The notes below the pieces were generated by a model. That model was not told the origin of the DNA, made no database searches, and saw only the letters and a program-made list of their open reading frames with translations. Shown here one piece after another: positions 1-63,862 of a stretch of DNA of 63,862 bases; the first letter of the stretch is position 1; every line of letters starts with the position of its first letter. The stretch is taken from the NCBI GenBank assembly GCA_004299555.1, contig SCQU01000016.1, forward strand, positions 1 through 63,862, in the 5' to 3' direction. The position numbers were made by a program, and so were the translations under genes. Source of the stretch: Rhodanobacteraceae bacterium (GTDB taxonomy: Bacteria; Pseudomonadota; Gammaproteobacteria; Xanthomonadales; Rhodanobacteraceae).

Positions 1-267
1 CACACCGCCCGCCTCGAGCGCCGCCTGCTCCTTGGCCAGCGCCGCAAGACCCGCACTACAACTGGGGCACCATGTCGAGAACAGCCACACCATCGTCTTG
101 TGCCCGCGGTAGGTTGTCAGTGGGATGGTCTTGCCGGCGCTTGTGAAAGTGGCGCCTGGGGCGGGCTGTCCGGCGTGCGCTGCGGCAAGTGCAGGGATCG
201 GCTGCAACGCCGCCAAAGCAAGCGCCAACATCACCGCTATCGCGAACAGGGAGTTTCGTTTGTTCAT
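1..267 (-). CDS. Thioredoxin-like (redoxin) protein, exported, partial
   Basis: The gene runs off the left edge; 89 N-terminal codons are visible. The start ATG at 267 follows a good AGAAGGA ribosome site. Residues 1-31 form a signal peptide ending ALA, so the protein should be periplasmic or anchored outside. The segment KTMVWLFSTWCPSCSAGL carries a CPSC redox motif in the usual thioredoxin/TlpA position. It lies downstream of merA in the same direction but has its own mer-type promoter at 369-399, so it is probably mercury-induced. Redoxins next to CcdA or mer genes are common in metal islands and may keep periplasmic thiols reduced; that role is inferred. Confidence 0.8.
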   Translation of the reverse strand, partial: MNKRNSLFAIAVMLALALAALQPIPALAAAHAGQPAPGATFTSAGKTIPLTTYRGHKTMVWLFSTWCPSCSAGLAALAKEQAALEAGGV

Positions 268-368
268 TGCTTGATTCCTTCTAAAGATGAGCGGTCCGAC
301 GCACTGGGAAGGCTCGAAGATCCAGCGCAGGGGCGTGCCGTGCATTCCGCACCTTTTGCCTCGACTCC

Positions 369-399
369 ACCCTAATACCGTACGTTGGTACGGAGTCAA
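369..399 (-). promoter_or_regulatory. mer-type operator/promoter for the redoxin gene
   Basis: On the minus strand TTGACT (399-394), a 19-bp spacer holding CCGTAC..GTACGG and TAGGGT (374-369) match the MerR-controlled PmerT layout. The only downstream gene is the redoxin gene starting at 267. The spacer dyad is nearly that of the main mer operator at 2615-2645, so the same MerR should act here. Confidence 0.8.
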
Positions 400-486
400 A
401 CCCATGGTCATACAGGTTCGCGCTGGAGGTGCCGTAGCTGCGGCGCAACCGCCTGTTTGCATGGGCGTGTAGGGATTCATCGGTCA

Positions 487-2417
<1,931 letters not shown>

Positions 2418-2425
<8 letters not shown>

Positions 2426-2579
2426 TCGTGACTCCTCGAATGCTGGACAGATAACCCGCGTCCTGGGCCGCCTTGGTCACGATGGCAGGAAGAAAGATGC
2501 GCCGTCCGGTACCGAACAACCCGGCCGATGCCGTGCCGCCAATGGCCCGATCGCTCCTGTCGAAATCGCTTCGTAACAT
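2418..2579 (-). CDS. Small 53-aa protein of unknown function, first gene of the mer operon
   Basis: The ATG at 2579 has a strong GGGAG ribosome site seven bases upstream and lies just below the mer promoter. The frame is open for 53 codons and stops inside the merF start (ATGAATGA overlap), as coupled operon genes do. Third codon positions are GC-rich. The product begins MLRSDFDRSDRAIGGTASAG and ends KAAQDAGYLSSIRGVTNE; it has no cysteine and no clear membrane helix. I do not recognise a family. It could be a leader peptide, a small regulator or a remnant of a longer gene; position and ribosome site favour real translation. Confidence 0.6.
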
Positions 2580-2614
2580 CGCTGCACTCCCGCAATTGAA
2601 TGGCGCTTGGTGTA

Positions 2615-2645
2615 ACCTTACGGCCGTAGTCAGCTACGGAGTCAA
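2615..2645 (-). promoter_or_regulatory. PmerT operator/promoter bound by MerR
   Basis: Reading the minus strand: TTGACT (2645-2640), a 19-bp spacer with the dyad CCGTAGctgaCTACGG, then TAAGGT (2620-2615). This is essentially the classical mer promoter. The over-long spacer is what MerR-Hg untwists to activate transcription. It serves orf53-merF-merA leftward, and merR starts only 6 bp away on the other strand, so MerR also represses itself here. Confidence 0.93.
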
Positions 2646-2650
2646 CCCCC

Positions 2651-3124
2651 ATGACCTATACGATCGGGCGCCTGGCCGAGGCCTCGGATGTCCACGTCGA
2701 AACGATCCGTTATTACCAACGCCGCGGGTTGGTGGGTGAGCCATCGAAACCGCCAGGCGGCATCCGCCGATATGGCGAGGCCGATGCCGATCGCCTACGT
2801 TTCATCAAGCAAGCGCAGACCCTGGGCTTCAGTTTGAACGAAGTCTCGGACCTGCTCGCGCTCGAGGATGGGCGCCACTGCCGGGAGGCCGAGAGACTGG
2901 GGGCTGAGAAACTGGCCGTCGTACGCGAACGCATTGCCCAACTTCGTAGCGTCGAAAAAGCGTTGGCCAAGATGGTCGGTCAATGCCGCAACAACGCCGG
3001 CAAAGTGCATTGTCCGTTGATCGCATCGCTAGAGCGGGATGCAAAATCCGCGACCGTACCTTCATGCAATCATCGCGAGCGGCAGGCCTCGGGTGTACGC
3101 CCGAGGCCGTCACGGTATGGCTAA
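2651..3124 (+). CDS. merR: Mercury-responsive regulator MerR
   Basis: This 157-aa regulator has the N-terminal winged helix (YTIGRLAEASDVHVETIRYYQRRGL), a dimerisation helix and the three Hg-binding cysteines in family positions (HCREAE, QCRNN and HCPLI). It is divergent from the mer operon. The C-terminus runs about 13 residues beyond typical 144-aa MerR proteins, with an Arg/Pro-rich tail. All metal ligands are present, so Hg(II) specificity is a confident call. Confidence 0.95.
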   Translation: MTYTIGRLAEASDVHVETIRYYQRRGLVGEPSKPPGGIRRYGEADADRLRFIKQAQTLGFSLNEVSDLLALEDGRHCREAERLGAEKLAVVRERIAQLRSVEKALAKMVGQCRNNAGKVHCPLIASLERDAKSATVPSCNHRERQASGVRPRPSRYG

Positions 3125-3314
3125 GCGCCGAGTTCGCGTGGTGCGCGGATCCGCGTGCACGCCTAGCCTGCAACAGGCCGTCCGTGGAGTCGCATGACCA
3201 AAACAGCTGCTCACAGGTGGGAGCCTCTGTGAAAACCGAAACCGTTCAGGCGCATCGTCGCGAGCCTTGACGGGACGAGTTGACCATCGGTGGCGTGGGT
3301 AGGCCACGGTGTGC

Positions 3315-4627
3315 TCACGGCGCCGGCAGTACCGGCAGCCACACGAACAGTGCAACGAGCGCCGCCAGCAACACCGGTGGGGTAATCATGAGACCGATCT
3401 TCATGTACCGTCCCCAGCCGATCTGGTAACCCTTGCGCGCCAGCACATGCAGCCACAACAGGGTCGCCAGGCTGCCGATCGGCGTGAATTTCGGGCCAAG
3501 GTCGTTGCCGGTGACGCTCGCGTACATCATCAATTCGCGGGTTGCCATGGGGGCCTGCGTGTGTCCGATGGCCAGCGCCGAAACCAGGGTGGACGGTATG
3601 TTGTTCATCACCGACGCAACCGCAGTCGCGAGGAAACCGGTGCCGAGCGTGGCGAGGAAGTTTCCCTGCTGCGCGAGCCAGTGCAGCGCATCGGCGCCGA
3701 AGGCAGTCAGGCCGGCATGACCGAGTCCGTACACCACCACGTACATGCCCAGCGAAAACAGCACGAGCTGCCACGGGCGTGGCGCAGTACCAGGGTCACC
3801 GACAGCACCGCGCCACGACCCCGCTTCCACCAACGACCGGCAATCGCCATCAACACGATGGCGGCCGCACCTGTGACGAAGGAGACCGGAACGCCGAAGG
3901 GCGCTGTGGCGAAATACGCGATCAGCAATACCGCGAGCAACGGGAAGGCTACGCGAAAGACCAATCCATCCTTGATTGCCGCGCGCGGCGCATCCAGGTT
4001 GGCAACGGCGTAACGCTTGGGGATGCGGCGTCGAAATGCGACCCACAGCACCACCAGCACTGCCGCCAATGAAACCAGATCCACCGGCACCATCACGATC
4101 GCATAGCGACCAAATCCGACCTCGAAGTAGTTGGCAGTGACGATATTGACCAGGTTGGAGATGATGAACGGCAGACTGGTGGTATCGGCCACGAAACCGG
4201 TCGCGATGATGAACGCGAGCGCCGCGGAGGGAGAAAAGTCGAGCCGGATCAGGATCGCGATCACGATCGGCGTGAGGAGCAGCGCGGCGCCGTCGTTGGC
4301 AAAGAACGCGGCAATCACTGCGCCAAGTACAACGATCAACGGGAACAAGAGGCGGCCACGGCCGCCGCCCCAGCGGGCAACGTGCGCGGCGGCCCAGGCG
4401 AAGAAGCCTGCTTCATCCAGGATGAGGGAAATGACAATCAGGGCGACGAAGGTGAACGTCGCGTCCCAGACGATGTGCCATACCACGCCGACATCGGCCC
4501 AGCTCACCACGCCCAGCAGCAACGCCACCGCGGCCCCGCCCAGTGCACTCCACCCAATGCCGAGCCCCTTGGGCTGCCAGATCACCAGCGTCAGGGTGAC
4601 CACGAAAATAGCCAGTGCCAGCCACAT
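3315..4627 (-). pseudogene. arsB: Arsenite efflux permease ArsB, disrupted by a frameshift
   Basis: Two overlapping minus frames together give a full ArsB of about 437 aa. The first (from 4627) covers the N-terminal two thirds with helices and AFFANDGAALLLTPIV. The second, ending at 3315, carries WQLVLFSLGMYVVVYGL and SVMNNIPSTLVSALAIG. The switch happens near 3775: restoring one base there would continue the frame as the family-typical APWQLV. Intact ArsB exports arsenite across the inner membrane. Here either the gene is broken or the assembly lacks one base. It lies 116 bp beyond arsC in the same direction, so it would be the last gene of the ars operon. Confidence 0.85.
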
Positions 4628-4743
4628 GCTGTAATGGCGTGATCAGCGCAGAAGGGCGCAGGTGCAGGGTTGGTGAGACAGCGCGCAAGTGCCGCGATCA
4701 CGGCGTGATCCAAGAGGGTGCCCGTCGCTCTCGACAACGGCAG

Positions 4744-5151
4744 TCACAAAGGCATCTCCAATTCGGATACCAGCTGCCGCACCCGACGCGCGATCTCGTC
4801 ACGCACGTCGCGGAATTCGTCGTCCGGCAGCGACTTCGGATCCGGCAGCGCCCAGTCCACGCGGCGCGCCGCCGGGATCATGGGACAGGCATCGTCGCAA
4901 CCCATCGTCACGACGGCGTCGAACGTCTGTCCCTCAAACGCCGGCAGCGGCTTGGTTGCGTAGTCGCGCAAGTCGTACCCACACTCGGCCATGAAGGCGA
5001 TCGCGCGCGGATTCACACGGTCCGCGGGTCGTGAACCTGCGGAGCAAGCGTCAATCCGGCCCGCGCCGAGTCGTCTGGCGAAGGCTTCCGCCATCTGGCT
5101 GCGACAGGCATTCTCGACGCAAACGAACAGCACGCTCGGCGTGCGGCTCAC
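4744..5151 (-). CDS. arsC: Arsenate reductase, LMW-phosphatase type
   Basis: The 135-aa protein belongs to the thioredoxin-coupled arsenate reductases with a low-molecular-weight phosphatase fold. SVLFVCVENACRSQMAEAF contains the CX5R P-loop (the second Cys of VCVENACRSQ and its Arg). TMGCDDACPMIP holds the resolving cysteines and WALPDPKS the general-acid Asp region. The GTG at 5151 is chosen because its GTGA overlaps the arsI stop and gives the usual N-terminus. It makes arsenite for export or for ArsI-linked chemistry. Confidence 0.92.
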   Translation of the reverse strand: MSRTPSVLFVCVENACRSQMAEAFARRLGAGRIDACSAGSRPADRVNPRAIAFMAECGYDLRDYATKPLPAFEGQTFDAVVTMGCDDACPMIPAARRVDWALPDPKSLPDDEFRDVRDEIARRVRQLVSELEMPL

Positions 5152-5618
5152 CCGCAGGTTCCTCCGGCGCAACAGGCGCTTTTGGCTGGAGCAGATGCCG
5201 ACGATGCACCGCAACACGCGGTGCCGGACGGCTCGTGCGTGGGCGCGGAATAGGTGGTCGCCTCGCCGTGCGTGTGGAAGGTTTCCCAGCGTACCCCTTG
5301 GGGATCTTCGGCCCAGTACTTGTCCGAGTGCGCGTAGCAGCAGGTGGTGCCCTGCTCAGCCAACGTTACCTTGTCGGCCGCGATCAGGCGCGCGCCGATT
5401 TCTTCCAGTTCCGCGCCGTCGTCGGCTTGCAGACCAAGATGGTCGATGCCTACCGTCCCACCTCGCTGGGAAATCGCGAAGTTGACGCGCGGATCGTCCA
5501 GCATCCATTTGGCGTAATCGGGCTTGCGCACGCTCGGCGCGGTTCCGAACAGGGTGGAATAGAAACCGATGCTGTCTTCAAGATTCGTGACGCTGAGGTG
5601 TACGTGGAAACGCTTCAT
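5148..5618 (-). CDS. arsI: ArsI/CadI-type dioxygenase, C-As lyase family
   Basis: A 156-aa vicinal-oxygen-chelate (glyoxalase/bleomycin-resistance fold) protein. MKRFHVHLSVTNLEDSIGFY gives the first metal-ligand His, GTVGIDHLGLQ the second and DPQGVRWETF the Glu. A TTCCYAHSDKYW Cys pair and a Cys-rich tail (CCGASS, CCAGGTC) are typical of ArsI, which cleaves methyl groups from trivalent organoarsenicals. The ATG at 5618 overlaps the arsR stop (ATGA), and the stop overlaps the arsC GTG, so three ars genes are chained. Some homologues are CadI proteins; the ars setting favours ArsI. Confidence 0.88.
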   Translation of the reverse strand: MKRFHVHLSVTNLEDSIGFYSTLFGTAPSVRKPDYAKWMLDDPRVNFAISQRGGTVGIDHLGLQADDGAELEEIGARLIAADKVTLAEQGTTCCYAHSDKYWAEDPQGVRWETFHTHGEATTYSAPTHEPSGTACCGASSASAPAKSACCAGGTCG

Positions 5619-5974
5619 GGCCGGGTGTTCCTCGGTTTGATCTTGCGGGTCAGCGCTGCGCAGCCACTTGCCGGTGCGCACGCATCGGCGTCACCCGCGC
5701 AACAGTTTTCAGTAAGAAAGGCGAGCAGTGCGTTCATCTGCGCGTAGTCGGCGCGACAGCGGATGACGCGGCCTTCGCGCTCATCGCGCACCAGCCCGGC
5801 GTTGCGCAGCACATTCAGGTGACTGGTCAGCGTTGGCCCCGGCACGCGGAGGCGAGCCGCCAGCTCGCCGACAGCGAGTCCCGGCACGCCCGCTTGCACC
5901 AATAGCCGGTAGGCAGCCAGCCGGCTGTCTTGGGCCAGCGCTTTCAACGCGGTGACGGCCTGTCCATGTTTCAT
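5615..5974 (-). CDS. arsR: ArsR-family arsenic repressor
   Basis: This 119-aa ArsR/SmtB winged-helix repressor has its recognition helix in PGPTLTSHLNVLRNAGLV and the wing in REGRVIRCRAD. Cysteines cluster near the C-terminus (ENCCAGDADACAPASGC), as in the ArsR type that binds As(III) there rather than in helix 3. The start at 5974 is chosen because an upstream ATG at 5992 would lie above the -10 element. It is first in arsR-arsI-arsC and should autoregulate the operon. Confidence 0.9.
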   Translation of the reverse strand: MKHGQAVTALKALAQDSRLAAYRLLVQAGVPGLAVGELAARLRVPGPTLTSHLNVLRNAGLVRDEREGRVIRCRADYAQMNALLAFLTENCCAGDADACAPASGCAALTRKIKPRNTRP

Positions 5975-5983
5975 ATTTCTATA

Positions 5984-6011
5984 AATATACAAATACGAAA
6001 TTGCGTGTCAA
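5984..6011 (-). promoter_or_regulatory. ars operon promoter, possibly giving a leaderless arsR mRNA
   Basis: TTGACA (6011-6006) and TATATT (5989-5984) with a 16-bp spacer form a near-consensus sigma70 promoter in an AT-rich island. The -10 ends only 9 bp before the arsR ATG and no Shine-Dalgarno is visible, so transcription should start at or just before the start codon. The flanking ATATTTATAGAAATAT is a plausible ArsR operator. Confidence 0.7.
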
Positions 6012-6326
6012 GCCACTGTGGGCGATGATGATGATTCAGGCGGATGCGCTGCTGGACCTCACCGGTGGCTCTGGCTGGTCGGCTACGCCATGTCGGTCGC
6101 GACCGTGGTCGGTTCATCGGCCTCGCCGGGACCACCTGCGAGTTCGGGGGGTGTTCTATCGACGGCATGCGTGGCGCGCGCCATGGAAGCGGTCAAACTG
6201 GCCTATGCGGCGCTAAACGCAGCCGTCCACGGGGGCGTGTTGTTGAGCGTGCGCTCGTTCGCGATGATCGCGGTGGTCACCCTCGCGGAGCCATTGCCGA
6301 TCCTGCCCATCGTTGCGGTGCACGTA
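6012..6326. other. Intergenic stretch between the ars cluster and the cueR-like gene
   Basis: About 315 bp with frames open on the plus strand, including a hydrophobic segment, but no recognisable domain, start signal or repeat. It may be the remains of a small transporter gene; nothing firmer can be said. Confidence 0.3.
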
Positions 6327-6719
6327 TCAGGACCCTGCGTCCAGCCGTTCCAGAATGGGACACGACTCGCCAGACGCCGAACAACACAGGCCGGTGAGCC
6401 GTGTCAGCTCGCTGCGCAATTGCGCCAGATCGGTGAGTTTGCGCTCGATCTCGGTCAATTTCGCCTGCGTCAGATGTAGCACTTCCGGCCTGGCCCCGCG
6501 GGGTGCGGAACGCAAGCGGAGCAACGCGCGGATGTCGTCCAGGCTGAAGTCAACACTTTTGGCCCGGTGAATAAAAGCGAGCCGCTCCAGATCAGCCTCG
6601 CCGTATTCGCGGCGGCCGCCTGCGCCGCGGCTGATCCGTGGCATCAGGCCAATCTTGTCGTAGTAACGCAAGGTGTCGGGGCTGAACCCGGAGCGGCGTG
6701 CCACCTCACCGATTCGCAT
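6327..6719 (-). CDS. MerR-family regulator, CueR-like monovalent metal sensor
   Basis: The 130-aa product starts MRIGEVARRSGFSPDTLRYY, a MerR helix-turn-helix, and has a dimerisation helix. Its metal loop LCCSASGESCPIL puts Cys at 112 and 120, the positions used by CueR for Cu(I)/Ag(I)/Au(I), plus an extra Cys113. It lacks the Cys near 77-79 found in divalent sensors such as ZntR and PbrR, so a monovalent metal is inferred. The ATG at 6719 is the one that starts the family domain. It is divergent from a promoter at 6786 and likely also controls the matching promoter at 8406. Confidence 0.82.
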   Translation of the reverse strand: MRIGEVARRSGFSPDTLRYYDKIGLMPRISRGAGGRREYGEADLERLAFIHRAKSVDFSLDDIRALLRLRSAPRGARPEVLHLTQAKLTEIERKLTDLAQLRSELTRLTGLCCSASGESCPILERLDAGS

Positions 6720-6785
6720 GGGCTTTCTCTGTTCGTGGTCGCCGGCACGCACGGGCCGGCTGTTCCGTCGCGTCACCGGCCGTCC

Positions 6786-6816
6786 TTGACTTGGAGTTGA
6801 CTCCAAGAAGTATAAC
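6786..6816 (+). promoter_or_regulatory. MerR/CueR-type promoter 1 (19-bp spacer)
   Basis: TTGACT (6786-6791), a 19-bp spacer containing TTGGAGTtgACTCCAA, and TATAAC (6811-6816) form the over-spaced promoter used by MerR-family activators. It reads toward the HMA remnant and the MFS gene at 6995, away from the cueR-like gene. Confidence 0.85.
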
Positions 6817-6846
6817 GCGCGTTCCACAGTGAACGGGCAAGAAGCG

Positions 6847-7005
6847 ATGCGCGCAAGGAGAAGCAAGATTGCAGGCCGTCATGGCCAAGACGGTACACGG
6901 ACCCTGCGGCACGTCTTGAAGGACACGTCTGGCACCCGAGAGACCAAGCTGTCGTCAGCGGTTAGGCGACCCGTCGGCGATCAGGAGAAACCCAATGGTC
7001 GCTGA
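6847..7005 (+). pseudogene. Decayed HMA metal-chaperone copy
   Basis: A 52-codon frame starting MRARRSKIAGRHGQDGTRTL aligns without gaps to the intact chaperone at 8467 ([20 protein letters not shown]). LRHVLKDTSGTRETKLSSAV likewise matches [20 protein letters not shown]. Both metal-binding Cys are gone (HGQDG for HCQGC) and the domain is cut short, ending inside the MFS start. Promoter, spacing and first codons match the 8406-8467 region, so this is a duplicated and degenerated copy. Function as a metal carrier is unlikely. Confidence 0.7.
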
Positions 7006-8200
7006 CGATCGCGAGCGCCTGCTGCGGATGCTCACCGCTGCCACGTTCATCATTTTTTTCCAGGCGTACATGGTCGCGCCCATCATCCCGACCCTCGCGA
7101 CCAGGTTTGGCGCGTCGGTGCAAACGGTTGGCTTCGTGGTGCCGGCCTACCTGATCCCCTACGGCATCGCGACACTGGTCTACGGCCTTCTGGCCGACCG
7201 GTTGGGCGCGCAGCGCGTGATGTTCGCCTCGTTGGCCGCGTTTGCGGTGCTCACCGCTTTGACGGCAACGGCGACCTCCATAGATCAGATCGTGGTGTGG
7301 CGCGTCCTCACGGGTTTGGGTGCCAGCGGTGTGGTGCCGCTCGCGCTGGTGCTCGTCGGGCGACTGTTCCCCTATGCGCAGCGGGGCCGCCCATTGGGCT
7401 GGCTGTTCGGCGCGATGGCGGGCGGCATGGCAGTCGGTACGCCGTTGGGTTCGATCCTGGTGCGATTCATCGGCTGGCGCGGGCTTTTCCTTGTGGCTGG
7501 CGCGGCCGGCGGCGTCAGTCTGCTGCTGTTTGTGCCCTATCGCCGCATGATCGCGGCTGCGATGCAGCCAGTGGGTGGCTCGCTGGGCGATCTTTTTCGC
7601 GGGTACCGCAGCTTGCTGGGTACCGCGCGGGGCCAACGCACTTACGGATACGTCCTGGTGAACTCGATGTTTCAGTCGGGCGTCTTCACCTGGCTTGGCG
7701 TGTATTTCGAACGGCGTTATGGGCTCGGGCCGGTCGGCATCGGCCTTGCGCTACTCGGCTACGGCGTCCCCGGTTTTCTCCTCGGCCCATTGATTGGTCG
7801 CGCCGCGGACAAATGGGGCCGCGCACGGTTGCTGCCGATCGGCCTCGCGCTCGGCGCGCTCGCCGCCGCCGTGCTGCTGGTCGATTTCCCACTGGCGCTC
7901 GCACCCATCGTAGTGATGGCGCTGTCCCTTGGTTACGACATGACCCAGCCATTGTTCGGCGGCATTGTCACAGCGCTGGGCGGCAAGCGGCCCGGCCAGG
8001 CGATGGGCCTGAACGTCTTCGCGTTGTTCGTGGGCTTTGGCCTCGGCAGCATCGTTTTCGGTGAGCTGTTGCACGCGGGGTTTGGGCCAGCACTCTGGGC
8101 ATTCGCAGCGGTCGAATTGAGCCTCGCCGTGGGTTCCCTTTGGTTGTTCCGCTCGGAGATGCCGCACGCAGTGACAGGGCGGTCGGCGGGAGCCCGGTAA
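6995..8200 (+). CDS. MFS transporter, 12 TM
   Basis: A 401-aa major facilitator with about twelve membrane helices. The conserved loop between helices 2 and 3 reads LLADRLGAQRVM, and RVLTGLGASGVVPLALVLVG is a typical helix-4 stretch. It is transcribed from the CueR-like promoter at 6786, so induction by a monovalent metal is likely. It is a paralogue of the MFS gene at 18983 (shared FMVAPLIPxLA-type start and PAYxxPxxIATL). The substrate is unknown; drug, siderophore or metal-complex export are all possible. Confidence 0.85.
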   Translation: MVADDRERLLRMLTAATFIIFFQAYMVAPIIPTLATRFGASVQTVGFVVPAYLIPYGIATLVYGLLADRLGAQRVMFASLAAFAVLTALTATATSIDQIVVWRVLTGLGASGVVPLALVLVGRLFPYAQRGRPLGWLFGAMAGGMAVGTPLGSILVRFIGWRGLFLVAGAAGGVSLLLFVPYRRMIAAAMQPVGGSLGDLFRGYRSLLGTARGQRTYGYVLVNSMFQSGVFTWLGVYFERRYGLGPVGIGLALLGYGVPGFLLGPLIGRAADKWGRARLLPIGLALGALAAAVLLVDFPLALAPIVVMALSLGYDMTQPLFGGIVTALGGKRPGQAMGLNVFALFVGFGLGSIVFGELLHAGFGPALWAFAAVELSLAVGSLWLFRSEMPHAVTGRSAGAR

Positions 8201-8405
8201 GAAGTGGCCGGTCGACACGGATCCGGTATCAAAGTCGAAGCGCGCAAGGCGTTGCGAGGACATCCCCCCAAACGCGTTGACCGTTCGTGGCGTCGCGTGA
8301 TGAGAAAGCGGCAGGAAAAAGGGACACGCGATGTGCGATCGGGCGATCCCGAGCACCACGATGCGGACTCGTCTGACCGGCGTGTCACCAACTCGCGCAA
8401 GGCGC

Positions 8406-8436
8406 TTGACTTGGAGTCAACTCCAAGGCGTATAAA
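8406..8436 (+). promoter_or_regulatory. MerR/CueR-type promoter 2 (19-bp spacer)
   Basis: TTGACT (8406-8411), a 19-bp spacer with the perfect palindrome TTGGAGTCAACTCCAA (8411-8426) and TATAAA (8431-8436). It is nearly identical to the promoter at 6786 and drives the chaperone/ATPase operon at 8467. Confidence 0.87.
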
Positions 8437-8466
8437 GTGGATTCTACGGTGAAGGAGTAAAGAACG

Positions 8467-8691
8467 ATGCGCTCGTTGAAACTCAAGATTGAGGGTATGC
8501 ATTGCCAGGGTTGCGCGCAGACGCTGCAAGCCGTCTTTAAGCGCTCGCCCGGTGTGCGAGAAGCCAAGGTGTCTTTTGAGGACCGCGCTGCCCAAATATT
8601 GGTGGATGGCCCGCAACCGGACCTTCGACAGATGGTGGCGCTGGTTGAACAAGCCGGGTTCGAGGCAAAAGCCGAGGAGGAAGCGCCATGA
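8467..8691 (+). CDS. copZ: CopZ-like HMA metal chaperone
   Basis: A 74-aa single heavy-metal-associated domain with the GMHCQGC metal site (Cys 15 and 18) and the betaalphabeta pattern of Atx1/CopZ. Such proteins carry Cu(I) in the cytoplasm to a P1B ATPase, and that ATPase follows with a 4-bp overlap (ATGA). GGAG lies 9 bp before the ATG. Expression should come from the CueR-type promoter at 8406. The gene name is by analogy; other soft metals cannot be excluded. Confidence 0.88.
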
Positions 8692-11135
8692 CGACGCTGG
8701 CGGCCGAGGCCAGCGGCCTGCACCCCTGGCGCGAAGAACCTGGTTCGCGCGACGGACTGCGCCGCGTGCGCGCCCATATTTCCGGGCTGCATTGCTCGTT
8801 GTGTACCGGCACGATCGAGAAGGCACTGGGGCGGCGGCCTGGCGTAACGCAGGTGGCGGTCAGCCTGACGCACGAGCAGGCGCTGGTCGAGTATGACCCC
8901 AAGCTCAGCGACGCCGCTGCGCTGATGCACACGCTCACCGCCATCGGCTACACCATCTCGGACCCGCGCAAGGTCGAACCGTTCGAAGCGCAGGAGCGCG
9001 CGCTGGTCCGTGAACGCTGGCGGTTTCTCGCCGCGCTCGGCATGAGCATCGCCTCGATGGGGTTTATCGGCTACCCGGTTAACAGCGCATGGTTTCCGCT
9101 CTGCATGTTTTCCCTGGTGAGCCTGGTGGCATTTTCCTTCGTGGTCTTGCGTGGGCTTGGCTTGCGCTCGGCGCTGATCGGCACCGCTGCGATGGCAGTG
9201 ATGGGCGCCGGCATTTATGTCTTGAAGCTCCGCGGCGCGTTTGGCCCTGCCATCCCTTGGATTACGGGGCTACTCGCGCTCACCCTCATATTCGGCCTCG
9301 GGATCCACATCGTGCGCAGGGCCGCACAAGCACTGCGGCGCGGCATCCTCAACCAGCATGTGCTGGTCGAGTCGGGCGCCTTTGCGGGGCTAACCGGGGG
9401 GGTCATCGGACTGGTATTCCATCCGCATGATTATCCTACAGCGGCTTTTTTTGCCGTTGCGGTCATGGTGATGAGCTACCACATCTTTTCCGAGTGGCTG
9501 TCCTTGATCGTCAAGACCCGCAGCTCGCAAGCGGTGAAAAAATTGCTCGACCTGCAGCCCGAGACCGCTCGAGTGCTGCGCAACGGGCGCGAGGAAGAAG
9601 TGCGCATCGAAGAGGTGCGGGTGGGTGACCGGGTACGTATCCGCCCCGGCGAGCGGATTCCGGTAGACGGACAGGTCGTCGAAGGCCGCTCGGCTGTCGA
9701 CGAATCGCTGATCACCGGCGAGCCGTTGCCGGTGGAAAAGATCGTCGGCAACACCGTCGCCGGGGGCGCCATCAATGGGTCCGGCACGCTGCTCGTACGG
9801 GTGACAGCCATCGGCGAGGAGAGCTTTCTGCGGCAGGTGATTCGCAGCGTCGAGGATGCCCGCGCGCTCAAGCCGGGTTTGCTGCATATCGTAGACCGTG
9901 TGCTGCGCGTTTACACGCCCACGGTGCTTGCCGTCGCGGCAGTCGCGTTCATCGCTTGGCTCATTGGACCGGTGCTTTTGGGTTACCCGCCGGATATCCA
10001 GCGCGCCGCGTTCGCAGGCCTGTCCGTGCTGGTGATGGGCTATCCGTGCGCGGTAGGCATTTCGGCACCGCTGTCGATCGTGCGCGGTGCGGCCGATGCC
10101 GCCGAGCGCGGCGTTCTGATGCGTACCGGCGAAGCCTTCGAAGGATTGCGCCGCGTCACCACGGTCGTATTCGACAAAACCGGTACGCTCACCGAAGGCA
10201 AGCCGATGCTGCGCGAGATCGAGCCGTGTGGCGTCGATCGCGACACGCTGCTCGGTCTTGCCGCGGCGGTGGAAGCAGCGTCCGAGCACCCGCTGGCGCA
10301 GGCGGTCGTCAAGACCGCATTTGACGCGGGTGTGGACGTCCCGGCGGTCGATGATTTCGAGGCAGTGGCTGGCAAGGGCGTGATCGCGCGTTTGCACCAT
10401 CAGGAAGTGATCGCCGGCAGTCCGGCTTTTCTTGTCGAGCGCGGTATTGATCTTGCGCCAGTGGCGGATGCCATCAACCGCTTGGAAGAAAGTGGGCGGA
10501 CCGCGATCGCTCTCGGCCGCGACGGCCAGCTGCTTGGCGTGCTGGCCTTCGGCGACGCACTGCGTGCGGATGCGGCTGCGACGGTACAGCGCTTGCGCAC
10601 TGCGGGCGTGCGGGTCGCGTTGTTGACCGGCGACAACGAACGCGCGGCCAGACGCATGGCGGCCTTGGCTAGCATCGACGAGATTTACGCCGGCGTGCTG
10701 CCGGAACGCAAGGCGGAAACGATCCGCCAGCTCCAAACCCAGGCGCGCGTCGCGATGGTCGGCGACGGCGTCAACGACGCACCGGCGCTGATGCAGGCCG
10801 ACGTCGGCATCGCGATGGGCAGCGGCACCGATATTGCCATCGACTCCGCCGACGTCATCATTCTCAACACCCGCCTCGCGGGCGTGCTCGACGCGTACGA
10901 CATCAGCCGCCGCGGCTATCGCAAGATGCTTCAAAACATCACGCTGGCGTTCCTGTTCAACGGGATTGGTATTCCCCTCGCAACGACCGGTCTGATCTAT
11001 CCCGTCTGGGGCATGGTGGCAATGGCTGCGAGTGTCACGGCAATCTTCATCAACTCGCTGTGGGGCCACGGCAACTACTTCTTTGAAGCGGTCAAAGGAG
11101 TTGGCGGAACGCGTGCTGCGGTTGCCGAGACGTGA
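8688..11135 (+). CDS. Heavy-metal P1B-type ATPase with YPC motif
   Basis: An 815-aa metal-exporting P-type ATPase. An N-terminal HMA domain has HCSLC (Cys 36 and 39). The actuator shows [14 protein letters not shown], the phosphorylation site is DKTGT (Asp496), the nucleotide domain has SEHPLA and the hinge [10 protein letters not shown]. The metal-site motif in the sixth helix is YPC (452-454), not CPC; helix 7 has FN instead of YN and helix 8 keeps [13 protein letters not shown]. The substrate set may therefore differ from CopA. It is coupled to the upstream chaperone and followed by an HMA mini-protein and CcdA. Confidence 0.93.
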
Positions 11136-11188
11136 TCGAAGCAACCACGATAGTTCGTCATCCATCAACAATCAGTGAGAGTGCGATC

Positions 11189-11311
11189 ATGTTCAAATCT
11201 GCTGCATTCAAGGTAGTCCGCGATCAGCGACTGCATTGCTCAAGTTGCAAACAGCGCGTGATCCGTATCGTCAAGAACCTGATGGGTGCCCGCAAGGACC
11301 AGCCGGCATGA
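11189..11311 (+). CDS. 40-aa HMA-like mini-protein (HCSSC)
   Basis: A short frame, MFKSAAFKVVRDQRLHCSSC then KQRVIRIVKNLMGARKDQPA, keeps only the first strand, CxxC loop and first helix of an HMA domain. Its TGA overlaps the ccdA ATG (ATGA), and a GAGAGTG ribosome site precedes it, so translation and coupling look real. It may bind soft metal and pass it to or from CcdA, or be a shortened chaperone used mainly to couple translation. Confidence 0.6.
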   Translation: MFKSAAFKVVRDQRLHCSSCKQRVIRIVKNLMGARKDQPA

Positions 11312-12177
11312 ATGCCCGCGAGGCGGAGGCCCTTGGCAAGCACGGACCGGGTTTCACCCACGTTGCCCTGACGCTGGCCGTACTGCTCGCGCTGTTTGCC
11401 GGCGGCTATTGGGTGTATCACCTCGTGGGCGGGCTGCTGTTCCGCGCCCAGGGTGCGCCGATCGTGCCGCCGGACCTCGTGCTGGCCGCCGCCGTCCTGG
11501 GCGGGGCCGCATCGTTCTTTTCCCCTTGCAGTCTCGTCATCACGCCGTCGTTCCTGGTGTATTTCGTGGACCGGGACGCCGGACAGCAGGCCCCAGGGGA
11601 CCGCAGGCTCTTGCACGCGTCCCTGTTGATTGCGGTCGGGATCATTGGCTTTTACGCGGCAGCCGCGATCCTGGTGAGCACCCTCGGCGCCGTGGTCTAC
11701 AACTTCCTCATTTATCTGCTTCCCATTGTCGGGTTGATATTCATCGCGCTCGGAGCCATCGTGGTGCTCGGCCGCAGCGCCGTGTTGGCCGGCGTGGCGC
11801 GTCACTTGCCGGGAAGACGCCGATACGAACAGATGCTGGACGGCGGAATGCGTGGGCGGCGGCGCGACTTCGTCGCCTTCGGAGTGGCCTACGGCGCTGC
11901 GTCGCACAGCTGCACGTTGCCGATCTTCATGGGGATCATCCTGCTGCCGCTGGCCGCCGGCATTTACTGGTTGGCCGGCCTCGCGGTGCTGGTGTACGGG
12001 GTGGCACTCGCCAGCATGATGCTGTGCATGCTGGTGCTCGGCCAGCCGACGGTGTTGGCCGCGCGACGCTTTGCAGGGCGCTACCTGCAGTACGCCATGG
12101 GCATCTTGTTTCTCGGAACCGGCGGCTACCTTGTGTACTATTTCCTGCTCAACTACGGTTTGACGTTCGCCACCTGA
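11308..12177 (+). CDS. ccdA: CcdA/DsbD-type membrane thiol transporter
   Basis: A 289-aa membrane protein of the CcdA/DsbD transmembrane family, which carries reducing equivalents from cytoplasmic thioredoxin across the inner membrane. The two conserved Cys are in FFSPCSLVITPSFLVYFV and ASHSCTLPIFMG. The ATG at 11308 overlaps the HMA mini-protein stop. In this setting it may feed the periplasmic redoxin at 1-267 or keep the cupredoxin and oxidase cysteines reduced for copper loading. Its last codons are repeated at 20847-20897. Confidence 0.85.
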   Translation: MNAREAEALGKHGPGFTHVALTLAVLLALFAGGYWVYHLVGGLLFRAQGAPIVPPDLVLAAAVLGGAASFFSPCSLVITPSFLVYFVDRDAGQQAPGDRRLLHASLLIAVGIIGFYAAAAILVSTLGAVVYNFLIYLLPIVGLIFIALGAIVVLGRSAVLAGVARHLPGRRRYEQMLDGGMRGRRRDFVAFGVAYGAASHSCTLPIFMGIILLPLAAGIYWLAGLAVLVYGVALASMMLCMLVLGQPTVLAARRFAGRYLQYAMGILFLGTGGYLVYYFLLNYGLTFAT

Positions 12178-12193
12178 TGAGAGGTCACGTTCG

Positions 12194-12634
12194 ATGCGTT
12201 CTGATCACTCGCGCAACCCGCGCCGCGTGGCCCCGGCCTTACTGGCAGCCTGCGTGATGCTGCTGGGAGCCGCGCTGCCGGCCTTGGCCGGTGACGCCCC
12301 AGCAACCGCAGTCGGGCGCGCAGCGAGCCCCGCCGCGACAGCGCCGTTACCGGTGTTCGAGCTAGTCGAAGGCGCCAAAGGCTCACCCTATCAGTACACG
12401 CCGAGGTCGCTGACTATCCCCGCGGGCCGGAAGGTGGCTCTCAAGATTACGGACCACATCGGCGGCTGCGCCTTGGTCACTGATTTCCCCCATTTGGGGC
12501 CGAACAGCAGCACCGTGCAAGCCAGGGTTCCGGTGGGGCAAACGCGGACCGTGGTTATTCGCGCGCCCAAGCCCGGGCATTACCGTTACCACTGCTCGGA
12601 AAACATGTACTTCGGCGTCATCGTCGCGAAATGA
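12194..12634 (+). CDS. Exported cupredoxin-domain protein (copy 1)
   Basis: A 146-aa protein with a signal peptide ending ALPALAGDA, then a single cupredoxin beta-barrel. The potential copper ligands are HIGGCALVTDF and HYRYHCSENMYFG, like the one-domain cupredoxins whose Cys-x-x-x-Met replaces the usual His-rich loop. It starts 16 bp after ccdA. It probably binds copper in the periplasm and passes it to the oxidase-like protein downstream. A close copy lies at 20912. Confidence 0.85.
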   Translation: MRSDHSRNPRRVAPALLAACVMLLGAALPALAGDAPATAVGRAASPAATAPLPVFELVEGAKGSPYQYTPRSLTIPAGRKVALKITDHIGGCALVTDFPHLGPNSSTVQARVPVGQTRTVVIRAPKPGHYRYHCSENMYFGVIVAK

Positions 12635-12677
12635 CGAAGCGCCCGGCACACCGACTGCCGCAATCGGTGAAGGTCGG

Positions 12678-12783
12678 CTAGAGCGTGAACTTCACGCCAT
12701 ACCCGAAGGTTGCACCCAGCACGGTGCGGTGTTCAAGCCCGTCAAATGAACCCGGCGAAGGGGACAGGGCGATCGCAACGAGA
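12678..12783 (-). pseudogene. C-terminal fragment of an outer-membrane beta-barrel protein
   Basis: On the minus strand a frame ending in TAG at 12680-12678 encodes FDGLEHRTVLGATFGYGVKF then TL. This is a typical last beta-strand of an outer-membrane porin or transporter, ending in a hydrophobic residue. Nothing upstream continues the gene; the oxidase signal-peptide region is there instead. It looks like a scrap left by rearrangement. The call rests on a short stretch. Confidence 0.35.
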
Positions 12784-14573
12784 CATCCTACCACTCGCCG
12801 CGACTTTCTGCGTTACGCCGGCATCGGCTCGGCTGCGCTGCTGTTCGGGCTCCCGAAACTGGGTGCCGTGGCGATTCCAACAAAAACGGGTTCGAGCCGG
12901 ATGTCTGGCTCGCGCTGAGTGCCGCCCCCGAAGCCATTGCCTTGCGCTCGGGACCTGCCACCCGTGTGTGGACTTACCGTGCACGCGTACTCAAGGGCGA
13001 TCCGGCGAGCGTCGCGGCGTGGTCCGGCGGCTATCTCGGACCGATTCTGCACGCCCGGCGCTGCGAGAAAGTGCGCGTCGATTTCGTCAACCACCTCGAT
13101 GAACCCAGCATCGTCAACTGGCACGGGTTGCACGTGCCGGCCAACATGCTGGGTTTTCCACGCTACGAAGTTGGCCCCGGCGGTCGCTACCGCTACGAAT
13201 TCGAGATCCGCAACCGCGCAGGCACGTATTGGTATCACGCGTTTCCGGCTCGCTATACGCCTGAACAGGTGTATTTCGGGCTCGCCGGCTTGCTCGTAGT
13301 CAGCGATAAGGAAGAACAGGCGCTGCCCCTGCCGCGGGACGAATATGACGTGCCGGTGGTGATCCAGGACCGTGACTGGGGCGACGACAACGAGTTCCAT
13401 TACCCCTTGGGCGTCGGTCCCAACGCTGCACATCAACCTGCCGGCGGAGGCGCCGCAGCAAGCGAACGGAATGGAATGATGGGCGGCGGAATGATGTCAG
13501 GCGGAATGATGGGCGGCGGAAAGATGAGCCGCGGCGCGATGATGGGCGGCCAAGGCATGATGTCCGGCGGCATGCGCGACATGATGACGTGCGTGATGGG
13601 GTTTTTCGGTGATGCCATCCTCGTCAATGGTCACCCGCATGCCGAGCTCAACGTGGCCACGCACGCCTACCGCCTGCGGGTGCTGAACGCATCCAACTCC
13701 AGTACCTACAAACTCGCGTGGCAGGATGGCAGACCGCTGACGGTGATCGCGACCGGCGGCGGTTTGCTCGAACAGCCGCTACGCAAGGACTACGTCATGC
13801 TGACGCCCGGCCAGCGCGTCGAGCTGTGGGAAGATTTCAGCGAGGATGCAGTGGGCACGCAGCGCGTGCTCGTCAGCCTCGCGTTTCAAGGCTCGATGGG
13901 CATGATGGGTGGCGGCATGATAGGCGAGATGGGCCGCATGATGAACGGCTCGTCCTTGCCCGATGGCGCGCGGTTTCCGATCCTCACGGTTGCCGTGAAC
14001 CGCAAGGCGAACGAACGGTTCGAGCTGCCGCAGCGCCTCTCCACCATCACCCGGCTGCGCGCCGAAGACGCCATCAACCGCGCTGGTCCCCGGGTCTTCA
14101 ACGTCAGCATGGAACACATGCGCTGGGGCTTCAACGGCTCGAGCTATCACATGGATCAGGTGTCATCGAATGAGATCGTGAAGCGCGGCACCACCGAAGT
14201 CTGGGAGTTCCGCAACAACATGATGATGGCCCACGCCATCCACCTGCACGGTCTGCAGTTCCAGATCCTGGAACGCAGCAACCGTCCCGGAAACGATGGT
14301 GTCGCCGACGGCCAGGTCGACGAGGGTTGGCACGATACGTTCCTGATGATGCCGAACGAGCGCGTCAAGATCATCATGCGGTTTGCCGATTTCACGGGCA
14401 CCTACGCGTATCAGTGCCACATGCTGGAGCACGCGGCCGATGGGCTGATGCGAAATTATCGGGTCACCGCACAACACCGCATTGGGCGTGTCGCGCCAAT
14501 GCGTCCACCGTCAACAACGACCGTCACTTTTCTCCCGCACGGCGCCCAGTGGGTAGCGCGCAGCGGCTCATGA
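12685..14573 (+). CDS. Multicopper-oxidase-like protein, frameshifted after the Tat signal, trinuclear centre incomplete
   Basis: The frame starting before 12800 carries a Tat signal (TRRDFLRYAGIGSAALLFG). The mature protein runs in another frame from about 12879 (NGFEPDVWLALSAAP) to 14573. One missing base near 12880 explains the break, and the true start codon is unclear. Type-1 copper ligands are intact (first His of HAIHLHG at 14232; Cys, His and Met of CHMLEHAADGLM). Trinuclear-centre ligands are replaced: NWHG for HWHG (13116), YHAF for YHPH (13233) and QCH for HCH (14412). A Met-rich insert (repeats of MMGGG/MMSGG, about 13477-13600) suggests Cu(I) binding. It may act as a copper-binding or electron-transfer protein rather than an O2 reductase. 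Confidence 0.82.
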
Positions 14574-14582
14574 GCTGATCCG

Positions 14583-14846
14583 GTGATCTGCGGCCAAAGC
14601 ACCTGGCCAACGCCAGCGTCGCGTTCAATGGCTTCCAGCACAGCCGTCAGCGTTGATCGGAATGCTGGTCAACGATTGCCAACGTACTCACTACGGTCCA
14701 TGAACACCGCACAGCGCCTGGGTTTTCGCTTACGCAAAGTGGGAGAGCTATTGCATCTGACGGCTATACACATTGCTGGGGGAACTCATAAGGGCCTAGA
14801 CGCGCCGTCGGCCCACATGCGCAGCGGAGTGTATGTGCACGCGTGA
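14583..14846 (+). pseudogene. Fragment of a MerR-family regulator
   Basis: The frame contains YSLRSMNTAQRLGFRLRKVG followed by ELLHL. This matches the second half of a MerR DNA-binding region; compare RLRFIKQAQTLGFSLNEVSD in merR at 2651. The first helix-turn-helix and the metal loop are missing. It lies just after the oxidase gene and is probably the remains of that cluster's own regulator. The match is short. Confidence 0.4.
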
Positions 14847-14847
14847 T

Positions 14848-16203
14848 TCACGGTTGCGTCACGTTCCGACTGCGACGACGTTGGAAAGCTGTCCATAGAA
14901 GATAGGCCGGAATGCCTGCCAGCACGACCATCAGACTCGATAGCGTCGACCAGTGCTGCGTAAAGGCCGCGTTGCTGATCACTGCCAGTGCCGCGAGCAC
15001 GAACAGTGCCGGGATGATCGGATAACCGATGGCGCGATAGGGGCGCGGGCGGTGCGGGTGTCTGCGGCGCAGTACGAACAGCCCCACAATACACAGCGCC
15101 TGGAACGGCCACACGCCCAGCACGTACGCTTCGGCGAGCTGAGTGAAGTTGCGCGCCAGCACATACGCGAGAGTGATGACCGTGATGAGCGCGATGGCGA
15201 TGTAAGGTGTCGCGTAACGGGGGTGGACGCGACCCACGGAATGGAAGAACAGTCCATCTTCAGCCATGGCGTAGAACACGCGCGGCGTCGACAGGGTACT
15301 GCTGGTCAGGCTGCCGAAGATCGACAGCATTACGAGGGCGCTCACCAGTGACGCACCGGCACGGCCGAGGATCGCGCGCGCGGCATCAGCCGCCACCGCG
15401 GTGGATAGGGCGACTCTGCTCAATGGCAACGCGCGCACGTAGGCGGCATTGACCAGCAGATACACGGACATGACCACCAGCACACCGCCGATGAGGGCAA
15501 GCGGCAGATTCCGGTGCGGCTGGCGAACTTCTCCCGCGACCGCCGTGATGCTGTCCCAGCCACCGTAGGCCCACAGCACCACAAGCAATCCGAGCGCGAT
15601 GCCCGACCACTGCGGTGTCCCGATGGGCTCCATCGCGAGCGGGTTCAGCGTCCCGCCCGGCGCAAGGATGAAAATCACGAGTGCGAGGGCAACGATGGCC
15701 AAGACCTTCGCCGTCGCGGAAGCATTTTGGACGGCTGCACCGAGTTTGACGGAGCGATAATTCGCCAGTCCCACCAGCAGAATGAGTAGCGCGGCAACAA
15801 TGTGCTGTGTAATTACCGACATTGGCAGAAATGTCTGTAGATACTCCGCGAACATCAGACCATCGGCGGCGCCTGCGGCGGGCGTCGTCAGCAGGATCAT
15901 CCAGCCATATAAAAAAGCAAGTGGGCGGCCATACGCTTCGCGCAGGTAGACGTAGGGTCCACCTGCTGCCGGGTACATCACGGCGAGCTCTGCCATCGAC
16001 AGCGCGCCGCACAGTACGATCACGCCGCCGAGTACCCAGACGACGGTGATGCCTGCCAGGTTGCCGGCGTCCGCGGCGATCGGTGAGGAGACCCGGAAGA
16101 TGCCACTGCCGATGACCGTGCCAACAACCAGCGCCATACCTGTGAAGGCGCCAAATCGGCGGGACAGCGGGGCCTGCAAGTCGTGGGTTGCTCGAAGATT
16201 CAC
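14848..16203 (-). CDS. APC-superfamily amino-acid permease
   Basis: A 451-aa inner-membrane permease with about twelve helices. The amino-acid-polyamine-organocation signature is present at the start (ALVVGTVIGSGIFRVSSPIA) with AAGGPYVYLREAYGRPLAFL in helix 3. The GTG at 16203 is chosen because GTGA overlaps the stop of the TonB receptor gene and removes a non-homologous N-terminal stretch. The coupling suggests that an amino acid or peptide product entering through the receptor is carried on by this permease. Confidence 0.88.
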   Translation of the reverse strand: MNLRATHDLQAPLSRRFGAFTGMALVVGTVIGSGIFRVSSPIAADAGNLAGITVVWVLGGVIVLCGALSMAELAVMYPAAGGPYVYLREAYGRPLAFLYGWMILLTTPAAGAADGLMFAEYLQTFLPMSVITQHIVAALLILLVGLANYRSVKLGAAVQNASATAKVLAIVALALVIFILAPGGTLNPLAMEPIGTPQWSGIALGLLVVLWAYGGWDSITAVAGEVRQPHRNLPLALIGGVLVVMSVYLLVNAAYVRALPLSRVALSTAVAADAARAILGRAGASLVSALVMLSIFGSLTSSTLSTPRVFYAMAEDGLFFHSVGRVHPRYATPYIAIALITVITLAYVLARNFTQLAEAYVLGVWPFQALCIVGLFVLRRRHPHRPRPYRAIGYPIIPALFVLAALAVISNAAFTQHWSTLSSLMVVLAGIPAYLLWTAFQRRRSRNVTQP

Positions 16204-18692
16204 CACCGATAGGCCATGGTGGCATACCAGTAGGCACCGTTGAATCCAAATGGGGAAATCGACGGGTACCGGTCGATGCCGAAGAACGCGTTGGCGGCAT
16301 TGTTCTTTTCCGGGTAGGTGTTGGTGATGTTGTCTCCACCCAGTGTGAACCTCCAGCGGGCAAGCGTGTAACTGACTGACGCGTTCAACAGCAGGCGCGC
16401 GCCGTAGGTCTGATCGTCGGCGGGCGTGGGGTCGAGCTGCGTGAACTTGCCATAGCGTGTCAACTGGCTGCGAGCTGTCCAGCGCCCGCGCTGCCATGTT
16501 GCCGCGACGAATGCCTTGGTCTTCGGCGCGTTCACCGTGATGCGCCCTTGCTCGGTACGATTGATGACGGGCAGCTTCAATCCTGCGAGGCCAAGCTGCG
16601 GCGGATTGGGCCGGATGGATCGGATCTCTGTTTTGTCATAGTTGAGGCCGCCCGTGAATTTGAGTTCCGATCCCATCCAGCGCACCGGCCAGGTGCCGAT
16701 CAGGTCAAGGCCGCGCGTGCGCGTGGAAACGGCATTGGTGAAAAACCGCCCGCCCTCGACGAATGGGAAGCCAGCCGAGGTCAGAAACGCCTGGACTGCG
16801 GGCCCCACCAAATCACCGCTCAAGATGATGCGATTGCTGATGTTCACTTGGTAGGCATCGAGGGTGATGTACGGGCCGACCTTGGGCGTGAACACGAGTC
16901 CAACGCTGTAGTTGTGCGAGCGCTCCGGCTGTAGCGGTTGTGCTCCAAGCGCCGCGGCCGCGGGATTGGAAACCGGGAACGTACGCGTGACGAAAAATTG
17001 TTCGCCGCCGCCCGCAACCGGGATGAGCTCGTCGGTAGTGTTGGAGTAGAACTCCTGCTGGAGCGAGGGTGCTCGAAAGCCGGTGGAGGCGGTTCCGCGA
17101 AGAGCGATGAGCGGCGTGAAGGCGTACCGCCCCGACACTTCCCACGAGGTGGTATTGCCGAAGTCGCTGTAGTGTTCGTGACGGGCGGCCAGTTCGCCCG
17201 AAAACCGGTGCGTGAAGTTGGTTTCCAGGTCGACGTACTCGGCCACGTTGGTGCGCGAGTGGGAACCGGCATCTTGCGGTTGGTAGCCTGGGAACGACTG
17301 TGCACCTGCGCCAGCATAGGATGCTGGGTCACCCGGCTTGATGGTGAAGCGCGCATGGCGGTACGCGAGGCCCCACGCCACGTTGAGGGGGCCGTCCCAA
17401 CCGACGTCGAAGTTACGGCTGAAGTCCGCATTGAGGACGTCCTGGCGGAGGGTCAGGGTGCCGACGTAAAAGGCGGTCGGCGACGCTGCGCCCAGTGAAA
17501 AGTTCAGGTCGTGGGTGTCGTATTGCTTGTTGTGGTTGCTACCGGTGTCGGCGCTGATGTCGTAGTGCCAGCCGTTCCAATCTCCGCGTAAGCCCACGAC
17601 GGTGGTGGTATCCAATACCGTGTAATTTTCGGCGGGCAGGAATCCGTCGGGAAATACCGCAGCACCCGCCGGGTCTGTCGTCTGGTATTGCGCGAGGTTG
17701 CGGAAGAAGCCGTAACCGTCAACATCGCGCTTGCTGTAGACGCCGAACGCATACAGTGCTGCGTTTTCGCCGAGATCGTACTGGGCGTTGAATGCCGCCT
17801 GCCGCTGCAGTTCGCGCGGAAGCCCGAAGTGCGAGGTGACCTTGTCGAAGCTGGGATCGCCAGGGAACCGGCCATCCGGGCCCGCGTGATTGGTGGGGTC
17901 CTGGTTGAGGTAATTCACAGAGACATGCGCCCAGCCGTTTTGGCCGAGATCGAAGCCGGTGTCGGCCGCGCCGGACCAGGTCTGGCCCTGCATGCCGCCG
18001 TGCACACCGCGGGTCACGGCGACTTCGCCGTGGTGGCTGGCACCGCCTTTCAGAATGATGTTGATGACGCCTGCGATTGCATCGGACCCGTATTGCGCAG
18101 CTGCGCCATCGCGCAGCACTTCGATGCGCTGGATTGCGTTGATCGGAATGGCCGCCAGGTCCACGGGCGACGTGCCCTGACCAACGGATCCGGTGATGTT
18201 GGCAATGGCGGTGGTGTGCTGGCGCTTGCCATTGATCAGCACCAGTGTTTCATCAGGCGAGAGGCCACGGAGTTGGGCGGGGATCGTGGCCTGGCTCGCG
18301 TCATCGTCCGTGGTTTGCGGAAAGTTGAACGAAGGCAGGAGAATCCGCAACGCGTTGCTGAGGTTGGTGGCGCCGGTGCCGTTGAGGTCCGCGGGCGTTA
18401 ACACATCGACCGGCTTCATCGATTGGGCAAGGGTGCGATCGAACGCACGGGTGCCAGTCACGATGATGGTCTGGAGCACTTGCGGCGGCTTGTGGGTCGC
18501 CGCTGTGGTTGGCGGTTGTGTTGCTGGCGCGGTTTGGCTGCGGGCGGGCGGGACCATGCAAGTGAGTAGCAAGCCGATGGACGCGGTGCCGATCATGGCG
18601 GCAAGCGGGTTTCGATGCGGGACTGCAGTCGCTAGGCTGGGCGAGCGTCGAGCGTGTCTATTGCAAGAGCGTGTGTGCGGGTTGCGTTGCAA
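16200..18692 (-). CDS. TonB-dependent outer-membrane receptor
   Basis: About 830 aa. A signal region is followed by a TonB-box-like segment near VLQTIIVTGTRAF, a plug domain (LSNALRILLPSFNF; AQLRGLSPDETLVLINGKRQ; EVLRDGAAAQYGSDAIAGVI) and a long beta-barrel ending in MAYRW with a terminal aromatic. The TTG at 18692 is preferred because AAGGAGG stands seven bases before it. It is coupled to the APC permease at 16203. The substrate is unknown; peptides or metal chelates are possible. Confidence 0.92.
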   Translation of the reverse strand: MQRNPHTRSCNRHARRSPSLATAVPHRNPLAAMIGTASIGLLLTCMVPPARSQTAPATQPPTTAATHKPPQVLQTIIVTGTRAFDRTLAQSMKPVDVLTPADLNGTGATNLSNALRILLPSFNFPQTTDDDASQATIPAQLRGLSPDETLVLINGKRQHTTAIANITGSVGQGTSPVDLAAIPINAIQRIEVLRDGAAAQYGSDAIAGVINIILKGGASHHGEVAVTRGVHGGMQGQTWSGAADTGFDLGQNGWAHVSVNYLNQDPTNHAGPDGRFPGDPSFDKVTSHFGLPRELQRQAAFNAQYDLGENAALYAFGVYSKRDVDGYGFFRNLAQYQTTDPAGAAVFPDGFLPAENYTVLDTTTVVGLRGDWNGWHYDISADTGSNHNKQYDTHDLNFSLGAASPTAFYVGTLTLRQDVLNADFSRNFDVGWDGPLNVAWGLAYRHARFTIKPGDPASYAGAGAQSFPGYQPQDAGSHSRTNVAEYVDLETNFTHRFSGELAARHEHYSDFGNTTSWEVSGRYAFTPLIALRGTASTGFRAPSLQQEFYSNTTDELIPVAGGGEQFFVTRTFPVSNPAAAALGAQPLQPERSHNYSVGLVFTPKVGPYITLDAYQVNISNRIILSGDLVGPAVQAFLTSAGFPFVEGGRFFTNAVSTRTRGLDLIGTWPVRWMGSELKFTGGLNYDKTEIRSIRPNPPQLGLAGLKLPVINRTEQGRITVNAPKTKAFVAATWQRGRWTARSQLTRYGKFTQLDPTPADDQTYGARLLLNASVSYTLARWRFTLGGDNITNTYPEKNNAANAFFGIDRYPSISPFGFNGAYWYATMAYRW

Positions 18693-18982
18693 CGCAGTAC
18701 CTCCTTGTGTGTTTACACCTGACGCCCGCACAACGCCACGCCGCCGTCGCCTGCGCGGTGGGGTTTCGCGTCGAAGCGTGTGAACAGATCGGTAGCGGCG
18801 TCAGGCCTGTCGCTCAGGCGCGGCCTCGGCGCATCGATGCGTTACTGTGTGGACGTCTGGACGGCCAACATGCTACGCAGCAGAACCGCTCGTGTGAAAT
18901 GCTGCAATGCACGGCCGTTATGCAGCCTGCGCATAACGACGCGTACGGAAGGTGATGCAGCACTCGTGAGATTCATCGTGCA

Positions 18983-20200
18983 TCAGACAGCCGTGCCGAC
19001 GTGGTGTGGCCGTTCATTGCGGAACAACCGGAAGGCGAACGCCGCGCCAATGCCCGCGGCGATTCCAAAGATGATGAAAGCGTTGCTGAAACCCAGCGTC
19101 AGTGCTGCCTGGAACAGCAGGCTGCCTACTCCGTAGCCGGAGAACAGGGCAAACGCCATCAACGCCACTGCCTGACCCCGTCCACCGCCCAAGTCGGTCG
19201 CGATGGCGGCAAGTTGCGGGTGGGTCAAGTCGAATCCGAGCGACAGCAGGATGATGGCGATCCGCACGCCGTTCAGTGGCAGGGGGGCCGCGAGCGACAG
19301 TGCGCAGACCCCGGTCAGCACAACGCCGCTCGGCACGATGATCGAACGGCCGTAGCGGTCGGCAAGCTTGCCGATGATCGGGCCGAACAACATGCCCGGC
19401 ACGCCATAGCCGATCAGCATCAGGCCGATGCCCGTTTCGCTGAGACCGAACCGTCCGTGGAGGTACACGCCGAGCCAAGTGAACAGGCCAGATTGCAGGA
19501 TGGCATTGAGCAGCACGTAGCCGTAGGTGCGTTGCGCACGCGCGAGCTGCAGGAGTCGGGCGTATCCGCGCATGACCGCGGACCAAGGCGGTACCGTCGC
19601 CGTGCGCGCGTGGCGTGGAAGCACGCGCGCAATAACCATGATTGCGAACAGGAGCACCGACAGTGCGGCCACGATCAGGAACAAGGCTCGCCAGCCGATC
19701 AGCGGTTCGAGCAGCGCACCGACCGCGGCACCGGTTGCGGTGCCGCCGGCGATGGAGCCGAACAGGTACCCGACGGCCTTCCCACGGCGTGTGAAGGGAA
19801 TGACATCACCGATGAGTGTCAGGCTGATCGGCACGATTCCGGCTGCGGCGGTGCCGGTGATAATCCGCCAGCCGATGAAAGCGCCGACCCCGCATGGGGT
19901 TGCTGTCAAGGCGGTGAGAACGATGAACGTACCGAGCGATCCCAGGATGACCCGATTGCGACCTATGCGGTCTGACAACGGGCCTATCGCGAGGGTCGCG
20001 ATTGCCTCCGGGACGATGTAGGCCGGTATCGCGAGTCCCACCCAGTCTACGGGGCTGTGGAAGAGCATTGCCAGCTGCGGAATGAGCGGCGCGACCATGA
20101 AGGTCTGCGCGAACACCAGGAAGGCGCCCGTGCACAAGCACGGTAGCAACCAACGCGACGCGACCGCCTGGCCGGCCGGCGCTGAAGAGTCAAAGGTCAT
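18983..20200 (-). CDS. MFS transporter, 12 TM, paralogue of the 6995 gene
   Basis: A 405-aa facilitator with twelve predicted helices, an IGPLSDRIGRNRVILGSL loop and TRRGKAVGYLFGSIAGG in the middle. It resembles the MFS protein at 6995 along its whole length. Its ATG at 20200 directly abuts the stop of the CGNR regulator, so the two form an operon and the regulator may control the pump. Substrate unknown; efflux of a toxic compound is likely from the family. Confidence 0.87.
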   Translation of the reverse strand: MTFDSSAPAGQAVASRWLLPCLCTGAFLVFAQTFMVAPLIPQLAMLFHSPVDWVGLAIPAYIVPEAIATLAIGPLSDRIGRNRVILGSLGTFIVLTALTATPCGVGAFIGWRIITGTAAAGIVPISLTLIGDVIPFTRRGKAVGYLFGSIAGGTATGAAVGALLEPLIGWRALFLIVAALSVLLFAIMVIARVLPRHARTATVPPWSAVMRGYARLLQLARAQRTYGYVLLNAILQSGLFTWLGVYLHGRFGLSETGIGLMLIGYGVPGMLFGPIIGKLADRYGRSIIVPSGVVLTGVCALSLAAPLPLNGVRIAIILLSLGFDLTHPQLAAIATDLGGGRGQAVALMAFALFSGYGVGSLLFQAALTLGFSNAFIIFGIAAGIGAAFAFRLFRNERPHHVGTAV

Positions 20201-20773
20201 TCAAGCGGTCGTTTTGCGGTAATGCCGGGAGACGCGCGCACGATTGCCACACGTTGCACCGGAGCACCAGCGTCGGCGCGGATTGCGGGCAAGGAAGAGC
20301 AGGATGCAACTTGGGTGCGCGCATTGACGCACGCGCCCGGCGTCAGGCCCGGTCAATAGATCCAGCGTGCTCATGGCGAATTGCCGGAGCAGTGCGGTCA
20401 GGCGTGCGCTGGTGCCCGGTGATGTTTTGTGCGGGCCGTCGGTGTGCCAGGCGAGTTGTGCTTCCGGTGCCGGAAGCGCCAGTGCCCGATTCAATTTGCG
20501 CAGGGCGCCTGCCGAACCTCTCTGATGCGACGAGGACGCGCGCAACAGGTGATCAAGCGCGTCGCGCCGGTCGCGTATGGCTGCGAGCTCCTGCGCGCGT
20601 ACGCGGCCGTGCCAAGCCACCCGGGCATCCTCGGCGTGAAGCCACTGATCCAGCGCTGCGGGCCGATCCAGCAAGTCCACGTCCGCGCCGTTGCGGTGGA
20701 TGCGCGTGTTGACCAAATCGAGCGCGAGCGGCTCGCCGAGGAGGAGAAAGAGCTTTGGACTGGCCGAGGACAT
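20201..20773 (-). CDS. CGNR zinc-finger (ABATE-domain) regulator
   Basis: A 190-aa protein with an N-terminal ABATE-type domain (LLGEPLALDLVNTRIHRNG) and a C-terminal CGNR zinc finger. CAHPSCILLFLARN and WCSGATCGNRARVSRHYRK give four Cys ligands and the name-giving CGNR. Such proteins are putative DNA-binding regulators. The gene precedes the MFS gene with no gap and likely regulates it. An inverted repeat at 20800-20819 lies just upstream. Confidence 0.88.
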   Translation of the reverse strand: MSSASPKLFLLLGEPLALDLVNTRIHRNGADVDLLDRPAALDQWLHAEDARVAWHGRVRAQELAAIRDRRDALDHLLRASSSHQRGSAGALRKLNRALALPAPEAQLAWHTDGPHKTSPGTSARLTALLRQFAMSTLDLLTGPDAGRVRQCAHPSCILLFLARNPRRRWCSGATCGNRARVSRHYRKTTA

Positions 20774-20799
20774 CGTGTATCGATTCGTTGAACGTTTGA

Positions 20800-20819
20800 C
20801 TAATGGAAGTATACATTAG
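20800..20819. promoter_or_regulatory. Inverted repeat upstream of the CGNR-MFS operon
   Basis: CTAATG-8 bp-CATTAG stands in an AT-rich patch 27 bp upstream of the CGNR start codon, with TATAC between the arms. It is a plausible operator for the CGNR protein itself. Confidence 0.5.
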
Positions 20820-20846
20820 CAAGACATGCGTGGAGCGGTGCTGATG

Positions 20847-20897
20847 TCTCTTGTCTACTATTTCCTCCTCAATTACGGCATGACGTTCGCCACCTGA
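20847..20897 (+). pseudogene. 3' end of a second ccdA copy
   Basis: Seventeen codons, SLVYYFLLNYGMTFAT and stop, copy the last residues of CcdA at 12130-12177 (YLVYYFLLNYGLTFAT). The intergenic bases and the start of the next gene follow just as they do there. The rest of ccdA is absent, so this is the left edge of a partial duplication. Confidence 0.8.
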
Positions 20898-20911
20898 GGG
20901 AGTCTCGTTCG

Positions 20912-21352
20912 ATGCATTCTTATCACTCGCGCAACCTGCGCGTCGTTGTAGTCGCCATGCTGACAGCCGGGGCGATACTGCTGGGAGCCGCGCTGCCGGC
21001 CTTGGCCGGTGGTGCGCCGTCAACCACCGTCGAGCGCACATCGGGCCGCGCTGCGGCAGCGCCACTTCCGGTGTTCGAACTGGTCGAAGGCGCCAAAGGC
21101 TCGCCCTATCCGTACACGCCGAGGTCGCTGACTATCCCTACGGGCCGGACAGTCGCCCTCAGGATTACCGACCACATCGGCGGCTGCGCCCTGGTCACCG
21201 ATTTCCCCCATTTGGGGCCGAACGGCAGCACCGTGCGGGCCAGGGTCCCGGTGGGGCAAACGCGGACCGTAACGATTCGCGCGCCCAAGCCCGGGCACTA
21301 CCGTTACCACTGCTCGGGGAACATGTACTTCGGCGTCATCGTCGCGAAATGA
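20912..21352 (+). CDS. Exported cupredoxin-domain protein (copy 2)
   Basis: This 146-aa paralogue of the protein at 12194 differs mainly in the signal peptide and a few residues. The core ELVEGAKGSPYPYTPRSLTI, the Cys in GGCALVTDF and the HCSGNMYFG site are kept. It lies between the ccdA tail and a truncated oxidase, so it came with the duplication, yet its frame is intact. No promoter is obvious; expression is uncertain. Confidence 0.85.
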   Translation: MHSYHSRNLRVVVVAMLTAGAILLGAALPALAGGAPSTTVERTSGRAAAAPLPVFELVEGAKGSPYPYTPRSLTIPTGRTVALRITDHIGGCALVTDFPHLGPNGSTVRARVPVGQTRTVTIRAPKPGHYRYHCSGNMYFGVIVAK

Positions 21353-21418
21353 CGAAGCGGCGGACGTGCCTGCCTCGTCCGGTGATTGCGTCGGTTCATC
21401 GACCAGCGTGACCATGAC

Positions 21419-21787
21419 TGCATGGACCACATGCGCTGGGGTTTCAACGGCCGCAGTTTCCAGATGGACACCTCCGCCGAGATCGTGAAACTCAACACCA
21501 CCGAGATCTGGGAGCTTCGCAACAACATGACGATGGTGCATGCCATCCACCCGCACGGTCTGCAGTTCCAAGTGCTGGAGCGCAGCAATAGCCCGCGCAA
21601 CAGTAATGTGATTCCGGGCTGTGTTGACAACGGCTGGGAGAACACGTTTCCGCCGAACCAACAGGTGAAAATCATTATGCGGTTCGCCAACTTCACGGGC
21701 ACCTACGCGTATCAGTGCCACATGCTGGAGCATGCCGCCGATGGCCTGATGCGCGCCTACCAGGTGGAAGCGTGGGCGTCGGTATAG
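21419..21787 (+). pseudogene. C-terminal third of a second multicopper-oxidase-like gene
   Basis: From MDHMRWGFNGRSFQMD onward the frame matches the end of the 12685 gene: HAIHPHGLQFQVLERS and YAYQCHMLEHAADGLM. The N-terminal two thirds, including the signal, are missing. The QCH substitution is present here too, so it predates the duplication. An ATG opens the frame but the fold would be incomplete. Confidence 0.85.
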
Positions 21788-22227
21788 TGCGCTAGTGCGC
21801 GTCCACGACCGGGAGCCACCAACACGGTGCCGCGAGTGCTGTCAGCACACGGGCGAGGTGATCAAGAGGCAGGTCACACGGCGCGTCCTCCGCCTCTCCG
21901 ACCCACACCCGCACAGCGGTCGAACCGAAGGGGCAAGGGAGCCCATTCCTACGCGGCGCCGACGCTTGGTCGCGCTGCCAGGTCCGATTGGTACCCAAAG
22001 AAATTCGGTCAAGTATCCAGTGAAGCCCAAAATTTAAGTATCCGCAGCACTGATCGTGTGCGCTTATACACGTGTTATATCTAGGGGCTCTCGCGAAAAG
22101 TATTCAGTTCCGTACCATGCACTCGAAGTGCGGATGAGCCGCGCGGGCTGAGCCTCGGCAAGGGCGTTGCGCGGATGCATGTTAGGCTGCCGCCCGTTGC
22201 CGTCACCGACGAGCCATCCTTCACGAC
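21788..22227. other. Intergenic boundary between the metal island and housekeeping genes
   Basis: About 440 bp with no coherent gene. It holds an AT-rich patch (22030-22080) unlike its surroundings. It marks the change from transferred-looking metal genes to conserved chromosome, but I see no tRNA, direct repeat or integrase that would prove an island end. Confidence 0.4.
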
Positions 22228-23256
22228 ATGATCCGCGCGTACCGCATGGCCTGGTTGTGCATGGCGCTGGCAGGCCTGGCGGTCGCTGCCACCGCCCAGG
22301 CGCCTGCGGCGCCCGCGCGCCCGGCCGCGGCCACCGCCGCGCCGCCGCCGCCCGCGCAAACGGCGCTGGTCGACGCGGTCGCCGCGGCCACCGGCAAAAA
22401 TCCGGCCGATCTCACGGCACTGCTCGACAGCGCGGTGGTGCAGCCTTCCATCCTCGCCGCCATCAGCCGGCCGGCCGAGTCGAAACCGTGGAGCCAGTAC
22501 CGGCCGATTTTCGTGAACCCGGAACGGGTCGCCGAAGGCATCGCGTTCTACCGTCAGCACCGTGCCCTGCTGGAGGCGATTTCGCGGCAATACGGCGTGC
22601 CGCCCGAGTTCATCGTCGCCATCGTCGGTGTCGAAACCAACTACGGCGCCAGCACCGGCAGCTACCGCGTGCTGGACGCACTGGTGACGCTCGCCTTCCA
22701 CTATCCGCCGCGTGCGGCATTTTTCCAGGGCGAGCTGAAAGCCCTGCTGGAGTTGCCGTCCACCAAGCTCCCCGGGCCGATCCCGGACATCTACGGATCG
22801 TATGCGGGCGCGGAAGGGCTGGGCCAGTTCATGCCCTCCAGCATCCGCGATTTCGCGATGGACGCGGACGGTGACGGCCACATCAACCTGATGGCGTCAC
22901 TGCCCGACGCCTTCGCCAGCATCGCCAACTACTTCCGTGCGCACGGCTGGCAGCGTGGGCAACCGGTCGCGATCGAAGCCCAGCCCAGCGCCACGGCGGC
23001 GCCCGCGCCGGCCTACGCCAACACCGCGCCGGCAACCTCGGTGGAAGCACTCGAGGCCCGGGGCTACGCGCCGGTGGCCAAAACCGACCCTGCGCTGCCC
23101 GCCAACCTCCTGACCCTCGCCGGTACGCGTGGCCCCGTGTACTGGCTGACGTTCCAGAACTTCTACGTCATCACGCGCTACAACCACAGCCCGATGTACG
23201 CGCTCGCGGTCACGCAGCTGGCCGGGGCGATTGCGCGCGGCGCGGCGGCGCCATGA
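22228..23256 (+). CDS. mltB: Membrane-bound lytic murein transglycosylase B
   Basis: This 342-aa enzyme cleaves the MurNAc-GlcNAc bond to leave 1,6-anhydro-muramic ends. After a signal peptide (residues 1-25) and an Ala/Pro linker come the catalytic Glu in VGVETNYGASTGSYRVLDAL, the substrate segment AEGLGQFMPSSIRDFAMDAD and the EF-hand-like DADGDGHIN. The signal peptide lacks a lipobox, so it resembles soluble forms. The next gene, rlpA, overlaps by 4 bp; the two murein enzymes are often adjacent. Confidence 0.94.
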   Translation: MIRAYRMAWLCMALAGLAVAATAQAPAAPARPAAATAAPPPPAQTALVDAVAAATGKNPADLTALLDSAVVQPSILAAISRPAESKPWSQYRPIFVNPERVAEGIAFYRQHRALLEAISRQYGVPPEFIVAIVGVETNYGASTGSYRVLDALVTLAFHYPPRAAFFQGELKALLELPSTKLPGPIPDIYGSYAGAEGLGQFMPSSIRDFAMDADGDGHINLMASLPDAFASIANYFRAHGWQRGQPVAIEAQPSATAAPAPAYANTAPATSVEALEARGYAPVAKTDPALPANLLTLAGTRGPVYWLTFQNFYVITRYNHSPMYALAVTQLAGAIARGAAAP

Positions 23257-24131
23257 AGTGCTGGCTTGGCATCGCGTTGCCGCTGGCGTTGCTGGCCCTT
23301 GCTGGATGTTCCTCGAACCCCGGGCGTGCGGGCCCGCGCGGCCACGGCGGCGTGCGCGACAACACCAGCCTGCCGCAAACCGGCCGCTACCGGCAGCGCA
23401 ACGATTCCACCCCCGACATCAGCGGGATCGATTTCAGCAAGATCCCGCAGCCGGTACCGGTGGCGTTGCCGCTGTCGCGGTACGGCAACAAGTCGCCCTA
23501 CACGGTCAATGGCCAGACCTATCGCGTGCTGCCAAGCGCCGCGGGTTACGACCAGCGCGGCATCGCGTCCTACTACGGCACCAAGTTCAATGGCTACAAG
23601 ACGTCCAATTTCGAAACCTACGACATGTACCAGTTCTCGGCGGCCAGCAAGGTGCTGCCGTTGCCAAGCTTCGCCCGCGTCACCAACCTGCAAAACGGCA
23701 AGAGCGTGATCGTGCGCGTCAACGACCGCGGGCCGTTCGTCCCCAACCGCATCATCGACCTGTCGCTGGCGGCGGCGGTGCGGATCGGCATTTATCCAAG
23801 GGGCAGTGGCCTGGTCGACGTGCAAGGAATCGACCCGACGCACCCGCAGGCGGAACCTCCACCGCCGCCGACAGCCACCACGCGGACGGGCAGCGGGCCA
23901 CTGCTGTATGTGCAGGTCGGCGCGTTCGCCGATACGGGCAACGCCATGCGCCTTGCGGCGCGTCTGCGCGGGTTGCACCTGGGCGCGGTGCGCGTGGTGG
24001 CGGTGCACGCGGACGGGCGCACCTTGCAACGCGTGCAGATCGGGCCGCTGCCCGACGTCGATGCGGTCGACCGCACCACCGCGCGCCTCGACGCCCTGGG
24101 CCTGCCGCACGCGAACGTGTCGATACAGTAG
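23253..24131 (+). CDS. rlpA: RlpA-type lipoprotein with SPOR domain
   Basis: A 292-aa lipoprotein (lipobox LLALAGC) with a double-psi beta-barrel (GIASYYGTKFNGYKTSNFET through RVNDRGPFVPNRIIDLS, which holds the catalytic Asp). A C-terminal SPOR domain (LLYVQVGAFADTGNAMRLAA) binds denuded septal glycan. The usual TANGE and AAHxxLP segments read TSNFE and AASKVLP. Canonical RlpA is a septal lytic transglycosylase. It sits in the mltB-rlpA-dacC row. Confidence 0.92.
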   Translation: MKCWLGIALPLALLALAGCSSNPGRAGPRGHGGVRDNTSLPQTGRYRQRNDSTPDISGIDFSKIPQPVPVALPLSRYGNKSPYTVNGQTYRVLPSAAGYDQRGIASYYGTKFNGYKTSNFETYDMYQFSAASKVLPLPSFARVTNLQNGKSVIVRVNDRGPFVPNRIIDLSLAAAVRIGIYPRGSGLVDVQGIDPTHPQAEPPPPPTATTRTGSGPLLYVQVGAFADTGNAMRLAARLRGLHLGAVRVVAVHADGRTLQRVQIGPLPDVDAVDRTTARLDALGLPHANVSIQ

Positions 24132-24200
24132 CCAGTCAGCCGCGCCCGGGGATCCTGCTTCCCGGCGTAAAATCCAATCTGCCAAGGATCGAGTAACCCG

Positions 24201-25511
24201 ATGAGACCCGTGCGTTCGCTGCTTCTGGCTTCCCTGGTCGCCGTCACCGGCGCCCTGTTCGCGCAAACCGCGCCATTGCCGCCCAAACCCGCGCTACCGC
24301 CCAGACCGGTCGCCAGCGTCCCGGTGGCCCCGATGGCACCCGCGCCGCAACCCAACGCGCAGGCGTGGGTGCTGATGGACTACGCCACCGGCCAGATCCT
24401 CACCGAGCACAACATGGACGCGCGCCGCGCGCCGGCCTCGCTGACCAAGATCATGACCGAGTACGTGGTCGACGCCGAGCTTGCCGCCGGCAAGATCCAC
24501 ATGGGCGACAAGGTCTACATCTCCGACCATGCGTGGAAGGCGGGCGGCGCCGGCACCGATGGCTCGACCAGCTTTTTGCAGCTGCATTCGTATGTGCCGC
24601 TGAAGGATCTCCTGTACGGGATGATCATCCAGTCCGGCAACGACGCGGCGATTGCCCTGGCCGAACACGTCGCCGGCTCCGAAGCGGCGTTCGCGCAACT
24701 GATGAACACCTACGCCCGGCGCCTCGGCATGGCCAACACGCATTTCGTCAATGCGTCCGGCTACCCGGCTGACGATCACTACAGCAGCGCCCACGACATT
24801 GCGCTGCTCTCGCGTGCGCTGATCAAGAATTTCCCCGCCGAATACGCGATCTCGAAGATCAAGTCGTTCGAGTGGAACGGCATCATGCAGCACAACCGCA
24901 ACACCCTTTTATGGTCCGACCCGTCGGTGGACGGCATCAAGACCGGCTCCACCAAGGAGGCCGGGTATTGCCTTGCGGCCTCGGCACTCCGGAACGGCAT
25001 GCGCCTGATCGCGGTCACCATGGGCGGCGCGGACATGAACGCCGCCACCGGCGGCGACCAGGCCCTGCTCAACTGGGGCTTCAACTCGTACCGCACCCAC
25101 GCGCTCTACGGCGCGGGCCAGACGCTGGCTGCGCCGCGGCTGTGGAAGGGCGCGGCCGACACCATCGCGCTGGGCGTCCAGGACGACGTCGCGGTGACCA
25201 TTCCGCGCGGCCAGTACGACCAGTTGAAGGCCACGCTGGAAATTCCGCAGACCCTCATCGCCCCGTTCAAGCGCGGCCAGCAGGTCGGCACGCTGCAGGT
25301 GACGCTGGACGGCAAGCCGCTGGCAAGCGCACCGCTGGTGGCCTTGAAGGACGCGCCCGAGGGCGGTTTCTTCAAGCGATTGTGGGATGCGATCCTCCTG
25401 TGGTTCCACCACGGCAAGGGCACCACCACGACGCCGGCACCGACCGTCACCGCGCAGTCGCCGACACCCGTCGCGGCGCCGGCTGCGCATCCACCCGCGG
25501 CATCCCGCTAG
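24201..25511 (+). CDS. dacC: D-alanyl-D-alanine carboxypeptidase (PBP5/6 type)
   Basis: This 436-aa penicillin-binding protein removes the terminal D-Ala of pentapeptides. The signal peptide ends near ALFAQ. Active-site motifs are SLTK (Ser80, Lys83), SGN (145-147) and KTGS (247-250). A C-terminal PBP5 beta domain is followed by an amphipathic stretch (FFKRLWDAILLWFHHG) for membrane attachment and a Thr/Pro/Ala tail. It is followed 6 bp later by ybeD and then lipB, a conserved gammaproteobacterial order. Confidence 0.95.
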   Translation: MRPVRSLLLASLVAVTGALFAQTAPLPPKPALPPRPVASVPVAPMAPAPQPNAQAWVLMDYATGQILTEHNMDARRAPASLTKIMTEYVVDAELAAGKIHMGDKVYISDHAWKAGGAGTDGSTSFLQLHSYVPLKDLLYGMIIQSGNDAAIALAEHVAGSEAAFAQLMNTYARRLGMANTHFVNASGYPADDHYSSAHDIALLSRALIKNFPAEYAISKIKSFEWNGIMQHNRNTLLWSDPSVDGIKTGSTKEAGYCLAASALRNGMRLIAVTMGGADMNAATGGDQALLNWGFNSYRTHALYGAGQTLAAPRLWKGAADTIALGVQDDVAVTIPRGQYDQLKATLEIPQTLIAPFKRGQQVGTLQVTLDGKPLASAPLVALKDAPEGGFFKRLWDAILLWFHHGKGTTTTPAPTVTAQSPTPVAAPAAHPPAASR

Positions 25512-25517
25512 GAACAC

Positions 25518-25805
25518 ATGCGCGAACTTGACGACATCCAAAAGCAGGACGGCCAGGGCTTCCAGTTTCCCGGCAGCTTCGAGATCACGGCGCTCGGCAA
25601 CGCGGGCGCCAACCTGCGCGAGCGCGTGCCCGCGATCCTGCGTGCGTTGGGATTGTCGATCCTCGAGGCCAGCGTGCATGAGCGCCCGTCCAGCCAGGGC
25701 AAGTATGTATCGGTGAGTGTCGTGTTCAACTGCCCGTCGCGGGCCATGCACGAAGCGGCACACGCCGCCTTGCGCGCCGATCCCGACATCCGGTTTACGC
25801 TGTGA
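25518..25805 (+). CDS. ybeD: YbeD/DUF493 family protein
   Basis: A 95-aa protein of the YbeD family, a small ACT-like fold ([40 protein letters not shown]). Its biochemical role is not firmly known; it sits between dacA/C and lipB in many gammaproteobacteria. It starts 6 bp after dacC. Confidence 0.9.
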
Positions 25806-25814
25806 CGCGGTCCA

Positions 25815-25932
25815 CGCCATCACCCAATCCCGCCCCTGCGGGACGAAGGGGGCCGGCGCGCCAACACCGGGGGGATGTCTGGCGGTGAAAGAGCCATTCC
25901 CCTTGACCCCCCTTCGCCCTGGAGGGGAAGCC
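25815..25932. repeat. GC-rich palindromic repeat between ybeD and lipB
   Basis: CGCCCCTGCGGGACGAAGGG and CCCCTTCGCCCTGGAGGGG form the two half-palindromes of a repeat family also seen at 30905, 34894, 36418, 42060 and 51049. It overlaps the start region of lipB and supplies the extra N-terminal codons of that frame. Confidence 0.6.
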
Positions 25933-26598
25933 ACACAGCGCGCACGGCAGCCGCTGCTCGTCCGCCATCTGGGCCGCCAGCCGTATCAGCCGGTCTGGCA
26001 CGCGATGCAGGCCTTCACCGATGCGCGCGGAGCCAACACCCTGGACGAGCTGTGGCTGGTCGAACACGACCCCGTCTTCACGCTCGGCCAGGCCGGGCGG
26101 CCCGAACACGTGCTCGCACCCGGCTCGATTCCGGTACTCCGGGTCGATCGCGGCGGCCAGGTGACCTACCACGGCCCGGGTCAGATCGTGGCCTACCCCC
26201 TGCTGGACCTCCGCCGGTTGCACCTTGGCGTACGCGAGCTGGTGCGCCGGATCGAGCAGGCCGTCATCGACACCCTGGCCGAATGGAACATCGCCGCCAT
26301 CCGCCACGCCGGCGCGCCGGGCGTGTATGTGGCCGATGCCAAGATCGCGTCCCTGGGCCTCAGGGTGCGCCACGGCTGCACCTTCCACGGCCTCGCCTTC
26401 AACGTCGCGATGGACCTCGAACCCTTCCAGCGCATCAATCCCTGCGGTTATGCGGGCCTGCGCATGACGCAAATGCTAGACTTGGGTGGCCCGTCGCGGC
26501 TGGCGGACGTCGAGGACGCACTGATTGTTGAGCTGGGCCGACAGTTTGGATTGTCACCACAGGCCACCGATGCCAGCCTGCCCCGCGTGGCCGCATGA
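25885..26598 (+). CDS. lipB: Lipoyl(octanoyl) transferase
   Basis: LipB moves the octanoyl group from ACP to lipoyl domains. The core runs from [16 protein letters not shown] through the signature [40 protein letters not shown] (catalytic Lys) and [13 protein letters not shown] (catalytic Cys). The start is uncertain because a GC-rich repeat lies upstream. GTG at 25885 gives 237 aa, about 15-20 residues more than usual, and the extra residues come from the repeat. lipA is not in view. Confidence 0.9.
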
Positions 26599-26781
26599 CT
26601 TGCAGCCGTATCCGCCACCCCCATTTTCAGATACCTTGATTACCACGAGTCGCGCAAGCGTGCGCCCCGTTTTTACGCCTTGCACGGCCGTCCGCGCCAG
26701 CGAACAACTGGCGTGCCTTGTGTCATCCGTCGCACCACCCGCGTACCCGGCCGCGCCCTTGCGGCCGTCCAAGGAATGTCC

Positions 26782-29058
26782 ATGTTGCAGCGTGCCTTCG
26801 TCGTCCTGATTGCCCTCGCATTTTCGTTTGCCACCCAGGCCGCCGTGCCGGCGGCGGCGACCGCGTGTCCGGCTTCGGCGGCCAGCGTCGTGGCGGCCCC
26901 GGTCGCCAAGTGGAAAATGACACCCGCGCCGGTGCTGCAGCCGACCGCAACCCAGAGTCAGGCCGCGATCCTCGCCGCCCGCGTGTTGACGCGCTTCCAG
27001 TACGAGAAGCTGCCCCTCGACAGCGCGATGTCGCAGAAGATCTTCAAGGCCTACTTCAAGGCCCTGGACGGCAGCAAGCTGTTCTTCACGCAACAGGACA
27101 TCGACCAGTTCGCCGCCGACCGCACCAAGCTCGACTCGGCGATCTGGAACGGCGACATGTCGGTGCCGTTTGCAATCTTCAACCTGTACGAAAAGCGCGC
27201 CGGCGAGCGCACCGCCTACGCGCTGGAGCTGGTGCAGAAGGGCCCCGCGCTCGACACCAACGACACCTACATGTTCGACCGCGACAAGGCGACGTGGGCC
27301 GCCGACACCGCCGCCATCGACAAGCTGTGGCAGGCCCGCGTCACCAACGACTGGATCCGCCTGAAACTCGCCGGCAAGGATGACGCCGAGATCCGCAAGA
27401 CGCTTTCGCGCCGCTACGAAAATTACCTCGACCGCGTGCACCAGCTCGACAGCGAGGACGTGTTCCAGACCTTCATGAACGCGTACGCGACCTCGCTCGA
27501 CCCGCACACCAATTACTTTGGCCCGCGCGCCAGCCAGAACTTCGACATCACGATGAAGCTGTCGCTGGACGGCATCGGCGCGGTGCTGCAGGAACACGAC
27601 GAATACACCGTCATCCGCGAAGTGGTGCCGGGTGGCCCGGCGCAAAAATCGGGCAAGCTCGAAGTCGGCGACAAGATCGTCGGCGTGGGCCAGGGCGAAT
27701 GCGGTGCCATCACCGACGTGGTCGGCTGGCGCATCGATGACGTGGTCGCCAAGATCCGCGGCAAGAAAGGCACCGTGGTGCGGCTGGAAATCCTGCCCGC
27801 CGAGGGTGGCCCGGACGCCAAGCCCAAGGTCATCACGCTGACCCGCGCGAAAGTATCCATTGCCGACCAGGCCGCGAAAAAGAAGGTCATCGACGTCAAG
27901 GATGGCGGCCGCACCATCAAGGTCGGCGTGATCGACCTGCCGAGCTTCTACGAAGACTTTGACGCCCTGCGCCGCGGCGATCCCGACTACCGCAGCGCCT
28001 CGCGTGACGTCGCCAAGCTGCTGCGCGAACTGAAGCAGGAAAAGGTGTCGGCGGTCATCGTGGATCTGCGCGACAACGGCGGCGGCTCGCTCACCGAAGC
28101 GGTGAACCTGTCGGGCCTGTTCATCGGCAAGGGCCCGGTGGTGCAGGTGCGCGACAACCGCGGCCAGGTCGAGGAAGACGATTCGGACGAGAAGATGCTG
28201 TGGACCGGCCCGATGGCGGTACTGGTCAACCGCGGCTCGGCCTCGGCCAGTGAAATCTTCACCGCCGCGATCCAGGACTACGGCCGCGGGCTGGTCATTG
28301 GCGAGCAGACCTGGGGCAAGGGTTCGGTGCAAAACCTCACCAGCCTCGACCAGCTGGCGATGAACACCAAGCCGACGCTGGGCGAGCTCAAGATGACCAT
28401 CGCCGAATTTTTCCGGGTGAACGGCGACTCGACCCAGTTGCACGGCGTCACGCCGGACATCCTGTTCCCGCACTCGATCGGCTACAAGGATTTTGGTGAA
28501 TCCAGCTACCCGAACGCGTTGCCGTGGACGCAGATCGCGCCCGCCAACTACACCCCGGTGGCGACCCAGAAACCGCTGATCGAACCCCTGACCGCCGAGC
28601 ACGACGCACGCGCCAAGACCGATCCAGCGTGGAAACTGCTGCTGGACGAGCTGGCGGCCGCGCGCAAGCTGCACGACCAGAAGACCGTGTCGCTGAACTA
28701 CAAGATACGCGAAGCCGATCGCAAGCAGCAGGACAAACAAGACGCCGCGTTCAAGGCGCGCCGCGAAGCGCTGGGCGATGTATCGGCCATCTCGCTCGAG
28801 CCCGACAATGGCCTGACCCCGGGCGAGCAGAACGTCAAGAAATCGGTGGCACGTGAAAAAGCCGCCAAGAAGGCCAAGGACATCGAACTGGAAGAAGCCG
28901 CCCACATCATGGCCGATGAAGCCGTGCTGCTGGACAAGGATCTGAAGCTCGCGCACGAAACGCTGCCCAAGCAGGCCTTTACCAAGCCCATTTCCATCGC
29001 CGGCCCGGTGCCGGCTGCCGCGGCCGCCGTGCCGGCCAGCGCCAGCAGCACGCACTGA
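26782..29058 (+). CDS. prc: C-terminal processing protease Prc/Tsp
   Basis: A 758-aa periplasmic serine protease with signal peptide (VLIALAFSFATQA). It has an N-terminal Tsp domain, a PDZ domain (DGIGAVLQEHDEYTVIREVV, about 260-355), the S41 core with catalytic Ser in RGSASASE (about 486) and Lys in TWGKGSVQ (about 512), and a charged C-terminal domain. It trims periplasmic proteins such as murein hydrolases. AAGGA six bases before the ATG at 26782 decides the start. Confidence 0.94.
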   Translation: MLQRAFVVLIALAFSFATQAAVPAAATACPASAASVVAAPVAKWKMTPAPVLQPTATQSQAAILAARVLTRFQYEKLPLDSAMSQKIFKAYFKALDGSKLFFTQQDIDQFAADRTKLDSAIWNGDMSVPFAIFNLYEKRAGERTAYALELVQKGPALDTNDTYMFDRDKATWAADTAAIDKLWQARVTNDWIRLKLAGKDDAEIRKTLSRRYENYLDRVHQLDSEDVFQTFMNAYATSLDPHTNYFGPRASQNFDITMKLSLDGIGAVLQEHDEYTVIREVVPGGPAQKSGKLEVGDKIVGVGQGECGAITDVVGWRIDDVVAKIRGKKGTVVRLEILPAEGGPDAKPKVITLTRAKVSIADQAAKKKVIDVKDGGRTIKVGVIDLPSFYEDFDALRRGDPDYRSASRDVAKLLRELKQEKVSAVIVDLRDNGGGSLTEAVNLSGLFIGKGPVVQVRDNRGQVEEDDSDEKMLWTGPMAVLVNRGSASASEIFTAAIQDYGRGLVIGEQTWGKGSVQNLTSLDQLAMNTKPTLGELKMTIAEFFRVNGDSTQLHGVTPDILFPHSIGYKDFGESSYPNALPWTQIAPANYTPVATQKPLIEPLTAEHDARAKTDPAWKLLLDELAAARKLHDQKTVSLNYKIREADRKQQDKQDAAFKARREALGDVSAISLEPDNGLTPGEQNVKKSVAREKAAKKAKDIELEEAAHIMADEAVLLDKDLKLAHETLPKQAFTKPISIAGPVPAAAAAVPASASSTH

Positions 29059-29165
29059 CCCCACGCGGCCTCCGCGCCAAAGGCTGTGCGCGTCCGCACC
29101 GCGGTCGCCGTTGCCAGGCGGCACCGGCGCTCGCGTATCCTGACCCCCAACCACGGAGAAACCCC

Positions 29166-29384
29166 ATGCGTATCGCCAGCATCCTTGTCGGCATCGTACT
29201 GCTCGCACTGGGCATCTGGGTGGCATTCGGCAACGTCACCTACCCCAGCACCGAAACGCCCTTCAGGCTGGGCCAGATCGAGGTGAAAACCACGATCGAC
29301 AAGCCGGTGCCAGCCGCGCTCGGTTATGCCGGCATCGCCATCGGCGGCGTCCTGCTGCTGGTCGGCGCGTTGAAGAAACGCTGA
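29166..29384 (+). CDS. Small two-helix membrane protein
   Basis: A 72-aa protein with helix 1 (ASILVGIVLLALGIWVAFG) and helix 2 (ALGYAGIAIGGVLLLVGALK) joined by a polar loop and ending in KKR. GGAG lies 9 bp before the ATG. Helix layout and codon use look real; I do not recognise a named family and no function is assigned. Confidence 0.7.
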   Translation: MRIASILVGIVLLALGIWVAFGNVTYPSTETPFRLGQIEVKTTIDKPVPAALGYAGIAIGGVLLLVGALKKR

Positions 29385-29483
29385 TCGCGGCGACCGTGAC
29401 CGCGCGTTTGCACGGCCGCTGCGTGCCACGATGGCCCAGCCGCACGGCCGCTCGGCCGCGCGCACGGCCGGTACAATCGTGGG

Positions 29484-31793
29484 ATGGATGTGTCGCATTT
29501 GCTGGATTCGCTGAACGCCGCCCAACGTGAAGCGGTTGCCGCACCGCCCGGCCACTATCTGGTGCTGGCAGGCGCGGGCTCGGGCAAGACGCGGGTGTTG
29601 ACGCGCCGCATCGGCTGGCTGATCGAGGCCGAAGGCGCGGCCCCGTGGTCGATCCTCGCCGTCACCTTCACCAACAAGGCCGCGGGCGAGATGCGCGGGC
29701 GCCTGTCCAACCTGCTGCCGCAAGGCGCGCGCGGGCTCACGATGGGCACCTTCCACGGCATCGCGCACCGCCTGCTGCGCCAGCACTGGCGCGAGGCGCA
29801 GCTGCCGGAAACCTTCCAGATCCTCGACGCGGACGACCAGCAGCGGCTGGTCAAGCGCGTCATCGCCGGACTTGGCCTCGACGAGTCCAAGTTTCCCCCG
29901 CGGCAGGCCTGCTGGCAGATCAACGCGTGGAAGGACGAAGGCCGGCGCCCGGACGGCATCGAGCCCGACGAACACTCGGTCGCGCGCACCTTCCGCAACA
30001 TCTACGAGGCCTACGAACAGGCCTGCCGCCGCGCGGGGCTGGTGGATTTTGCCGAACTGCTGCTGCGTGCGCACGAACTCATGCGCGACAACGACGCGCT
30101 GCGTGCGCACTACCAGGAACGCTGGCGATACCTGTTGATCGACGAATTCCAGGACACCAACGCCCTGCAGTACGCGTGGATCCGGCTCCTGGCCGGCAGC
30201 ACCGGCAAGGTGTTTGCGGTCGGCGACGACGACCAGTCCATCTATGGCTGGCGCGGCGCGAAGGTCGAAAACATGCGCGCATTCCTGCGCGATTTCCCGG
30301 CCGCAAAGACCCTGCGGCTGGAGCAAAACTACCGTTCGACCGCCACCATCCTCGAGGCGGCCAACGCCGTGATCGCCCGGAACCCCTCGCGCCTGGGCAA
30401 GAAACTGTGGACCGCGGGCGACCAGGGTGAAGCCATCGCACTGTACGCCGCCTACAACGAACAGGACGAAGCGCGTTTCGTCGTCGAGCGCATCCGCGAG
30501 TACATCGACGGCGGTGGCAACGCGGCGGACGCGGCGGTGCTGTACCGCTCCAACGCCCAATCGCGCAACTTCGAAGAGCAGCTGCACCAGAAGAGCATTC
30601 CGTACCGCGTCTACGGCGGCCAGCGCTACTTCGAACGGGCCGAGGTCAAGGACGCGCTGGCCTACCTGCGCCTGGCAACCAACCGCGGTGATGACGCGGC
30701 CTTCGAACGCGCGCTGGCGACGCCCCCGCACGGCGTCGGCGAACGCAGCATCGAAACCCTGCGCCGCCGTGCGCGGAACGAGGACACGCCGCTGTGGAAT
30801 GCCGCGCTGGCGGAACTGTCGGGCGGCACGTTGAACACCCGCGCCAGGAATGCGCTGAAGGCGTTCATGGCGTTGATCGATGAACTGGCACGTGCCTGTG
30901 CGGGATCCCCGAGTGAACCCTTCTCCCTGCCGGAGAAGGGCAAGGGTCCGGGTCCGCTCCCGAACGCAGCCCCGAACGCAGCCGAACCTTCTCCCCCAGC
31001 ACCTCCCCCGGAGGGCGAAGGGGACCGTCCGGCGCTGACCCTGGCCGAGCAGGTCGAACACGCCGTCGTGCAGTCGGGCCTGCGCGACTACTACGAACGC
31101 GACAGCCGCGGCAACGCCGAAGCCCGGGTCGAGAACCTCGATGAACTGATCAACATCGCCAGCCGCTTCGAACGCGCGCCCGAGGACATCGAAGCCGGCC
31201 TGTCCGAACTCGCGGCGTTCCTCGCCCATGCCGCGCTCGAAGCCGGCGAAGGCCAGGGTGATGCCGGTGCCGACTGCGTGCAGCTGATGACCCTGCATTC
31301 GGCCAAGGGCCTCGAATTTCCGCTGGTGTTCCTGGTCGGGCTGGAGGACGGGCTATTCCCGACCCAGCGCTCGGTCGACGACCCCGCCCGCCTCGAGGAA
31401 GAGCGCCGGCTTGCCTACGTGGGCATCACCCGCGCCCGCGAACGCCTGGTGCTGTGCTACGCGGAATCGCGCCGCCAGTACGGCAGCGAAACCCTGCAGC
31501 GGCCATCGCGCTTTCTTGAAGAGTTGCCGGCCAGGCTCATCACCGAGGTGCGCCCGCGGGCGCGCATCTCGCGTCCGGTGTACGCCCCCACGCCGCGCCC
31601 GGCACGCGGCCATGCCGATCTGGACGAGGACCGGCCGGTCAAACTCGGCCAGCGCGTGCGCCACGCGAGCTTTGGCGAAGGGGTGGTCGTCAGCGCCGAG
31701 GGCTCCGGTTCGCACACCCGTATCCAGGTGAATTTTGCCGACGTCGGGCCAAAATGGCTGGTGGCGGCGTACGCGAATCTGACGGCGCTGTAG
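29484..31793 (+). CDS. uvrD: DNA helicase II (UvrD) with an in-frame repeat insertion
   Basis: A 769-aa SF1 helicase for nucleotide-excision and mismatch repair. It has Walker A AGAGSGKTRVLTRR, motif II LLIDEFQDTNALQY, motif III VGDDDQSIYGWRGAK, motif IV LEQNYRSTATIL, motif V MTLHSAKGLEFPLVFLVGLE, motif VI RLAYVGITRARERL and a C-terminal Tudor-like tail (VRHASFGEGVVVSAEG). Residues about 474-517 (PSEPFSLPEKGKGPGPLPNA and PSPPAPPPEGEG) are low-complexity, come from a GC-rich repeat and lie in the 2B region; the frame is kept. UvrD rather than Rep is favoured by the C-terminus. Confidence 0.94.
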   Translation: MDVSHLLDSLNAAQREAVAAPPGHYLVLAGAGSGKTRVLTRRIGWLIEAEGAAPWSILAVTFTNKAAGEMRGRLSNLLPQGARGLTMGTFHGIAHRLLRQHWREAQLPETFQILDADDQQRLVKRVIAGLGLDESKFPPRQACWQINAWKDEGRRPDGIEPDEHSVARTFRNIYEAYEQACRRAGLVDFAELLLRAHELMRDNDALRAHYQERWRYLLIDEFQDTNALQYAWIRLLAGSTGKVFAVGDDDQSIYGWRGAKVENMRAFLRDFPAAKTLRLEQNYRSTATILEAANAVIARNPSRLGKKLWTAGDQGEAIALYAAYNEQDEARFVVERIREYIDGGGNAADAAVLYRSNAQSRNFEEQLHQKSIPYRVYGGQRYFERAEVKDALAYLRLATNRGDDAAFERALATPPHGVGERSIETLRRRARNEDTPLWNAALAELSGGTLNTRARNALKAFMALIDELARACAGSPSEPFSLPEKGKGPGPLPNAAPNAAEPSPPAPPPEGEGDRPALTLAEQVEHAVVQSGLRDYYERDSRGNAEARVENLDELINIASRFERAPEDIEAGLSELAAFLAHAALEAGEGQGDAGADCVQLMTLHSAKGLEFPLVFLVGLEDGLFPTQRSVDDPARLEEERRLAYVGITRARERLVLCYAESRRQYGSETLQRPSRFLEELPARLITEVRPRARISRPVYAPTPRPARGHADLDEDRPVKLGQRVRHASFGEGVVVSAEGSGSHTRIQVNFADVGPKWLVAAYANLTAL
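30905..31034. repeat. GC-rich palindromic repeat inside uvrD
   Basis: CCCTTCTCCCTGCCGGAGAAGGG forms a hairpin and is followed by CCTTCTCCCCCAGCACCTCC and GGAGGGCGAAGGGG. The repeat is translated in frame as a Pro/Gly-rich segment absent from usual UvrD. It belongs to the same family as the elements in soeA and upstream of lipB. Confidence 0.75.
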
Positions 31794-31844
31794 TCGAGGA
31801 CAACATCACCGGAGCGTAACGCGGCCCCAGCCTCGAGCGAGGCC

Positions 31845-31992
31845 ATGGATGGCCGTCATCGAAGCGACCTTCCGCGCCCTTGCACGACCGTTTCGGCAAC
31901 ACGATATTGCCGAAACGGTCGTGCCGGGCGCGATGGCTTTGGCTACTTTCGCCGAAACGAAAGTAGCCCCCTCGGCGGCAGCCGAGCGGAAC
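31845..31992. repeat. Composite dispersed repeat, copy A
   Basis: It contains a perfect 14-bp inverted repeat GACCGTTTCGGCAA/TTGCCGAAACGGTC (31886-31920), the linker GTGCCGGGCGCGATGGCTTT, and a second hairpin GGCTACTTTC/GAAAGTAGCC (31941-31968). Copies occur at 39113 and 52445. It lies in the convergent gap between uvrD and the patatin gene and may end transcription from both sides. Confidence 0.8.
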
Positions 31993-32028
31993 CGCCTTTG
32001 GCGTGGCGGGCGGAAAAATACCGGGACG

Positions 32029-32949
32029 TCACGCGCGCGTGCGCGGCTCCCACGCCGCCAGCGCACGCCCGGCGCGCATGCGCCCAAGCTCGATCAACTC
32101 CGCTGCGCGATAAAACTCATACACCGCGCTGGCGTTCCGCGGCACCTCGATCACGAGATCGGGCCGGTCGGCCGCGAGGCGGAACCCGGCGAGGTTTTGC
32201 TGCATCAGGTCCAGCGACTGGGTCAGCGTGTCCATCCAGCCCGGTTCGCGCGTGGACGCTTCGTGGCCGCCAATCGTGCGCTTGACGTAAGCGGCGATCT
32301 TGCCGCGCAGCCCGTTGCGTGGCTTGGCCGGCGCCGGTTCGGGCAACGCCGGCAGCGCCTCGGGGGGCCCATTGACGCTGACGGCGATCGTATAGTCGCT
32401 GGCCGACCGCAACAGCGGCGTCAGCGGCAGCGGGTTCATCAGGCCGCCATCGACCAGGCGGTGGCCGCGCACGAGGCGCGGCCGAAAGATGGTGGGAATG
32501 GCAATCGACGCGCGGATCGCATCAAACAATGGGCCGCGGGTCAGCCACACCTCGCGCTCGCGGTCGAGATCGGTGGCGACCGCGGTGAACGGGATCGGCA
32601 ACGCTTCAATGTCGACGGCACCGATCAGCTCGCGCAGTACGTCGATGATGCGCTCGCCCTTGATGAGCCCGGCGCCGGAGAGCGTCCAGTCAACCAGTTT
32701 CAGTACGTCCATCTTCTGCAGCGCGCACACCCAGTCGCGGTAGACATCGAGTTTGCCGGCGGCGTAGATGCCGCCGATCAGGGCCCCCATCGAACTGCCG
32801 GAAACCGCGACGATGCGGTACCCGGCGGCTTCGATGGCTTCGATGGCGCCGATGTGCGCCAGCCCGCGCGCGCCGCCGGTGCCCAGGGCCAGCGCGACGG
32901 TCGGTTTCGGGGATGCGGCGGCCACCGCCGGGACGCGGGCATCGCTCAC
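32029..32949 (-). CDS. Patatin-like phospholipase (RssA type)
   Basis: A 306-aa patatin-fold serine hydrolase with the oxyanion-hole loop LGTGGARGLAHIGAIEAI, nucleophile Ser in VSGSSMGALIGG and the catalytic Asp in LVDGGLMNPLPL. It lacks a signal peptide, so it acts in the cytoplasm, probably on phospholipids or lysophospholipids. Its start overlaps the stop of the WYL regulator (ATGA), so the two are co-transcribed. Confidence 0.9.
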   Translation of the reverse strand: MSDARVPAVAAASPKPTVALALGTGGARGLAHIGAIEAIEAAGYRIVAVSGSSMGALIGGIYAAGKLDVYRDWVCALQKMDVLKLVDWTLSGAGLIKGERIIDVLRELIGAVDIEALPIPFTAVATDLDREREVWLTRGPLFDAIRASIAIPTIFRPRLVRGHRLVDGGLMNPLPLTPLLRSASDYTIAVSVNGPPEALPALPEPAPAKPRNGLRGKIAAYVKRTIGGHEASTREPGWMDTLTQSLDLMQQNLAGFRLAADRPDLVIEVPRNASAVYEFYRAAELIELGRMRAGRALAAWEPRTRA

Positions 32950-33926
32950 GGCTGCGAATGCCCGTATCCATCCAGCGCGAGCTTGTGCATGATCCGGATC
33001 TCCTCGCGCAACGACTGCGGCGCCACGACCTCAGCATCCGGTCCATAGCGCAGGACGTCCATCACCAGCTCGCGCGATTGCGCGTACGGCACCTTCAGCT
33101 CGTAACGCCCGTCATCCAGCCAGCGGCCTTCCTGCAGCGAATGCCAGTGCTCGTCGGCGACCCAGCGCGCGGCGCGCGCGGAAAACCGGATCACCGCCCA
33201 GGCCTTGGGCGCACCGGCAAAGATGCCGTAGCTCGACGCCAGGGTGGCATCGAGTTCCTGCTCGTCGCGATCGACCGCCGGCTTTCCCAGCTGCTCCACC
33301 TCACCAATCCGGTCCACCGCGAAACTGCGCAACGCCTCGCGATCGTGATCCCACGCGTCCAGATACCAGTTGTCGCGATAATGCGTCAGCCGTTGCGGCG
33401 ACACATGGCGCACGCTGTCGGCACCGGTGGTGCGCGCCCGATAGCGGAACCGCAGTTGCCGGCGGGCGAGCACCGCACCCGCCACCGCGCGGAAGGTCTG
33501 CTGGTTCAACTTGCGCGAACCCCACGGAATCACGCGGATGCGATCCAGCGGTTGCACCCGCGTGCCGGCCTGCTCGTTCAGCAGTTTCTCGACGCGCGTG
33601 CGGAACGGAGCCAACGCATCGGCCAGCACGCCGGGATCGGAACGCGCGACCAGCGATTCCAACGCCATCAACGCGGACAGTTCCTCGCTGGTCAGCCACA
33701 GGCCCGGCAACTCGAAGCGCTCGCCTTCGCCTTCGGCGTAGGCATAGCCGTGGCCCTCGGGATCGCTGTCCAGCGGCGCGCCCAGCACGTCGCGCAGGAA
33801 CGCGAGGTCGCGATAGAGCGTGGCCCGCGAACAACCCAGATCCTCGCGCAGGCGTTGCACGTCGACCGGCCGCCGGTGCGACTTGAAAATGCCGTGCAGC
33901 TTGAGGACCCGTTCATACTGATGCAT
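32946..33926 (-). CDS. HTH-WYL transcriptional regulator
   Basis: A 326-aa regulator. An N-terminal winged helix (MHQYERVLKLHGIFKSHRRP; CSRATLYRDLAFLRDVL) is followed by a linker and a WYL domain (HVSPQRLTHYRDNWYLDAWD, then REALRSFAVDRIGEV) and a C-terminal WCX-like part. WYL domains often sense nucleic acids or small ligands. It is divergent from soeA (90 bp apart) and coupled to the patatin gene, so it could regulate either. Confidence 0.88.
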   Translation of the reverse strand: MHQYERVLKLHGIFKSHRRPVDVQRLREDLGCSRATLYRDLAFLRDVLGAPLDSDPEGHGYAYAEGEGERFELPGLWLTSEELSALMALESLVARSDPGVLADALAPFRTRVEKLLNEQAGTRVQPLDRIRVIPWGSRKLNQQTFRAVAGAVLARRQLRFRYRARTTGADSVRHVSPQRLTHYRDNWYLDAWDHDREALRSFAVDRIGEVEQLGKPAVDRDEQELDATLASSYGIFAGAPKAWAVIRFSARAARWVADEHWHSLQEGRWLDDGRYELKVPYAQSRELVMDVLRYGPDAEVVAPQSLREEIRIMHKLALDGYGHSQP

Positions 33927-34016
33927 GCCGCGCAGCATGGCGCACGCGGCGATTGGCGGCAAGCGCGCCGCGTGGCTACCATGCGGTGGAGCGCCCCTCC
34001 GAACGAGCCCCGCGCG

Positions 34017-36977
34017 ATGCCGCACGCCCACCTCGAGTTGCACCGTCCGACCGGCGACGAGGTCAAGACCACGACCTGCTACATGTGTGCGTGCCGCTGC
34101 GGCATCCGCGTGCATTTGCAAAACGGCCGCGTGCGCTACATCGACGGCAACCCGGCGCATCCGGTCAACCAGGGCGTCATCTGCGCCAAGGGTGCGTCCG
34201 GGATCATGCAGCACTATTCGCCGGCGCGGCTGCGCAAACCCTTGCTGCGGGTCGGCGAGCGCGGCGCGCACGAGTTTCGCGAGATCGAATGGGACGCGGC
34301 GTTGGCGCTTGCGGCGCAATGGCTGGGCGACCTCCGTGCCCGCAATCCGGACGAGCTCGCTTTTTTCACCGGCCGCGACCAGTCGCAGGCGCTAACCGCG
34401 TGGTGGGCACAGCAGTTCGGTACCTTCAACTACGCCGCGCACGGCGGGTTCTGCTCGGTCAACATGGCCGCGGCCGGCATGTACACCTTCGGGGGCTCGT
34501 TCTGGGAATTCGGCGAGCCCGACTGGGACCGCGCCCGGTACTTGATGCTGTGGGGCGTGGCCGAAGACCACGACTCCAATCCGATCAAGCTGGGCCTGAG
34601 CCAACTCAAAAGCCGTGGTGCCAAGATCGTCGCCATCAACCCGGTACGCACGGGCTACGCCTCGATCGCGGATGAATGGGTGCCGGTCAATCCGGGCACC
34701 GACGGCCTGCTCGCGGGTGCGCTGATCCACGAGCTCCTGACCCGCGACCGGGTCGATTTCGATTACCTCGTGCGCTATACCAATGCGCACCACCTGGTGA
34801 TCCGCGCCCCTGGCGCCGCGGACGACGGATTGATCGCGCGTGGTGCCAACGGCAAACCGCTGTGCGCTGCGCGCGACCCTACGCAGGCCCCGGACCCTCA
34901 CCCCAGTCCCCTCTCCCGGCGGGAGAGGGGAGAAGAAATCCCCCTCCGTCCGGGAGACGGTGGCGCGCCAGCGCCGGGTGAGGGTACGCATGCGCGTTGC
35001 CGCATCGTTGACGCCACACTGCCGGACATCGCCCCCCTCATCGCTGGCGAATACACCCTGCCCGACGGGCGCACGGCGGTGCCGTCATTCCAGCTCGTGG
35101 CCGAGCGGTTCCTGGCCGGTGCATACGCGCCGGAAGCCGTCAGCGAGCGCTGCGGCGTACCCGTTGCGACCATCCGCCGGCTCGCGGCCGAACTGGCCCA
35201 CACCGCGTTCGAGGAAGCCATCGAACTGCCGATTGCCTGGACCGACACCCATGGCCGCCCGCACGCCAGCATGGTCGGCCGGCCGGTCGCGATGCACGCG
35301 ATGCGCGGAATCGCGGCGCACGCCAACGGATTCCACACCTGCCGCACGATCCACCTGCTACAGCTCCTGCTCGGCGCCATCGACACCCCCGGCAGCTACC
35401 GCTACCACCCGCCCTACCCGCAACCGGCACCGCCCGGCAACCAGCCCGCGCGTACGCGCAAGCCGGATGGCTCGCTCGACGGCGGCCCGCTGGGTTATCC
35501 GCAGTCACCCGGCGACCTGCTGGTCGACGCGGACGGCCGGCCACGCCGGCTGGATCACGCCTTCAGCTGGGAGTTTCCGCTGGCGGCGCACGGGCTGCTG
35601 CAGTCGGTGATCCGCAACGCCGTGGAAGGTGATCCTTCGAGGATCGATACGCTGTTCCTGTTCATGGCCAACATGGGCTGGAACTCGGCCATGGACAGCG
35701 CGCATACGCGCGAGCTGCTCTGCGCCAAGGACGCCGCGGGCGCCTACAGGATCCCGCACATCATCTACGTCGACGCCTACGATTCGGAAACCGTTGCGTT
35801 CGCCGACCTCGTGCTGCCAGACACGACCTACCTCGAGCGCTACGACTGCATCAGCCTGCTGGATCGGCCGATCAGCGATGCGGATCACGCGGCCGATGCC
35901 ATCCGCCAGCCGGTGGTCGCGCCCGACCGCGACGTGCGCCCCTTCCAGGACGTCCTGCTGGATCTCGGCGCACGTCTGCGCCTGCCGCACATGGCCAACG
36001 CCGACGGCAGCCCGGCCTACAAGAACTACGCCGACTACATGGTGCGCCACGAGCGCGCACCCGGGATCGGCTTGTTGGCCGGCTGGCGCGGCGCCGATGG
36101 CTCACACACGCGCACCGGTGCGCCCAATCCCGCGCAGTTGCAGCGCTACATCGAGCACGGGTGTTTTTTCGAGACGCGTGTCCCCGAGGCCGGCGCATAT
36201 TACCGGATGGCCAATCGCGATTACCTGGCGTGGGCGCGCTCGATGGGTTTCGTCGCCTCCCTGGAACCGGTCACCCTGCAGCTCTACTGTGAAACCCTGC
36301 AGCGCTTCCGCCTGGCGGCGCAAGGCCACGGCGCGGTACAGCCGCCGGCCTCCGAACGCGCACGCGTCGCGCGCTATTTCGATCCGGTTCCGTTCTGGTA
36401 CCCGTCACCAAGCGACGCCGGGTTGCCCCTCCCTCCGGGAGGGGGTACGAACGCGCGAACGCGCGACGCAAATCCGCACCCCCAACCCTTCTCCCGCGAA
36501 GAGAGCGCAGAAAGCTACCCGCTCTCGGCGATCACCCAACGGCCGATGTTCATGTACCACGCGTGGGGTTCGCAAAATCGCTGGCTGCGCCAGATCGCCG
36601 CGCGAAACGTCCTGTACGTCCACCCGCAAACCCTGGCCGCGCACCGCATTGCCAGCGGCGACTGGGCCTGGCTGGCGTCCCCGCGCGGGCGCATCCGCGT
36701 GGAAGTGCGTGCCCACGCGGCGACCGCCCCCGGCACGGTGTGGACGTGGAACGCGATTGGCAAGCAACGCGGCGCGTGGAAACTCGGCAAGCGTGCGCCC
36801 GAATTCACCGAGGGTTTTTTGCTCAACCACCTGATCGGCGAGCGCGCGCGCGATCCACGCTACGCCAACGGCGACCCGGTCACGGGCCAGGCTGCCTGGT
36901 TTGACCTGAAGGTGCGGCTGGAGCCTGATCCCGCGCCGCACACACCGGGCCACCGCTTCGAGCCCGCGGTCGCCTGA
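34017..36977 (+). CDS. soeA: SoeA-like molybdopterin oxidoreductase, catalytic subunit
   Basis: A 986-aa member of the DMSO-reductase superfamily. An N-terminal [4Fe-4S] motif CYMCACRCGIRV with a distal Cys in GVICAKG is followed by the Mo-bisMGD domains and a C-terminal cofactor-binding domain (WTWNAIGKQRGAWKL). There is no Tat signal, so it is cytoplasmic, as for SoeABC, which oxidises sulfite to sulfate and feeds electrons to quinone. Its partners lie at 39276 and 40154. Residues about 293-323 and 801-836 are repeat-derived insertions in frame. Other CISM enzymes are possible; sulfite is the best guess from length, lack of Tat and partner genes. Confidence 0.78.
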   Translation: MPHAHLELHRPTGDEVKTTTCYMCACRCGIRVHLQNGRVRYIDGNPAHPVNQGVICAKGASGIMQHYSPARLRKPLLRVGERGAHEFREIEWDAALALAAQWLGDLRARNPDELAFFTGRDQSQALTAWWAQQFGTFNYAAHGGFCSVNMAAAGMYTFGGSFWEFGEPDWDRARYLMLWGVAEDHDSNPIKLGLSQLKSRGAKIVAINPVRTGYASIADEWVPVNPGTDGLLAGALIHELLTRDRVDFDYLVRYTNAHHLVIRAPGAADDGLIARGANGKPLCAARDPTQAPDPHPSPLSRRERGEEIPLRPGDGGAPAPGEGTHARCRIVDATLPDIAPLIAGEYTLPDGRTAVPSFQLVAERFLAGAYAPEAVSERCGVPVATIRRLAAELAHTAFEEAIELPIAWTDTHGRPHASMVGRPVAMHAMRGIAAHANGFHTCRTIHLLQLLLGAIDTPGSYRYHPPYPQPAPPGNQPARTRKPDGSLDGGPLGYPQSPGDLLVDADGRPRRLDHAFSWEFPLAAHGLLQSVIRNAVEGDPSRIDTLFLFMANMGWNSAMDSAHTRELLCAKDAAGAYRIPHIIYVDAYDSETVAFADLVLPDTTYLERYDCISLLDRPISDADHAADAIRQPVVAPDRDVRPFQDVLLDLGARLRLPHMANADGSPAYKNYADYMVRHERAPGIGLLAGWRGADGSHTRTGAPNPAQLQRYIEHGCFFETRVPEAGAYYRMANRDYLAWARSMGFVASLEPVTLQLYCETLQRFRLAAQGHGAVQPPASERARVARYFDPVPFWYPSPSDAGLPLPPGGGTNARTRDANPHPQPFSREESAESYPLSAITQRPMFMYHAWGSQNRWLRQIAARNVLYVHPQTLAAHRIASGDWAWLASPRGRIRVEVRAHAATAPGTVWTWNAIGKQRGAWKLGKRAPEFTEGFLLNHLIGERARDPRYANGDPVTGQAAWFDLKVRLEPDPAPHTPGHRFEPAVA
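34894..34985. repeat. Palindromic repeat inside soeA (first)
   Basis: Bounded by ACCCTCACCC (34894-34903) and its inverse GGGTGAGGGT (34976-34985), with an inner CCCCTCTCCCGGCGGGAGAG hairpin. It is read through in frame as PDPHPSPLSRRERGEEIPLR and neighbours. Confidence 0.82.
36418..36525. repeat. Palindromic repeat inside soeA (second)
   Basis: CCCCTCCCTCCGGGAGGGGG forms a tight hairpin and CACCCCCAACCCTTCTCCCG follows. It is translated in frame as LPLPPGGGTNARTRDANPHP and PFSREESAES between otherwise normal soeA sequence. Confidence 0.75.
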
Positions 36978-37134
36978 ACGTTTTTTTTTCATCGTCGTGG
37001 CAAGCTGCGTTCGTGGCCGCGCAGCTGCACACAGCCGCGCTCGCGTCGCGGCAAGACCGGCAACACGCGGAACACCGATTGAAACGGGGAGAGCGATCCG
37101 TGCCTGACCTGGCGTTCACGCAAGAGACGCGCCG

Positions 37135-38892
37135 ATGACCTGGGAAGCCTGGGCCACGGCCGTGATCATCGTGATCGCGATGGTGCTGTTCGCCAGCGAG
37201 AAGGTGCGCGTGGACGTGGTCGCGCTGATCACGCTGGCGCTGCTGGTCGCGCTTGGCATCGTCAGTCCGGAACAGGCGCTCTCGGGCTTCAGCAACGAAG
37301 CCACCGTGACGGTCGCGGCCATGTTTGCGCTGGCGCTCGGGATCGAACACTCGGGCGCGCTGGAACCGGTCATCCGCTTGCTGTCGAAGATCCGCAGCCC
37401 GTGGCTGCTGACGCTCGGGATCATGCTGGTGGTCGCCCCGCTCGGCGCGTTCATCAAGAACACCGCACTGGTCGCGACCTTCCTGCCGCTTACCCTGCGC
37501 ATCTGCCGGAACACCGGCACCTCGCCGGCGCGGGTCCTGATGCCGATGGCGTTCGCAGCGCAGATGGGCGGCGTCGCCACCCTGGTCGGCACCTCGTCCA
37601 ACCTGCTGGTCGATTCCCTGGCGCAAAAGCAGGGGCTGCAGCCGTTCGGAATCTTCGAGTTCACCCACCTCGGCGTGCTGCTCGCGATCGCCGGCATCGT
37701 GTACCTCATGGTGATCGGCCGCTCGCTGCTGCCGAAGCGCCTCGACAACGAGGTTTCCGGCCCGCCCGAGGTAGGCAAGTATGTGACCGAACTGAAGGTC
37801 ATGTCCGACTCGGCGCTGGTCGGCCAGACCATCGCCGAGGCGAAGCTGGGCGAACAGAACGTGTATCCGCTCGAACTCCTGCGCGGCGACCAGCACATGT
37901 GGTCACCGCGCACCCAGAAACTTGCCGTCGGCGACGTGCTGCTGGTACGCGGCGAATGGGACAAGCTCGAGCACTTCCGCAAGCACGCCGGGCTCGAGCT
38001 CGATCCCGAATTCACCCACGTGGATGACAGCACCAAGGCCAACGTGCTGGTCGAGGCCATGATTGCGCCGGCCAGCATGGCCGAAGACCGCACCCTGCGC
38101 GACCTGGATTTGCTGCCCACCTATAGCGCCACCGTGCTCGGCATCCACCGCCGCGGGCACCTGCTGCGCGACAAGCTCCGCGACATCGCCTTCCGCACCG
38201 GCGACGTGTTGATGCTGATGTTGCCGGCCGACGCGGTGCACCGGCTGCGCCGCGACGATCGCTTCGTGGTCCTCAACGAACGTGAAAACCTCCGCCACCC
38301 CGCGTACAAGGCGTTCGTCGCCGTCGGCATCATGGCCGCGGTGATCATCGTCTCGGCGCTGCACTGGCTGCCGATCCCGATCGCCGCGATCTGCGGCGTC
38401 GCCGCGATGGCGCTGACCCGCTGCTTCGGACGCAAGGATGTGTACCAGGGCATGGATTGGAAAATCATCATCCTGCTCGGCGCGATCCTGCCGCTCGGAT
38501 TCGCGATCGAACAGACGGGCCTGGCGCAGGTGGTGGTCACCGGCGCACTCGATCTCGTGGGCAATCACGGGCCACTGGCCGCGCTGTTGATGGTGTATGT
38601 CCTGACCGCGCTCCTGACCGAACTCATGGGCCACAATCCGTCGGTGGTGCTGATGGTCGGCATCGCGGTCAGCGTCGCACACGCCGTCCACGCCGACCCG
38701 CGCCCGTTCGTGGTCGCGGTCGCGTTTGCCGCCGCGACTTCGTTCGCGACGCCGGTCGGCTACCCGACCAACACGATGGTGTACTACGCCGGGGGCTATC
38801 GCTTTACCGATTTCACCAAAGTAGGATTACCGCTGATCGCGCTGTTTTGCGCGTTGTCGATGTATCTCATTCCGAGCATCTGGCCGTTCTGA
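37135..38892 (+). CDS. DASS/SLC13-family anion transporter with two RCK_C domains
   Basis: A 585-aa membrane protein. N-terminal helices include LVGTSSNLLVDSLAQKQG, the family ion/substrate motif. Two central TrkA_C-like domains (KVMSDSALVGQTIAEAKLGE; RDLDLLPTYSATVLGIHRRG) are followed by C-terminal helices with SFATPVGYPTNTMVYYAGGY. Such proteins move sulfate or dicarboxylates with Na+. It lies between soeA and soeB, so export or import of sulfate/sulfite is a natural inference. Confidence 0.87.
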   Translation: MTWEAWATAVIIVIAMVLFASEKVRVDVVALITLALLVALGIVSPEQALSGFSNEATVTVAAMFALALGIEHSGALEPVIRLLSKIRSPWLLTLGIMLVVAPLGAFIKNTALVATFLPLTLRICRNTGTSPARVLMPMAFAAQMGGVATLVGTSSNLLVDSLAQKQGLQPFGIFEFTHLGVLLAIAGIVYLMVIGRSLLPKRLDNEVSGPPEVGKYVTELKVMSDSALVGQTIAEAKLGEQNVYPLELLRGDQHMWSPRTQKLAVGDVLLVRGEWDKLEHFRKHAGLELDPEFTHVDDSTKANVLVEAMIAPASMAEDRTLRDLDLLPTYSATVLGIHRRGHLLRDKLRDIAFRTGDVLMLMLPADAVHRLRRDDRFVVLNERENLRHPAYKAFVAVGIMAAVIIVSALHWLPIPIAAICGVAAMALTRCFGRKDVYQGMDWKIIILLGAILPLGFAIEQTGLAQVVVTGALDLVGNHGPLAALLMVYVLTALLTELMGHNPSVVLMVGIAVSVAHAVHADPRPFVVAVAFAAATSFATPVGYPTNTMVYYAGGYRFTDFTKVGLPLIALFCALSMYLIPSIWPF

Positions 38893-39275
38893 TTTGCCAT
38901 GGTTTGCTTGCAGACGACATCCATGTCTCTTTCCGCGCCGTCCAACGGCGCGGGCCCCTTTTTGGCATTGCCCAAAAAGGGGCGAAAAAGGCTAGGCGCC
39001 GGAGGCGGCGGTCGAACGAACATCGGGTCCGTTCGACTACCCTGCGATGCTCGCCGAATGGCGGCCGCGCCGAACTCGCGCCGGCCCGCTTGGCGCAAGA
39101 AGCGCAGGGAAGTTTCGGCAACACGACGTTGCCGAAACCGGTGTGCCGGGCGCAGTGGCTTTGGTTACTTTCCCCGAAAGGAAAGTAACTCCGCCCGCTC
39201 CGCGGGCGGAACCGTTTTTCAACACCGAGTGAGGAAGGAAGGCGGTACCACGCCAACGCCATCGAGTCAGGCACC
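38893..39275. repeat. Intergenic block with composite dispersed repeat, copy B
   Basis: Contains a CCCCTTTTTGGCATTGCCCA/AAAAAGGGG hairpin (38955-38980) and a segment TGCTCGCCGAATGGCGGCCG plus CGCCGAACTCGC that is inverted relative to the one near 52400. Then comes copy B (39113-39212): TTTCGGCAAC/GTTGCCGAAA, GTTACTTTC/GAAAGTAAC and CCGCCCGC/GCGGGCGG hairpins. No gene is seen. Confidence 0.8.
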
Positions 39276-40157
39276 ATGACCAGTCTTCCCGCACCCGCGA
39301 AAAAGAAGCTCGGGTTGGTGATCGACCTCGACACCTGCGTCGGCTGCCACGCCTGCGCGATCGCCTGCAAGGAGTGGAACGACGGTGGCGCTTTCGGCCC
39401 CCTGGCCGACGACGACCCCTACGGCGCCGACCCGCACGGCGTGTGGTTCAACCGCGTGCATTCCTACGAAGTGCAGCCACCCGCGCACGCGAATGCCCCG
39501 CGCGAAGTGACGCTCGACAGCCTCATGGGCACGGCACCGCCCGACGCTGCCGGTACCGACATGCCCGCGCCGCAGATGGTGCATTTCCCGCGCTCGTGCC
39601 TGCACTGCGAGACCCCCGACTGCGTGACGGTGTGCCCGACCGGCGCGAGCTACAAGCGCGCCGAAGATGGCATCGTGCTGGTCGATGAGGACAAGTGCAT
39701 CGGCTGCCAGCTGTGTGCGTGGGCCTGCCCGTATGGCGCGCGCGAGATCGCGTTGCCGCACCCGAAGACGCCGGCCTCCGACACCGGCCGCACGGACCAG
39801 AAGCGCGGCACGATGCAAAAATGCACCCTGTGCGTGGATCGGATCTACAACGAAACCCTGGACGCGTGTGACCGCCAGCCTGCCTGCGTGCTGGCGTGTC
39901 CGACCCACGCGCGCCTGTTTGGGGACCTTGGCGACCCGGATTCCAACGTCTCGAAAGTCGTCGCCGAACGCGGCGGCTTCGCACTGATGCCGGAATTTGG
40001 GTACCAGCCGGTCAACCGGTACCTGCCGCCGCGGCCACGCCGCGATGGCTCGACCATTGCCGCCACGCCCACGCAACCCGCACCGCGGGCCGAAACGCTG
40101 GATACGGAAAAGCTGCCGCCGCTCCTGCGCTGGCTCGACAAGGCGCTCAGCCGATGA
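39276..40157 (+). CDS. soeB: SoeB-like four-cluster ferredoxin subunit
   Basis: A 293-aa DmsB/HybA-type iron-sulfur protein with four Cys groups: CVGCHACAIACKEWN, CLHCETPDCVTVCPTGA, CIGCQLCAWACPYGAR, and CTLCVDR with CDRQPACVLACPTHA. This is enough for four [4Fe-4S] clusters that relay electrons between the Mo subunit and the membrane. It has no signal peptide. It overlaps soeC by 4 bp (ATGA). Confidence 0.88.
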   Translation: MTSLPAPAKKKLGLVIDLDTCVGCHACAIACKEWNDGGAFGPLADDDPYGADPHGVWFNRVHSYEVQPPAHANAPREVTLDSLMGTAPPDAAGTDMPAPQMVHFPRSCLHCETPDCVTVCPTGASYKRAEDGIVLVDEDKCIGCQLCAWACPYGAREIALPHPKTPASDTGRTDQKRGTMQKCTLCVDRIYNETLDACDRQPACVLACPTHARLFGDLGDPDSNVSKVVAERGGFALMPEFGYQPVNRYLPPRPRRDGSTIAATPTQPAPRAETLDTEKLPPLLRWLDKALSR

Positions 40158-41086
40158 AACCCGCGCTGTCGGTGATTTTTTTCACGGTCTTGAGCGGCGC
40201 GGGCTACGGTGTGTGGTGCCTCGTCGGTGCGGCGCTCGCGGCCGGCATCTATCCGCAGGACCGCATCGACATCCTGCTGCCGCTCGGCTTTGGCTTCGTG
40301 CTGGTGACCGCAGGCCTCATGGCTTCGACGGCGCACCTCGGGCGTCCTGAACGCGCGTGGCGGGCGTTGACCCAGTGGCGAAGTTCCTGGCTCTCGCGCG
40401 AGGGCATCGCGGCGCTGGTGGCCTATCTGCCGCTCTTGATGCTGGCGTACCTGGCATGGCGTGGCGCCGCCGGCACACGCGTCCTCGGCGCGCTGCTGGC
40501 CGTGTGCGCGCTCGCGACGATCGGCTGTACCGCCAACATCTACCGCTCGCTGAAAACCATCCGCGCCTGGCGCGCGCGTCAGGTTGCCCCGCTGTACTTC
40601 ATGTTTGCGTGCCTCTCGGGCGGCCTGTGGCTGTGGGCGTGGCTGGCATCCCGCGCCGACACCTACGTCAGTGATGCCTTCCCGCTGGCCTTGCTGGTGC
40701 TGGCCATCGTCACCGCCCTGATCAAGGTCGACTACTGGCGCGGCATCGACGCGCTGCCCGCCCCCACCGCCGGACACGCGACCGGCCTTGAAATGCTGGG
40801 TGCGGTGCGCGCGTTCGAAGGACCGGTCACCGAGGAAAGCTACCTCACCCGCGAAATGGCCTTCGTGCTCGCACGCAAGCATTCGGCCCGCCTGCGGCCG
40901 ATCGCACTCACCCTGTTTGCCGCGGTCCCCGCGCTGGCCATCGCGATCGCCCTGCCGAGCGGTGCCGGCTGGCTTGCCATCGTCGCCGCGGCCGCGGCCA
41001 GCGGGGGCGTGTTGGTCGAACGCTGGCTGTTTTTTGCCGAAGCGCGCCACGCCGTGGCGGCATTTTTCCCGCGTGCGGTGCCTTGA
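40154..41086 (+). CDS. soeC: SoeC-like DmsC-family membrane anchor
   Basis: A 310-aa protein with eight predicted helices of the DmsC/NrfD-like anchor family (FFTVLSGAGYGVWCLVGAAL; ASTAHLGRPERAWRALTQWR; LSREGIAALVAYLPLLMLAY; NIYRSLKTIRAW). It would anchor SoeAB to the inner membrane and exchange electrons with the quinone pool. Its start overlaps the soeB stop. Confidence 0.85.
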   Translation: MKPALSVIFFTVLSGAGYGVWCLVGAALAAGIYPQDRIDILLPLGFGFVLVTAGLMASTAHLGRPERAWRALTQWRSSWLSREGIAALVAYLPLLMLAYLAWRGAAGTRVLGALLAVCALATIGCTANIYRSLKTIRAWRARQVAPLYFMFACLSGGLWLWAWLASRADTYVSDAFPLALLVLAIVTALIKVDYWRGIDALPAPTAGHATGLEMLGAVRAFEGPVTEESYLTREMAFVLARKHSARLRPIALTLFAAVPALAIAIALPSGAGWLAIVAAAAASGGVLVERWLFFAEARHAVAAFFPRAVP

Positions 41087-41191
41087 AAGACCGGTTCCCG
41101 GCCTCACGTTTCATCACGCCAATTTAACACGTGTTCAGCGCCTGGCCGCGAGCCTTGTTGGCCTCTGCTGCACGCATCAAGGAGTCACCCC

Positions 41192-42049
41192 ATGCACTTC
41201 ACCCCGATCGCCGCCCTGCTGGCGGCCTCTGCATTGTGCTTGCCCGCATTCGCCCTGGCCGGCGCGCCCGCGGCCTCCGCGCCAACTGCGGCGACCTCCA
41301 ACTGGAGCGGCAGCGGCGAATTCGGACTTGCCAACGCAACCGGCAACACCAAATCGCTGAACATCGATGCCAAGTTCAGGCTCGGTTACGAGAGCGACAT
41401 CTGGAAAGACAGCTTCTTTCTCGACGCCAACCGCGCCAAGAGCAACGTCAAGGTCCCGATCGTCCAATCCGGTGTGACGGTCGGCGAAACCACCAGCTAC
41501 CAGACCACCGCCAGCCACTACGACGCCGGCGGTTCGATCGGCTACAAGTTCGACCCGCGTGCCTACGCGGTCGGCGCCGCGCGGTACGACCACGACGATT
41601 TCGCGTCCAACCGCTGGCAGGAAGTGGCTTCGATCGGTTTCGGCTACATCCTGCTGAAGGACGCCCGCAACGAGCTGTCGGTCGAAGCCGGCCCCGGTTA
41701 CAAGCGTTACCAGCCGCAGACCTTCAGCGTGGTCGACGCAACCGTCACCCCGCCGCAGGTCAGCCGCATCACGCCGCCGGCGCAGGACGAAGCCATCGGC
41801 CGCGCACTGGTCAACTACAAGCTGGCCTTGAACGACAGCACCAGCCTCGAAGAGACGTTCCTCGCGGAAGCCGGCAGCCAGAACAAGTACTACCAGAACG
41901 ACCTCGGCCTCGCGGTCGCGATGACCCGGACGCTGGCGCTGAAGATCGCCTACGAGAACCGTTACAACTCCGACATCGTGCCCGGTACGCGGCACATGGA
42001 CACGCTGTTCACCACCAACCTCGTGTACAGCTTCGGCAAGTCGAGGTAG
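41192..42049 (+). CDS. DUF481 outer-membrane protein (YdiY-like)
   Basis: A 285-aa protein with signal peptide (AFALAGAPA). The body is made of alternating beta-strands (WSGSGEFGLANATGNTKSLN, GGSIGYKFDPRAYAVGAARY) ending in LVYSFGKSR, which fits the DUF481 beta-barrel family. The exact role is unknown; homologues respond to salt or envelope stress. AAGGAG precedes the ATG. Confidence 0.85.
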   Translation: MHFTPIAALLAASALCLPAFALAGAPAASAPTAATSNWSGSGEFGLANATGNTKSLNIDAKFRLGYESDIWKDSFFLDANRAKSNVKVPIVQSGVTVGETTSYQTTASHYDAGGSIGYKFDPRAYAVGAARYDHDDFASNRWQEVASIGFGYILLKDARNELSVEAGPGYKRYQPQTFSVVDATVTPPQVSRITPPAQDEAIGRALVNYKLALNDSTSLEETFLAEAGSQNKYYQNDLGLAVAMTRTLALKIAYENRYNSDIVPGTRHMDTLFTTNLVYSFGKSR

Positions 42050-42059
42050 TCCAAGCTTC

Positions 42060-42235
42060 GGGACCCGGGATTGCCAAGCGCACCCACCCCCTTCCAAGGG
42101 AAGGGGTCGCGCCGAAGGCGCGCGGGATGCAGCAAGGCAACGAGCCATCCCCCTCTCGCGCTTCGCGCGCGTTCGCTTCGCGCCGCTCCGCCCTTCGCAA
42201 GCGAAGGGGAAGGCAAGCCATCAACCCGCAAGTTT
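42060..42235. repeat. Solitary GC-rich palindromic repeat block
   Basis: CCCCCTTCCAAGGGAAGGGG and GTCGCGCCGAAGGCGCGCGG, followed by CCCTTCGCAAGCGAAGGGG, show the two-hairpin unit seen repeated at 51049. It separates two convergent genes. Confidence 0.75.
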
Positions 42236-42670
42236 GCCCTTGACCCGCCCGGACAGCGCGCCCAGGTCGGCCCGGCCGGCCGCGCGTTCCTTCAGCAGGC
42301 CCATGACCTTGCCCATGTCGCGCGGCGAGACGGCGCCGGCGTCCGCGATGCATTGGGCGACCAGCGCATCCAGTTCAGCGGCGGTCAGTTGCGCGGGCAT
42401 GTAGGCTTCGATCACGCCGATTTCATAGCGCTCCTGTCCGGCCAGGTCTTCGCGCTTGGCCGCCGCGTACTGGGTCACCGAATCGCGCCGCTGTTTCAGC
42501 ATTTTCTCCAGCACCGCCAGCACCTGGGCGTCGGTGAGGACGATCCGCTCGTCGACTTCGCGCTGCTTGAGCGCCGCGAGGATCAAGCGGATGACCCCAA
42601 GGCGCTTCTTGTCGCCGCCCTTCATGGCGGTCTTCATGTCCGCGGTGATGCGTTGCTTCAATTGACTCAT
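42221..42670 (-). CDS. yqeY: GatB/YqeY domain protein
   Basis: A 149-aa YqeY family protein (MSQLKQRITADMKTAMKGGD; RLGVIRLILAALKQREVD; YEIGVIEAYMPAQLTAAELD) related to the tail domain of GatB, an all-helical tRNA-interacting module. It follows rpsU in the common rpsU-yqeY order, but a terminator lies between. The ATG at 42670 starts the family domain. Confidence 0.92.
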   Translation of the reverse strand: MSQLKQRITADMKTAMKGGDKKRLGVIRLILAALKQREVDERIVLTDAQVLAVLEKMLKQRRDSVTQYAAAKREDLAGQERYEIGVIEAYMPAQLTAAELDALVAQCIADAGAVSPRDMGKVMGLLKERAAGRADLGALSGRVKGKLAG

Positions 42671-42701
42671 GGCACGTTTCCTTCTGCTGCCTGCAGGCAC
42701 A

Positions 42702-42733
42702 CAAAAGGCCGGTGCTACAGTGCAGCACCGGCC
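42702..42733 (-). terminator. Rho-independent terminator after rpsU
   Basis: On the minus strand GGCCGGTGCT, a 7-base loop, AGCACCGGCC and TTTT form a perfect 10-bp stem with a T run, 28 bp after the rpsU stop. Some read-through to yqeY is expected. Confidence 0.9.
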
Positions 42734-42760
42734 CGGAATGGCAGGATCATTCGCCCCGAA

Positions 42761-42976
42761 TCAGTACAGGCGCTTGCGGCGCGTGACTTCGTGCGACAAC
42801 CGGCGCAGGTGGCGCTTGACCGCAGCCGCGCGCTTGCGCTTGCGTTCCTGGGTCGGCTTCTCGTAAAACTCGCGCTTGCGCGTTTCGGCGAGCACGCCGG
42901 CCTTCTCGCAGGTGCGCTTGAAACGGCGCAGGGCGATCTCGAACGGTTCGTTCTCGCGGACTTTGACGCTGGGCAT
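42761..42976 (-). CDS. rpsU: 30S ribosomal protein S21
   Basis: The 71-aa bS21 sequence begins [20 protein letters not shown] and has the basic helix [20 protein letters not shown]. It binds the 30S platform near the anti-Shine-Dalgarno. It is divergent from tsaD (66 bp apart), a conserved arrangement in gammaproteobacteria. Confidence 0.98.
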
Positions 42977-43042
42977 GGACGCTCCACTTGGTAAACTATC
43001 CCGCTCAACCGCGGGTGAGCCGCAAATTATAGCGGGAAAAAC

Positions 43043-44101
43043 ATGGCCAATTCAAAGACCCCCGTGCGGGGTCCGGTACTGGGTATCGAAAGCTCGTGCG
43101 ATGAAACCGGGGTTGCCGTCTACCAGGCCGGCCGCGGGCTCCTGGCCCACGCCCTGTATTCGCAGATCGAACTGCACGCCCAGTATGGCGGCGTGGTGCC
43201 CGAATTGGCCGGCCGCGACCACATCCGCAAGCTCCTGCCGCTGCTGCGGCAGACGCTCGCCGAAGGCGGCCTTGAGACCTCGGATCTCGCGGCCGTGGCC
43301 TATACCGCCGGACCCGGCCTCATCGGCGCGCTGCTGGTTGGCGCCGCCGTGGCGCGCTCGCTGGCGTGGGCGCTCGAGGTGCCGGCCATCGCCATCCACC
43401 ACATGGAAGGCCACCTGCTGGCGCCGCTGCTGGAAGAGCCCGCACCCGGCACCCAGCCGCTGGCACCGCCGTTCGTGGCGCTGCTGGTATCGGGCGGTCA
43501 CTCGCTGCTGGTCGGGGTCGAGAAGATCGGCAGTTACCGGATCCTCGGCGACACGCTCGACGACGCCGCCGGCGAGGCCTTCGACAAAACCGCCAAGCTC
43601 ATGGGCCTGCCCTACCCGGGCGGCCCGGCGCTGGCCAGGATCGCGGTCGACGGCGACCCCAAGGCGTTCCGGTTTTCACGTCCGATGACCGACCGTCCGG
43701 GGCTCGACATGAGCTTTTCGGGCCTGAAAACCCAGGTGCTGCTGGCCTGGCGGGACAGCGACCACAGCGAAGCGACCCGCTCCGACATCGCCCGCGGGTT
43801 CGAGGAGGCCATCGTTGAAACCCTCGCGGTCAAGTGCCGCCGCGCGCTGAAGCAGACCGGCTTCAAGCGGCTGGTGGTTTCGGGCGGCGTCGGTGCCAAC
43901 CAGCGCCTGCGCGCACAACTGGCCGCTGCCGGCCAGGCCGAAGGCTTCCAGACCTATTTCCCGCGCCTCGCGTTTTGCACCGACAACGGCGCGATGATCG
44001 CGCTGGCGGGCTCGATCCGGCTGGCCGCAGGCCAGACGACCGGCCCGGCCATCCGCGTGCAGCCGCGCTGGAACCTCGAGGCCTTGCCGGCGGTCGCCTG
44101 A
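43043..44101 (+). CDS. tsaD: tRNA N6-threonylcarbamoyladenosine transferase TsaD
   Basis: This 352-aa ASKHA-fold enzyme makes t6A37 in ANN-decoding tRNAs together with TsaB/TsaE. Motifs: [17 protein letters not shown], the metal ligands in [29 protein letters not shown] and the C-terminal [15 protein letters not shown] with TDNGAMIAL. It is essential in most bacteria and full length here. Confidence 0.97.
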
Positions 44102-44108
44102 CGCCACC

Positions 44109-44462
44109 ATGGACAGCGTTTTCATCGACGGCCTCAGGATCGAGACCCTGATCGGGATCTACCCGCACGAACGCAAGGCCCGCCAGCCCGTGGTGTTGAC
44201 CGTGACGCTCGGCTACGCCCCCCGCGCCATCACGGACATCAGCCAGGCCATCGACTACGGGGCGGTGGTCGCGGCGTTGCGCGCATTCGTCGGCGGGCGC
44301 ACCGATGGTCTGCTGGAAACCCTGGCAGACGCGTGCGCGGCCATGTTGAAGCTGCGGTTTCCCGCAGTGCGCACCATCGACCTTGTGATCGACAAGCCAC
44401 TCGCCGCCACGGCGCTCGACTGCGCGCGCGCCGGTGTGCGCATCCACCGCGAGTTTACCTGA
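44109..44462 (+). CDS. folB: Dihydroneopterin aldolase
   Basis: This 117-aa FolB converts dihydroneopterin to 6-hydroxymethyl-dihydropterin. DSVFIDGLRIETLIGIYPHE carries the family start, TDISQAIDYGAVVAALRAFV the pterin-binding Tyr, and DLVIDKPLA the catalytic Lys region. It follows tsaD by 7 bp and precedes folK by 1 bp. Confidence 0.95.
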   Translation: MDSVFIDGLRIETLIGIYPHERKARQPVVLTVTLGYAPRAITDISQAIDYGAVVAALRAFVGGRTDGLLETLADACAAMLKLRFPAVRTIDLVIDKPLAATALDCARAGVRIHREFT

Positions 44463-44463
44463 C

Positions 44464-44901
44464 GTGGCGGTGCGGCGCTACCTGCTGCTGCTCGGTTCCA
44501 ACCTCGCGACCGCAGCACGCCTGCGAGAGGCACTCACCGCGCTGGCAACGCTGGGCAAGGTTGCCACACTGACGCCGGTCACCCCCACGCCGGCGCGGCA
44601 CGACCCGACCCGGCATTACTTCAACGCGCTGGTGCGGTGCGACTGCACCCACGACCGCGACGCGTTCATCGCGCACCTGAAGCAGCTCGAAGCCGAACTC
44701 GGCCGGGTGCGCGGCGCCGGCGGCGACGTCGCGATCGACATCGACCTCCTGGCAACCTGCGTGGACGGCCACTGGCGCGCCGACCCCCACGCGCTCGCCA
44801 AGCACGAATTCACGCAGTCGCCCGCACGCGAGCTGCTGCAGCAGTCAGGCATCACCATTCAGACGATCGCTGGCAAAGGAGCAGGCGGTGGACATTCTTG
44901 A
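44464..44901 (+). CDS. folK: HPPK (hydroxymethyldihydropterin pyrophosphokinase)
   Basis: A 145-aa FolK-type kinase. YLLLLGSNLATAARLREALT opens the fold, FNALVRCDC gives the substrate strand, LEAELGRVRGAG matches LExxLGRxR, and VAIDIDLLA holds the two Mg-binding Asp residues. The usual Arg/His-rich end is shorter. The GTG at 44464, one base after the folB stop, is the likely start. It acts on the FolB product. Confidence 0.85.
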   Translation: MAVRRYLLLLGSNLATAARLREALTALATLGKVATLTPVTPTPARHDPTRHYFNALVRCDCTHDRDAFIAHLKQLEAELGRVRGAGGDVAIDIDLLATCVDGHWRADPHALAKHEFTQSPARELLQQSGITIQTIAGKGAGGGHS

Positions 44902-45652
44902 CCAACGCGCGCTGGCGCTGATCCCCCGCTGGGCCCGCTGGACCGTGATGGGATTTCTTGCGGCCGCGACGCTCGTCAGCGCCGGCGCCGCACTCTGGCT
45001 CGCGCTGACCCACGGCAGCGACACGCTCGCGGTGGCGCTGCTGTCGATCTTCAAGGCCTCGGCCATCGGCTGCGCGCTGTGGTTCTTTTTCCTCATGGGC
45101 CAGCGTGCCCAAAGCCGGCACGACCTCCTGCGCCGCACATCGGCCATCCTGGCGCAGGACATTCCGGACAGCCTGAACCTGTATGGCATCCCGGATGCCA
45201 TCCGTACCCACGGCCGCGTGCCCGCCGTCGATGGCAAGGCGCTCGCCGTCACCGTGGACACCCAGCACGCACCGGGCACCGTGCACGCGCGCTACATCGT
45301 CAAGTGGCCCGGCATGGCCGGCGCGCTCGAGCTGCGCGTGCACCTGAATGTCAAGGTGCTCTCGGTGGTGTATGTGTTTCCGGGCACCGAACCGTCGCAA
45401 CTTGATACGGCCCTCAAGGGAGCCTTGTCCGCGTCGGCCAACATGGACTGGAAGGAAGAGTTCCGTGGGCTTCAGTCCCCCGCGGCCGGCACCGGGGCAG
45501 GCGCCTGTACGGAACTGTGGCTGCGCATGAAGCTCAGCCCCGACTTCCTGCACGAACCGACCGAGCAGCTGTTTGTCACCAATGACCTTGCCGCCATGAC
45601 CCGGGCCATCGTGACGAGCTGGAACCGGCGGCCCGGCACCGCCGCCACCTGA
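44888..45652 (+). CDS. Two-helix membrane protein of unknown function
   Basis: A 254-aa protein with two N-terminal helices (WTVMGFLAAATLVSAGAALW; AIGCALWFFFLMG) and a soluble C-terminal domain of about 180 residues with no motif that I recognise. The GTG start overlaps folK by 14 bp, with GGAG just upstream. Codon use is normal for the region. Confidence 0.7.
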   Translation: MDILDQRALALIPRWARWTVMGFLAAATLVSAGAALWLALTHGSDTLAVALLSIFKASAIGCALWFFFLMGQRAQSRHDLLRRTSAILAQDIPDSLNLYGIPDAIRTHGRVPAVDGKALAVTVDTQHAPGTVHARYIVKWPGMAGALELRVHLNVKVLSVVYVFPGTEPSQLDTALKGALSASANMDWKEEFRGLQSPAAGTGAGACTELWLRMKLSPDFLHEPTEQLFVTNDLAAMTRAIVTSWNRRPGTAAT

Positions 45653-45713
45653 ACGCCCCGATATCACCGCTGCGGACGGATGACACGGGTGCCCGCCCCG
45701 CGCGTGGGCGCCC

Positions 45714-46454
45714 CTACCCGCCGAGGATGCGCCCGCCATCCACCCGGATCGTCTGGCCGGTGACATAGCCGGCATCGCGCAGCAGCCACAGCACCGCGCC
45801 GGCGACGTCGGCCGGCGTGCCCTGCCGCGCGAGCGCGGTCTCGTTGACGAGACTCTCCGGCGTCTCGGCCTTGAACGGCTGCTCGGACCACAACACGTTG
45901 CCGGGGGCTACCGCGTTGACCCGTATTTCCGGTCCCAGCGCCTGCGCCAGCGCCAGGGTTGCCATCCTGAGCGCGGCCTTGCTCATGCTGTAGGCAAGGT
46001 ACTGCGGCAGCGGGCGCTCGGCGTAAATATCGGTGATGTTGACGATGGCGCCGTGGACGGCCGCAAGCTGCGGCGCGGCCGCTTGCGCCAGCAGCAGCGG
46101 CGCGCGCGCGTTGACGCGGAACAATTCATCGCACTGCGCCGCGGTCATCGCGCCCACCGGCGTCGCGTAAAACACCGAGGCATTGTTGACCAGCGCATCC
46201 AGGCGTCCAAAGCGCGCCACGCTCGTCGCCACCAGTTCCGGCAGGCGGTCGGCAGCGGCAAGGTCGGCCTCGATCGCGAGGGTTGAGCCGGCCCGCGCGG
46301 CTTCAAGCCCGGCGATCAGCCGGTCAAGGTCAGCGCGCGAATGCCGGCAGTGCAAGGCAAGGTCGTACCCTGCGCCGTGCAGGGTGCGCGCGATCACGGC
46401 GCCCACCCGGCGGGCCGCCCCGGTCACCAGCACCACGCGACGGTTTTCACTCAT
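45714..46454 (-). CDS. Pteridine reductase-like SDR
   Basis: A 246-aa short-chain dehydrogenase with the NADP-binding GAARRVGAVIARTLHGAGYD (TGxxxRxG form typical of pteridine reductases), NNAS, the Tyr-Lys pair in YLAYSMSKAALRM, and the end GQTIRVDGGRILGG. FolM/PTR1-like enzymes reduce dihydrobiopterin or dihydrofolate, which fits folB-folK nearby. The ATG at 46454 (MSENRRVVLVTG) is preferred. Confidence 0.86.
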   Translation of the reverse strand: MSENRRVVLVTGAARRVGAVIARTLHGAGYDLALHCRHSRADLDRLIAGLEAARAGSTLAIEADLAAADRLPELVATSVARFGRLDALVNNASVFYATPVGAMTAAQCDELFRVNARAPLLLAQAAAPQLAAVHGAIVNITDIYAERPLPQYLAYSMSKAALRMATLALAQALGPEIRVNAVAPGNVLWSEQPFKAETPESLVNETALARQGTPADVAGAVLWLLRDAGYVTGQTIRVDGGRILGG

Positions 46455-46519
46455 GCCACGCCTCCGCACGCTATCCTGCAGCGCTCACAGGTTGCCTGAA
46501 CACCACGGATCACGCCAGC

Positions 46520-47722
46520 TTGGACACGTCGCTGCCCACCCCATCCGCCGCCGAGGTCGCGCACTCGGCGCGCCTGGTGGATGCCATTCGCCAGGAAATT
46601 GCGGCACGCGGGCCGATCCCGTTCGCCCGCTTCATGGAGCGCTGCCTGTACGCGCCCGGCCTTGGCTACTACAGCGCGGGCCGGCAGAAGTTTGGCGCGG
46701 CCGGTGATTTCGTGACCGCGCCGGAACTGGGGGCGGTGTTTGCGCAGTGCGTCGCCCATGCCATGGCCCCGGTGCTGCGCGCCTGCGGTGAGGATGGCAC
46801 ATGGTTTGAACTTGGTGGCGGCAGCGGCGCCTTCGCGCGCGACTGCCTGCTCGCCCTGCAGCAGCTGGACGCGCTGCCGCGCCACTACTGGTTGCTGGAG
46901 CCGTCGGCGGACCTTCGCGAACGCCAGCGCGAATGCCTGCGCGGCGCCTTGCCGGCGGACGTATTCACCCGCTGCGCGTGGCTCGAGCGTCCGCCGCAGC
47001 ATCCCTGGTCAGGGGTGTTGTTTGCCAACGAAGTGCTGGATGCCCTGCCGATCACGCGCTTCGCGATGCAAGCCGGCGACGTGTTTGAAGAGCACATCGG
47101 CCTCGGCACCCAGGGCGCGTTCGCGCGCTGCGAACGGCCGGCCGATCCCCTGGTTGCCGGTGCGGTGCGCCACCTCGAGCGGCAGCTCCAGCGCGACTTC
47201 GCCGGCGGCTATCGTTCGGAAGTACTGCCGCAGCTGCCGTGGTGGCTGCAGGCGATCGCGGGTGAACAGGCGCGCGGCGCGGCGCTGTTTGTCGACTACG
47301 GGTACGTGCGCCGCGAGTTTTACACGCCGGAGCGGACCGATGGCACCCTGCTGTGCCATTACCGCCAGCGCGCGCATGACGACCCGCTGATCCTGCCGGG
47401 GCTGCAGGACATTACCGCGTCGGTCGACTTCACCGCGCTGGCCGAGGCCGGCATCAACGCCGGGTATGACTCGGTGACCTACCTGTTCCAGTCGGAATTC
47501 CTGATGGCGGCGGGCCTGGACGCGGTCTTTGCCGCCGCCCGCGCCGCAGCGGCGGATGAAGCCGCGCGCTACGCGCTGGCGCAACAGGTCAAGCGCCTGA
47601 CGTTGCCAGGCGAAATGGGCGAGCGCTTCCAGGCCATGCTGTTTGCGCGCGGACTCGACGCCGGCGCGCTGCCGCCCCGCCTGCTGGCGGCTGACCGCAG
47701 CGGGCGGCTGTGGAGCCAGTGA
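46520..47722 (+). CDS. MidA/NDUFAF7-family SAM-dependent methyltransferase
   Basis: A 400-aa member of the DUF185 (Methyltransf_28) family. It shows ARGPIPFARFMERCLYAPGL, the conserved YYSAGRQKFGAAGDFVTAPE, the SAM loop WFELGGGSGAFARDCLLALQ and LFANEVLDALPITRF. The mitochondrial homologue methylates an Arg of complex I; the bacterial substrate is not settled. The start is uncertain, as no ATG fits; TTG at 46520 is proposed. Confidence 0.85.
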   Translation: MDTSLPTPSAAEVAHSARLVDAIRQEIAARGPIPFARFMERCLYAPGLGYYSAGRQKFGAAGDFVTAPELGAVFAQCVAHAMAPVLRACGEDGTWFELGGGSGAFARDCLLALQQLDALPRHYWLLEPSADLRERQRECLRGALPADVFTRCAWLERPPQHPWSGVLFANEVLDALPITRFAMQAGDVFEEHIGLGTQGAFARCERPADPLVAGAVRHLERQLQRDFAGGYRSEVLPQLPWWLQAIAGEQARGAALFVDYGYVRREFYTPERTDGTLLCHYRQRAHDDPLILPGLQDITASVDFTALAEAGINAGYDSVTYLFQSEFLMAAGLDAVFAAARAAAADEAARYALAQQVKRLTLPGEMGERFQAMLFARGLDAGALPPRLLAADRSGRLWSQ

Positions 47723-47848
47723 AACCTCGCTGAAAGGCTGTTGGAGGATGCTGTAGGCGCGGCTTGACCTGCGGCTGGGCCGGCGCGTTGCAAATCGGCG
47801 ACAATAGAAGCCTTGGCGCCCGCCCCGTGCGGGCGCACGCATATATCC

Positions 47849-48223
47849 ATGACCCACACTCTCGTCATCTTGCTGTTGTTGCTGGGCTCGGTCACCTGCG
47901 ACGTGACCGGACAGGTATGCTTCAAGCTCGGCGTGGGTGACGCCGGCGCCGGCGTCAGCGCGCCTTCGCTGCTCACCAAGGTGCTGCACTCGCGCTGGAT
48001 CATGCTGGGCGTCGCGGTGTACGCCGTGGAATTCGTGTTCTGGTTCGCGGCGCTGTCGCGCACGGAACTCAGCACCGCATTCCCGTTCACCGCGCTTGGC
48101 TATGTCGGTGTGGTACTGGCCAGCCGCAGCATCCTGCATGAACGCATTTCGCTGCGCCGCTGGGTTGGAATCGGCACGATCGTCGTCGGGGTCGCGCTGG
48201 TCACGGGGCAGCAGTTCGTCTGA
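47849..48223 (+). CDS. Half-size EamA/SMR-like transporter subunit (first)
   Basis: A 124-aa protein with four helices (LVILLLLLGSVTCDVTGQVC; WIMLGVAVYAVEFVFWFAAL; TELSTAFPFTALGYVGVVLA; GIGTIVVGVALVTGQ) of the small EamA/ArnE-like type. Proteins this size work as dimers. A second half-size protein lies at 49106, which suggests a heterodimer like the ArnE/ArnF lipid flippase. No experimental role is known. Confidence 0.75.
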   Translation: MTHTLVILLLLLGSVTCDVTGQVCFKLGVGDAGAGVSAPSLLTKVLHSRWIMLGVAVYAVEFVFWFAALSRTELSTAFPFTALGYVGVVLASRSILHERISLRRWVGIGTIVVGVALVTGQQFV

Positions 48224-48233
48224 TGGAAAAACA

Positions 48234-49109
48234 ATGACTCAATCGATGATCAAACAGGCGGATTTCCTGCTGCGCGGCGGGCGCGCGGGAGTACTGCTGA
48301 TCCACGGCCTGACCGGCACGCCGGCTGAAATGCGCTTCGTCGGCAAGGGCCTCAACCGCGCCGGGTTCACCGTCTACGGGATGCAGCTTGCGGGCCACTG
48401 CGGCAGCGAGGCCGATTTGCTGAAGACCGGCTGGCGCGACTGGACGCGCAGCGTGACCGCGGGCGCCGAACGCCTGCGGCGCGAAGTCGATCACCTGTTC
48501 GTGGCCGGACTGTCCATGGGTTCGGTGCTGGCGTTGAACCTGGCAATCGAGCGCCCGCAGTGGGTGGACGGCCTGGGGCTCTACGGCAGCACGCTGTTCT
48601 ACGACGGCTGGACCATACCGCGCATCGCGCGCCTGTCGTTCCTGCTGCCGCTGGTGTGCGGCCTTGGCTTGTTCAAGCGCCAGCGCTTCATGGAAAGCTT
48701 CCCCTACGGCATCAAGGACGAACGCGTGCGGATGCGCATCGCCGGCGCGATGCTGGACGGCCAGAGCGAGGCCGGCGGCCTGCCCGGCAATCCCTGGCCA
48801 TCGCTGGCCGAATTCCACAAGCTGGTGTGGCACGTGCGCCCGCACCTCGCGGACGTGCGCGCGCCCGCGCTGATCATGCACGCCGCGGACGATGACATCG
48901 CCAGCGTCCGCAACGCCCGCCTGCTCGAACGGCGCATCACCGGCCACACCGAAACGGTGCTGCTCAACGACAGCTACCACATGATCACGGTCGATGGCGA
49001 ACGCGACAAGGTCATCGCCCGCAGCGCGGACTTCTTCACCCGCATCCTTGCCGAAAGCCCGCAACGGGTGGCACGCGTACGCATCGCCACGGCGCCCTCG
49101 GCCGCATGA
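48234..49109 (+). CDS. Alpha/beta-fold hydrolase
   Basis: A 291-aa serine hydrolase: oxyanion segment VLLIHGLTGTPAEMRFVGKG, nucleophile elbow VAGLSMGSVLALNL, acid in HAADDDIAS and His in LLNDSYHMITVDGE. It resembles Est30-type carboxylesterases and monoacylglycerol lipases. It sits between the two half-transporters, 11 bp after one and 4 bp overlapping the other. An acyl-lipid substrate is likely from the neighbours. Confidence 0.85.
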   Translation: MTQSMIKQADFLLRGGRAGVLLIHGLTGTPAEMRFVGKGLNRAGFTVYGMQLAGHCGSEADLLKTGWRDWTRSVTAGAERLRREVDHLFVAGLSMGSVLALNLAIERPQWVDGLGLYGSTLFYDGWTIPRIARLSFLLPLVCGLGLFKRQRFMESFPYGIKDERVRMRIAGAMLDGQSEAGGLPGNPWPSLAEFHKLVWHVRPHLADVRAPALIMHAADDDIASVRNARLLERRITGHTETVLLNDSYHMITVDGERDKVIARSADFFTRILAESPQRVARVRIATAPSAA

Positions 49110-49528
49110 GCCGCCGCGCCGCCTGGCTGCCGCCGCTGCTGCTTGCGTGGATCGCGTTGCTCGCGATTGAAACGCTGGGGCAGGTGGCGCTGAAGCTCGC
49201 CGGCACCGCGGTCGGCGCATTCGAGCTCGATGGCCCCTCCATCCTGCGCGCGGTCTCGACGCCGTGGCTATGGGTGGGCGTGGCGTGCTATCTTGGCCAG
49301 TTTGCGGTGTGGATGAACATCCTGGAGAAATCCACCCTGTCCAGCGCATTCCCCACCAGTGCGATCGTGTTCGTCGCGATCATGGTCGCGTCGTGGGCGG
49401 TATTCGGCGACCCGATGGGCTGGGGCAAGCTCCTGGGCTCGGCCGTCATCGTCGCTGGTATCCTGTTGCTCGGCGGCGATGATGAATGCGCGCGGCCGCA
49501 CACCGATGCCGAAGGAAACCTGCAATGA
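49106..49528 (+). CDS. Half-size EamA/SMR-like transporter subunit (second)
   Basis: A 140-aa, four-helix protein (LLLAWIALLAIETLGQVALK; WLWVGVACYLGQFAVWMNIL; STLSSAFPTSAIVFVAIMVA; KLLGSAVIVAGILLLGG). The helix pattern parallels the 47849 protein although the sequences are diverged, as for ArnE and ArnF. It overlaps the hydrolase stop and the ACP start (ATGA both sides), so the four genes are tightly coupled. Confidence 0.75.
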   Translation: MSRRAAWLPPLLLAWIALLAIETLGQVALKLAGTAVGAFELDGPSILRAVSTPWLWVGVACYLGQFAVWMNILEKSTLSSAFPTSAIVFVAIMVASWAVFGDPMGWGKLLGSAVIVAGILLLGGDDECARPHTDAEGNLQ

Positions 49529-49812
49529 GCGACGACGTACAGACAACCGTGTTTTCGATCATCGCGAAGGAAGCCGACATCGATGTCGCCAAGGTTACGC
49601 TGGATTCAACCTTGAAGGACCTCGAAATCGCTTCGCTGGACGCGATCCAGATCATTTTCGAGATCGAGGACCACTTCAAGATCCAGATGCCCGACCGCGA
49701 CCCGAACTTCGATACCGAATCGGTCAAGGGTTTGGTCGAGACGGTCGAAAAATTGCTGGCCGACAAGGCCGCCAATCCGGCGCCGCCCACCGCGACGCCG
49801 CCCGCCGCCTGA
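49525..49812 (+). CDS. Acyl-carrier-protein-like protein
   Basis: A 95-aa four-helix carrier with the phosphopantetheine Ser37 in LEIASLDAIQIIFEIED; the usual DSL reads ASL. The acidic helix 2 is kept, and an Ala/Pro tail follows. It is distinct from the housekeeping AcpP. The ketosynthase that follows is the obvious partner. Confidence 0.85.
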   Translation: MSDDVQTTVFSIIAKEADIDVAKVTLDSTLKDLEIASLDAIQIIFEIEDHFKIQMPDRDPNFDTESVKGLVETVEKLLADKAANPAPPTATPPAA

Positions 49813-49821
49813 CGGTTCCCC

Positions 49822-51036
49822 ATGTCCAGACGCGTTGTCATCACCGGCGTCGGTGCGATCTGCGCGCTCGGCCACGACGCACGCACGCTGTGGAACGGCA
49901 TGCGCGAAGGCCAGAGCGCGATCGCGCCGCTGGCCGGGTTTGAAGATCAAGCCATGCGGGTCAAGGTCGCGGCGCAGGTGCGCGACTACGACCCCGCGCA
50001 ATACTTCGACGCCAAAAAACGGCCGCTGCTGGATCGCGTCTCGCAGTTCGCGCTGATCGCCGCGCGCGAAGCGGTCGCGCAATCCGGGTTGACATTCGAT
50101 CCGCAGCTGGCCACGCGCACGGCGTGCGTCATCGGTACCGGAGTGGGCGGGGAAGTTGCGCATGATGATGCCTCCAAGCGTCTTTACGCCGAGGGCAATC
50201 CGCGCCTGCACCCGCTGACCGTGGTGCGGATCATGCCCAGCGCACCGGCTTCGCACGTCTCGATCGAATTTGGCATCACCGGCCCGACCTTTGGCATCAC
50301 CAGCGCCTGCGCCACCTCCAACCATGCCTTCGCGCAAGCCTTGGCGCTGGTGCGTTCGGGCATGGCCGATGCGGCGCTCGCGGGTGGCACCGAGGCTTGC
50401 ATCACGCTCGGCACCCTGCGGGCGTGGGAAGCCATGCGCATCCTCGCCGACGACACCTGCCGCCCATTCTGCAGGCAGCGGCGCGGGCTGGTGCTGGGCG
50501 AAGGCGCCGGCGTCGTGGTGCTGGAAGAGCTTGAGCACGCGCGTGCGCGCGGAGCCGAAATTCTCGCGGAGCTGGCGGGCGCCGGCATGAGCGCGGATGC
50601 GGGCGACATCGTGATGCCATCCCCGACCGGTGCCGCCAGCGCGATCAGCGCAGCGCTCAAGGATGCACACCTCAATCCCGGCGAGGTCGACTACATCAAC
50701 GCCCACGGTACCGCGACACCGGCGAACGATCCGACCGAAACCAAGGCCATCCACCTGGCACTCGGCGACGCCGCGCGCACGGTCGCGGTTTCGTCCACCA
50801 AGGCGGTCCACGGCCACGCGCTCGGCGCAGCGGGCGCACTCGAAATCGTCGCCGCCCTCGGCGCGCTGCGCGAAGGCGTGATCCCACCCACCGCGAACTT
50901 CCTCGACCCCGACCCCGAATGCGATCTTGACTACGTGCCGAACGTCGCACGCGAAACACCAGTGCGCGCCGTACTGTCCAACGCCTTCGCATTCGGCGGG
51001 TTGAACGCGGTGGTCGCGCTGACACGCGCACCCTGA
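49822..51036 (+). CDS. Beta-ketoacyl-ACP synthase (FabF-like)
   Basis: A 404-aa condensing enzyme with the Cys-His-His triad: Cys163 in GITSACATSNHAFAQAL, His295 in INAHGTATPANDPTE and His332 in KAVHGHALGAAGALE. It elongates acyl chains on an ACP. The dedicated ACP next door and the two half-transporters suggest a secondary lipid or polyketide-like pathway rather than bulk fatty acid synthesis. The gene ends 12 bp before the tandem array. Confidence 0.88.
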   Translation: MSRRVVITGVGAICALGHDARTLWNGMREGQSAIAPLAGFEDQAMRVKVAAQVRDYDPAQYFDAKKRPLLDRVSQFALIAAREAVAQSGLTFDPQLATRTACVIGTGVGGEVAHDDASKRLYAEGNPRLHPLTVVRIMPSAPASHVSIEFGITGPTFGITSACATSNHAFAQALALVRSGMADAALAGGTEACITLGTLRAWEAMRILADDTCRPFCRQRRGLVLGEGAGVVVLEELEHARARGAEILAELAGAGMSADAGDIVMPSPTGAASAISAALKDAHLNPGEVDYINAHGTATPANDPTETKAIHLALGDAARTVAVSSTKAVHGHALGAAGALEIVAALGALREGVIPPTANFLDPDPECDLDYVPNVARETPVRAVLSNAFAFGGLNAVVALTRAP

Positions 51037-51048
51037 GGACCGCCCACG

Positions 51049-51888
51049 CCCTTCCAACGGAAGGGATCGCAGCACCGCTGCGCCCGGCATCGGCCACCCC
51101 TTCCAGCGAAAGGGATCGCAGCACCGCTGCGCGCGGTATCGTCCACCCCCTTCCAGCGAAAGGGATCGCAGCACCGCTGCGCGCGGCATTGTCCACCCCC
51201 TTCCGGCGGAAGGGATCGCAGCACCGGTGCGCCCGGCATCGGCCACCCCTTCCAGCGAAAGGGATCGCAGCGCCGCTGCGCGCGGCATTGTCCACCCCCT
51301 TCCAGCGAACGGGATCGCAGCACCGGTGCGCCCGGCATCGGCCACCCCTTCCAGCGAACGGGATCGCAGCACCGGTGCGCGCGGCATCGGCCACCCCTTC
51401 CAGCGAAAGGGATCACAGCGCCGGTGCGCGTGGCATCGTCCACCCCCTTCCAGCGAAAGGGATCGCAGCACCGGTGCGCCCGGCATCAGCCACCCCTTCC
51501 AGCGAACGGGATCACAGCGCCGCTGCGCGCGGTATCGTCCACCCCCTTCCGGCGGAAGGGATCACAGCGCCGGTGCGCGCGGTATCGGCCACCCCCTTCC
51601 AGCGAAAGGGATCGCAGCACCGCTGCGCGCGGCATCGGCCACCCCTTCCAGCGAACGGGATCGCAGCACCGCTGCGCGCGGTATCGCCCACCCCCTTCCA
51701 GCGAAAGGGATCGCAGCGCCGGTGCGCGCGGTATCGTCCACCCCCTTCCAGCGAAAGGGATCGCAGCGCCGCTGCGCGCGGTATCGGCCACCCCCTTCCG
51801 GCGGAGGGGATCACAGCACCGCTGCGCGCGGTATCGTCCACCCCCTTCCGGCGGAAGGGGGTCGCGACGCAGTCGCGGGGGGATGACG
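51049..51888. repeat. 17-unit tandem array of a two-hairpin palindromic repeat (49-50 bp)
   Basis: Units begin CCCTTCC at 51049, 51098, 51148, 51198, 51247, 51297, 51346, 51395, 51445, 51494, 51544, 51594, 51643, 51693, 51743, 51793 and 51843. Each holds CCCTTCCAGCGAAAGGG, a hairpin, then GATCGCAGCACCGCTGCG, a second hairpin, and a linker like GCGGTATCGTCCACC. Variable bases toggle between a few states (AGCGAA/GGCGGA; ACCGC/ACCGG/GCCGC). The last unit ends GTCGCGACGCAGTCGCGGG like the solitary element. No unique spacers exist. Confidence 0.95.
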
Positions 51889-52605
51889 TCTCAGTCCTGG
51901 CTCCGCGCGCTATCGCGATCCGGTTGCTCAAACGCACGATTCCGTCCGCTGCGCGGGCGACCTACTTTTGTTTCGGCAAAAGTGGTCAAAGCGAGGACGC
52001 ACGCACCACGATCACGCCGGCATCGTGTCGGCGTGACCACCCTGTGCCTCTCCTGGCCCGTGGGCCGCCACGAACTACTCGCCACGTCCCTGTGGCTCGC
52101 CCCCCGCTTGCGCCCGGGGCCGCCTGCGGCGTTCAAATCGGCAATCCCCGCCGATTTAGTCGGCCATCCATGGCCTCGAGCATTCGCGCCTTGCTTCCGC
52201 GTGCCGCCGCGATGCCCGGCGCCGTGCGAAGGCGCCAAATCCGCTTCGATGGCCGGCCTCCATGGCCTGCGATGTAGCAAATTGCGGTATGCAAGCCATG
52301 GATGGCCGTCAGCGGAGCAGGGCTGCTGGCGCGCCCTTGCATGACGCCGCGGCGCGCAGCCGAACGGCGGAGCAGGCACCGGATGTCCGAGCACAGGGAG
52401 GTGCGAGTTCGGCGCGGCCGCCGTGCGGCGAGCACCAAGGGTAGTTTCGGCAACGCGACGTTGCCGAAACCGTCATGCCAGGCGCAGTGGCTTTGGCTAC
52501 TTTCCCCGAAAGGAAAGTAGCTCGTCCGCGCAGTGGGCGAAACCGCCTTTCAAAAGCAGGTCAGCCGCGCAGCGGGCGAAACCGCCATTCCAAAGCAGGT
52601 CAGCC
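51889..52605. repeat. Repeat-rich intergenic block with composite repeat copy C
   Basis: No gene is seen. It contains a partial copy of the composite repeat (about 51938-51990, TTTGTTTCGGCAAAAGTGG) and CCATGGATGGCCGTCAGCGG (52299), also found at 31840. Copy C lies at 52445-52522 (TTTCGGCAAC/GTTGCCGAAA and GGCTACTTTC/GGAAAGTAGC). Two direct 39-bp repeats (52527-52565, 52566-52604) begin CGCGCAGYGGGCGAAACCGC. Confidence 0.8.
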
Positions 52606-52625
52606 GCGCGGCGGACGCATCCTCG

Positions 52626-53669
52626 TCAGGCAACGGGCGGCGCCGACACCCCGGCCGGAAACGCGCGTTCCAGCCAGGCGGGTACCGGCAACCCCTGCGA
52701 ACGCAGGAACAGCGGGTTGAACAGCTTCTTCGCATAGCGGGTGCCGGCATCGGCCAGGATCGTCACCACGACGTGCCCCGGCCCGAGTTCGTGCGCCAGC
52801 CGGATCGCCCCCGCAATGTTGACGCCCGACGAGCCGCCGAGGCACAGGCCCTCTTCGAGCAGCAGCGCGTGCAGCAGCGGCACCGACTCGGTGTCCGGAA
52901 TGCTGTAGGCGGTGTCGATTTTCGCGTCCTTGAAGTTGGCGGTGACGCGGCTGGAACCAATGCCTTCGCTGATGGAATTGCCTTCGGCTTTCAGCTCACC
53001 GTGGTTGACGAAGTTGGCGAGCGCGGAACCGGCCGGATCCGACAAGGCAATCCGCACATCCGGTTTGCGCGCCTTCAAGCCGTCCGCAACACCGGCCAGC
53101 GTACCGCCGGTACCCGCCGAGCACACGAAGCCATCCACGGCGCCATCCGTCTGCTCCCAGATCTCGACCGCCGTCGTCGCCGCGTGGTAGTCGCGGTTGG
53201 CGGTGTTGTCAAACTGGTTGGCAAACCAGGCGCTGCCCGGTGCCTTCGCATTCAGCGCCGCCACCAGCCGCTCGGACACATGTACATAATGATTCGGATC
53301 GGCAAACTTCGCCGGCGGTACCAGCCGCACCTCGGCACCGGTCAACCGCAGCGCGTCGAGCTTTTCGGCGCTCTGGCTGTTGGGCGCCACGATGATGCTG
53401 GAATAACCGCGACTCGCGCCGACGAGTGCGAGACCAATCCCGGTATTGCCGGCGGTGCCTTCGACCAGGGTGGTGCCCGGTTGCACCAGGCCCTTCCGCT
53501 CGGCATCCAGCAGCAAACCCAGGGCGGTGCGATCCTTGATCGAACCGCCCGGATTCATCCATTCCGCCTTGCCGAGAATTTCGCATCCCGTCGCCGCCGA
53601 CGCGCGCCGCAGGCGCAGCAGCGGCGTGTGTCCAACGATGGCGGCAAAGTCCGCGCGCACGTGCATCAT
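52626..53669 (-). CDS. cysK: Cysteine synthase family (PLP-dependent)
   Basis: A 347-aa fold-type II PLP enzyme. The Schiff-base Lys is in MNPGGSIKDRTALGLLLDAE, the Asn loop is EGTAGNTGIGLALVG, the phosphate loop is CSAGTGGTLAGVADGL and the Ser near the ring N lies in CLGGSSGVNIAGAIRLA. It makes cysteine from O-acetylserine and sulfide; homologues include CysM and the CBS type. A CysB-like gene is nearby at 54754. The ATG at 53669 is chosen, with a second Met directly after. Confidence 0.88.
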   Translation of the reverse strand: MMHVRADFAAIVGHTPLLRLRRASAATGCEILGKAEWMNPGGSIKDRTALGLLLDAERKGLVQPGTTLVEGTAGNTGIGLALVGASRGYSSIIVAPNSQSAEKLDALRLTGAEVRLVPPAKFADPNHYVHVSERLVAALNAKAPGSAWFANQFDNTANRDYHAATTAVEIWEQTDGAVDGFVCSAGTGGTLAGVADGLKARKPDVRIALSDPAGSALANFVNHGELKAEGNSISEGIGSSRVTANFKDAKIDTAYSIPDTESVPLLHALLLEEGLCLGGSSGVNIAGAIRLAHELGPGHVVVTILADAGTRYAKKLFNPLFLRSQGLPVPAWLERAFPAGVSAPPVA

Positions 53670-53679
53670 GGCGCCACCG

Positions 53680-54303
53680 TCAGGGGCGGACGTAGCGGAT
53701 GTAGGGCTTGACCTTTCGCACCTTGCCGAACTTCCTGGCGACTTCCTCATCGGACAGCTTGGGCGAAGCCACGACCTCATCGCCTGGCCGCCAGTCGACC
53801 GGCGTTGAAACCGGGTTCTGGTCGGTCACCTGCAGCGCGTCGATGGTGCGCAGGATTTCATCGACGTTGCGGCCCACCGACGGCGGGTAGATCAGCGCCG
53901 TGCGCACCTTGCGCTTGGGGTCGATGATGAACACCGCACGCACCGTCACCGTCGGATCGGCCTCGGGGTGGAACATGCCGTACAACTTGGCCACTTCGAG
54001 ATCCGGGTCGGCCACGATCGGGTAATTGAGCTCGGTGCCGCCGACATCGGAGATGTCCTTGGCCCACCTGTGGTGGCTTTCCACCGGATCCACCGACAAG
54101 CCCAGCAGCTTGGCGCCCCGCTGGTCAAACTCGGCCTTGCGGTGGGCGAAGGCACCCAGCTCGGTGGTGCAGATGGGCGTGAAATCCTTCGGATGCGAGA
54201 AGAACACGACCCAGTGGTCGCGCGCGTACGCGCTGAAGTGCAGCGGGCCCTGGGTGGAATCGCGGGTGAAGTCAGGGGCGGTTTGGCCCAATTGCACACT
54301 CAT
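53680..54303 (-). CDS. 1-Cys peroxiredoxin (Prx6 type)
   Basis: A 207-aa thiol peroxidase with peroxidatic Cys in HPKDFTPICTTELGAFAHRK, WVVFFSHP and the C-terminal extension typical of Prx6 (VDWRPGDEVVASPKLSDEEV). No resolving Cys is evident. It detoxifies H2O2 or lipid peroxides in the cytoplasm. It lies 10 bp upstream of cysK in the same direction. Confidence 0.92.
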   Translation of the reverse strand: MSVQLGQTAPDFTRDSTQGPLHFSAYARDHWVVFFSHPKDFTPICTTELGAFAHRKAEFDQRGAKLLGLSVDPVESHHRWAKDISDVGGTELNYPIVADPDLEVAKLYGMFHPEADPTVTVRAVFIIDPKRKVRTALIYPPSVGRNVDEILRTIDALQVTDQNPVSTPVDWRPGDEVVASPKLSDEEVARKFGKVRKVKPYIRYVRP

Positions 54304-54753
54304 GGTGATTGCCTCGCATAAAAGACGTTGGAAACCGGGACCGAGCCCGTCACGGCGCGTGGGTCATGCCGCACACCGGCCGGCCCGCGGTACGTGCGCG
54401 GCTCGGGCACAAGTTCACCGCTGCGTAAAAGCACTGACGCGCGCATGTCGAACCGCCGGTGGCCAAAACCGCAACAGCGTTTCGAAAAAAGCGGGGGCCG
54501 CGAATCCATGCAGCCAGTGTGGCCCACGCCACACGCTTGGGCAAATGCGCATCGCAAGCTACGTGATAACGCGCGGTTATAAGCAGTTATGGACGTTTGG
54601 ACGTCCATCTGCTAGCCTCCGGCAGGCTGGCAGGCGGTCGCCGCCGCAGCGGCCTTGAGGTTTCCTGCCGCATCCGCAGTCTCTGGCGAGCGGTGCCGGC
54701 CGCTGTCCATCAGGCACGCTTCGCCAGCCCACGGCCACTCCGGAAACTGCAGG
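54304..54753. promoter_or_regulatory. Divergent promoter region of the peroxiredoxin and CysB-like genes
   Basis: About 450 bp without a gene. A patch with ATAAC-5 bp-GTTAT (54566-54580) and another GTTAT (54586) contrasts with the GC-rich surroundings. Such TTAT/ATAA clusters resemble CysB-type binding regions, so it may serve autoregulation or control of prx-cysK. Confidence 0.45.
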
Positions 54754-55734
54754 ATGACGCTCAACCAGCTCCGCTACTTCGTCGCCATCACCGATGCGGG
54801 CCTCAACATTACGCTCGCGGCCGAACAGGTACACGCCACCCAGCCCGGCCTGTCGCGCCAGATCAAACGCCTGGAAGATGAATTGGGCTTTCTGCTGTTC
54901 GGCCGCAAGGGGCGCAGCCTCACCGCGCTGACCGCCGCGGGCGAGCAGGTACTGGTGCACTCGCGGCGGATGCTGGATGAAGCCGCCAACATTCACGCGC
55001 TGGCCGCCAATCAGCGCGGCGAGCGCCGCGGCCGCCTGACCATCATCACCACCCACACCCAGGCGCGCTACGTCCTGCCCACCGCGATTGCCGCAACCCG
55101 GCGCGAGTTTCCGGCGGTCAGCATCCGCCTGCAACCGTCCGCTGAAAGTGAAATCCTCGCGCGGCTCGCGCGCCGCGGCGACGAGCTTGCCATCATCAGC
55201 ACCAGCGGCGCGGTGCCCGGCGCCGGCATCGCGGTGCCGTTGTTCCGTTGGCGGCGCGTGGTGCTGGCGGGCAAGGATCACCCGCTTGGCCAGCGCCGCA
55301 AAGCGCCAACCTTGCGCGCACTGTCGGCGCTGCCGATCGTCAGTTACGAATCCTCGCGCCGGCCCGAGTCCTCGCTGCGGCGGGCGTTCGACGCCGCCGG
55401 CCTGCCACTGCAGCTGGCCATGACCGCGCACGACGCCGACCTCATCAAGACCTACGTCCGGGCGGGCCTCGGCATCGGCATCCTGGCCGAGATGGCGGTT
55501 GCACCGGAGGACACCGACCTGCAGGTGCTGCCAGCGCCCGCGGCGCTGCCGGAGTGCATCACCTGGGCGGTGCTGCCCCGCGGACGCGTGCTGCGCAATT
55601 TCACCCTGCGCCTGCTGGGCCTGCTGGCGCCGCAGATCGACCCGACCGACGTGCGCCGCGTCGTCGCCGGCAACGCCGAACCGGCGTGGCCCGCACCACC
55701 GGCGTGGCAAGAACTACGGCACGCGACCGCGTGA
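54754..55734 (+). CDS. cysB: CysB/Cbl-like LysR-family regulator
   Basis: A 326-aa LysR protein. The helix-turn-helix runs MTLNQLRYFVAITDAGLNIT and EQVHATQPGLSRQIKRLEDE. The sensor domain includes TTHTQARYVLPTAI, the conserved start of the CysB inducer site. CysB activates sulfate assimilation with acetylserine as signal; its place beside cysK supports this. The ATG at 54754 gives the standard N-terminus. Confidence 0.87.
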   Translation: MTLNQLRYFVAITDAGLNITLAAEQVHATQPGLSRQIKRLEDELGFLLFGRKGRSLTALTAAGEQVLVHSRRMLDEAANIHALAANQRGERRGRLTIITTHTQARYVLPTAIAATRREFPAVSIRLQPSAESEILARLARRGDELAIISTSGAVPGAGIAVPLFRWRRVVLAGKDHPLGQRRKAPTLRALSALPIVSYESSRRPESSLRRAFDAAGLPLQLAMTAHDADLIKTYVRAGLGIGILAEMAVAPEDTDLQVLPAPAALPECITWAVLPRGRVLRNFTLRLLGLLAPQIDPTDVRRVVAGNAEPAWPAPPAWQELRHATA

Positions 55735-55896
55735 ATCGGCGGCACCGCCGACCCGGCGATCGGACCCCGAGGCAGCCGTCAGCCAAGGCCAGGCATCGAG
55801 CGCAAAACCGCCCGGCGCCAGTTCCAGCGCGCGCGACATTCCAGGCCGCGGCATGGACACCGTACCCGCCCTCGACGGGTAGGCCGCGGGAACAGG

Positions 55897-56316
55897 TCAG
55901 CCCCCACCCCACTCCCACCGGTGACCGCAGTTTTGACAGATGAACGTACTGCGCTTGGCGGGAAATGCGGCCACCAACAGAACCACCAGAATTGCATAGA
56001 CGCGCTTGCGCAGTTGCATGGTGCGCTTGAAGTTGGTCGAGCCGCAACGCGGGCAGTGCTCGCGCTGCAATCCGGTCACTTCGTTCAGCTCGCCTTCGAG
56101 GATTCCCGCCTCGTAATCGGCAAGGATTTTCCGCGCCGGTCCGAGGAACTCGGCAGGTACCTGGACAAGCGTACCGCCGAGCGCCAACGACATGGGCCAA
56201 TTGACGATCGCGTGCTGCGCGAATGCAACGCTTGCCGGAATTCCGTCCGCCTCGAGACGGGCCCGTACAATGTAGGCCTCCCAGGGATCAAGAAACTTGG
56301 CTACCGTAGCGAGCAT
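55897..56316 (-). CDS. DUF2007 domain protein with zinc ribbon
   Basis: A 139-aa protein. FLDPWEAYIVRARLEADGIP is the DUF2007 (putative signal-transducing) start. HCPRCGSTNFKR and FICQNCGHRWEWGGG form a four-Cys zinc ribbon around one membrane helix (VYAILVVLLVAAFPA). Function unknown. The ATG at 56316 is used. It lies just outside the last attC and is probably not a cassette. Confidence 0.82.
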   Translation of the reverse strand: MLATVAKFLDPWEAYIVRARLEADGIPASVAFAQHAIVNWPMSLALGGTLVQVPAEFLGPARKILADYEAGILEGELNEVTGLQREHCPRCGSTNFKRTMQLRKRVYAILVVLLVAAFPAKRSTFICQNCGHRWEWGGG

Positions 56317-56446
56317 GACTCTTGTGAGGGTCAAAGCTGAAGTTGATCGGCCATCGCCATGCCCGGCAGAATACAGGCCCGTTGTCACACGCACAGGGTT
56401 CGCAACAGAAACGGTGCCATTGCGTTCTGCTTGAGCCTGCAAGGTC

Positions 56447-56536
56447 ATCCCACGCCCGGGTTCGACCGGCGGCCGCCTGCAGCGGGTGGCGATCGGCCGG
56501 AGTGGCCAGCAGGCACCGCCCGGCAAACCGTTATGC
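56447..56536 (-). other. attC site of the GNAT cassette (degenerate)
   Basis: The right end reads GTTATGC (R'' GCATAAC on the minus strand) and overlaps the GNAT stop codon. Inner arms CGACCGGCGG and CGCCCGGCAAACCG pair. The left core (ATCCCAC) departs from consensus and the site is longer than the others. It is probably the last attC of the array. Confidence 0.6.
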
Positions 56537-57058
56537 GCGTGGCCCGTCTGCCGCAGCGGAGGGTTCAGCGCCGAGCGACCTGACCCGAAGCGACACCATT
56601 TTGCCGCCGCCCGCCGCCTGTCGATCGACCTCCACGAATCCCCGCCGGTCGTGGAACGCCAGCGACACCCGGTTGGGTGGAACCACGTCCACCTCAGCCA
56701 CCAACCACGCCAACCCCGCCGCCCGGGCGTATTGCTCGGCCCGTTGGTAGAACCGGGTGCCGAGCCCGGCCCCGCGATACGAGGGGTCGAGCACCACCCG
56801 ATCAATGTACAGGAAGCGCTTGAGCCGGGCCGCGAACCACCGATAGTTCACGCTGTCGTACGCCCGCCCGTCGGTGAACGCCATCAAGAAACCGACCACC
56901 TGACCGGCCACTTCGGCGACCTGGAGCATGTCGGCCATCGCGGCCAGTGCCCGGAAGCGGGCGCCATCCATCGAACTGAGCACCGCCACGGACTCGGCGT
57001 TCAGCCGCAGCACGGCTGCGGCATCCGCTTCCGTGTACTCCCGCAGCATCACTTCCAT
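56531..57058 (-). CDS. GNAT-family acetyltransferase (cassette)
   Basis: A 175-aa GNAT enzyme: REYTEADAAAVLRLNAESVA start, YIDRVVLDPSYRGAGLGTRF (acetyl-CoA pyrophosphate loop) and LAFHDRRGFVEVDRQAAGGG. Substrate unknown; cassette GNATs sometimes inactivate drugs. The ATG at 57058 has GGAG ten bases upstream. The stop codon sits inside attC. Confidence 0.88.
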   Translation of the reverse strand: MEVMLREYTEADAAAVLRLNAESVAVLSSMDGARFRALAAMADMLQVAEVAGQVVGFLMAFTDGRAYDSVNYRWFAARLKRFLYIDRVVLDPSYRGAGLGTRFYQRAEQYARAAGLAWLVAEVDVVPPNRVSLAFHDRRGFVEVDRQAAGGGKMVSLRVRSLGAEPSAAADGPRA

Positions 57059-57075
57059 CCGCAACCCACTCCTTC

Positions 57076-57148
57076 GCCAGACCTCCGGGGCGCCCGGCGC
57101 AACCGCAGCGGAGCAGCGGGCTTGCGTTCGGTTGACCGAGAGGTGAGC
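57076..57148 (-). other. attC site of the BrnTA cassette
   Basis: CCCGGCGCAACCGCAGCGGA and TTGCGTTCGGTTGACCGAGA give the paired arms. The outer boxes GCCAGAC and GGTGAGC are each one or two bases off consensus. It aligns base for base with the site at 60439. Confidence 0.75.
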
Positions 57149-57202
57149 GCACGCACAGGTGCGCCTTGCAGCCCGAGATTAGTGCATACACGATCATTAC
57201 GC

Positions 57203-57475
57203 ATGGACCATGACCCTTCGAAGCGCCGCAAGAACCTGCGCAAGTGCGGCATCGGCGTGCCCGATGGCATGGAAGCGCTGGATGGCCCGATGCCCACCCG
57301 CGAGGATGGCCGGGAAGGCTACGGCGCACAGCAATTGGCGAGCCTGGGCTGGGCGCATGGCCGTGTGGTTGCGCCCGTGCGGACCGACCGTGAGGACGGG
57401 CCCCGACTGATTTCGTGCCGCGAGGCAGGACCCTATGAACGTGAAGCGCACTACCAAGCGTACCCCCGAATCTGA
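57203..57475 (+). CDS. brnT: BrnT-like ribonuclease toxin
   Basis: A 90-aa protein with the BrnT pattern: MDHDPSKRRKNLRKCGIGVP, the DGREGYGAQQLASLGWAHGR segment (family R-x-x-x-LG) and GPRLISCREAGPYEREAHYQ (family R-x-IS-x-R-x-A-x-x-x-E-x-x-x-Y). BrnT is a RelE-fold RNase toxin neutralised by BrnA. It overlaps brnA by 41 bp. It is in the opposite direction to the attC sites, so it must carry its own promoter; the Arg/Glu/His set needs checking for activity. Confidence 0.75.
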   Translation: MDHDPSKRRKNLRKCGIGVPDGMEALDGPMPTREDGREGYGAQQLASLGWAHGRVVAPVRTDREDGPRLISCREAGPYEREAHYQAYPRI

Positions 57476-57719
57476 CGTGCCGTACGACCCCAGGAACAAA
57501 GCGGCGACGCTGAAGTACTGGAAAAGCGCGACTGCACACGGCGGTGTGGCGCAACTGCACGCAAAGCGCGGACGACCAGCCAAGCCACCGGAAGAGCGCA
57601 AGGAACAAATTGCGTTGCGCGTGGATAAAGACGTGCTGGAGTGGTACCGCGAGCAAGGCACCGGCTGGCAGACACGCATGAACGCAGTGTTGAAGGCATT
57701 CCGTGACGCGGTGAGCTGA
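57435..57719 (+). CDS. brnA: BrnA-like antitoxin
   Basis: A 94-aa protein whose C-terminus (KEQIALRVDKDVLEWYREQG then TGWQTRMNAVLKAF) is the ribbon-helix-helix BrnA signature. The middle RGRPAKPPEERK is the usual linker. BrnA wraps the toxin and represses the operon. Its start lies inside brnT. Confidence 0.87.
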   Translation: MNVKRTTKRTPESDVPYDPRNKAATLKYWKSATAHGGVAQLHAKRGRPAKPPEERKEQIALRVDKDVLEWYREQGTGWQTRMNAVLKAFRDAVS

Positions 57720-57726
57720 CTGCGCG

Positions 57727-57795
57727 GCTCACGCCTGCGCTAACCAGCGCGAGCCCGCGTAGCGGGTCAGCGTTGGATTGAGCGAGCGGTTGGAC
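57727..57795 (-). other. attC site of the membrane-protein cassette
   Basis: GCTAACCAGCGCGAGCCCGC and GTAGCGGGTCAGCGTTGG form the stem. The right box GTTGGAC (57789) is good and the left box GCTCAC lacks one base. The stop codon of the preceding gene (57767) is inside the site. Confidence 0.8.
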
Positions 57796-58243
57796 CTGAG
57801 TTGCGCTGCCATAACGAAAGAACGAAACCTATGAATGTCACCGCCAACAGCCCGTAAATGAACCAAGTTCCGCCGGAGGCACCCGGCTTAGCAATGGGCA
57901 GTGCATAGTGGACGACCCGCCATACGATTTGCTCGACTAACAGCAGCAGGAAAACAAACGGTACCAAAGCGCGATACTGCACCAGCGCGACGATGCCAAA
58001 CGCCACAATGGTGAGTTGCGAGACACCCCACATTGCGTAGAACCTGAGGATGACCAGCGCCGCACCGGACGTATAAGAGCCAAGTGGCAGCCCGTCAGCT
58101 TTGGTAGCCACATAATGACCATTGAAGATCGAGTTTGCACCCATCGCAGCAAGCAGCAACAACACAACAGCCAAGATCCATAACCCGGACCTGTGGCCTC
58201 CGAAGTCATTGTCCGCTTGCCGTGGCAGAAGGCTGCTAAGCAT
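57767..58243 (-). CDS. Four-helix membrane protein (cassette)
   Basis: A 158-aa protein with helices LWILAVVLLLLAAMGANSIF, the region ALVILRFYAMWGVSQLTIVA, LVPFVFLLLLVEQIVWRVVH and TWFIYGLLAVTFIGFVLSLW. The ATG at 58243 follows GAGGGGG by six bases. No family recognised. Its end overlaps attC, typical of cassettes. Confidence 0.75.
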   Translation of the reverse strand: MLSSLLPRQADNDFGGHRSGLWILAVVLLLLAAMGANSIFNGHYVATKADGLPLGSYTSGAALVILRFYAMWGVSQLTIVAFGIVALVQYRALVPFVFLLLLVEQIVWRVVHYALPIAKPGASGGTWFIYGLLAVTFIGFVLSLWQRNSGPTARSIQR

Positions 58244-58282
58244 TGATACCCCCTCGAAGGATGCGGATGCCTGTCTGGAAAG

Positions 58283-58354
58283 GTCTAATGCCCGAGGTAC
58301 CGGCTGCAAAGACCCCGTAGTGGAACGTGCATCCGGTTGACCGGCTTGTTGGAC
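58283..58354 (-). other. attC site of the SnoaL cassette
   Basis: GAGGTACCGGCTGCAAAG and GTGCATCCGGTTGACCGG arms, right box GTTGGAC (58348). The left box GTCTAAT has T where the cleaved core needs C (A instead of G on the minus strand), which may block recombination there. Confidence 0.82.
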
Positions 58355-58364
58355 CGCGCCGGAA

Positions 58365-58784
58365 TCATGCCTTTGGTGGCGGAACCACGCCCAATTGCAT
58401 CATCAGTCCAAGCGTGTCCATGATGATGCGCGTGTCTTTAATCTTGGTGCCCTCGAAGCGATCAATCACCATGCCCCACACCCTCACAGGTGTGTCCGTG
58501 GCCGGCACGCCAAGAAACGTCCCCCGCTGCGTGCCCGTCCACTCGAAGCGTGACAGCACCTTGTCGCCTTCGGCAACCTGCTCTTGGACGGTCCAATGCA
58601 TGTCGGGGAATGCCGTCCTCAGCCCGCGCAGTGCGTTCTTCAACCCGTCCAGGCCCGGCCCTTGGCCGGGCAGTGGGACTTGCTCCACCATGTCGTCCCA
58701 GAAGAACTGACCGGCCGCATCGATCCGTCCTTGGTTCAGAACTTCTTCGATAAACCGACGAACGGTGTTGCTGTTATTTTGCAT
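58365..58784 (-). CDS. SnoaL-like (NTF2-fold) protein (cassette)
   Basis: A 139-aa SnoaL/ester-cyclase-like protein: NTVRRFIEEVLNQGRIDAAG, LKNALRGLRTAFPDMHWTVQ, DKVLSRFEWTGTQRGTFLGV and MVIDRFEGTKIKDTRIIMDT are typical of this fold. Enzyme activity unknown. The ATG at 58784 follows AGGGA by nine bases. Confidence 0.87.
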   Translation of the reverse strand: MQNNSNTVRRFIEEVLNQGRIDAAGQFFWDDMVEQVPLPGQGPGLDGLKNALRGLRTAFPDMHWTVQEQVAEGDKVLSRFEWTGTQRGTFLGVPATDTPVRVWGMVIDRFEGTKIKDTRIIMDTLGLMMQLGVVPPPKA

Positions 58785-58826
58785 GTTCTTCGTCCCTACT
58801 TGGACCGTGTATGGATGCCTTTGACC

Positions 58827-58868
58827 ACCCAACGCTTGACCTACGCGGCGCAACCCGCGCAGCGGGCG
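58827..58868 (-). other. Half attC cut by the IS3 element
   Basis: ACCCAACGCTTGACCTACGC and GGCGCAACCCGCGCAGCGGG match the left half of the complete sites. The right half is missing beyond the IS inverted repeat at 58869, so the site is dead. Confidence 0.75.
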
Positions 58869-58907
58869 TGAACCGCCCCGGGAATCCCGGAGGCTGTTTG
58901 GTGTGAG

Positions 58908-60124
<1,217 letters not shown>

Positions 60125-60174
60125 GCTCCAATCCTCTCAAAGGTTGGAGCCTCCGGGAAAGCCGGGGCGGTTCA

Positions 60175-60438
60175 CTGAAAGCGCAACGGCCCACACGGGC
60201 CTGCCCACAGCACATTGCCACGATTGCACCACCCCTACACCGCAGCCTGACGCGCGGCGGAAACAGCGTGCCAGCGCGTTGAACCTGCCAACACCGGTGC
60301 ATTACATAGCCGAGCCCGCGGCCGCCGCGCCGACACTACCCAGCAGGCCCAACCTGATGTCCGCCGGAGCCACCCAAAAAGGAAACCGTGTGATGCGACA
60401 GTGGTGGTGCTGGGAGATTGCACGGAAAAATTACTGGC
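60175..60438. other. Remnant of a truncated cassette
   Basis: About 260 bp between the IS3 end and the next attC. A plus-strand frame (VHYIAEPAAAAPTLPSRPNL; MRQWWCWEIARKNYW) runs into attC, but no start or family is recognisable. It is probably what is left of a cassette whose other part was lost with the IS insertion. Confidence 0.4.
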
Positions 60439-60510
60439 GCCCAACGCCCGAGGTAACCGGCGCAAAGGCCGCGTAGCGGGATTTGCGTCCGGTTGACCGA
60501 GTTGTTAGCC
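60439..60510 (-). other. attC site of the toxin-antitoxin cassette
   Basis: The best-formed site: GCCCAAC (60439) and GTTAGCC (60504) outer boxes, AGGTAACCGGCGCAAAGG and TTTGCGTCCGGTTGACCGAG arms, and a CCGCGTAGCGG tip. The toxin stop codon lies inside the box. Confidence 0.88.
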
Positions 60511-60825
60511 CTTTGCTCGACTTGCACGCGACGCGAGCCGCTCCCGACGCAGCAGCCGCTCCGACCGCATAACGTAAAGAATAAAGACTTTGTGTCCGTC
60601 GTAGCGATAGAACACGCGACATGGCGGTTCGACAATCTGGCGGTACCGCGACCGGCCCAGCTCTTGCGGCCTGCTACCACTCTCCGGATGGTTGGCCAAC
60701 TGCACGACGTGACCGAAGATGCGCTGGATGAGCGCCGATGCAGCGACAGGATTCTCGAGTGCAATGTAGTCCGCGATAGCATCCAGATCCCCCAGGGCCG
60801 GCTCTGACCAAATTATTTCAGCCAT
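60505..60825 (-). CDS. ParE/RelE-family toxin (cassette)
   Basis: A 106-aa RelE/ParE-fold toxin: AEIIWSEPALGDLDAIADYI, NHPESGSRPQELGRSRYRQI and PPCRVFYRYDGHKVFILYVM are family hallmarks. By fold it is either a gyrase inhibitor or an RNase. It overlaps its antitoxin by 13 bp. Toxin-antitoxin cassettes commonly stabilise integron arrays. Confidence 0.9.
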   Translation of the reverse strand: MAEIIWSEPALGDLDAIADYIALENPVAASALIQRIFGHVVQLANHPESGSRPQELGRSRYRQIVEPPCRVFYRYDGHKVFILYVMRSERLLRRERLASRASRAKG

Positions 60826-61070
60826 CTGGCAAGGCGCTTCTTGGCTTGAGCATGGGAAGCTACACGGCCTTCAGCAACAGCCTGCTCCCCCCGGGCAATG
60901 CCTTCGAGGATCGACATGCGCTGCTCCATGAGCTCATAGGTCTCGACATCCAGCAGGTAAGCACTGGGAAGGCCATGCTGCGTGATGAGAATTGGCTCCT
61001 TGTCGCGCTCGATGTCCGACAGGAGTTCGGTGGCTTGCCGTTTGAGGGTAGTAACGAGTTCGGTACGCAT
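60813..61070 (-). CDS. Phd/YefM-family antitoxin (cassette)
   Basis: An 85-aa antitoxin: TTLKRQATELLSDIERDKEP, ILITQHGLPSAYLLDVETYE and a charged C-terminus that would bind the toxin. It would also bind the operator at 61071-61094. The pair is in the array direction. Confidence 0.9.
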   Translation of the reverse strand: MRTELVTTLKRQATELLSDIERDKEPILITQHGLPSAYLLDVETYELMEQRMSILEGIARGEQAVAEGRVASHAQAKKRLARWLK

Positions 61071-61094
61071 GAAGTGACACTACAGTATCACTTC
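61071..61094. promoter_or_regulatory. Operator palindrome upstream of the antitoxin
   Basis: GAAGTGA-10 bp-TCACTTC touches the antitoxin start codon. This is the usual place for autorepression by a Phd-type antitoxin. The IS110 element begins 29 bp further right. Confidence 0.7.
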
Positions 61095-61148
61095 CAGTTA
61101 CGCAAGCGCTTCCCACAAAGGGCTAGACAGAATGGCTCTTGTTGGAGC

Positions 61149-61261
61149 GGCCTGCCGCCGCGCGTACCGTGGGTTGCGCGCGGATAGCGCGCCGAGCCAC
61201 ATCGTTCGATCCACATCGTTGACGGTGTGGACGGCAACGAGTCATTTCGCGGAGGCAGGCC
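61149..61261 (+). ncRNA. Candidate bridge RNA leader of IS110 copy 1
   Basis: GGCCTGCCGCCGCG (61149) pairs with CGCGGAGGCAGGCC (61248-61261) at 13 of 14 positions and closes directly onto the transposase ATG. Between them are further stems (GTTGCGCGCGGATAGCGCGC). IS110 elements encode their guide (bridge) RNA in the non-coding left end, so this is the natural candidate. Confidence 0.5.
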
Positions 61262-62371
61262 ATGAAGCAATGTATCACCAAGCATGTGGGGTTGGACGTC
61301 CACAAGGAATCGATCGAGATCGCGACGGCGGACGTCCGGGGTGGCGAGGTTCATCACGTAGGGCGCATCGGTGGGGACCTGCCGGCACTGGATGCGGCGT
61401 TGGCGCGGCTGCACTGCCCGGTCACAAGTCTGCAGGTGGTGTACGAAGCGGGCCCCTGCGGGTATGCGATCCATCGGCACCTGGTGGCGCACGGGATCGC
61501 GTGTGCAGTGGTGGCGCCATCGTTGACGCCCAAGCGGTCGGGTGAACGGATCAAGACCGATCGGCGCGACGCGCTCAAGCTGGCGCGTTTGTCGCGGGCC
61601 GGTAAGCTGCGCGCCATCCGAGTACCGGACGCCGAGGACGAAGCCATCCGCGACCTGTTGCGCGCCCGCGAGGACACGGTCAGGGTGCAACGCAATGCCC
61701 GGCACCGACTCAAAGCCCTGTTGCTGCGACAGGACGTGCGCTATGCCGGCAAGACCGCGTGGACGCCGGCCCACGAACGTTGGCTGGCGCGCGTGCACCT
61801 GCCCACCCCGGCCCGGCAGATCGTATTCCAGGAATATGTCGACAGCGTGCACCAGGCGACCCAGCGGATCACGCGCCTCGATCGTGTGATCGGCGATCTG
61901 CTGCCCGGCTGGTCGCGCTATCCGCTGGTCAAGGAACTGCAGGCGCTGCGCGGGGTGCAACAACTGCATGCCGCCGTGCTGGTGGCCGAGATCGGCCCTA
62001 TCGAACGCTTCGAATCACCGCGCCAATTGATGGGCTTCCTCGGACTGACCCCGAGCGAATCCTCCAGCAGCAGCCGGCGCCGCCAGGGCGCCATCACCAA
62101 GACCGGCAACGCCTTCGCCCGACGCGCCCTGGTCGAAGCCGCCTGGCAATATCGCTTGCCGGCCCGCATCGGCACCACCATCGCCCGACGCCAGGGTGGA
62201 TGTTCCGAGCCGGCGCGCGCGATCGCCTGGAAAGCCCAGCTGAGACTGTGCGCACGCTTCCGCAGCTTGCGGGCCCGCCGCATGCTCTCGACCAAAGCGG
62301 TGGTCGCCATCGCGCGCGAACTGTCCGGCTTCGTGTGGGCCATCGCCTGCCAGCAAGCAACGAACCGCTGA
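61262..62371 (+). CDS. IS110-family transposase
   Basis: A 369-aa DEDD recombinase. The RuvC-like domain has VGLDVHKESIEIA (Asp), VYEAGPCGYAIHR (Glu) and IKTDRRDALKLARLSRAG (two Asp). The C-terminal Tnp domain has the nucleophilic-Ser region FLGLTPSESSSSSRRRQGAI and KTGNAFARRALVEAAWQY. Full length and probably active. Confidence 0.94.
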   Translation: MKQCITKHVGLDVHKESIEIATADVRGGEVHHVGRIGGDLPALDAALARLHCPVTSLQVVYEAGPCGYAIHRHLVAHGIACAVVAPSLTPKRSGERIKTDRRDALKLARLSRAGKLRAIRVPDAEDEAIRDLLRAREDTVRVQRNARHRLKALLLRQDVRYAGKTAWTPAHERWLARVHLPTPARQIVFQEYVDSVHQATQRITRLDRVIGDLLPGWSRYPLVKELQALRGVQQLHAAVLVAEIGPIERFESPRQLMGFLGLTPSESSSSSRRRQGAITKTGNAFARRALVEAAWQYRLPARIGTTIARRQGGCSEPARAIAWKAQLRLCARFRSLRARRMLSTKAVVAIARELSGFVWAIACQQATNR

Positions 62372-62638
62372 ACCCCAACATCGACCCGATCGGCAACGCG
62401 GTGCAGGTCACGGTGGAGAACCCTCGACGGCGTTACGAAAGCAGCCCATCGCCACCTTCGACTCTAGACTGAGGCAGCTCCGCGACGAACACAGCAAGGC
62501 GCTACCCAACGCGCGAATATCAGCAGGATCAACCGTCGCAACCAACGACCTGCGCCGCGTTGCTTATCGGGTCACCATACAAAACCCATCGTGCCGGCGC
62601 GCGAAGGATGCATTCGCCCGCTTGACAGTTTCGAGCCA

Positions 62639-62709
62639 TATCAACGCTTGAGGTAACCGGCGCGAGCCCCGCGTAGCGGGTGAGCGTCCGGTTGACCGAA
62701 TAGTTAGGC
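62639..62709 (-). other. attC site of the lipoprotein cassette
   Basis: TATCAAC (62639) and GTTAGGC (62703) outer boxes, GAGGTAACCGGCGCGAGCCC and GTGAGCGTCCGGTTGACCGA arms and the CCGCGTAGCGG tip. The lipoprotein stop lies 8 bp to the right. Confidence 0.88.
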
Positions 62710-62716
62710 TTGCTCT

Positions 62717-63130
62717 TTATGGAGTAACGGCACTAACTGTTTTGTTGAAGTCGAGAGCAGCATCCCATTGGTTCGGTACACAACCGAAAAGATTGTCGCA
62801 CGACACCGAGACAAGAATTTTATATTTGCCACCACCGATCGGCTCCTTGGTTACCTGCACAGCAATATCCGGGCTACCACCGACAGAATTGTAAGTACTA
62901 AGCAAGACGTCGGTTACGGTTTGGAGCTTGTAGCCAGCGTTGTGAACTATCCAAAGTTGCGCGGCGTCCCACTTTGCCTTGCAATCTGCATCGCTAACAC
63001 ATACAGGAGTTGTGCGTGCAAGCTCTGCTTGCTTCGCCTGCGTTTCGGCGGTTGGCGCAATGGCGCACCCCGACACAAGGACGGCGAACAGAATACTTGT
63101 GGAAAAAGCAACGCATTGAGCACGAGTCAT
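62717..63130 (-). CDS. Lipoprotein of unknown function (cassette)
   Basis: A 137-aa lipoprotein: signal peptide with lipobox LVSGC (Cys22), then a domain with pairs of Cys (VCVSDADC; SCDNLFGCVPNQW) that may form disulfides. No family recognised. GGGGGAAAG precedes the ATG. It is the right-most cassette seen. Confidence 0.78.
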   Translation of the reverse strand: MTRAQCVAFSTSILFAVLVSGCAIAPTAETQAKQAELARTTPVCVSDADCKAKWDAAQLWIVHNAGYKLQTVTDVLLSTYNSVGGSPDIAVQVTKEPIGGGKYKILVSVSCDNLFGCVPNQWDAALDFNKTVSAVTP

Positions 63131-63191
63131 AACTTTCCCCCTTTGTGAGTGAGCGGTTGAAGCCTAGACAGTATGACTTTCGCTGTGGCGG

Positions 63192-63294
63192 GCGCTGACC
63201 TCCGCGGGGCCATAGACGCGGGTTAGCGTGATGCCAGAGCCGCAGGAGCGAGCAAGCACTACGCTCATTTCGGTTTCCCAGCGGAGGTCAGCGC
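63192..63294 (+). ncRNA. Candidate bridge RNA leader of IS110 copy 2
   Basis: GCGCTGACCTCCGC (63192-63205) and GCGGAGGTCAGCGC (63281-63294) are perfect 14-bp inverted repeats closing a 75-nt interior, with the transposase ATG one base after. The layout equals copy 1 although the sequences differ. Confidence 0.55.
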
Positions 63295-63295
63295 A

Positions 63296-63743
63296 ATGAA
63301 CGATAGCACCGTCTATGTAGGACTGGACACGCACAAGGACTCGAACGTCGCCGCGTACTCGATCGGGCTCGGCGCGGTGCAGAGCCTGGGCAATGTCGGG
63401 GTGCGCGAACGCGATCTCGATCGCTTGTGCACGCGCTTGCACAGCAAGGGTTCGCGAGTGTGTTTTGTGTACGAAGCCGGACCCTGCGGCTACGGTCTGT
63501 ACCGGTACCTGACCGGCAAGGGGTTTGCGCGCATGGTGTGCGCACCCTCCTTGATCGCACGCAAGCCGGGGGATCGGGTCAAGACCGACCGGCGCGATGC
63601 CATCATGCTGGTCAAGGCGTTGCGCATGGGCGACCTGACCGCCGTGCACGTGCCGGATGTTGTGGACGAAGCCATGCGTGATCTGGTGCGCGCGTGGGGC
63701 GTCGCCAAGCAGGACCTCAAGCAGGCCCGGCAACGCCTCAAGT
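63296..63743 (+). CDS. IS110-family transposase, truncated by IS66 insertion
   Basis: The first 149 residues hold the RuvC-like motifs YVGLDTHKDSN (Asp), VYEAGPCGYGLYR (Glu) and VKTDRRDAIMLVKALRMG (two Asp). The frame is then broken at 63744 by foreign DNA. It is inactive as it stands unless the rest is beyond the IS66 and is supplied after excision. Confidence 0.9.
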
Positions 63744-63862
63744 GTAAGCGTCAGCCGATGGCATCTTGCGACGCGTTGGCCTGGTGCGCTACGCGATGGG
63801 CAGCAGGGTGTCGATGTCGCGAGCTTGGGTGGTCGGCAGCCGCGTCAGCACGTCGGTGAGCC
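63744..63862 (-). mobile_element. IS66-family element, one end
   Basis: The junction starts GTAAGCGTCAGCCGATGGCA; GTAAGCG is the typical IS66 terminal repeat. A transposase end lies 45 bp inside. The other end is off the window. Confidence 0.82.
63789..63862 (-). CDS. IS66 transposase (TnpC), C-terminal fragment
   Basis: The visible codons read LTDVLTRLPTTQARDIDTLL followed by PIA and stop. This is the characteristic C-terminal tail of IS66 TnpC (LxDVLxRLPxxxxxxIDxLLP). The N-terminus is outside the window. Confidence 0.82.
   Translation of the reverse strand, partial: LTDVLTRLPTTQARDIDTLLPIA

Follow-up and report, generated by a model that had tools for sequence, protein, structure and literature searches.

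A cassette array that is very probably a decaying part of a sedentary chromosomal integron in a Rhodanobacteraceae genome

The 63,862-nucleotide stretch of DNA analysed here (the window, which is the entire contig C12 of a Rhodanobacteraceae genome) carries, towards its right end, genes interspersed with attC-like sites and insertion sequences, and the question that this locus raises is whether it is an integron and, if so, in what state. We conclude with high confidence that the region belongs to the sedentary chromosomal integron of its genus and is in decay, with a broken integrase gene (intI), mutated crossover boxes and junctions occupied by insertion sequences. An earlier note had described an integron cassette array on the minus strand, which is borne out by five strong sites and by sister arrays beside intI; it had passed over the broken intI, the decay of the sites, the divergence of the BrnT toxin, two IS110-family elements and the IS3-type element as such.

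We built a covariance model, R1, from the five near-complete attC sites of the window, all on the minus strand, and it scored them at 69.9-92.5 bits (E 1.6e-17 to 1.4e-23): attC A (57074-57150, 69.9 bits), B (57724-57796, 80.3 bits), C (58281-58355, 77.5 bits), E (60437-60511, 92.5 bits, the best preserved) and F (62637-62710, attC part from 62643, 86.5 bits). Two further minus-strand sites had been listed with them. A possible degenerate attC (56445-56512; 10.5 bits, E 0.15 with filters off) and the half site attC D (58830-58867, repeat family D6; 9.2 bits, E 0.34 over 58832-58887) have the expected strand and place, yet they score no better than chance, as gauged by a place within an IS transposase gene (61762-61790, plus strand) that reaches 11.4 bits (E 0.084). 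The scan of the genome, in which 150 of 2784 first-look candidates were scored, returned the five window sites and one marginal place on contig C22 (E 0.07); scattering of the same element elsewhere, which the earlier note had said would count against an integron, was thus not seen.

Since R1 was trained on those same five sites, independent support comes from its matches on sister contigs with an intact intI. A complete intI is present in 7 of 15 sister genomes, and R1 found sites near it on the same contig in four of the seven (G001, G002, G006 and G014) and none near it on that contig in G004, G007 and G015; 16 sites stand in a row beside the intact gene in G014, 6 in G006 and 4 in G001. 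In G006, the sole sister with both integron sides seen on one contig, the order rhodanese, intI, array, LysR, AhpC, CysK-like (names read from sequence) matches our contigs C5 and C12, and its distal flank matches the left flank and orientation of the window array. That flank comprises an AhpC-like peroxiredoxin gene (53680-54303, minus strand) and a LysR regulator gene (54655-55734, plus strand), likewise named by reading; past the integron of G006, homologues with 79% identity keep this order. At the array boundary lies a zinc-ribbon-like protein (55897-56376, minus strand; weak Pfam zinc-ribbon matches below the cut-off) with relatives in 2 of 15 sister genomes. Judged from sequence, this synteny puts the array in the integron locus of the genus.

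The earlier note had placed the integrase to the right of the window. Sister synteny agrees that this side once held the integrase end, but the sole strong intI match is broken and lies on contigs C13 and C5. It is the single match over the cut-off in this assembly (98% complete, 2.98 Mb), and its neighbourhood is common to the sister genomes. The gene is split between the two contigs, with one stretch out of frame and a cut by an insertion, where both contig ends carry an inverted repeat of 120 bases. No complete intI adjoins the array in this genome's assembly. The window itself stops at a contig break within the end of a multi-copy element (63743-63862, no strand given), presumably IS66-like, and the last 119-120 bases of the window recur, as stretches of 118-121 bases, at the ends of C13, C7, C29 and C25.

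The sites have also changed. Compared with sister sites, A and B have lost the GTT crossover triplet and C has a changed crossover G, so the triplet is lost in three of six window sites and kept in D, E and F. It is lost in 0 of 24 sampled sister sites (14 of the 24 found in G014, 4 of 16 in G001 and 6 of 9 in G006), although these came from the window-built model and decayed sister sites may therefore be missed. When the plus (bottom) strand of each site was folded as DNA, a check that the earlier note had suggested, a clear excess over shuffles was seen at two of the five, E (z -3.17) and F (z -2.35), with -1.64 for C and -0.77 and -0.69 for the other two.

Pfam agrees with the names given earlier to the GNAT acetyltransferase (56531-57064; PF00583, E 5e-14), the SnoaL-like protein (58365-58853; PF07366, E 2e-32), the ParE-family toxin (60505-60825; PF05016, E 2.6e-18) and the Phd/YefM antitoxin (60813-61070; PF02604, E 3.5e-12), all on the minus strand, and to the BrnT toxin (57203-57475; PF04365) and BrnA antitoxin (57435-57719; PF14384, E 5e-19), whose profiles fall in overlapping genes on the plus strand, against the direction of the array. 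BrnTA is inverted likewise in G014 and G015, where the copies of BrnA near intI are 89% and 88% identical to ours. The window BrnT has accumulated replacements and still exceeds the Pfam cut-off of 34.5 bits, only just, at 35.8 bits, about half the score of its copies in two sisters (76.7 and 73.6 bits). These replacements and the halved score weaken the idea, raised in the earlier note, that two toxin-antitoxin pairs stabilise the array. The two cassette proteins that had been left unassigned have no match in Pfam or NCBIfam. One (57767-58309, start possibly 58246, minus strand; membrane-protein-like by eye) is an orphan, present among 197 family genomes only in its own and with no relative in the plasmids or viral contigs searched. 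The other (62717-63130, minus strand; lipoprotein-like by eye) has distant relatives in 144 plasmid records and 5 other of the 197 family genomes, and none among the viral contigs searched. These two proteins aside, the kinds of cargo in the array are already known.

Two elements of the IS110 family sit at cassette junctions. One of them is intact and IS1111-like; it spans 61124-62642 on the plus strand and ends at attC F, whose outer (crossover) box it interrupts. It combines a DEDD transposase (61262-62371, plus strand; NF033542, E 1e-69) with a long noncoding region downstream, and its ends, TAGACA and CATATC, are common to its relatives. The second (63165-63733, plus strand; PF01548, E 1.4e-10) has the same left end, at the 5' end of a cassette, and is truncated at about 63733-63743, with its right end missing. 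We rejected CTAGACAG, present at the left flanks of both, as an attC remnant, TAGACA being the element's own left end in relatives. A further insertion sequence (58868-60175, minus strand), which we take to belong to the IS3 family, has two ORFs, 28-nt inverted repeats (58868-58895 and 60148-60175, 89% complementary) and a frameshift pseudoknot (59730-59846; RF01497 ALIL, 111 bits). It cuts the half site D, whose missing half was not found to the right of the element by repeat search or R1.

Elements of the IS1111 type that target attC are reportedly treated by Tetu and Holmes (2008) and Post and Hall (2009), and the intact window element is probably an attC-hunting element of this kind already in print. 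A target guide is proposed in the RNA downstream of its transposase (62427-62437, plus strand) from a coupling seen in relatives, of which the nearest found are about 67% identical. Right ends were sought in the window element (W1) and 66 of 67 relatives, leaving out the fragment L081, and were placed in 45 of these 67 elements; L089 has an AACG right flank, yet it was missed by the right-end pattern. Guides were obtained from 42 of the 45 (all except L043, L046 and L052), or 40 after collapsing repeats, and L151, whose element and flank are those of L024, was not counted as further evidence. Across the 40 elements, guide and flanking target matched at a mean of 6.20 of 8 bases compared to 3.87 when shuffled (0 of 10,000 shuffles as high), with a pattern tuned on the data, as the guide anchor was refined after a first extraction (41 rows; 5.90 versus 3.84; 0 of 5000). 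By sequence alone, the predicted guide of the window copy would pair with the attC core at its own target at only 5 of 8 bases (AACGC).

A transposase tree of 44 rows (W1, the truncated second element, L150 and 41 relatives, leaving out 9 interrupted frames, two duplicates and short fragments) shows 4 changes between attC and other labels compared to 11.4 in shuffles, and since right-end labels are incomplete (31 rows are labelled other, 10 of them lacking a located right end, including L025 and L033), it is compatible with a single origin of attC targeting and also with several. For the second window element, the attC label comes solely from the left end. We hold it an evenly balanced proposition that attC hunting is a common trait of a large RNA-guided IS1111 group on contigs assigned to Pseudomonadota, Rokubacteria, Myxococcota, Acidobacteriota, Krumholzibacteriota and Verrucomicrobiota, in which the guide would hold the conserved attC core and follow the variable bases beside it, making these elements specialised parasites by which integron junctions are sealed in different phyla.

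Other histories have to be weighed against decay in place. An array brought in by transposition as a CALIN (a cassette array without integrase), never having lain in the intI locus, would fit the insertion elements within it and the missing join to intI; the agreement of left flank and orientation with the distal flank in G006, the one sister that can be read on both sides, makes this improbable. We give slightly less credence to an integron that is still active, with an intact integrase hidden in a gap of the assembly on the right. The multi-copy element at the end of C12 and the other contig joins leave room for a second, intact intI, complete genes occur in those seven sisters, and D, E and F retain their triplet, but a nearly complete genome yielded one match, broken and in a sister-shared neighbourhood, and three sites have lost the triplet. 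The retained triplets count against decay in general, as does a BrnT that still passes its cut-off. That the sites are ordinary dispersed REP-like repeats is barely credible: they are short, imperfectly palindromic and intergenic, and three of five fold without clear excess, but the candidates scored in 2.98 Mb gave one marginal other match, and rows of such sites adjoin intI in sisters.

Under decay in place, which we prefer, IntI recombination at attC sites would have captured the cassettes and arranged them to be read from the minus strand; subsequently, intI would have been broken and separated from the array, several crossover boxes would have mutated and insertion elements moved in. The intact IS1111-type element probably inserts at the cassette junction via an RNA guide able to pair with the conserved core of attC. 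With intI broken, boxes mutated and insertions in place, recombination would be lost and the cassettes are probably locked in place. The locus thus illustrates a way in which a chromosomal integron may die, with the integrase broken, boxes mutating, junctions occupied by RNA-guided elements and a toxin diverging faster than its antitoxin. For comparison there are sister integrons whose integrase genes are complete, and the IS relatives are a ready data set for testing attC recognition by seek/bridge RNAs.

Altogether, the region represents no new system; its kind is known, and it is a well-preserved case. The available part of one source describes repeated integrase inactivation, arrays without intI (CALINs) and mostly unknown cargo in the sedentary chromosomal integrons of Xanthomonas (PMC12444791); our locus resembles these in its chromosomal array, inactivated integrase, array without intI and unassigned cargo, and differs in its neighbourhood, which is rhodanese and LysR-AhpC here and ilvD there. 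ISKpn4, ISPst6 and ISPa25 are IS1111 elements targeting attC according to the accessible text of PMC11187229, and the window element, likened to them by that published description, shares the DEDD transposase, the noncoding region downstream and insertion at one attC end. Cassettes of the BrnTA, ParE and YefM families occur in metagenomic integrons, as an excerpt of PMC7370490 reports, and the same kinds of toxin-antitoxin cargo are found here; unlike in those cassettes, BrnT has diverged in our array and the BrnTA cassette is inverted, as it is in two sister genomes.

We built a covariance model of attC sites (R1) from an alignment of the five best window sites, read on the minus strand, and used it to search the window's own genome (2.98 Mb in 29 contigs, the window being contig C12 entire) and 15 sister genomes. 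The own genome yielded five sites, with E from 5e-21 to 6e-15, plus a marginal hit on contig C22 (E 0.07); 150 of 2784 first-look candidates were scored, so very weak sites may have escaped. Scores of the window sites are not independent, since the model was made from them, whereas the sister arrays are independent. A complete integron integrase gene (intI) is present in 7 of the 15 sisters and a broken one in G008. In four of these seven (G001, G002, G006, and G014) R1 placed sites close to intI on a shared contig, and in G004, G007, and G015 it found none near intI on the intI contig. The row in G014 comprises 16 sites at 2629869-2638701 and starts about 700 bases from the complete intI at 2628227-2629168. 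The earlier note's reading of an integron cassette array holds: this is a chromosomal integron of an ordinary sort, in decay, whose cargo and insertion elements are of kinds already known. Contig C1 of G014 also carries eight further attC-like R1 sites away from intI (e.g., 1374170, 92754, and 752193), possibly CALINs or single-cassette insertions.

One contig of G006 holds a hydroxylase-like gene, a rhodanese, intI on the minus strand, six sites at 29479-32355 on the plus strand, and, about 17.6 kb past them, LysR, AhpC, and CysK-like genes, the flank gene names in this comparison being assigned by eye. In the own genome, contig C5 carries the C-terminal part of intI together with the rhodanese (70% identical) and a DNA-level match to the hydroxylase-like gene, which was compared through a wrong-frame translation. 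On C12, the LysR, AhpC, and CysK-like genes follow beyond the array, with relative orientations matching those in G006. This arrangement places the array in the ancestral locus of the integron, distal to intI, judging from the single sister genome in which the two flanks share a contig. Elsewhere in the window, open frames at 50700-52300 are built of near-repeated peptide units, which suggests a tandem-repeat DNA tract.

The only own-genome intI above the TIGR02249 cut-off covers residues 1-269, on contig C13; residues 265-314 lie on C5, below the cut-off, and there are eight weaker matches besides. An identical 120 bases occurs in inverted orientation at C5:12553-12672 and C13:1-120, inside intI; it looks as though the gene was broken at these contig ends by an insertion, palindromic or with long repeats, whose interior is absent from the assembly. 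Residues ~82-118 do not align to sister IntI in the C13 frame, and the matching peptide is present in another frame. Upstream of intI, C13 has no R1 site and encodes a PepSY protein and, by eye, a large efflux-pump-like gene.

Every one of the 24 sister sites sampled (14 of the 24 found in G014, 4 of 16 in G001, and 6 of 9 in G006) has GTTA as its crossover box. The six window boxes read GTCT, GTGA, ATTA, GTTG, GTTG, and GTT followed by an insertion-element end; GTT is thus retained in 3/6 window sites versus 24/24 sister sites (Fisher p 0.005). GTTG fits the usual GTTRRRY box, so the half of site D, site E, and perhaps site F could still be working sites.

The GNAT, SnoaL, ParE/Phd, and BrnT/BrnA cargo proposed earlier was confirmed by Pfam matches for all six proteins. 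Close BrnTA relatives adjoin intI in G014 and G015, inverted there as well. BrnA is 89% and 88% identical to these copies, respectively, and BrnT matches each at 68/90 residues. Outside the overlap, BrnT dN/dS is 0.39 and 0.30 for the window versus the sisters and 0.08 between sisters, compared to 0.11, 0.10, and 0.07 for BrnA. BrnT replacements are more numerous between the window and G014 than between G014 and G015 (p 0.018); the direct comparison of BrnT with BrnA replacements is borderline (p 0.059). The BrnT Pfam score is 35.8 bits in the window versus 76.7 and 73.6 in the sisters. For the cassette protein encoded at 57767-58309, no relative was found in the other genomes of the 197 family genomes. 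The lipoprotein-like protein at 62717-63130 has distant relatives in five others of the 197 and in 144 plasmid records, of which 126 are from Acinetobacter.

An IS3-type element with an ALIL pseudoknot (58868-60175) cuts site D. The IS1111-type IS110-family element W1 (61124-62642), which interrupts site F, shares the left end TAGACAG.ATG with a truncated IS110-family element from 63165, and its noncoding region holds a 27-nt inverted repeat (62383-62409/62547-62573, 89% complementary). W1 is single-copy in its genome, and W1-type elements occur in 4/197 family genomes including this one (E up to 1e-60).

We collected 67 relatives of W1 and examined right ends in W1 and 66 of them; the end CATATC was placeable in 45, followed by the attC core AACG in 14 and by AG in 31. 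R1 found attC at the right junction of 4/13 AACG relatives (L024, which L151 duplicates, L026, L030, and L055; E 0.062 to 2.2e-5), additional sites on the L026, L064, and L150 contigs, and weak matches away from the junction for L063 and L031. Right flanks (L024-L090) split largely by transposase branch into AACG and AG (4 label changes versus 11.4 shuffled), with 10 of the 31 rows labeled "other" having no located right end. The most unusual side result is a guide-target coupling among these relatives, whose contigs are assigned to several phyla: in 40 elements, a short downstream-RNA stretch is complementary to the flanking target at 6.20/8 bases versus 3.87 for shuffled targets. The match is 6.50 versus 5.25 in the AACG group (n = 12) and 6.07 versus 4.04 in the non-AACG group (n = 28), and none of 10,000 shuffles scored as high, overall or in either group. 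Low scorers include W1 (5 of 8), L042 and L047 (4), and L056 and L086 (3).

Open-access papers describe similar systems: BrnT/BrnA is listed as integron cargo (PMC7370490), widespread intI inactivation and CALINs are reported for Xanthomonas (PMC12444791), and toxin-antitoxin cassettes, recombination between insertion sequences, and integrase inactivation are reported for a Vibrio integron (PMC11023631). The targeting of attC by IS1111 elements is likewise already known, since a section of PMC11187229 describes ISKpn4, ISPst6, and ISPa25 as targeting one attC end and carrying matching seekRNAs, shown or predicted.
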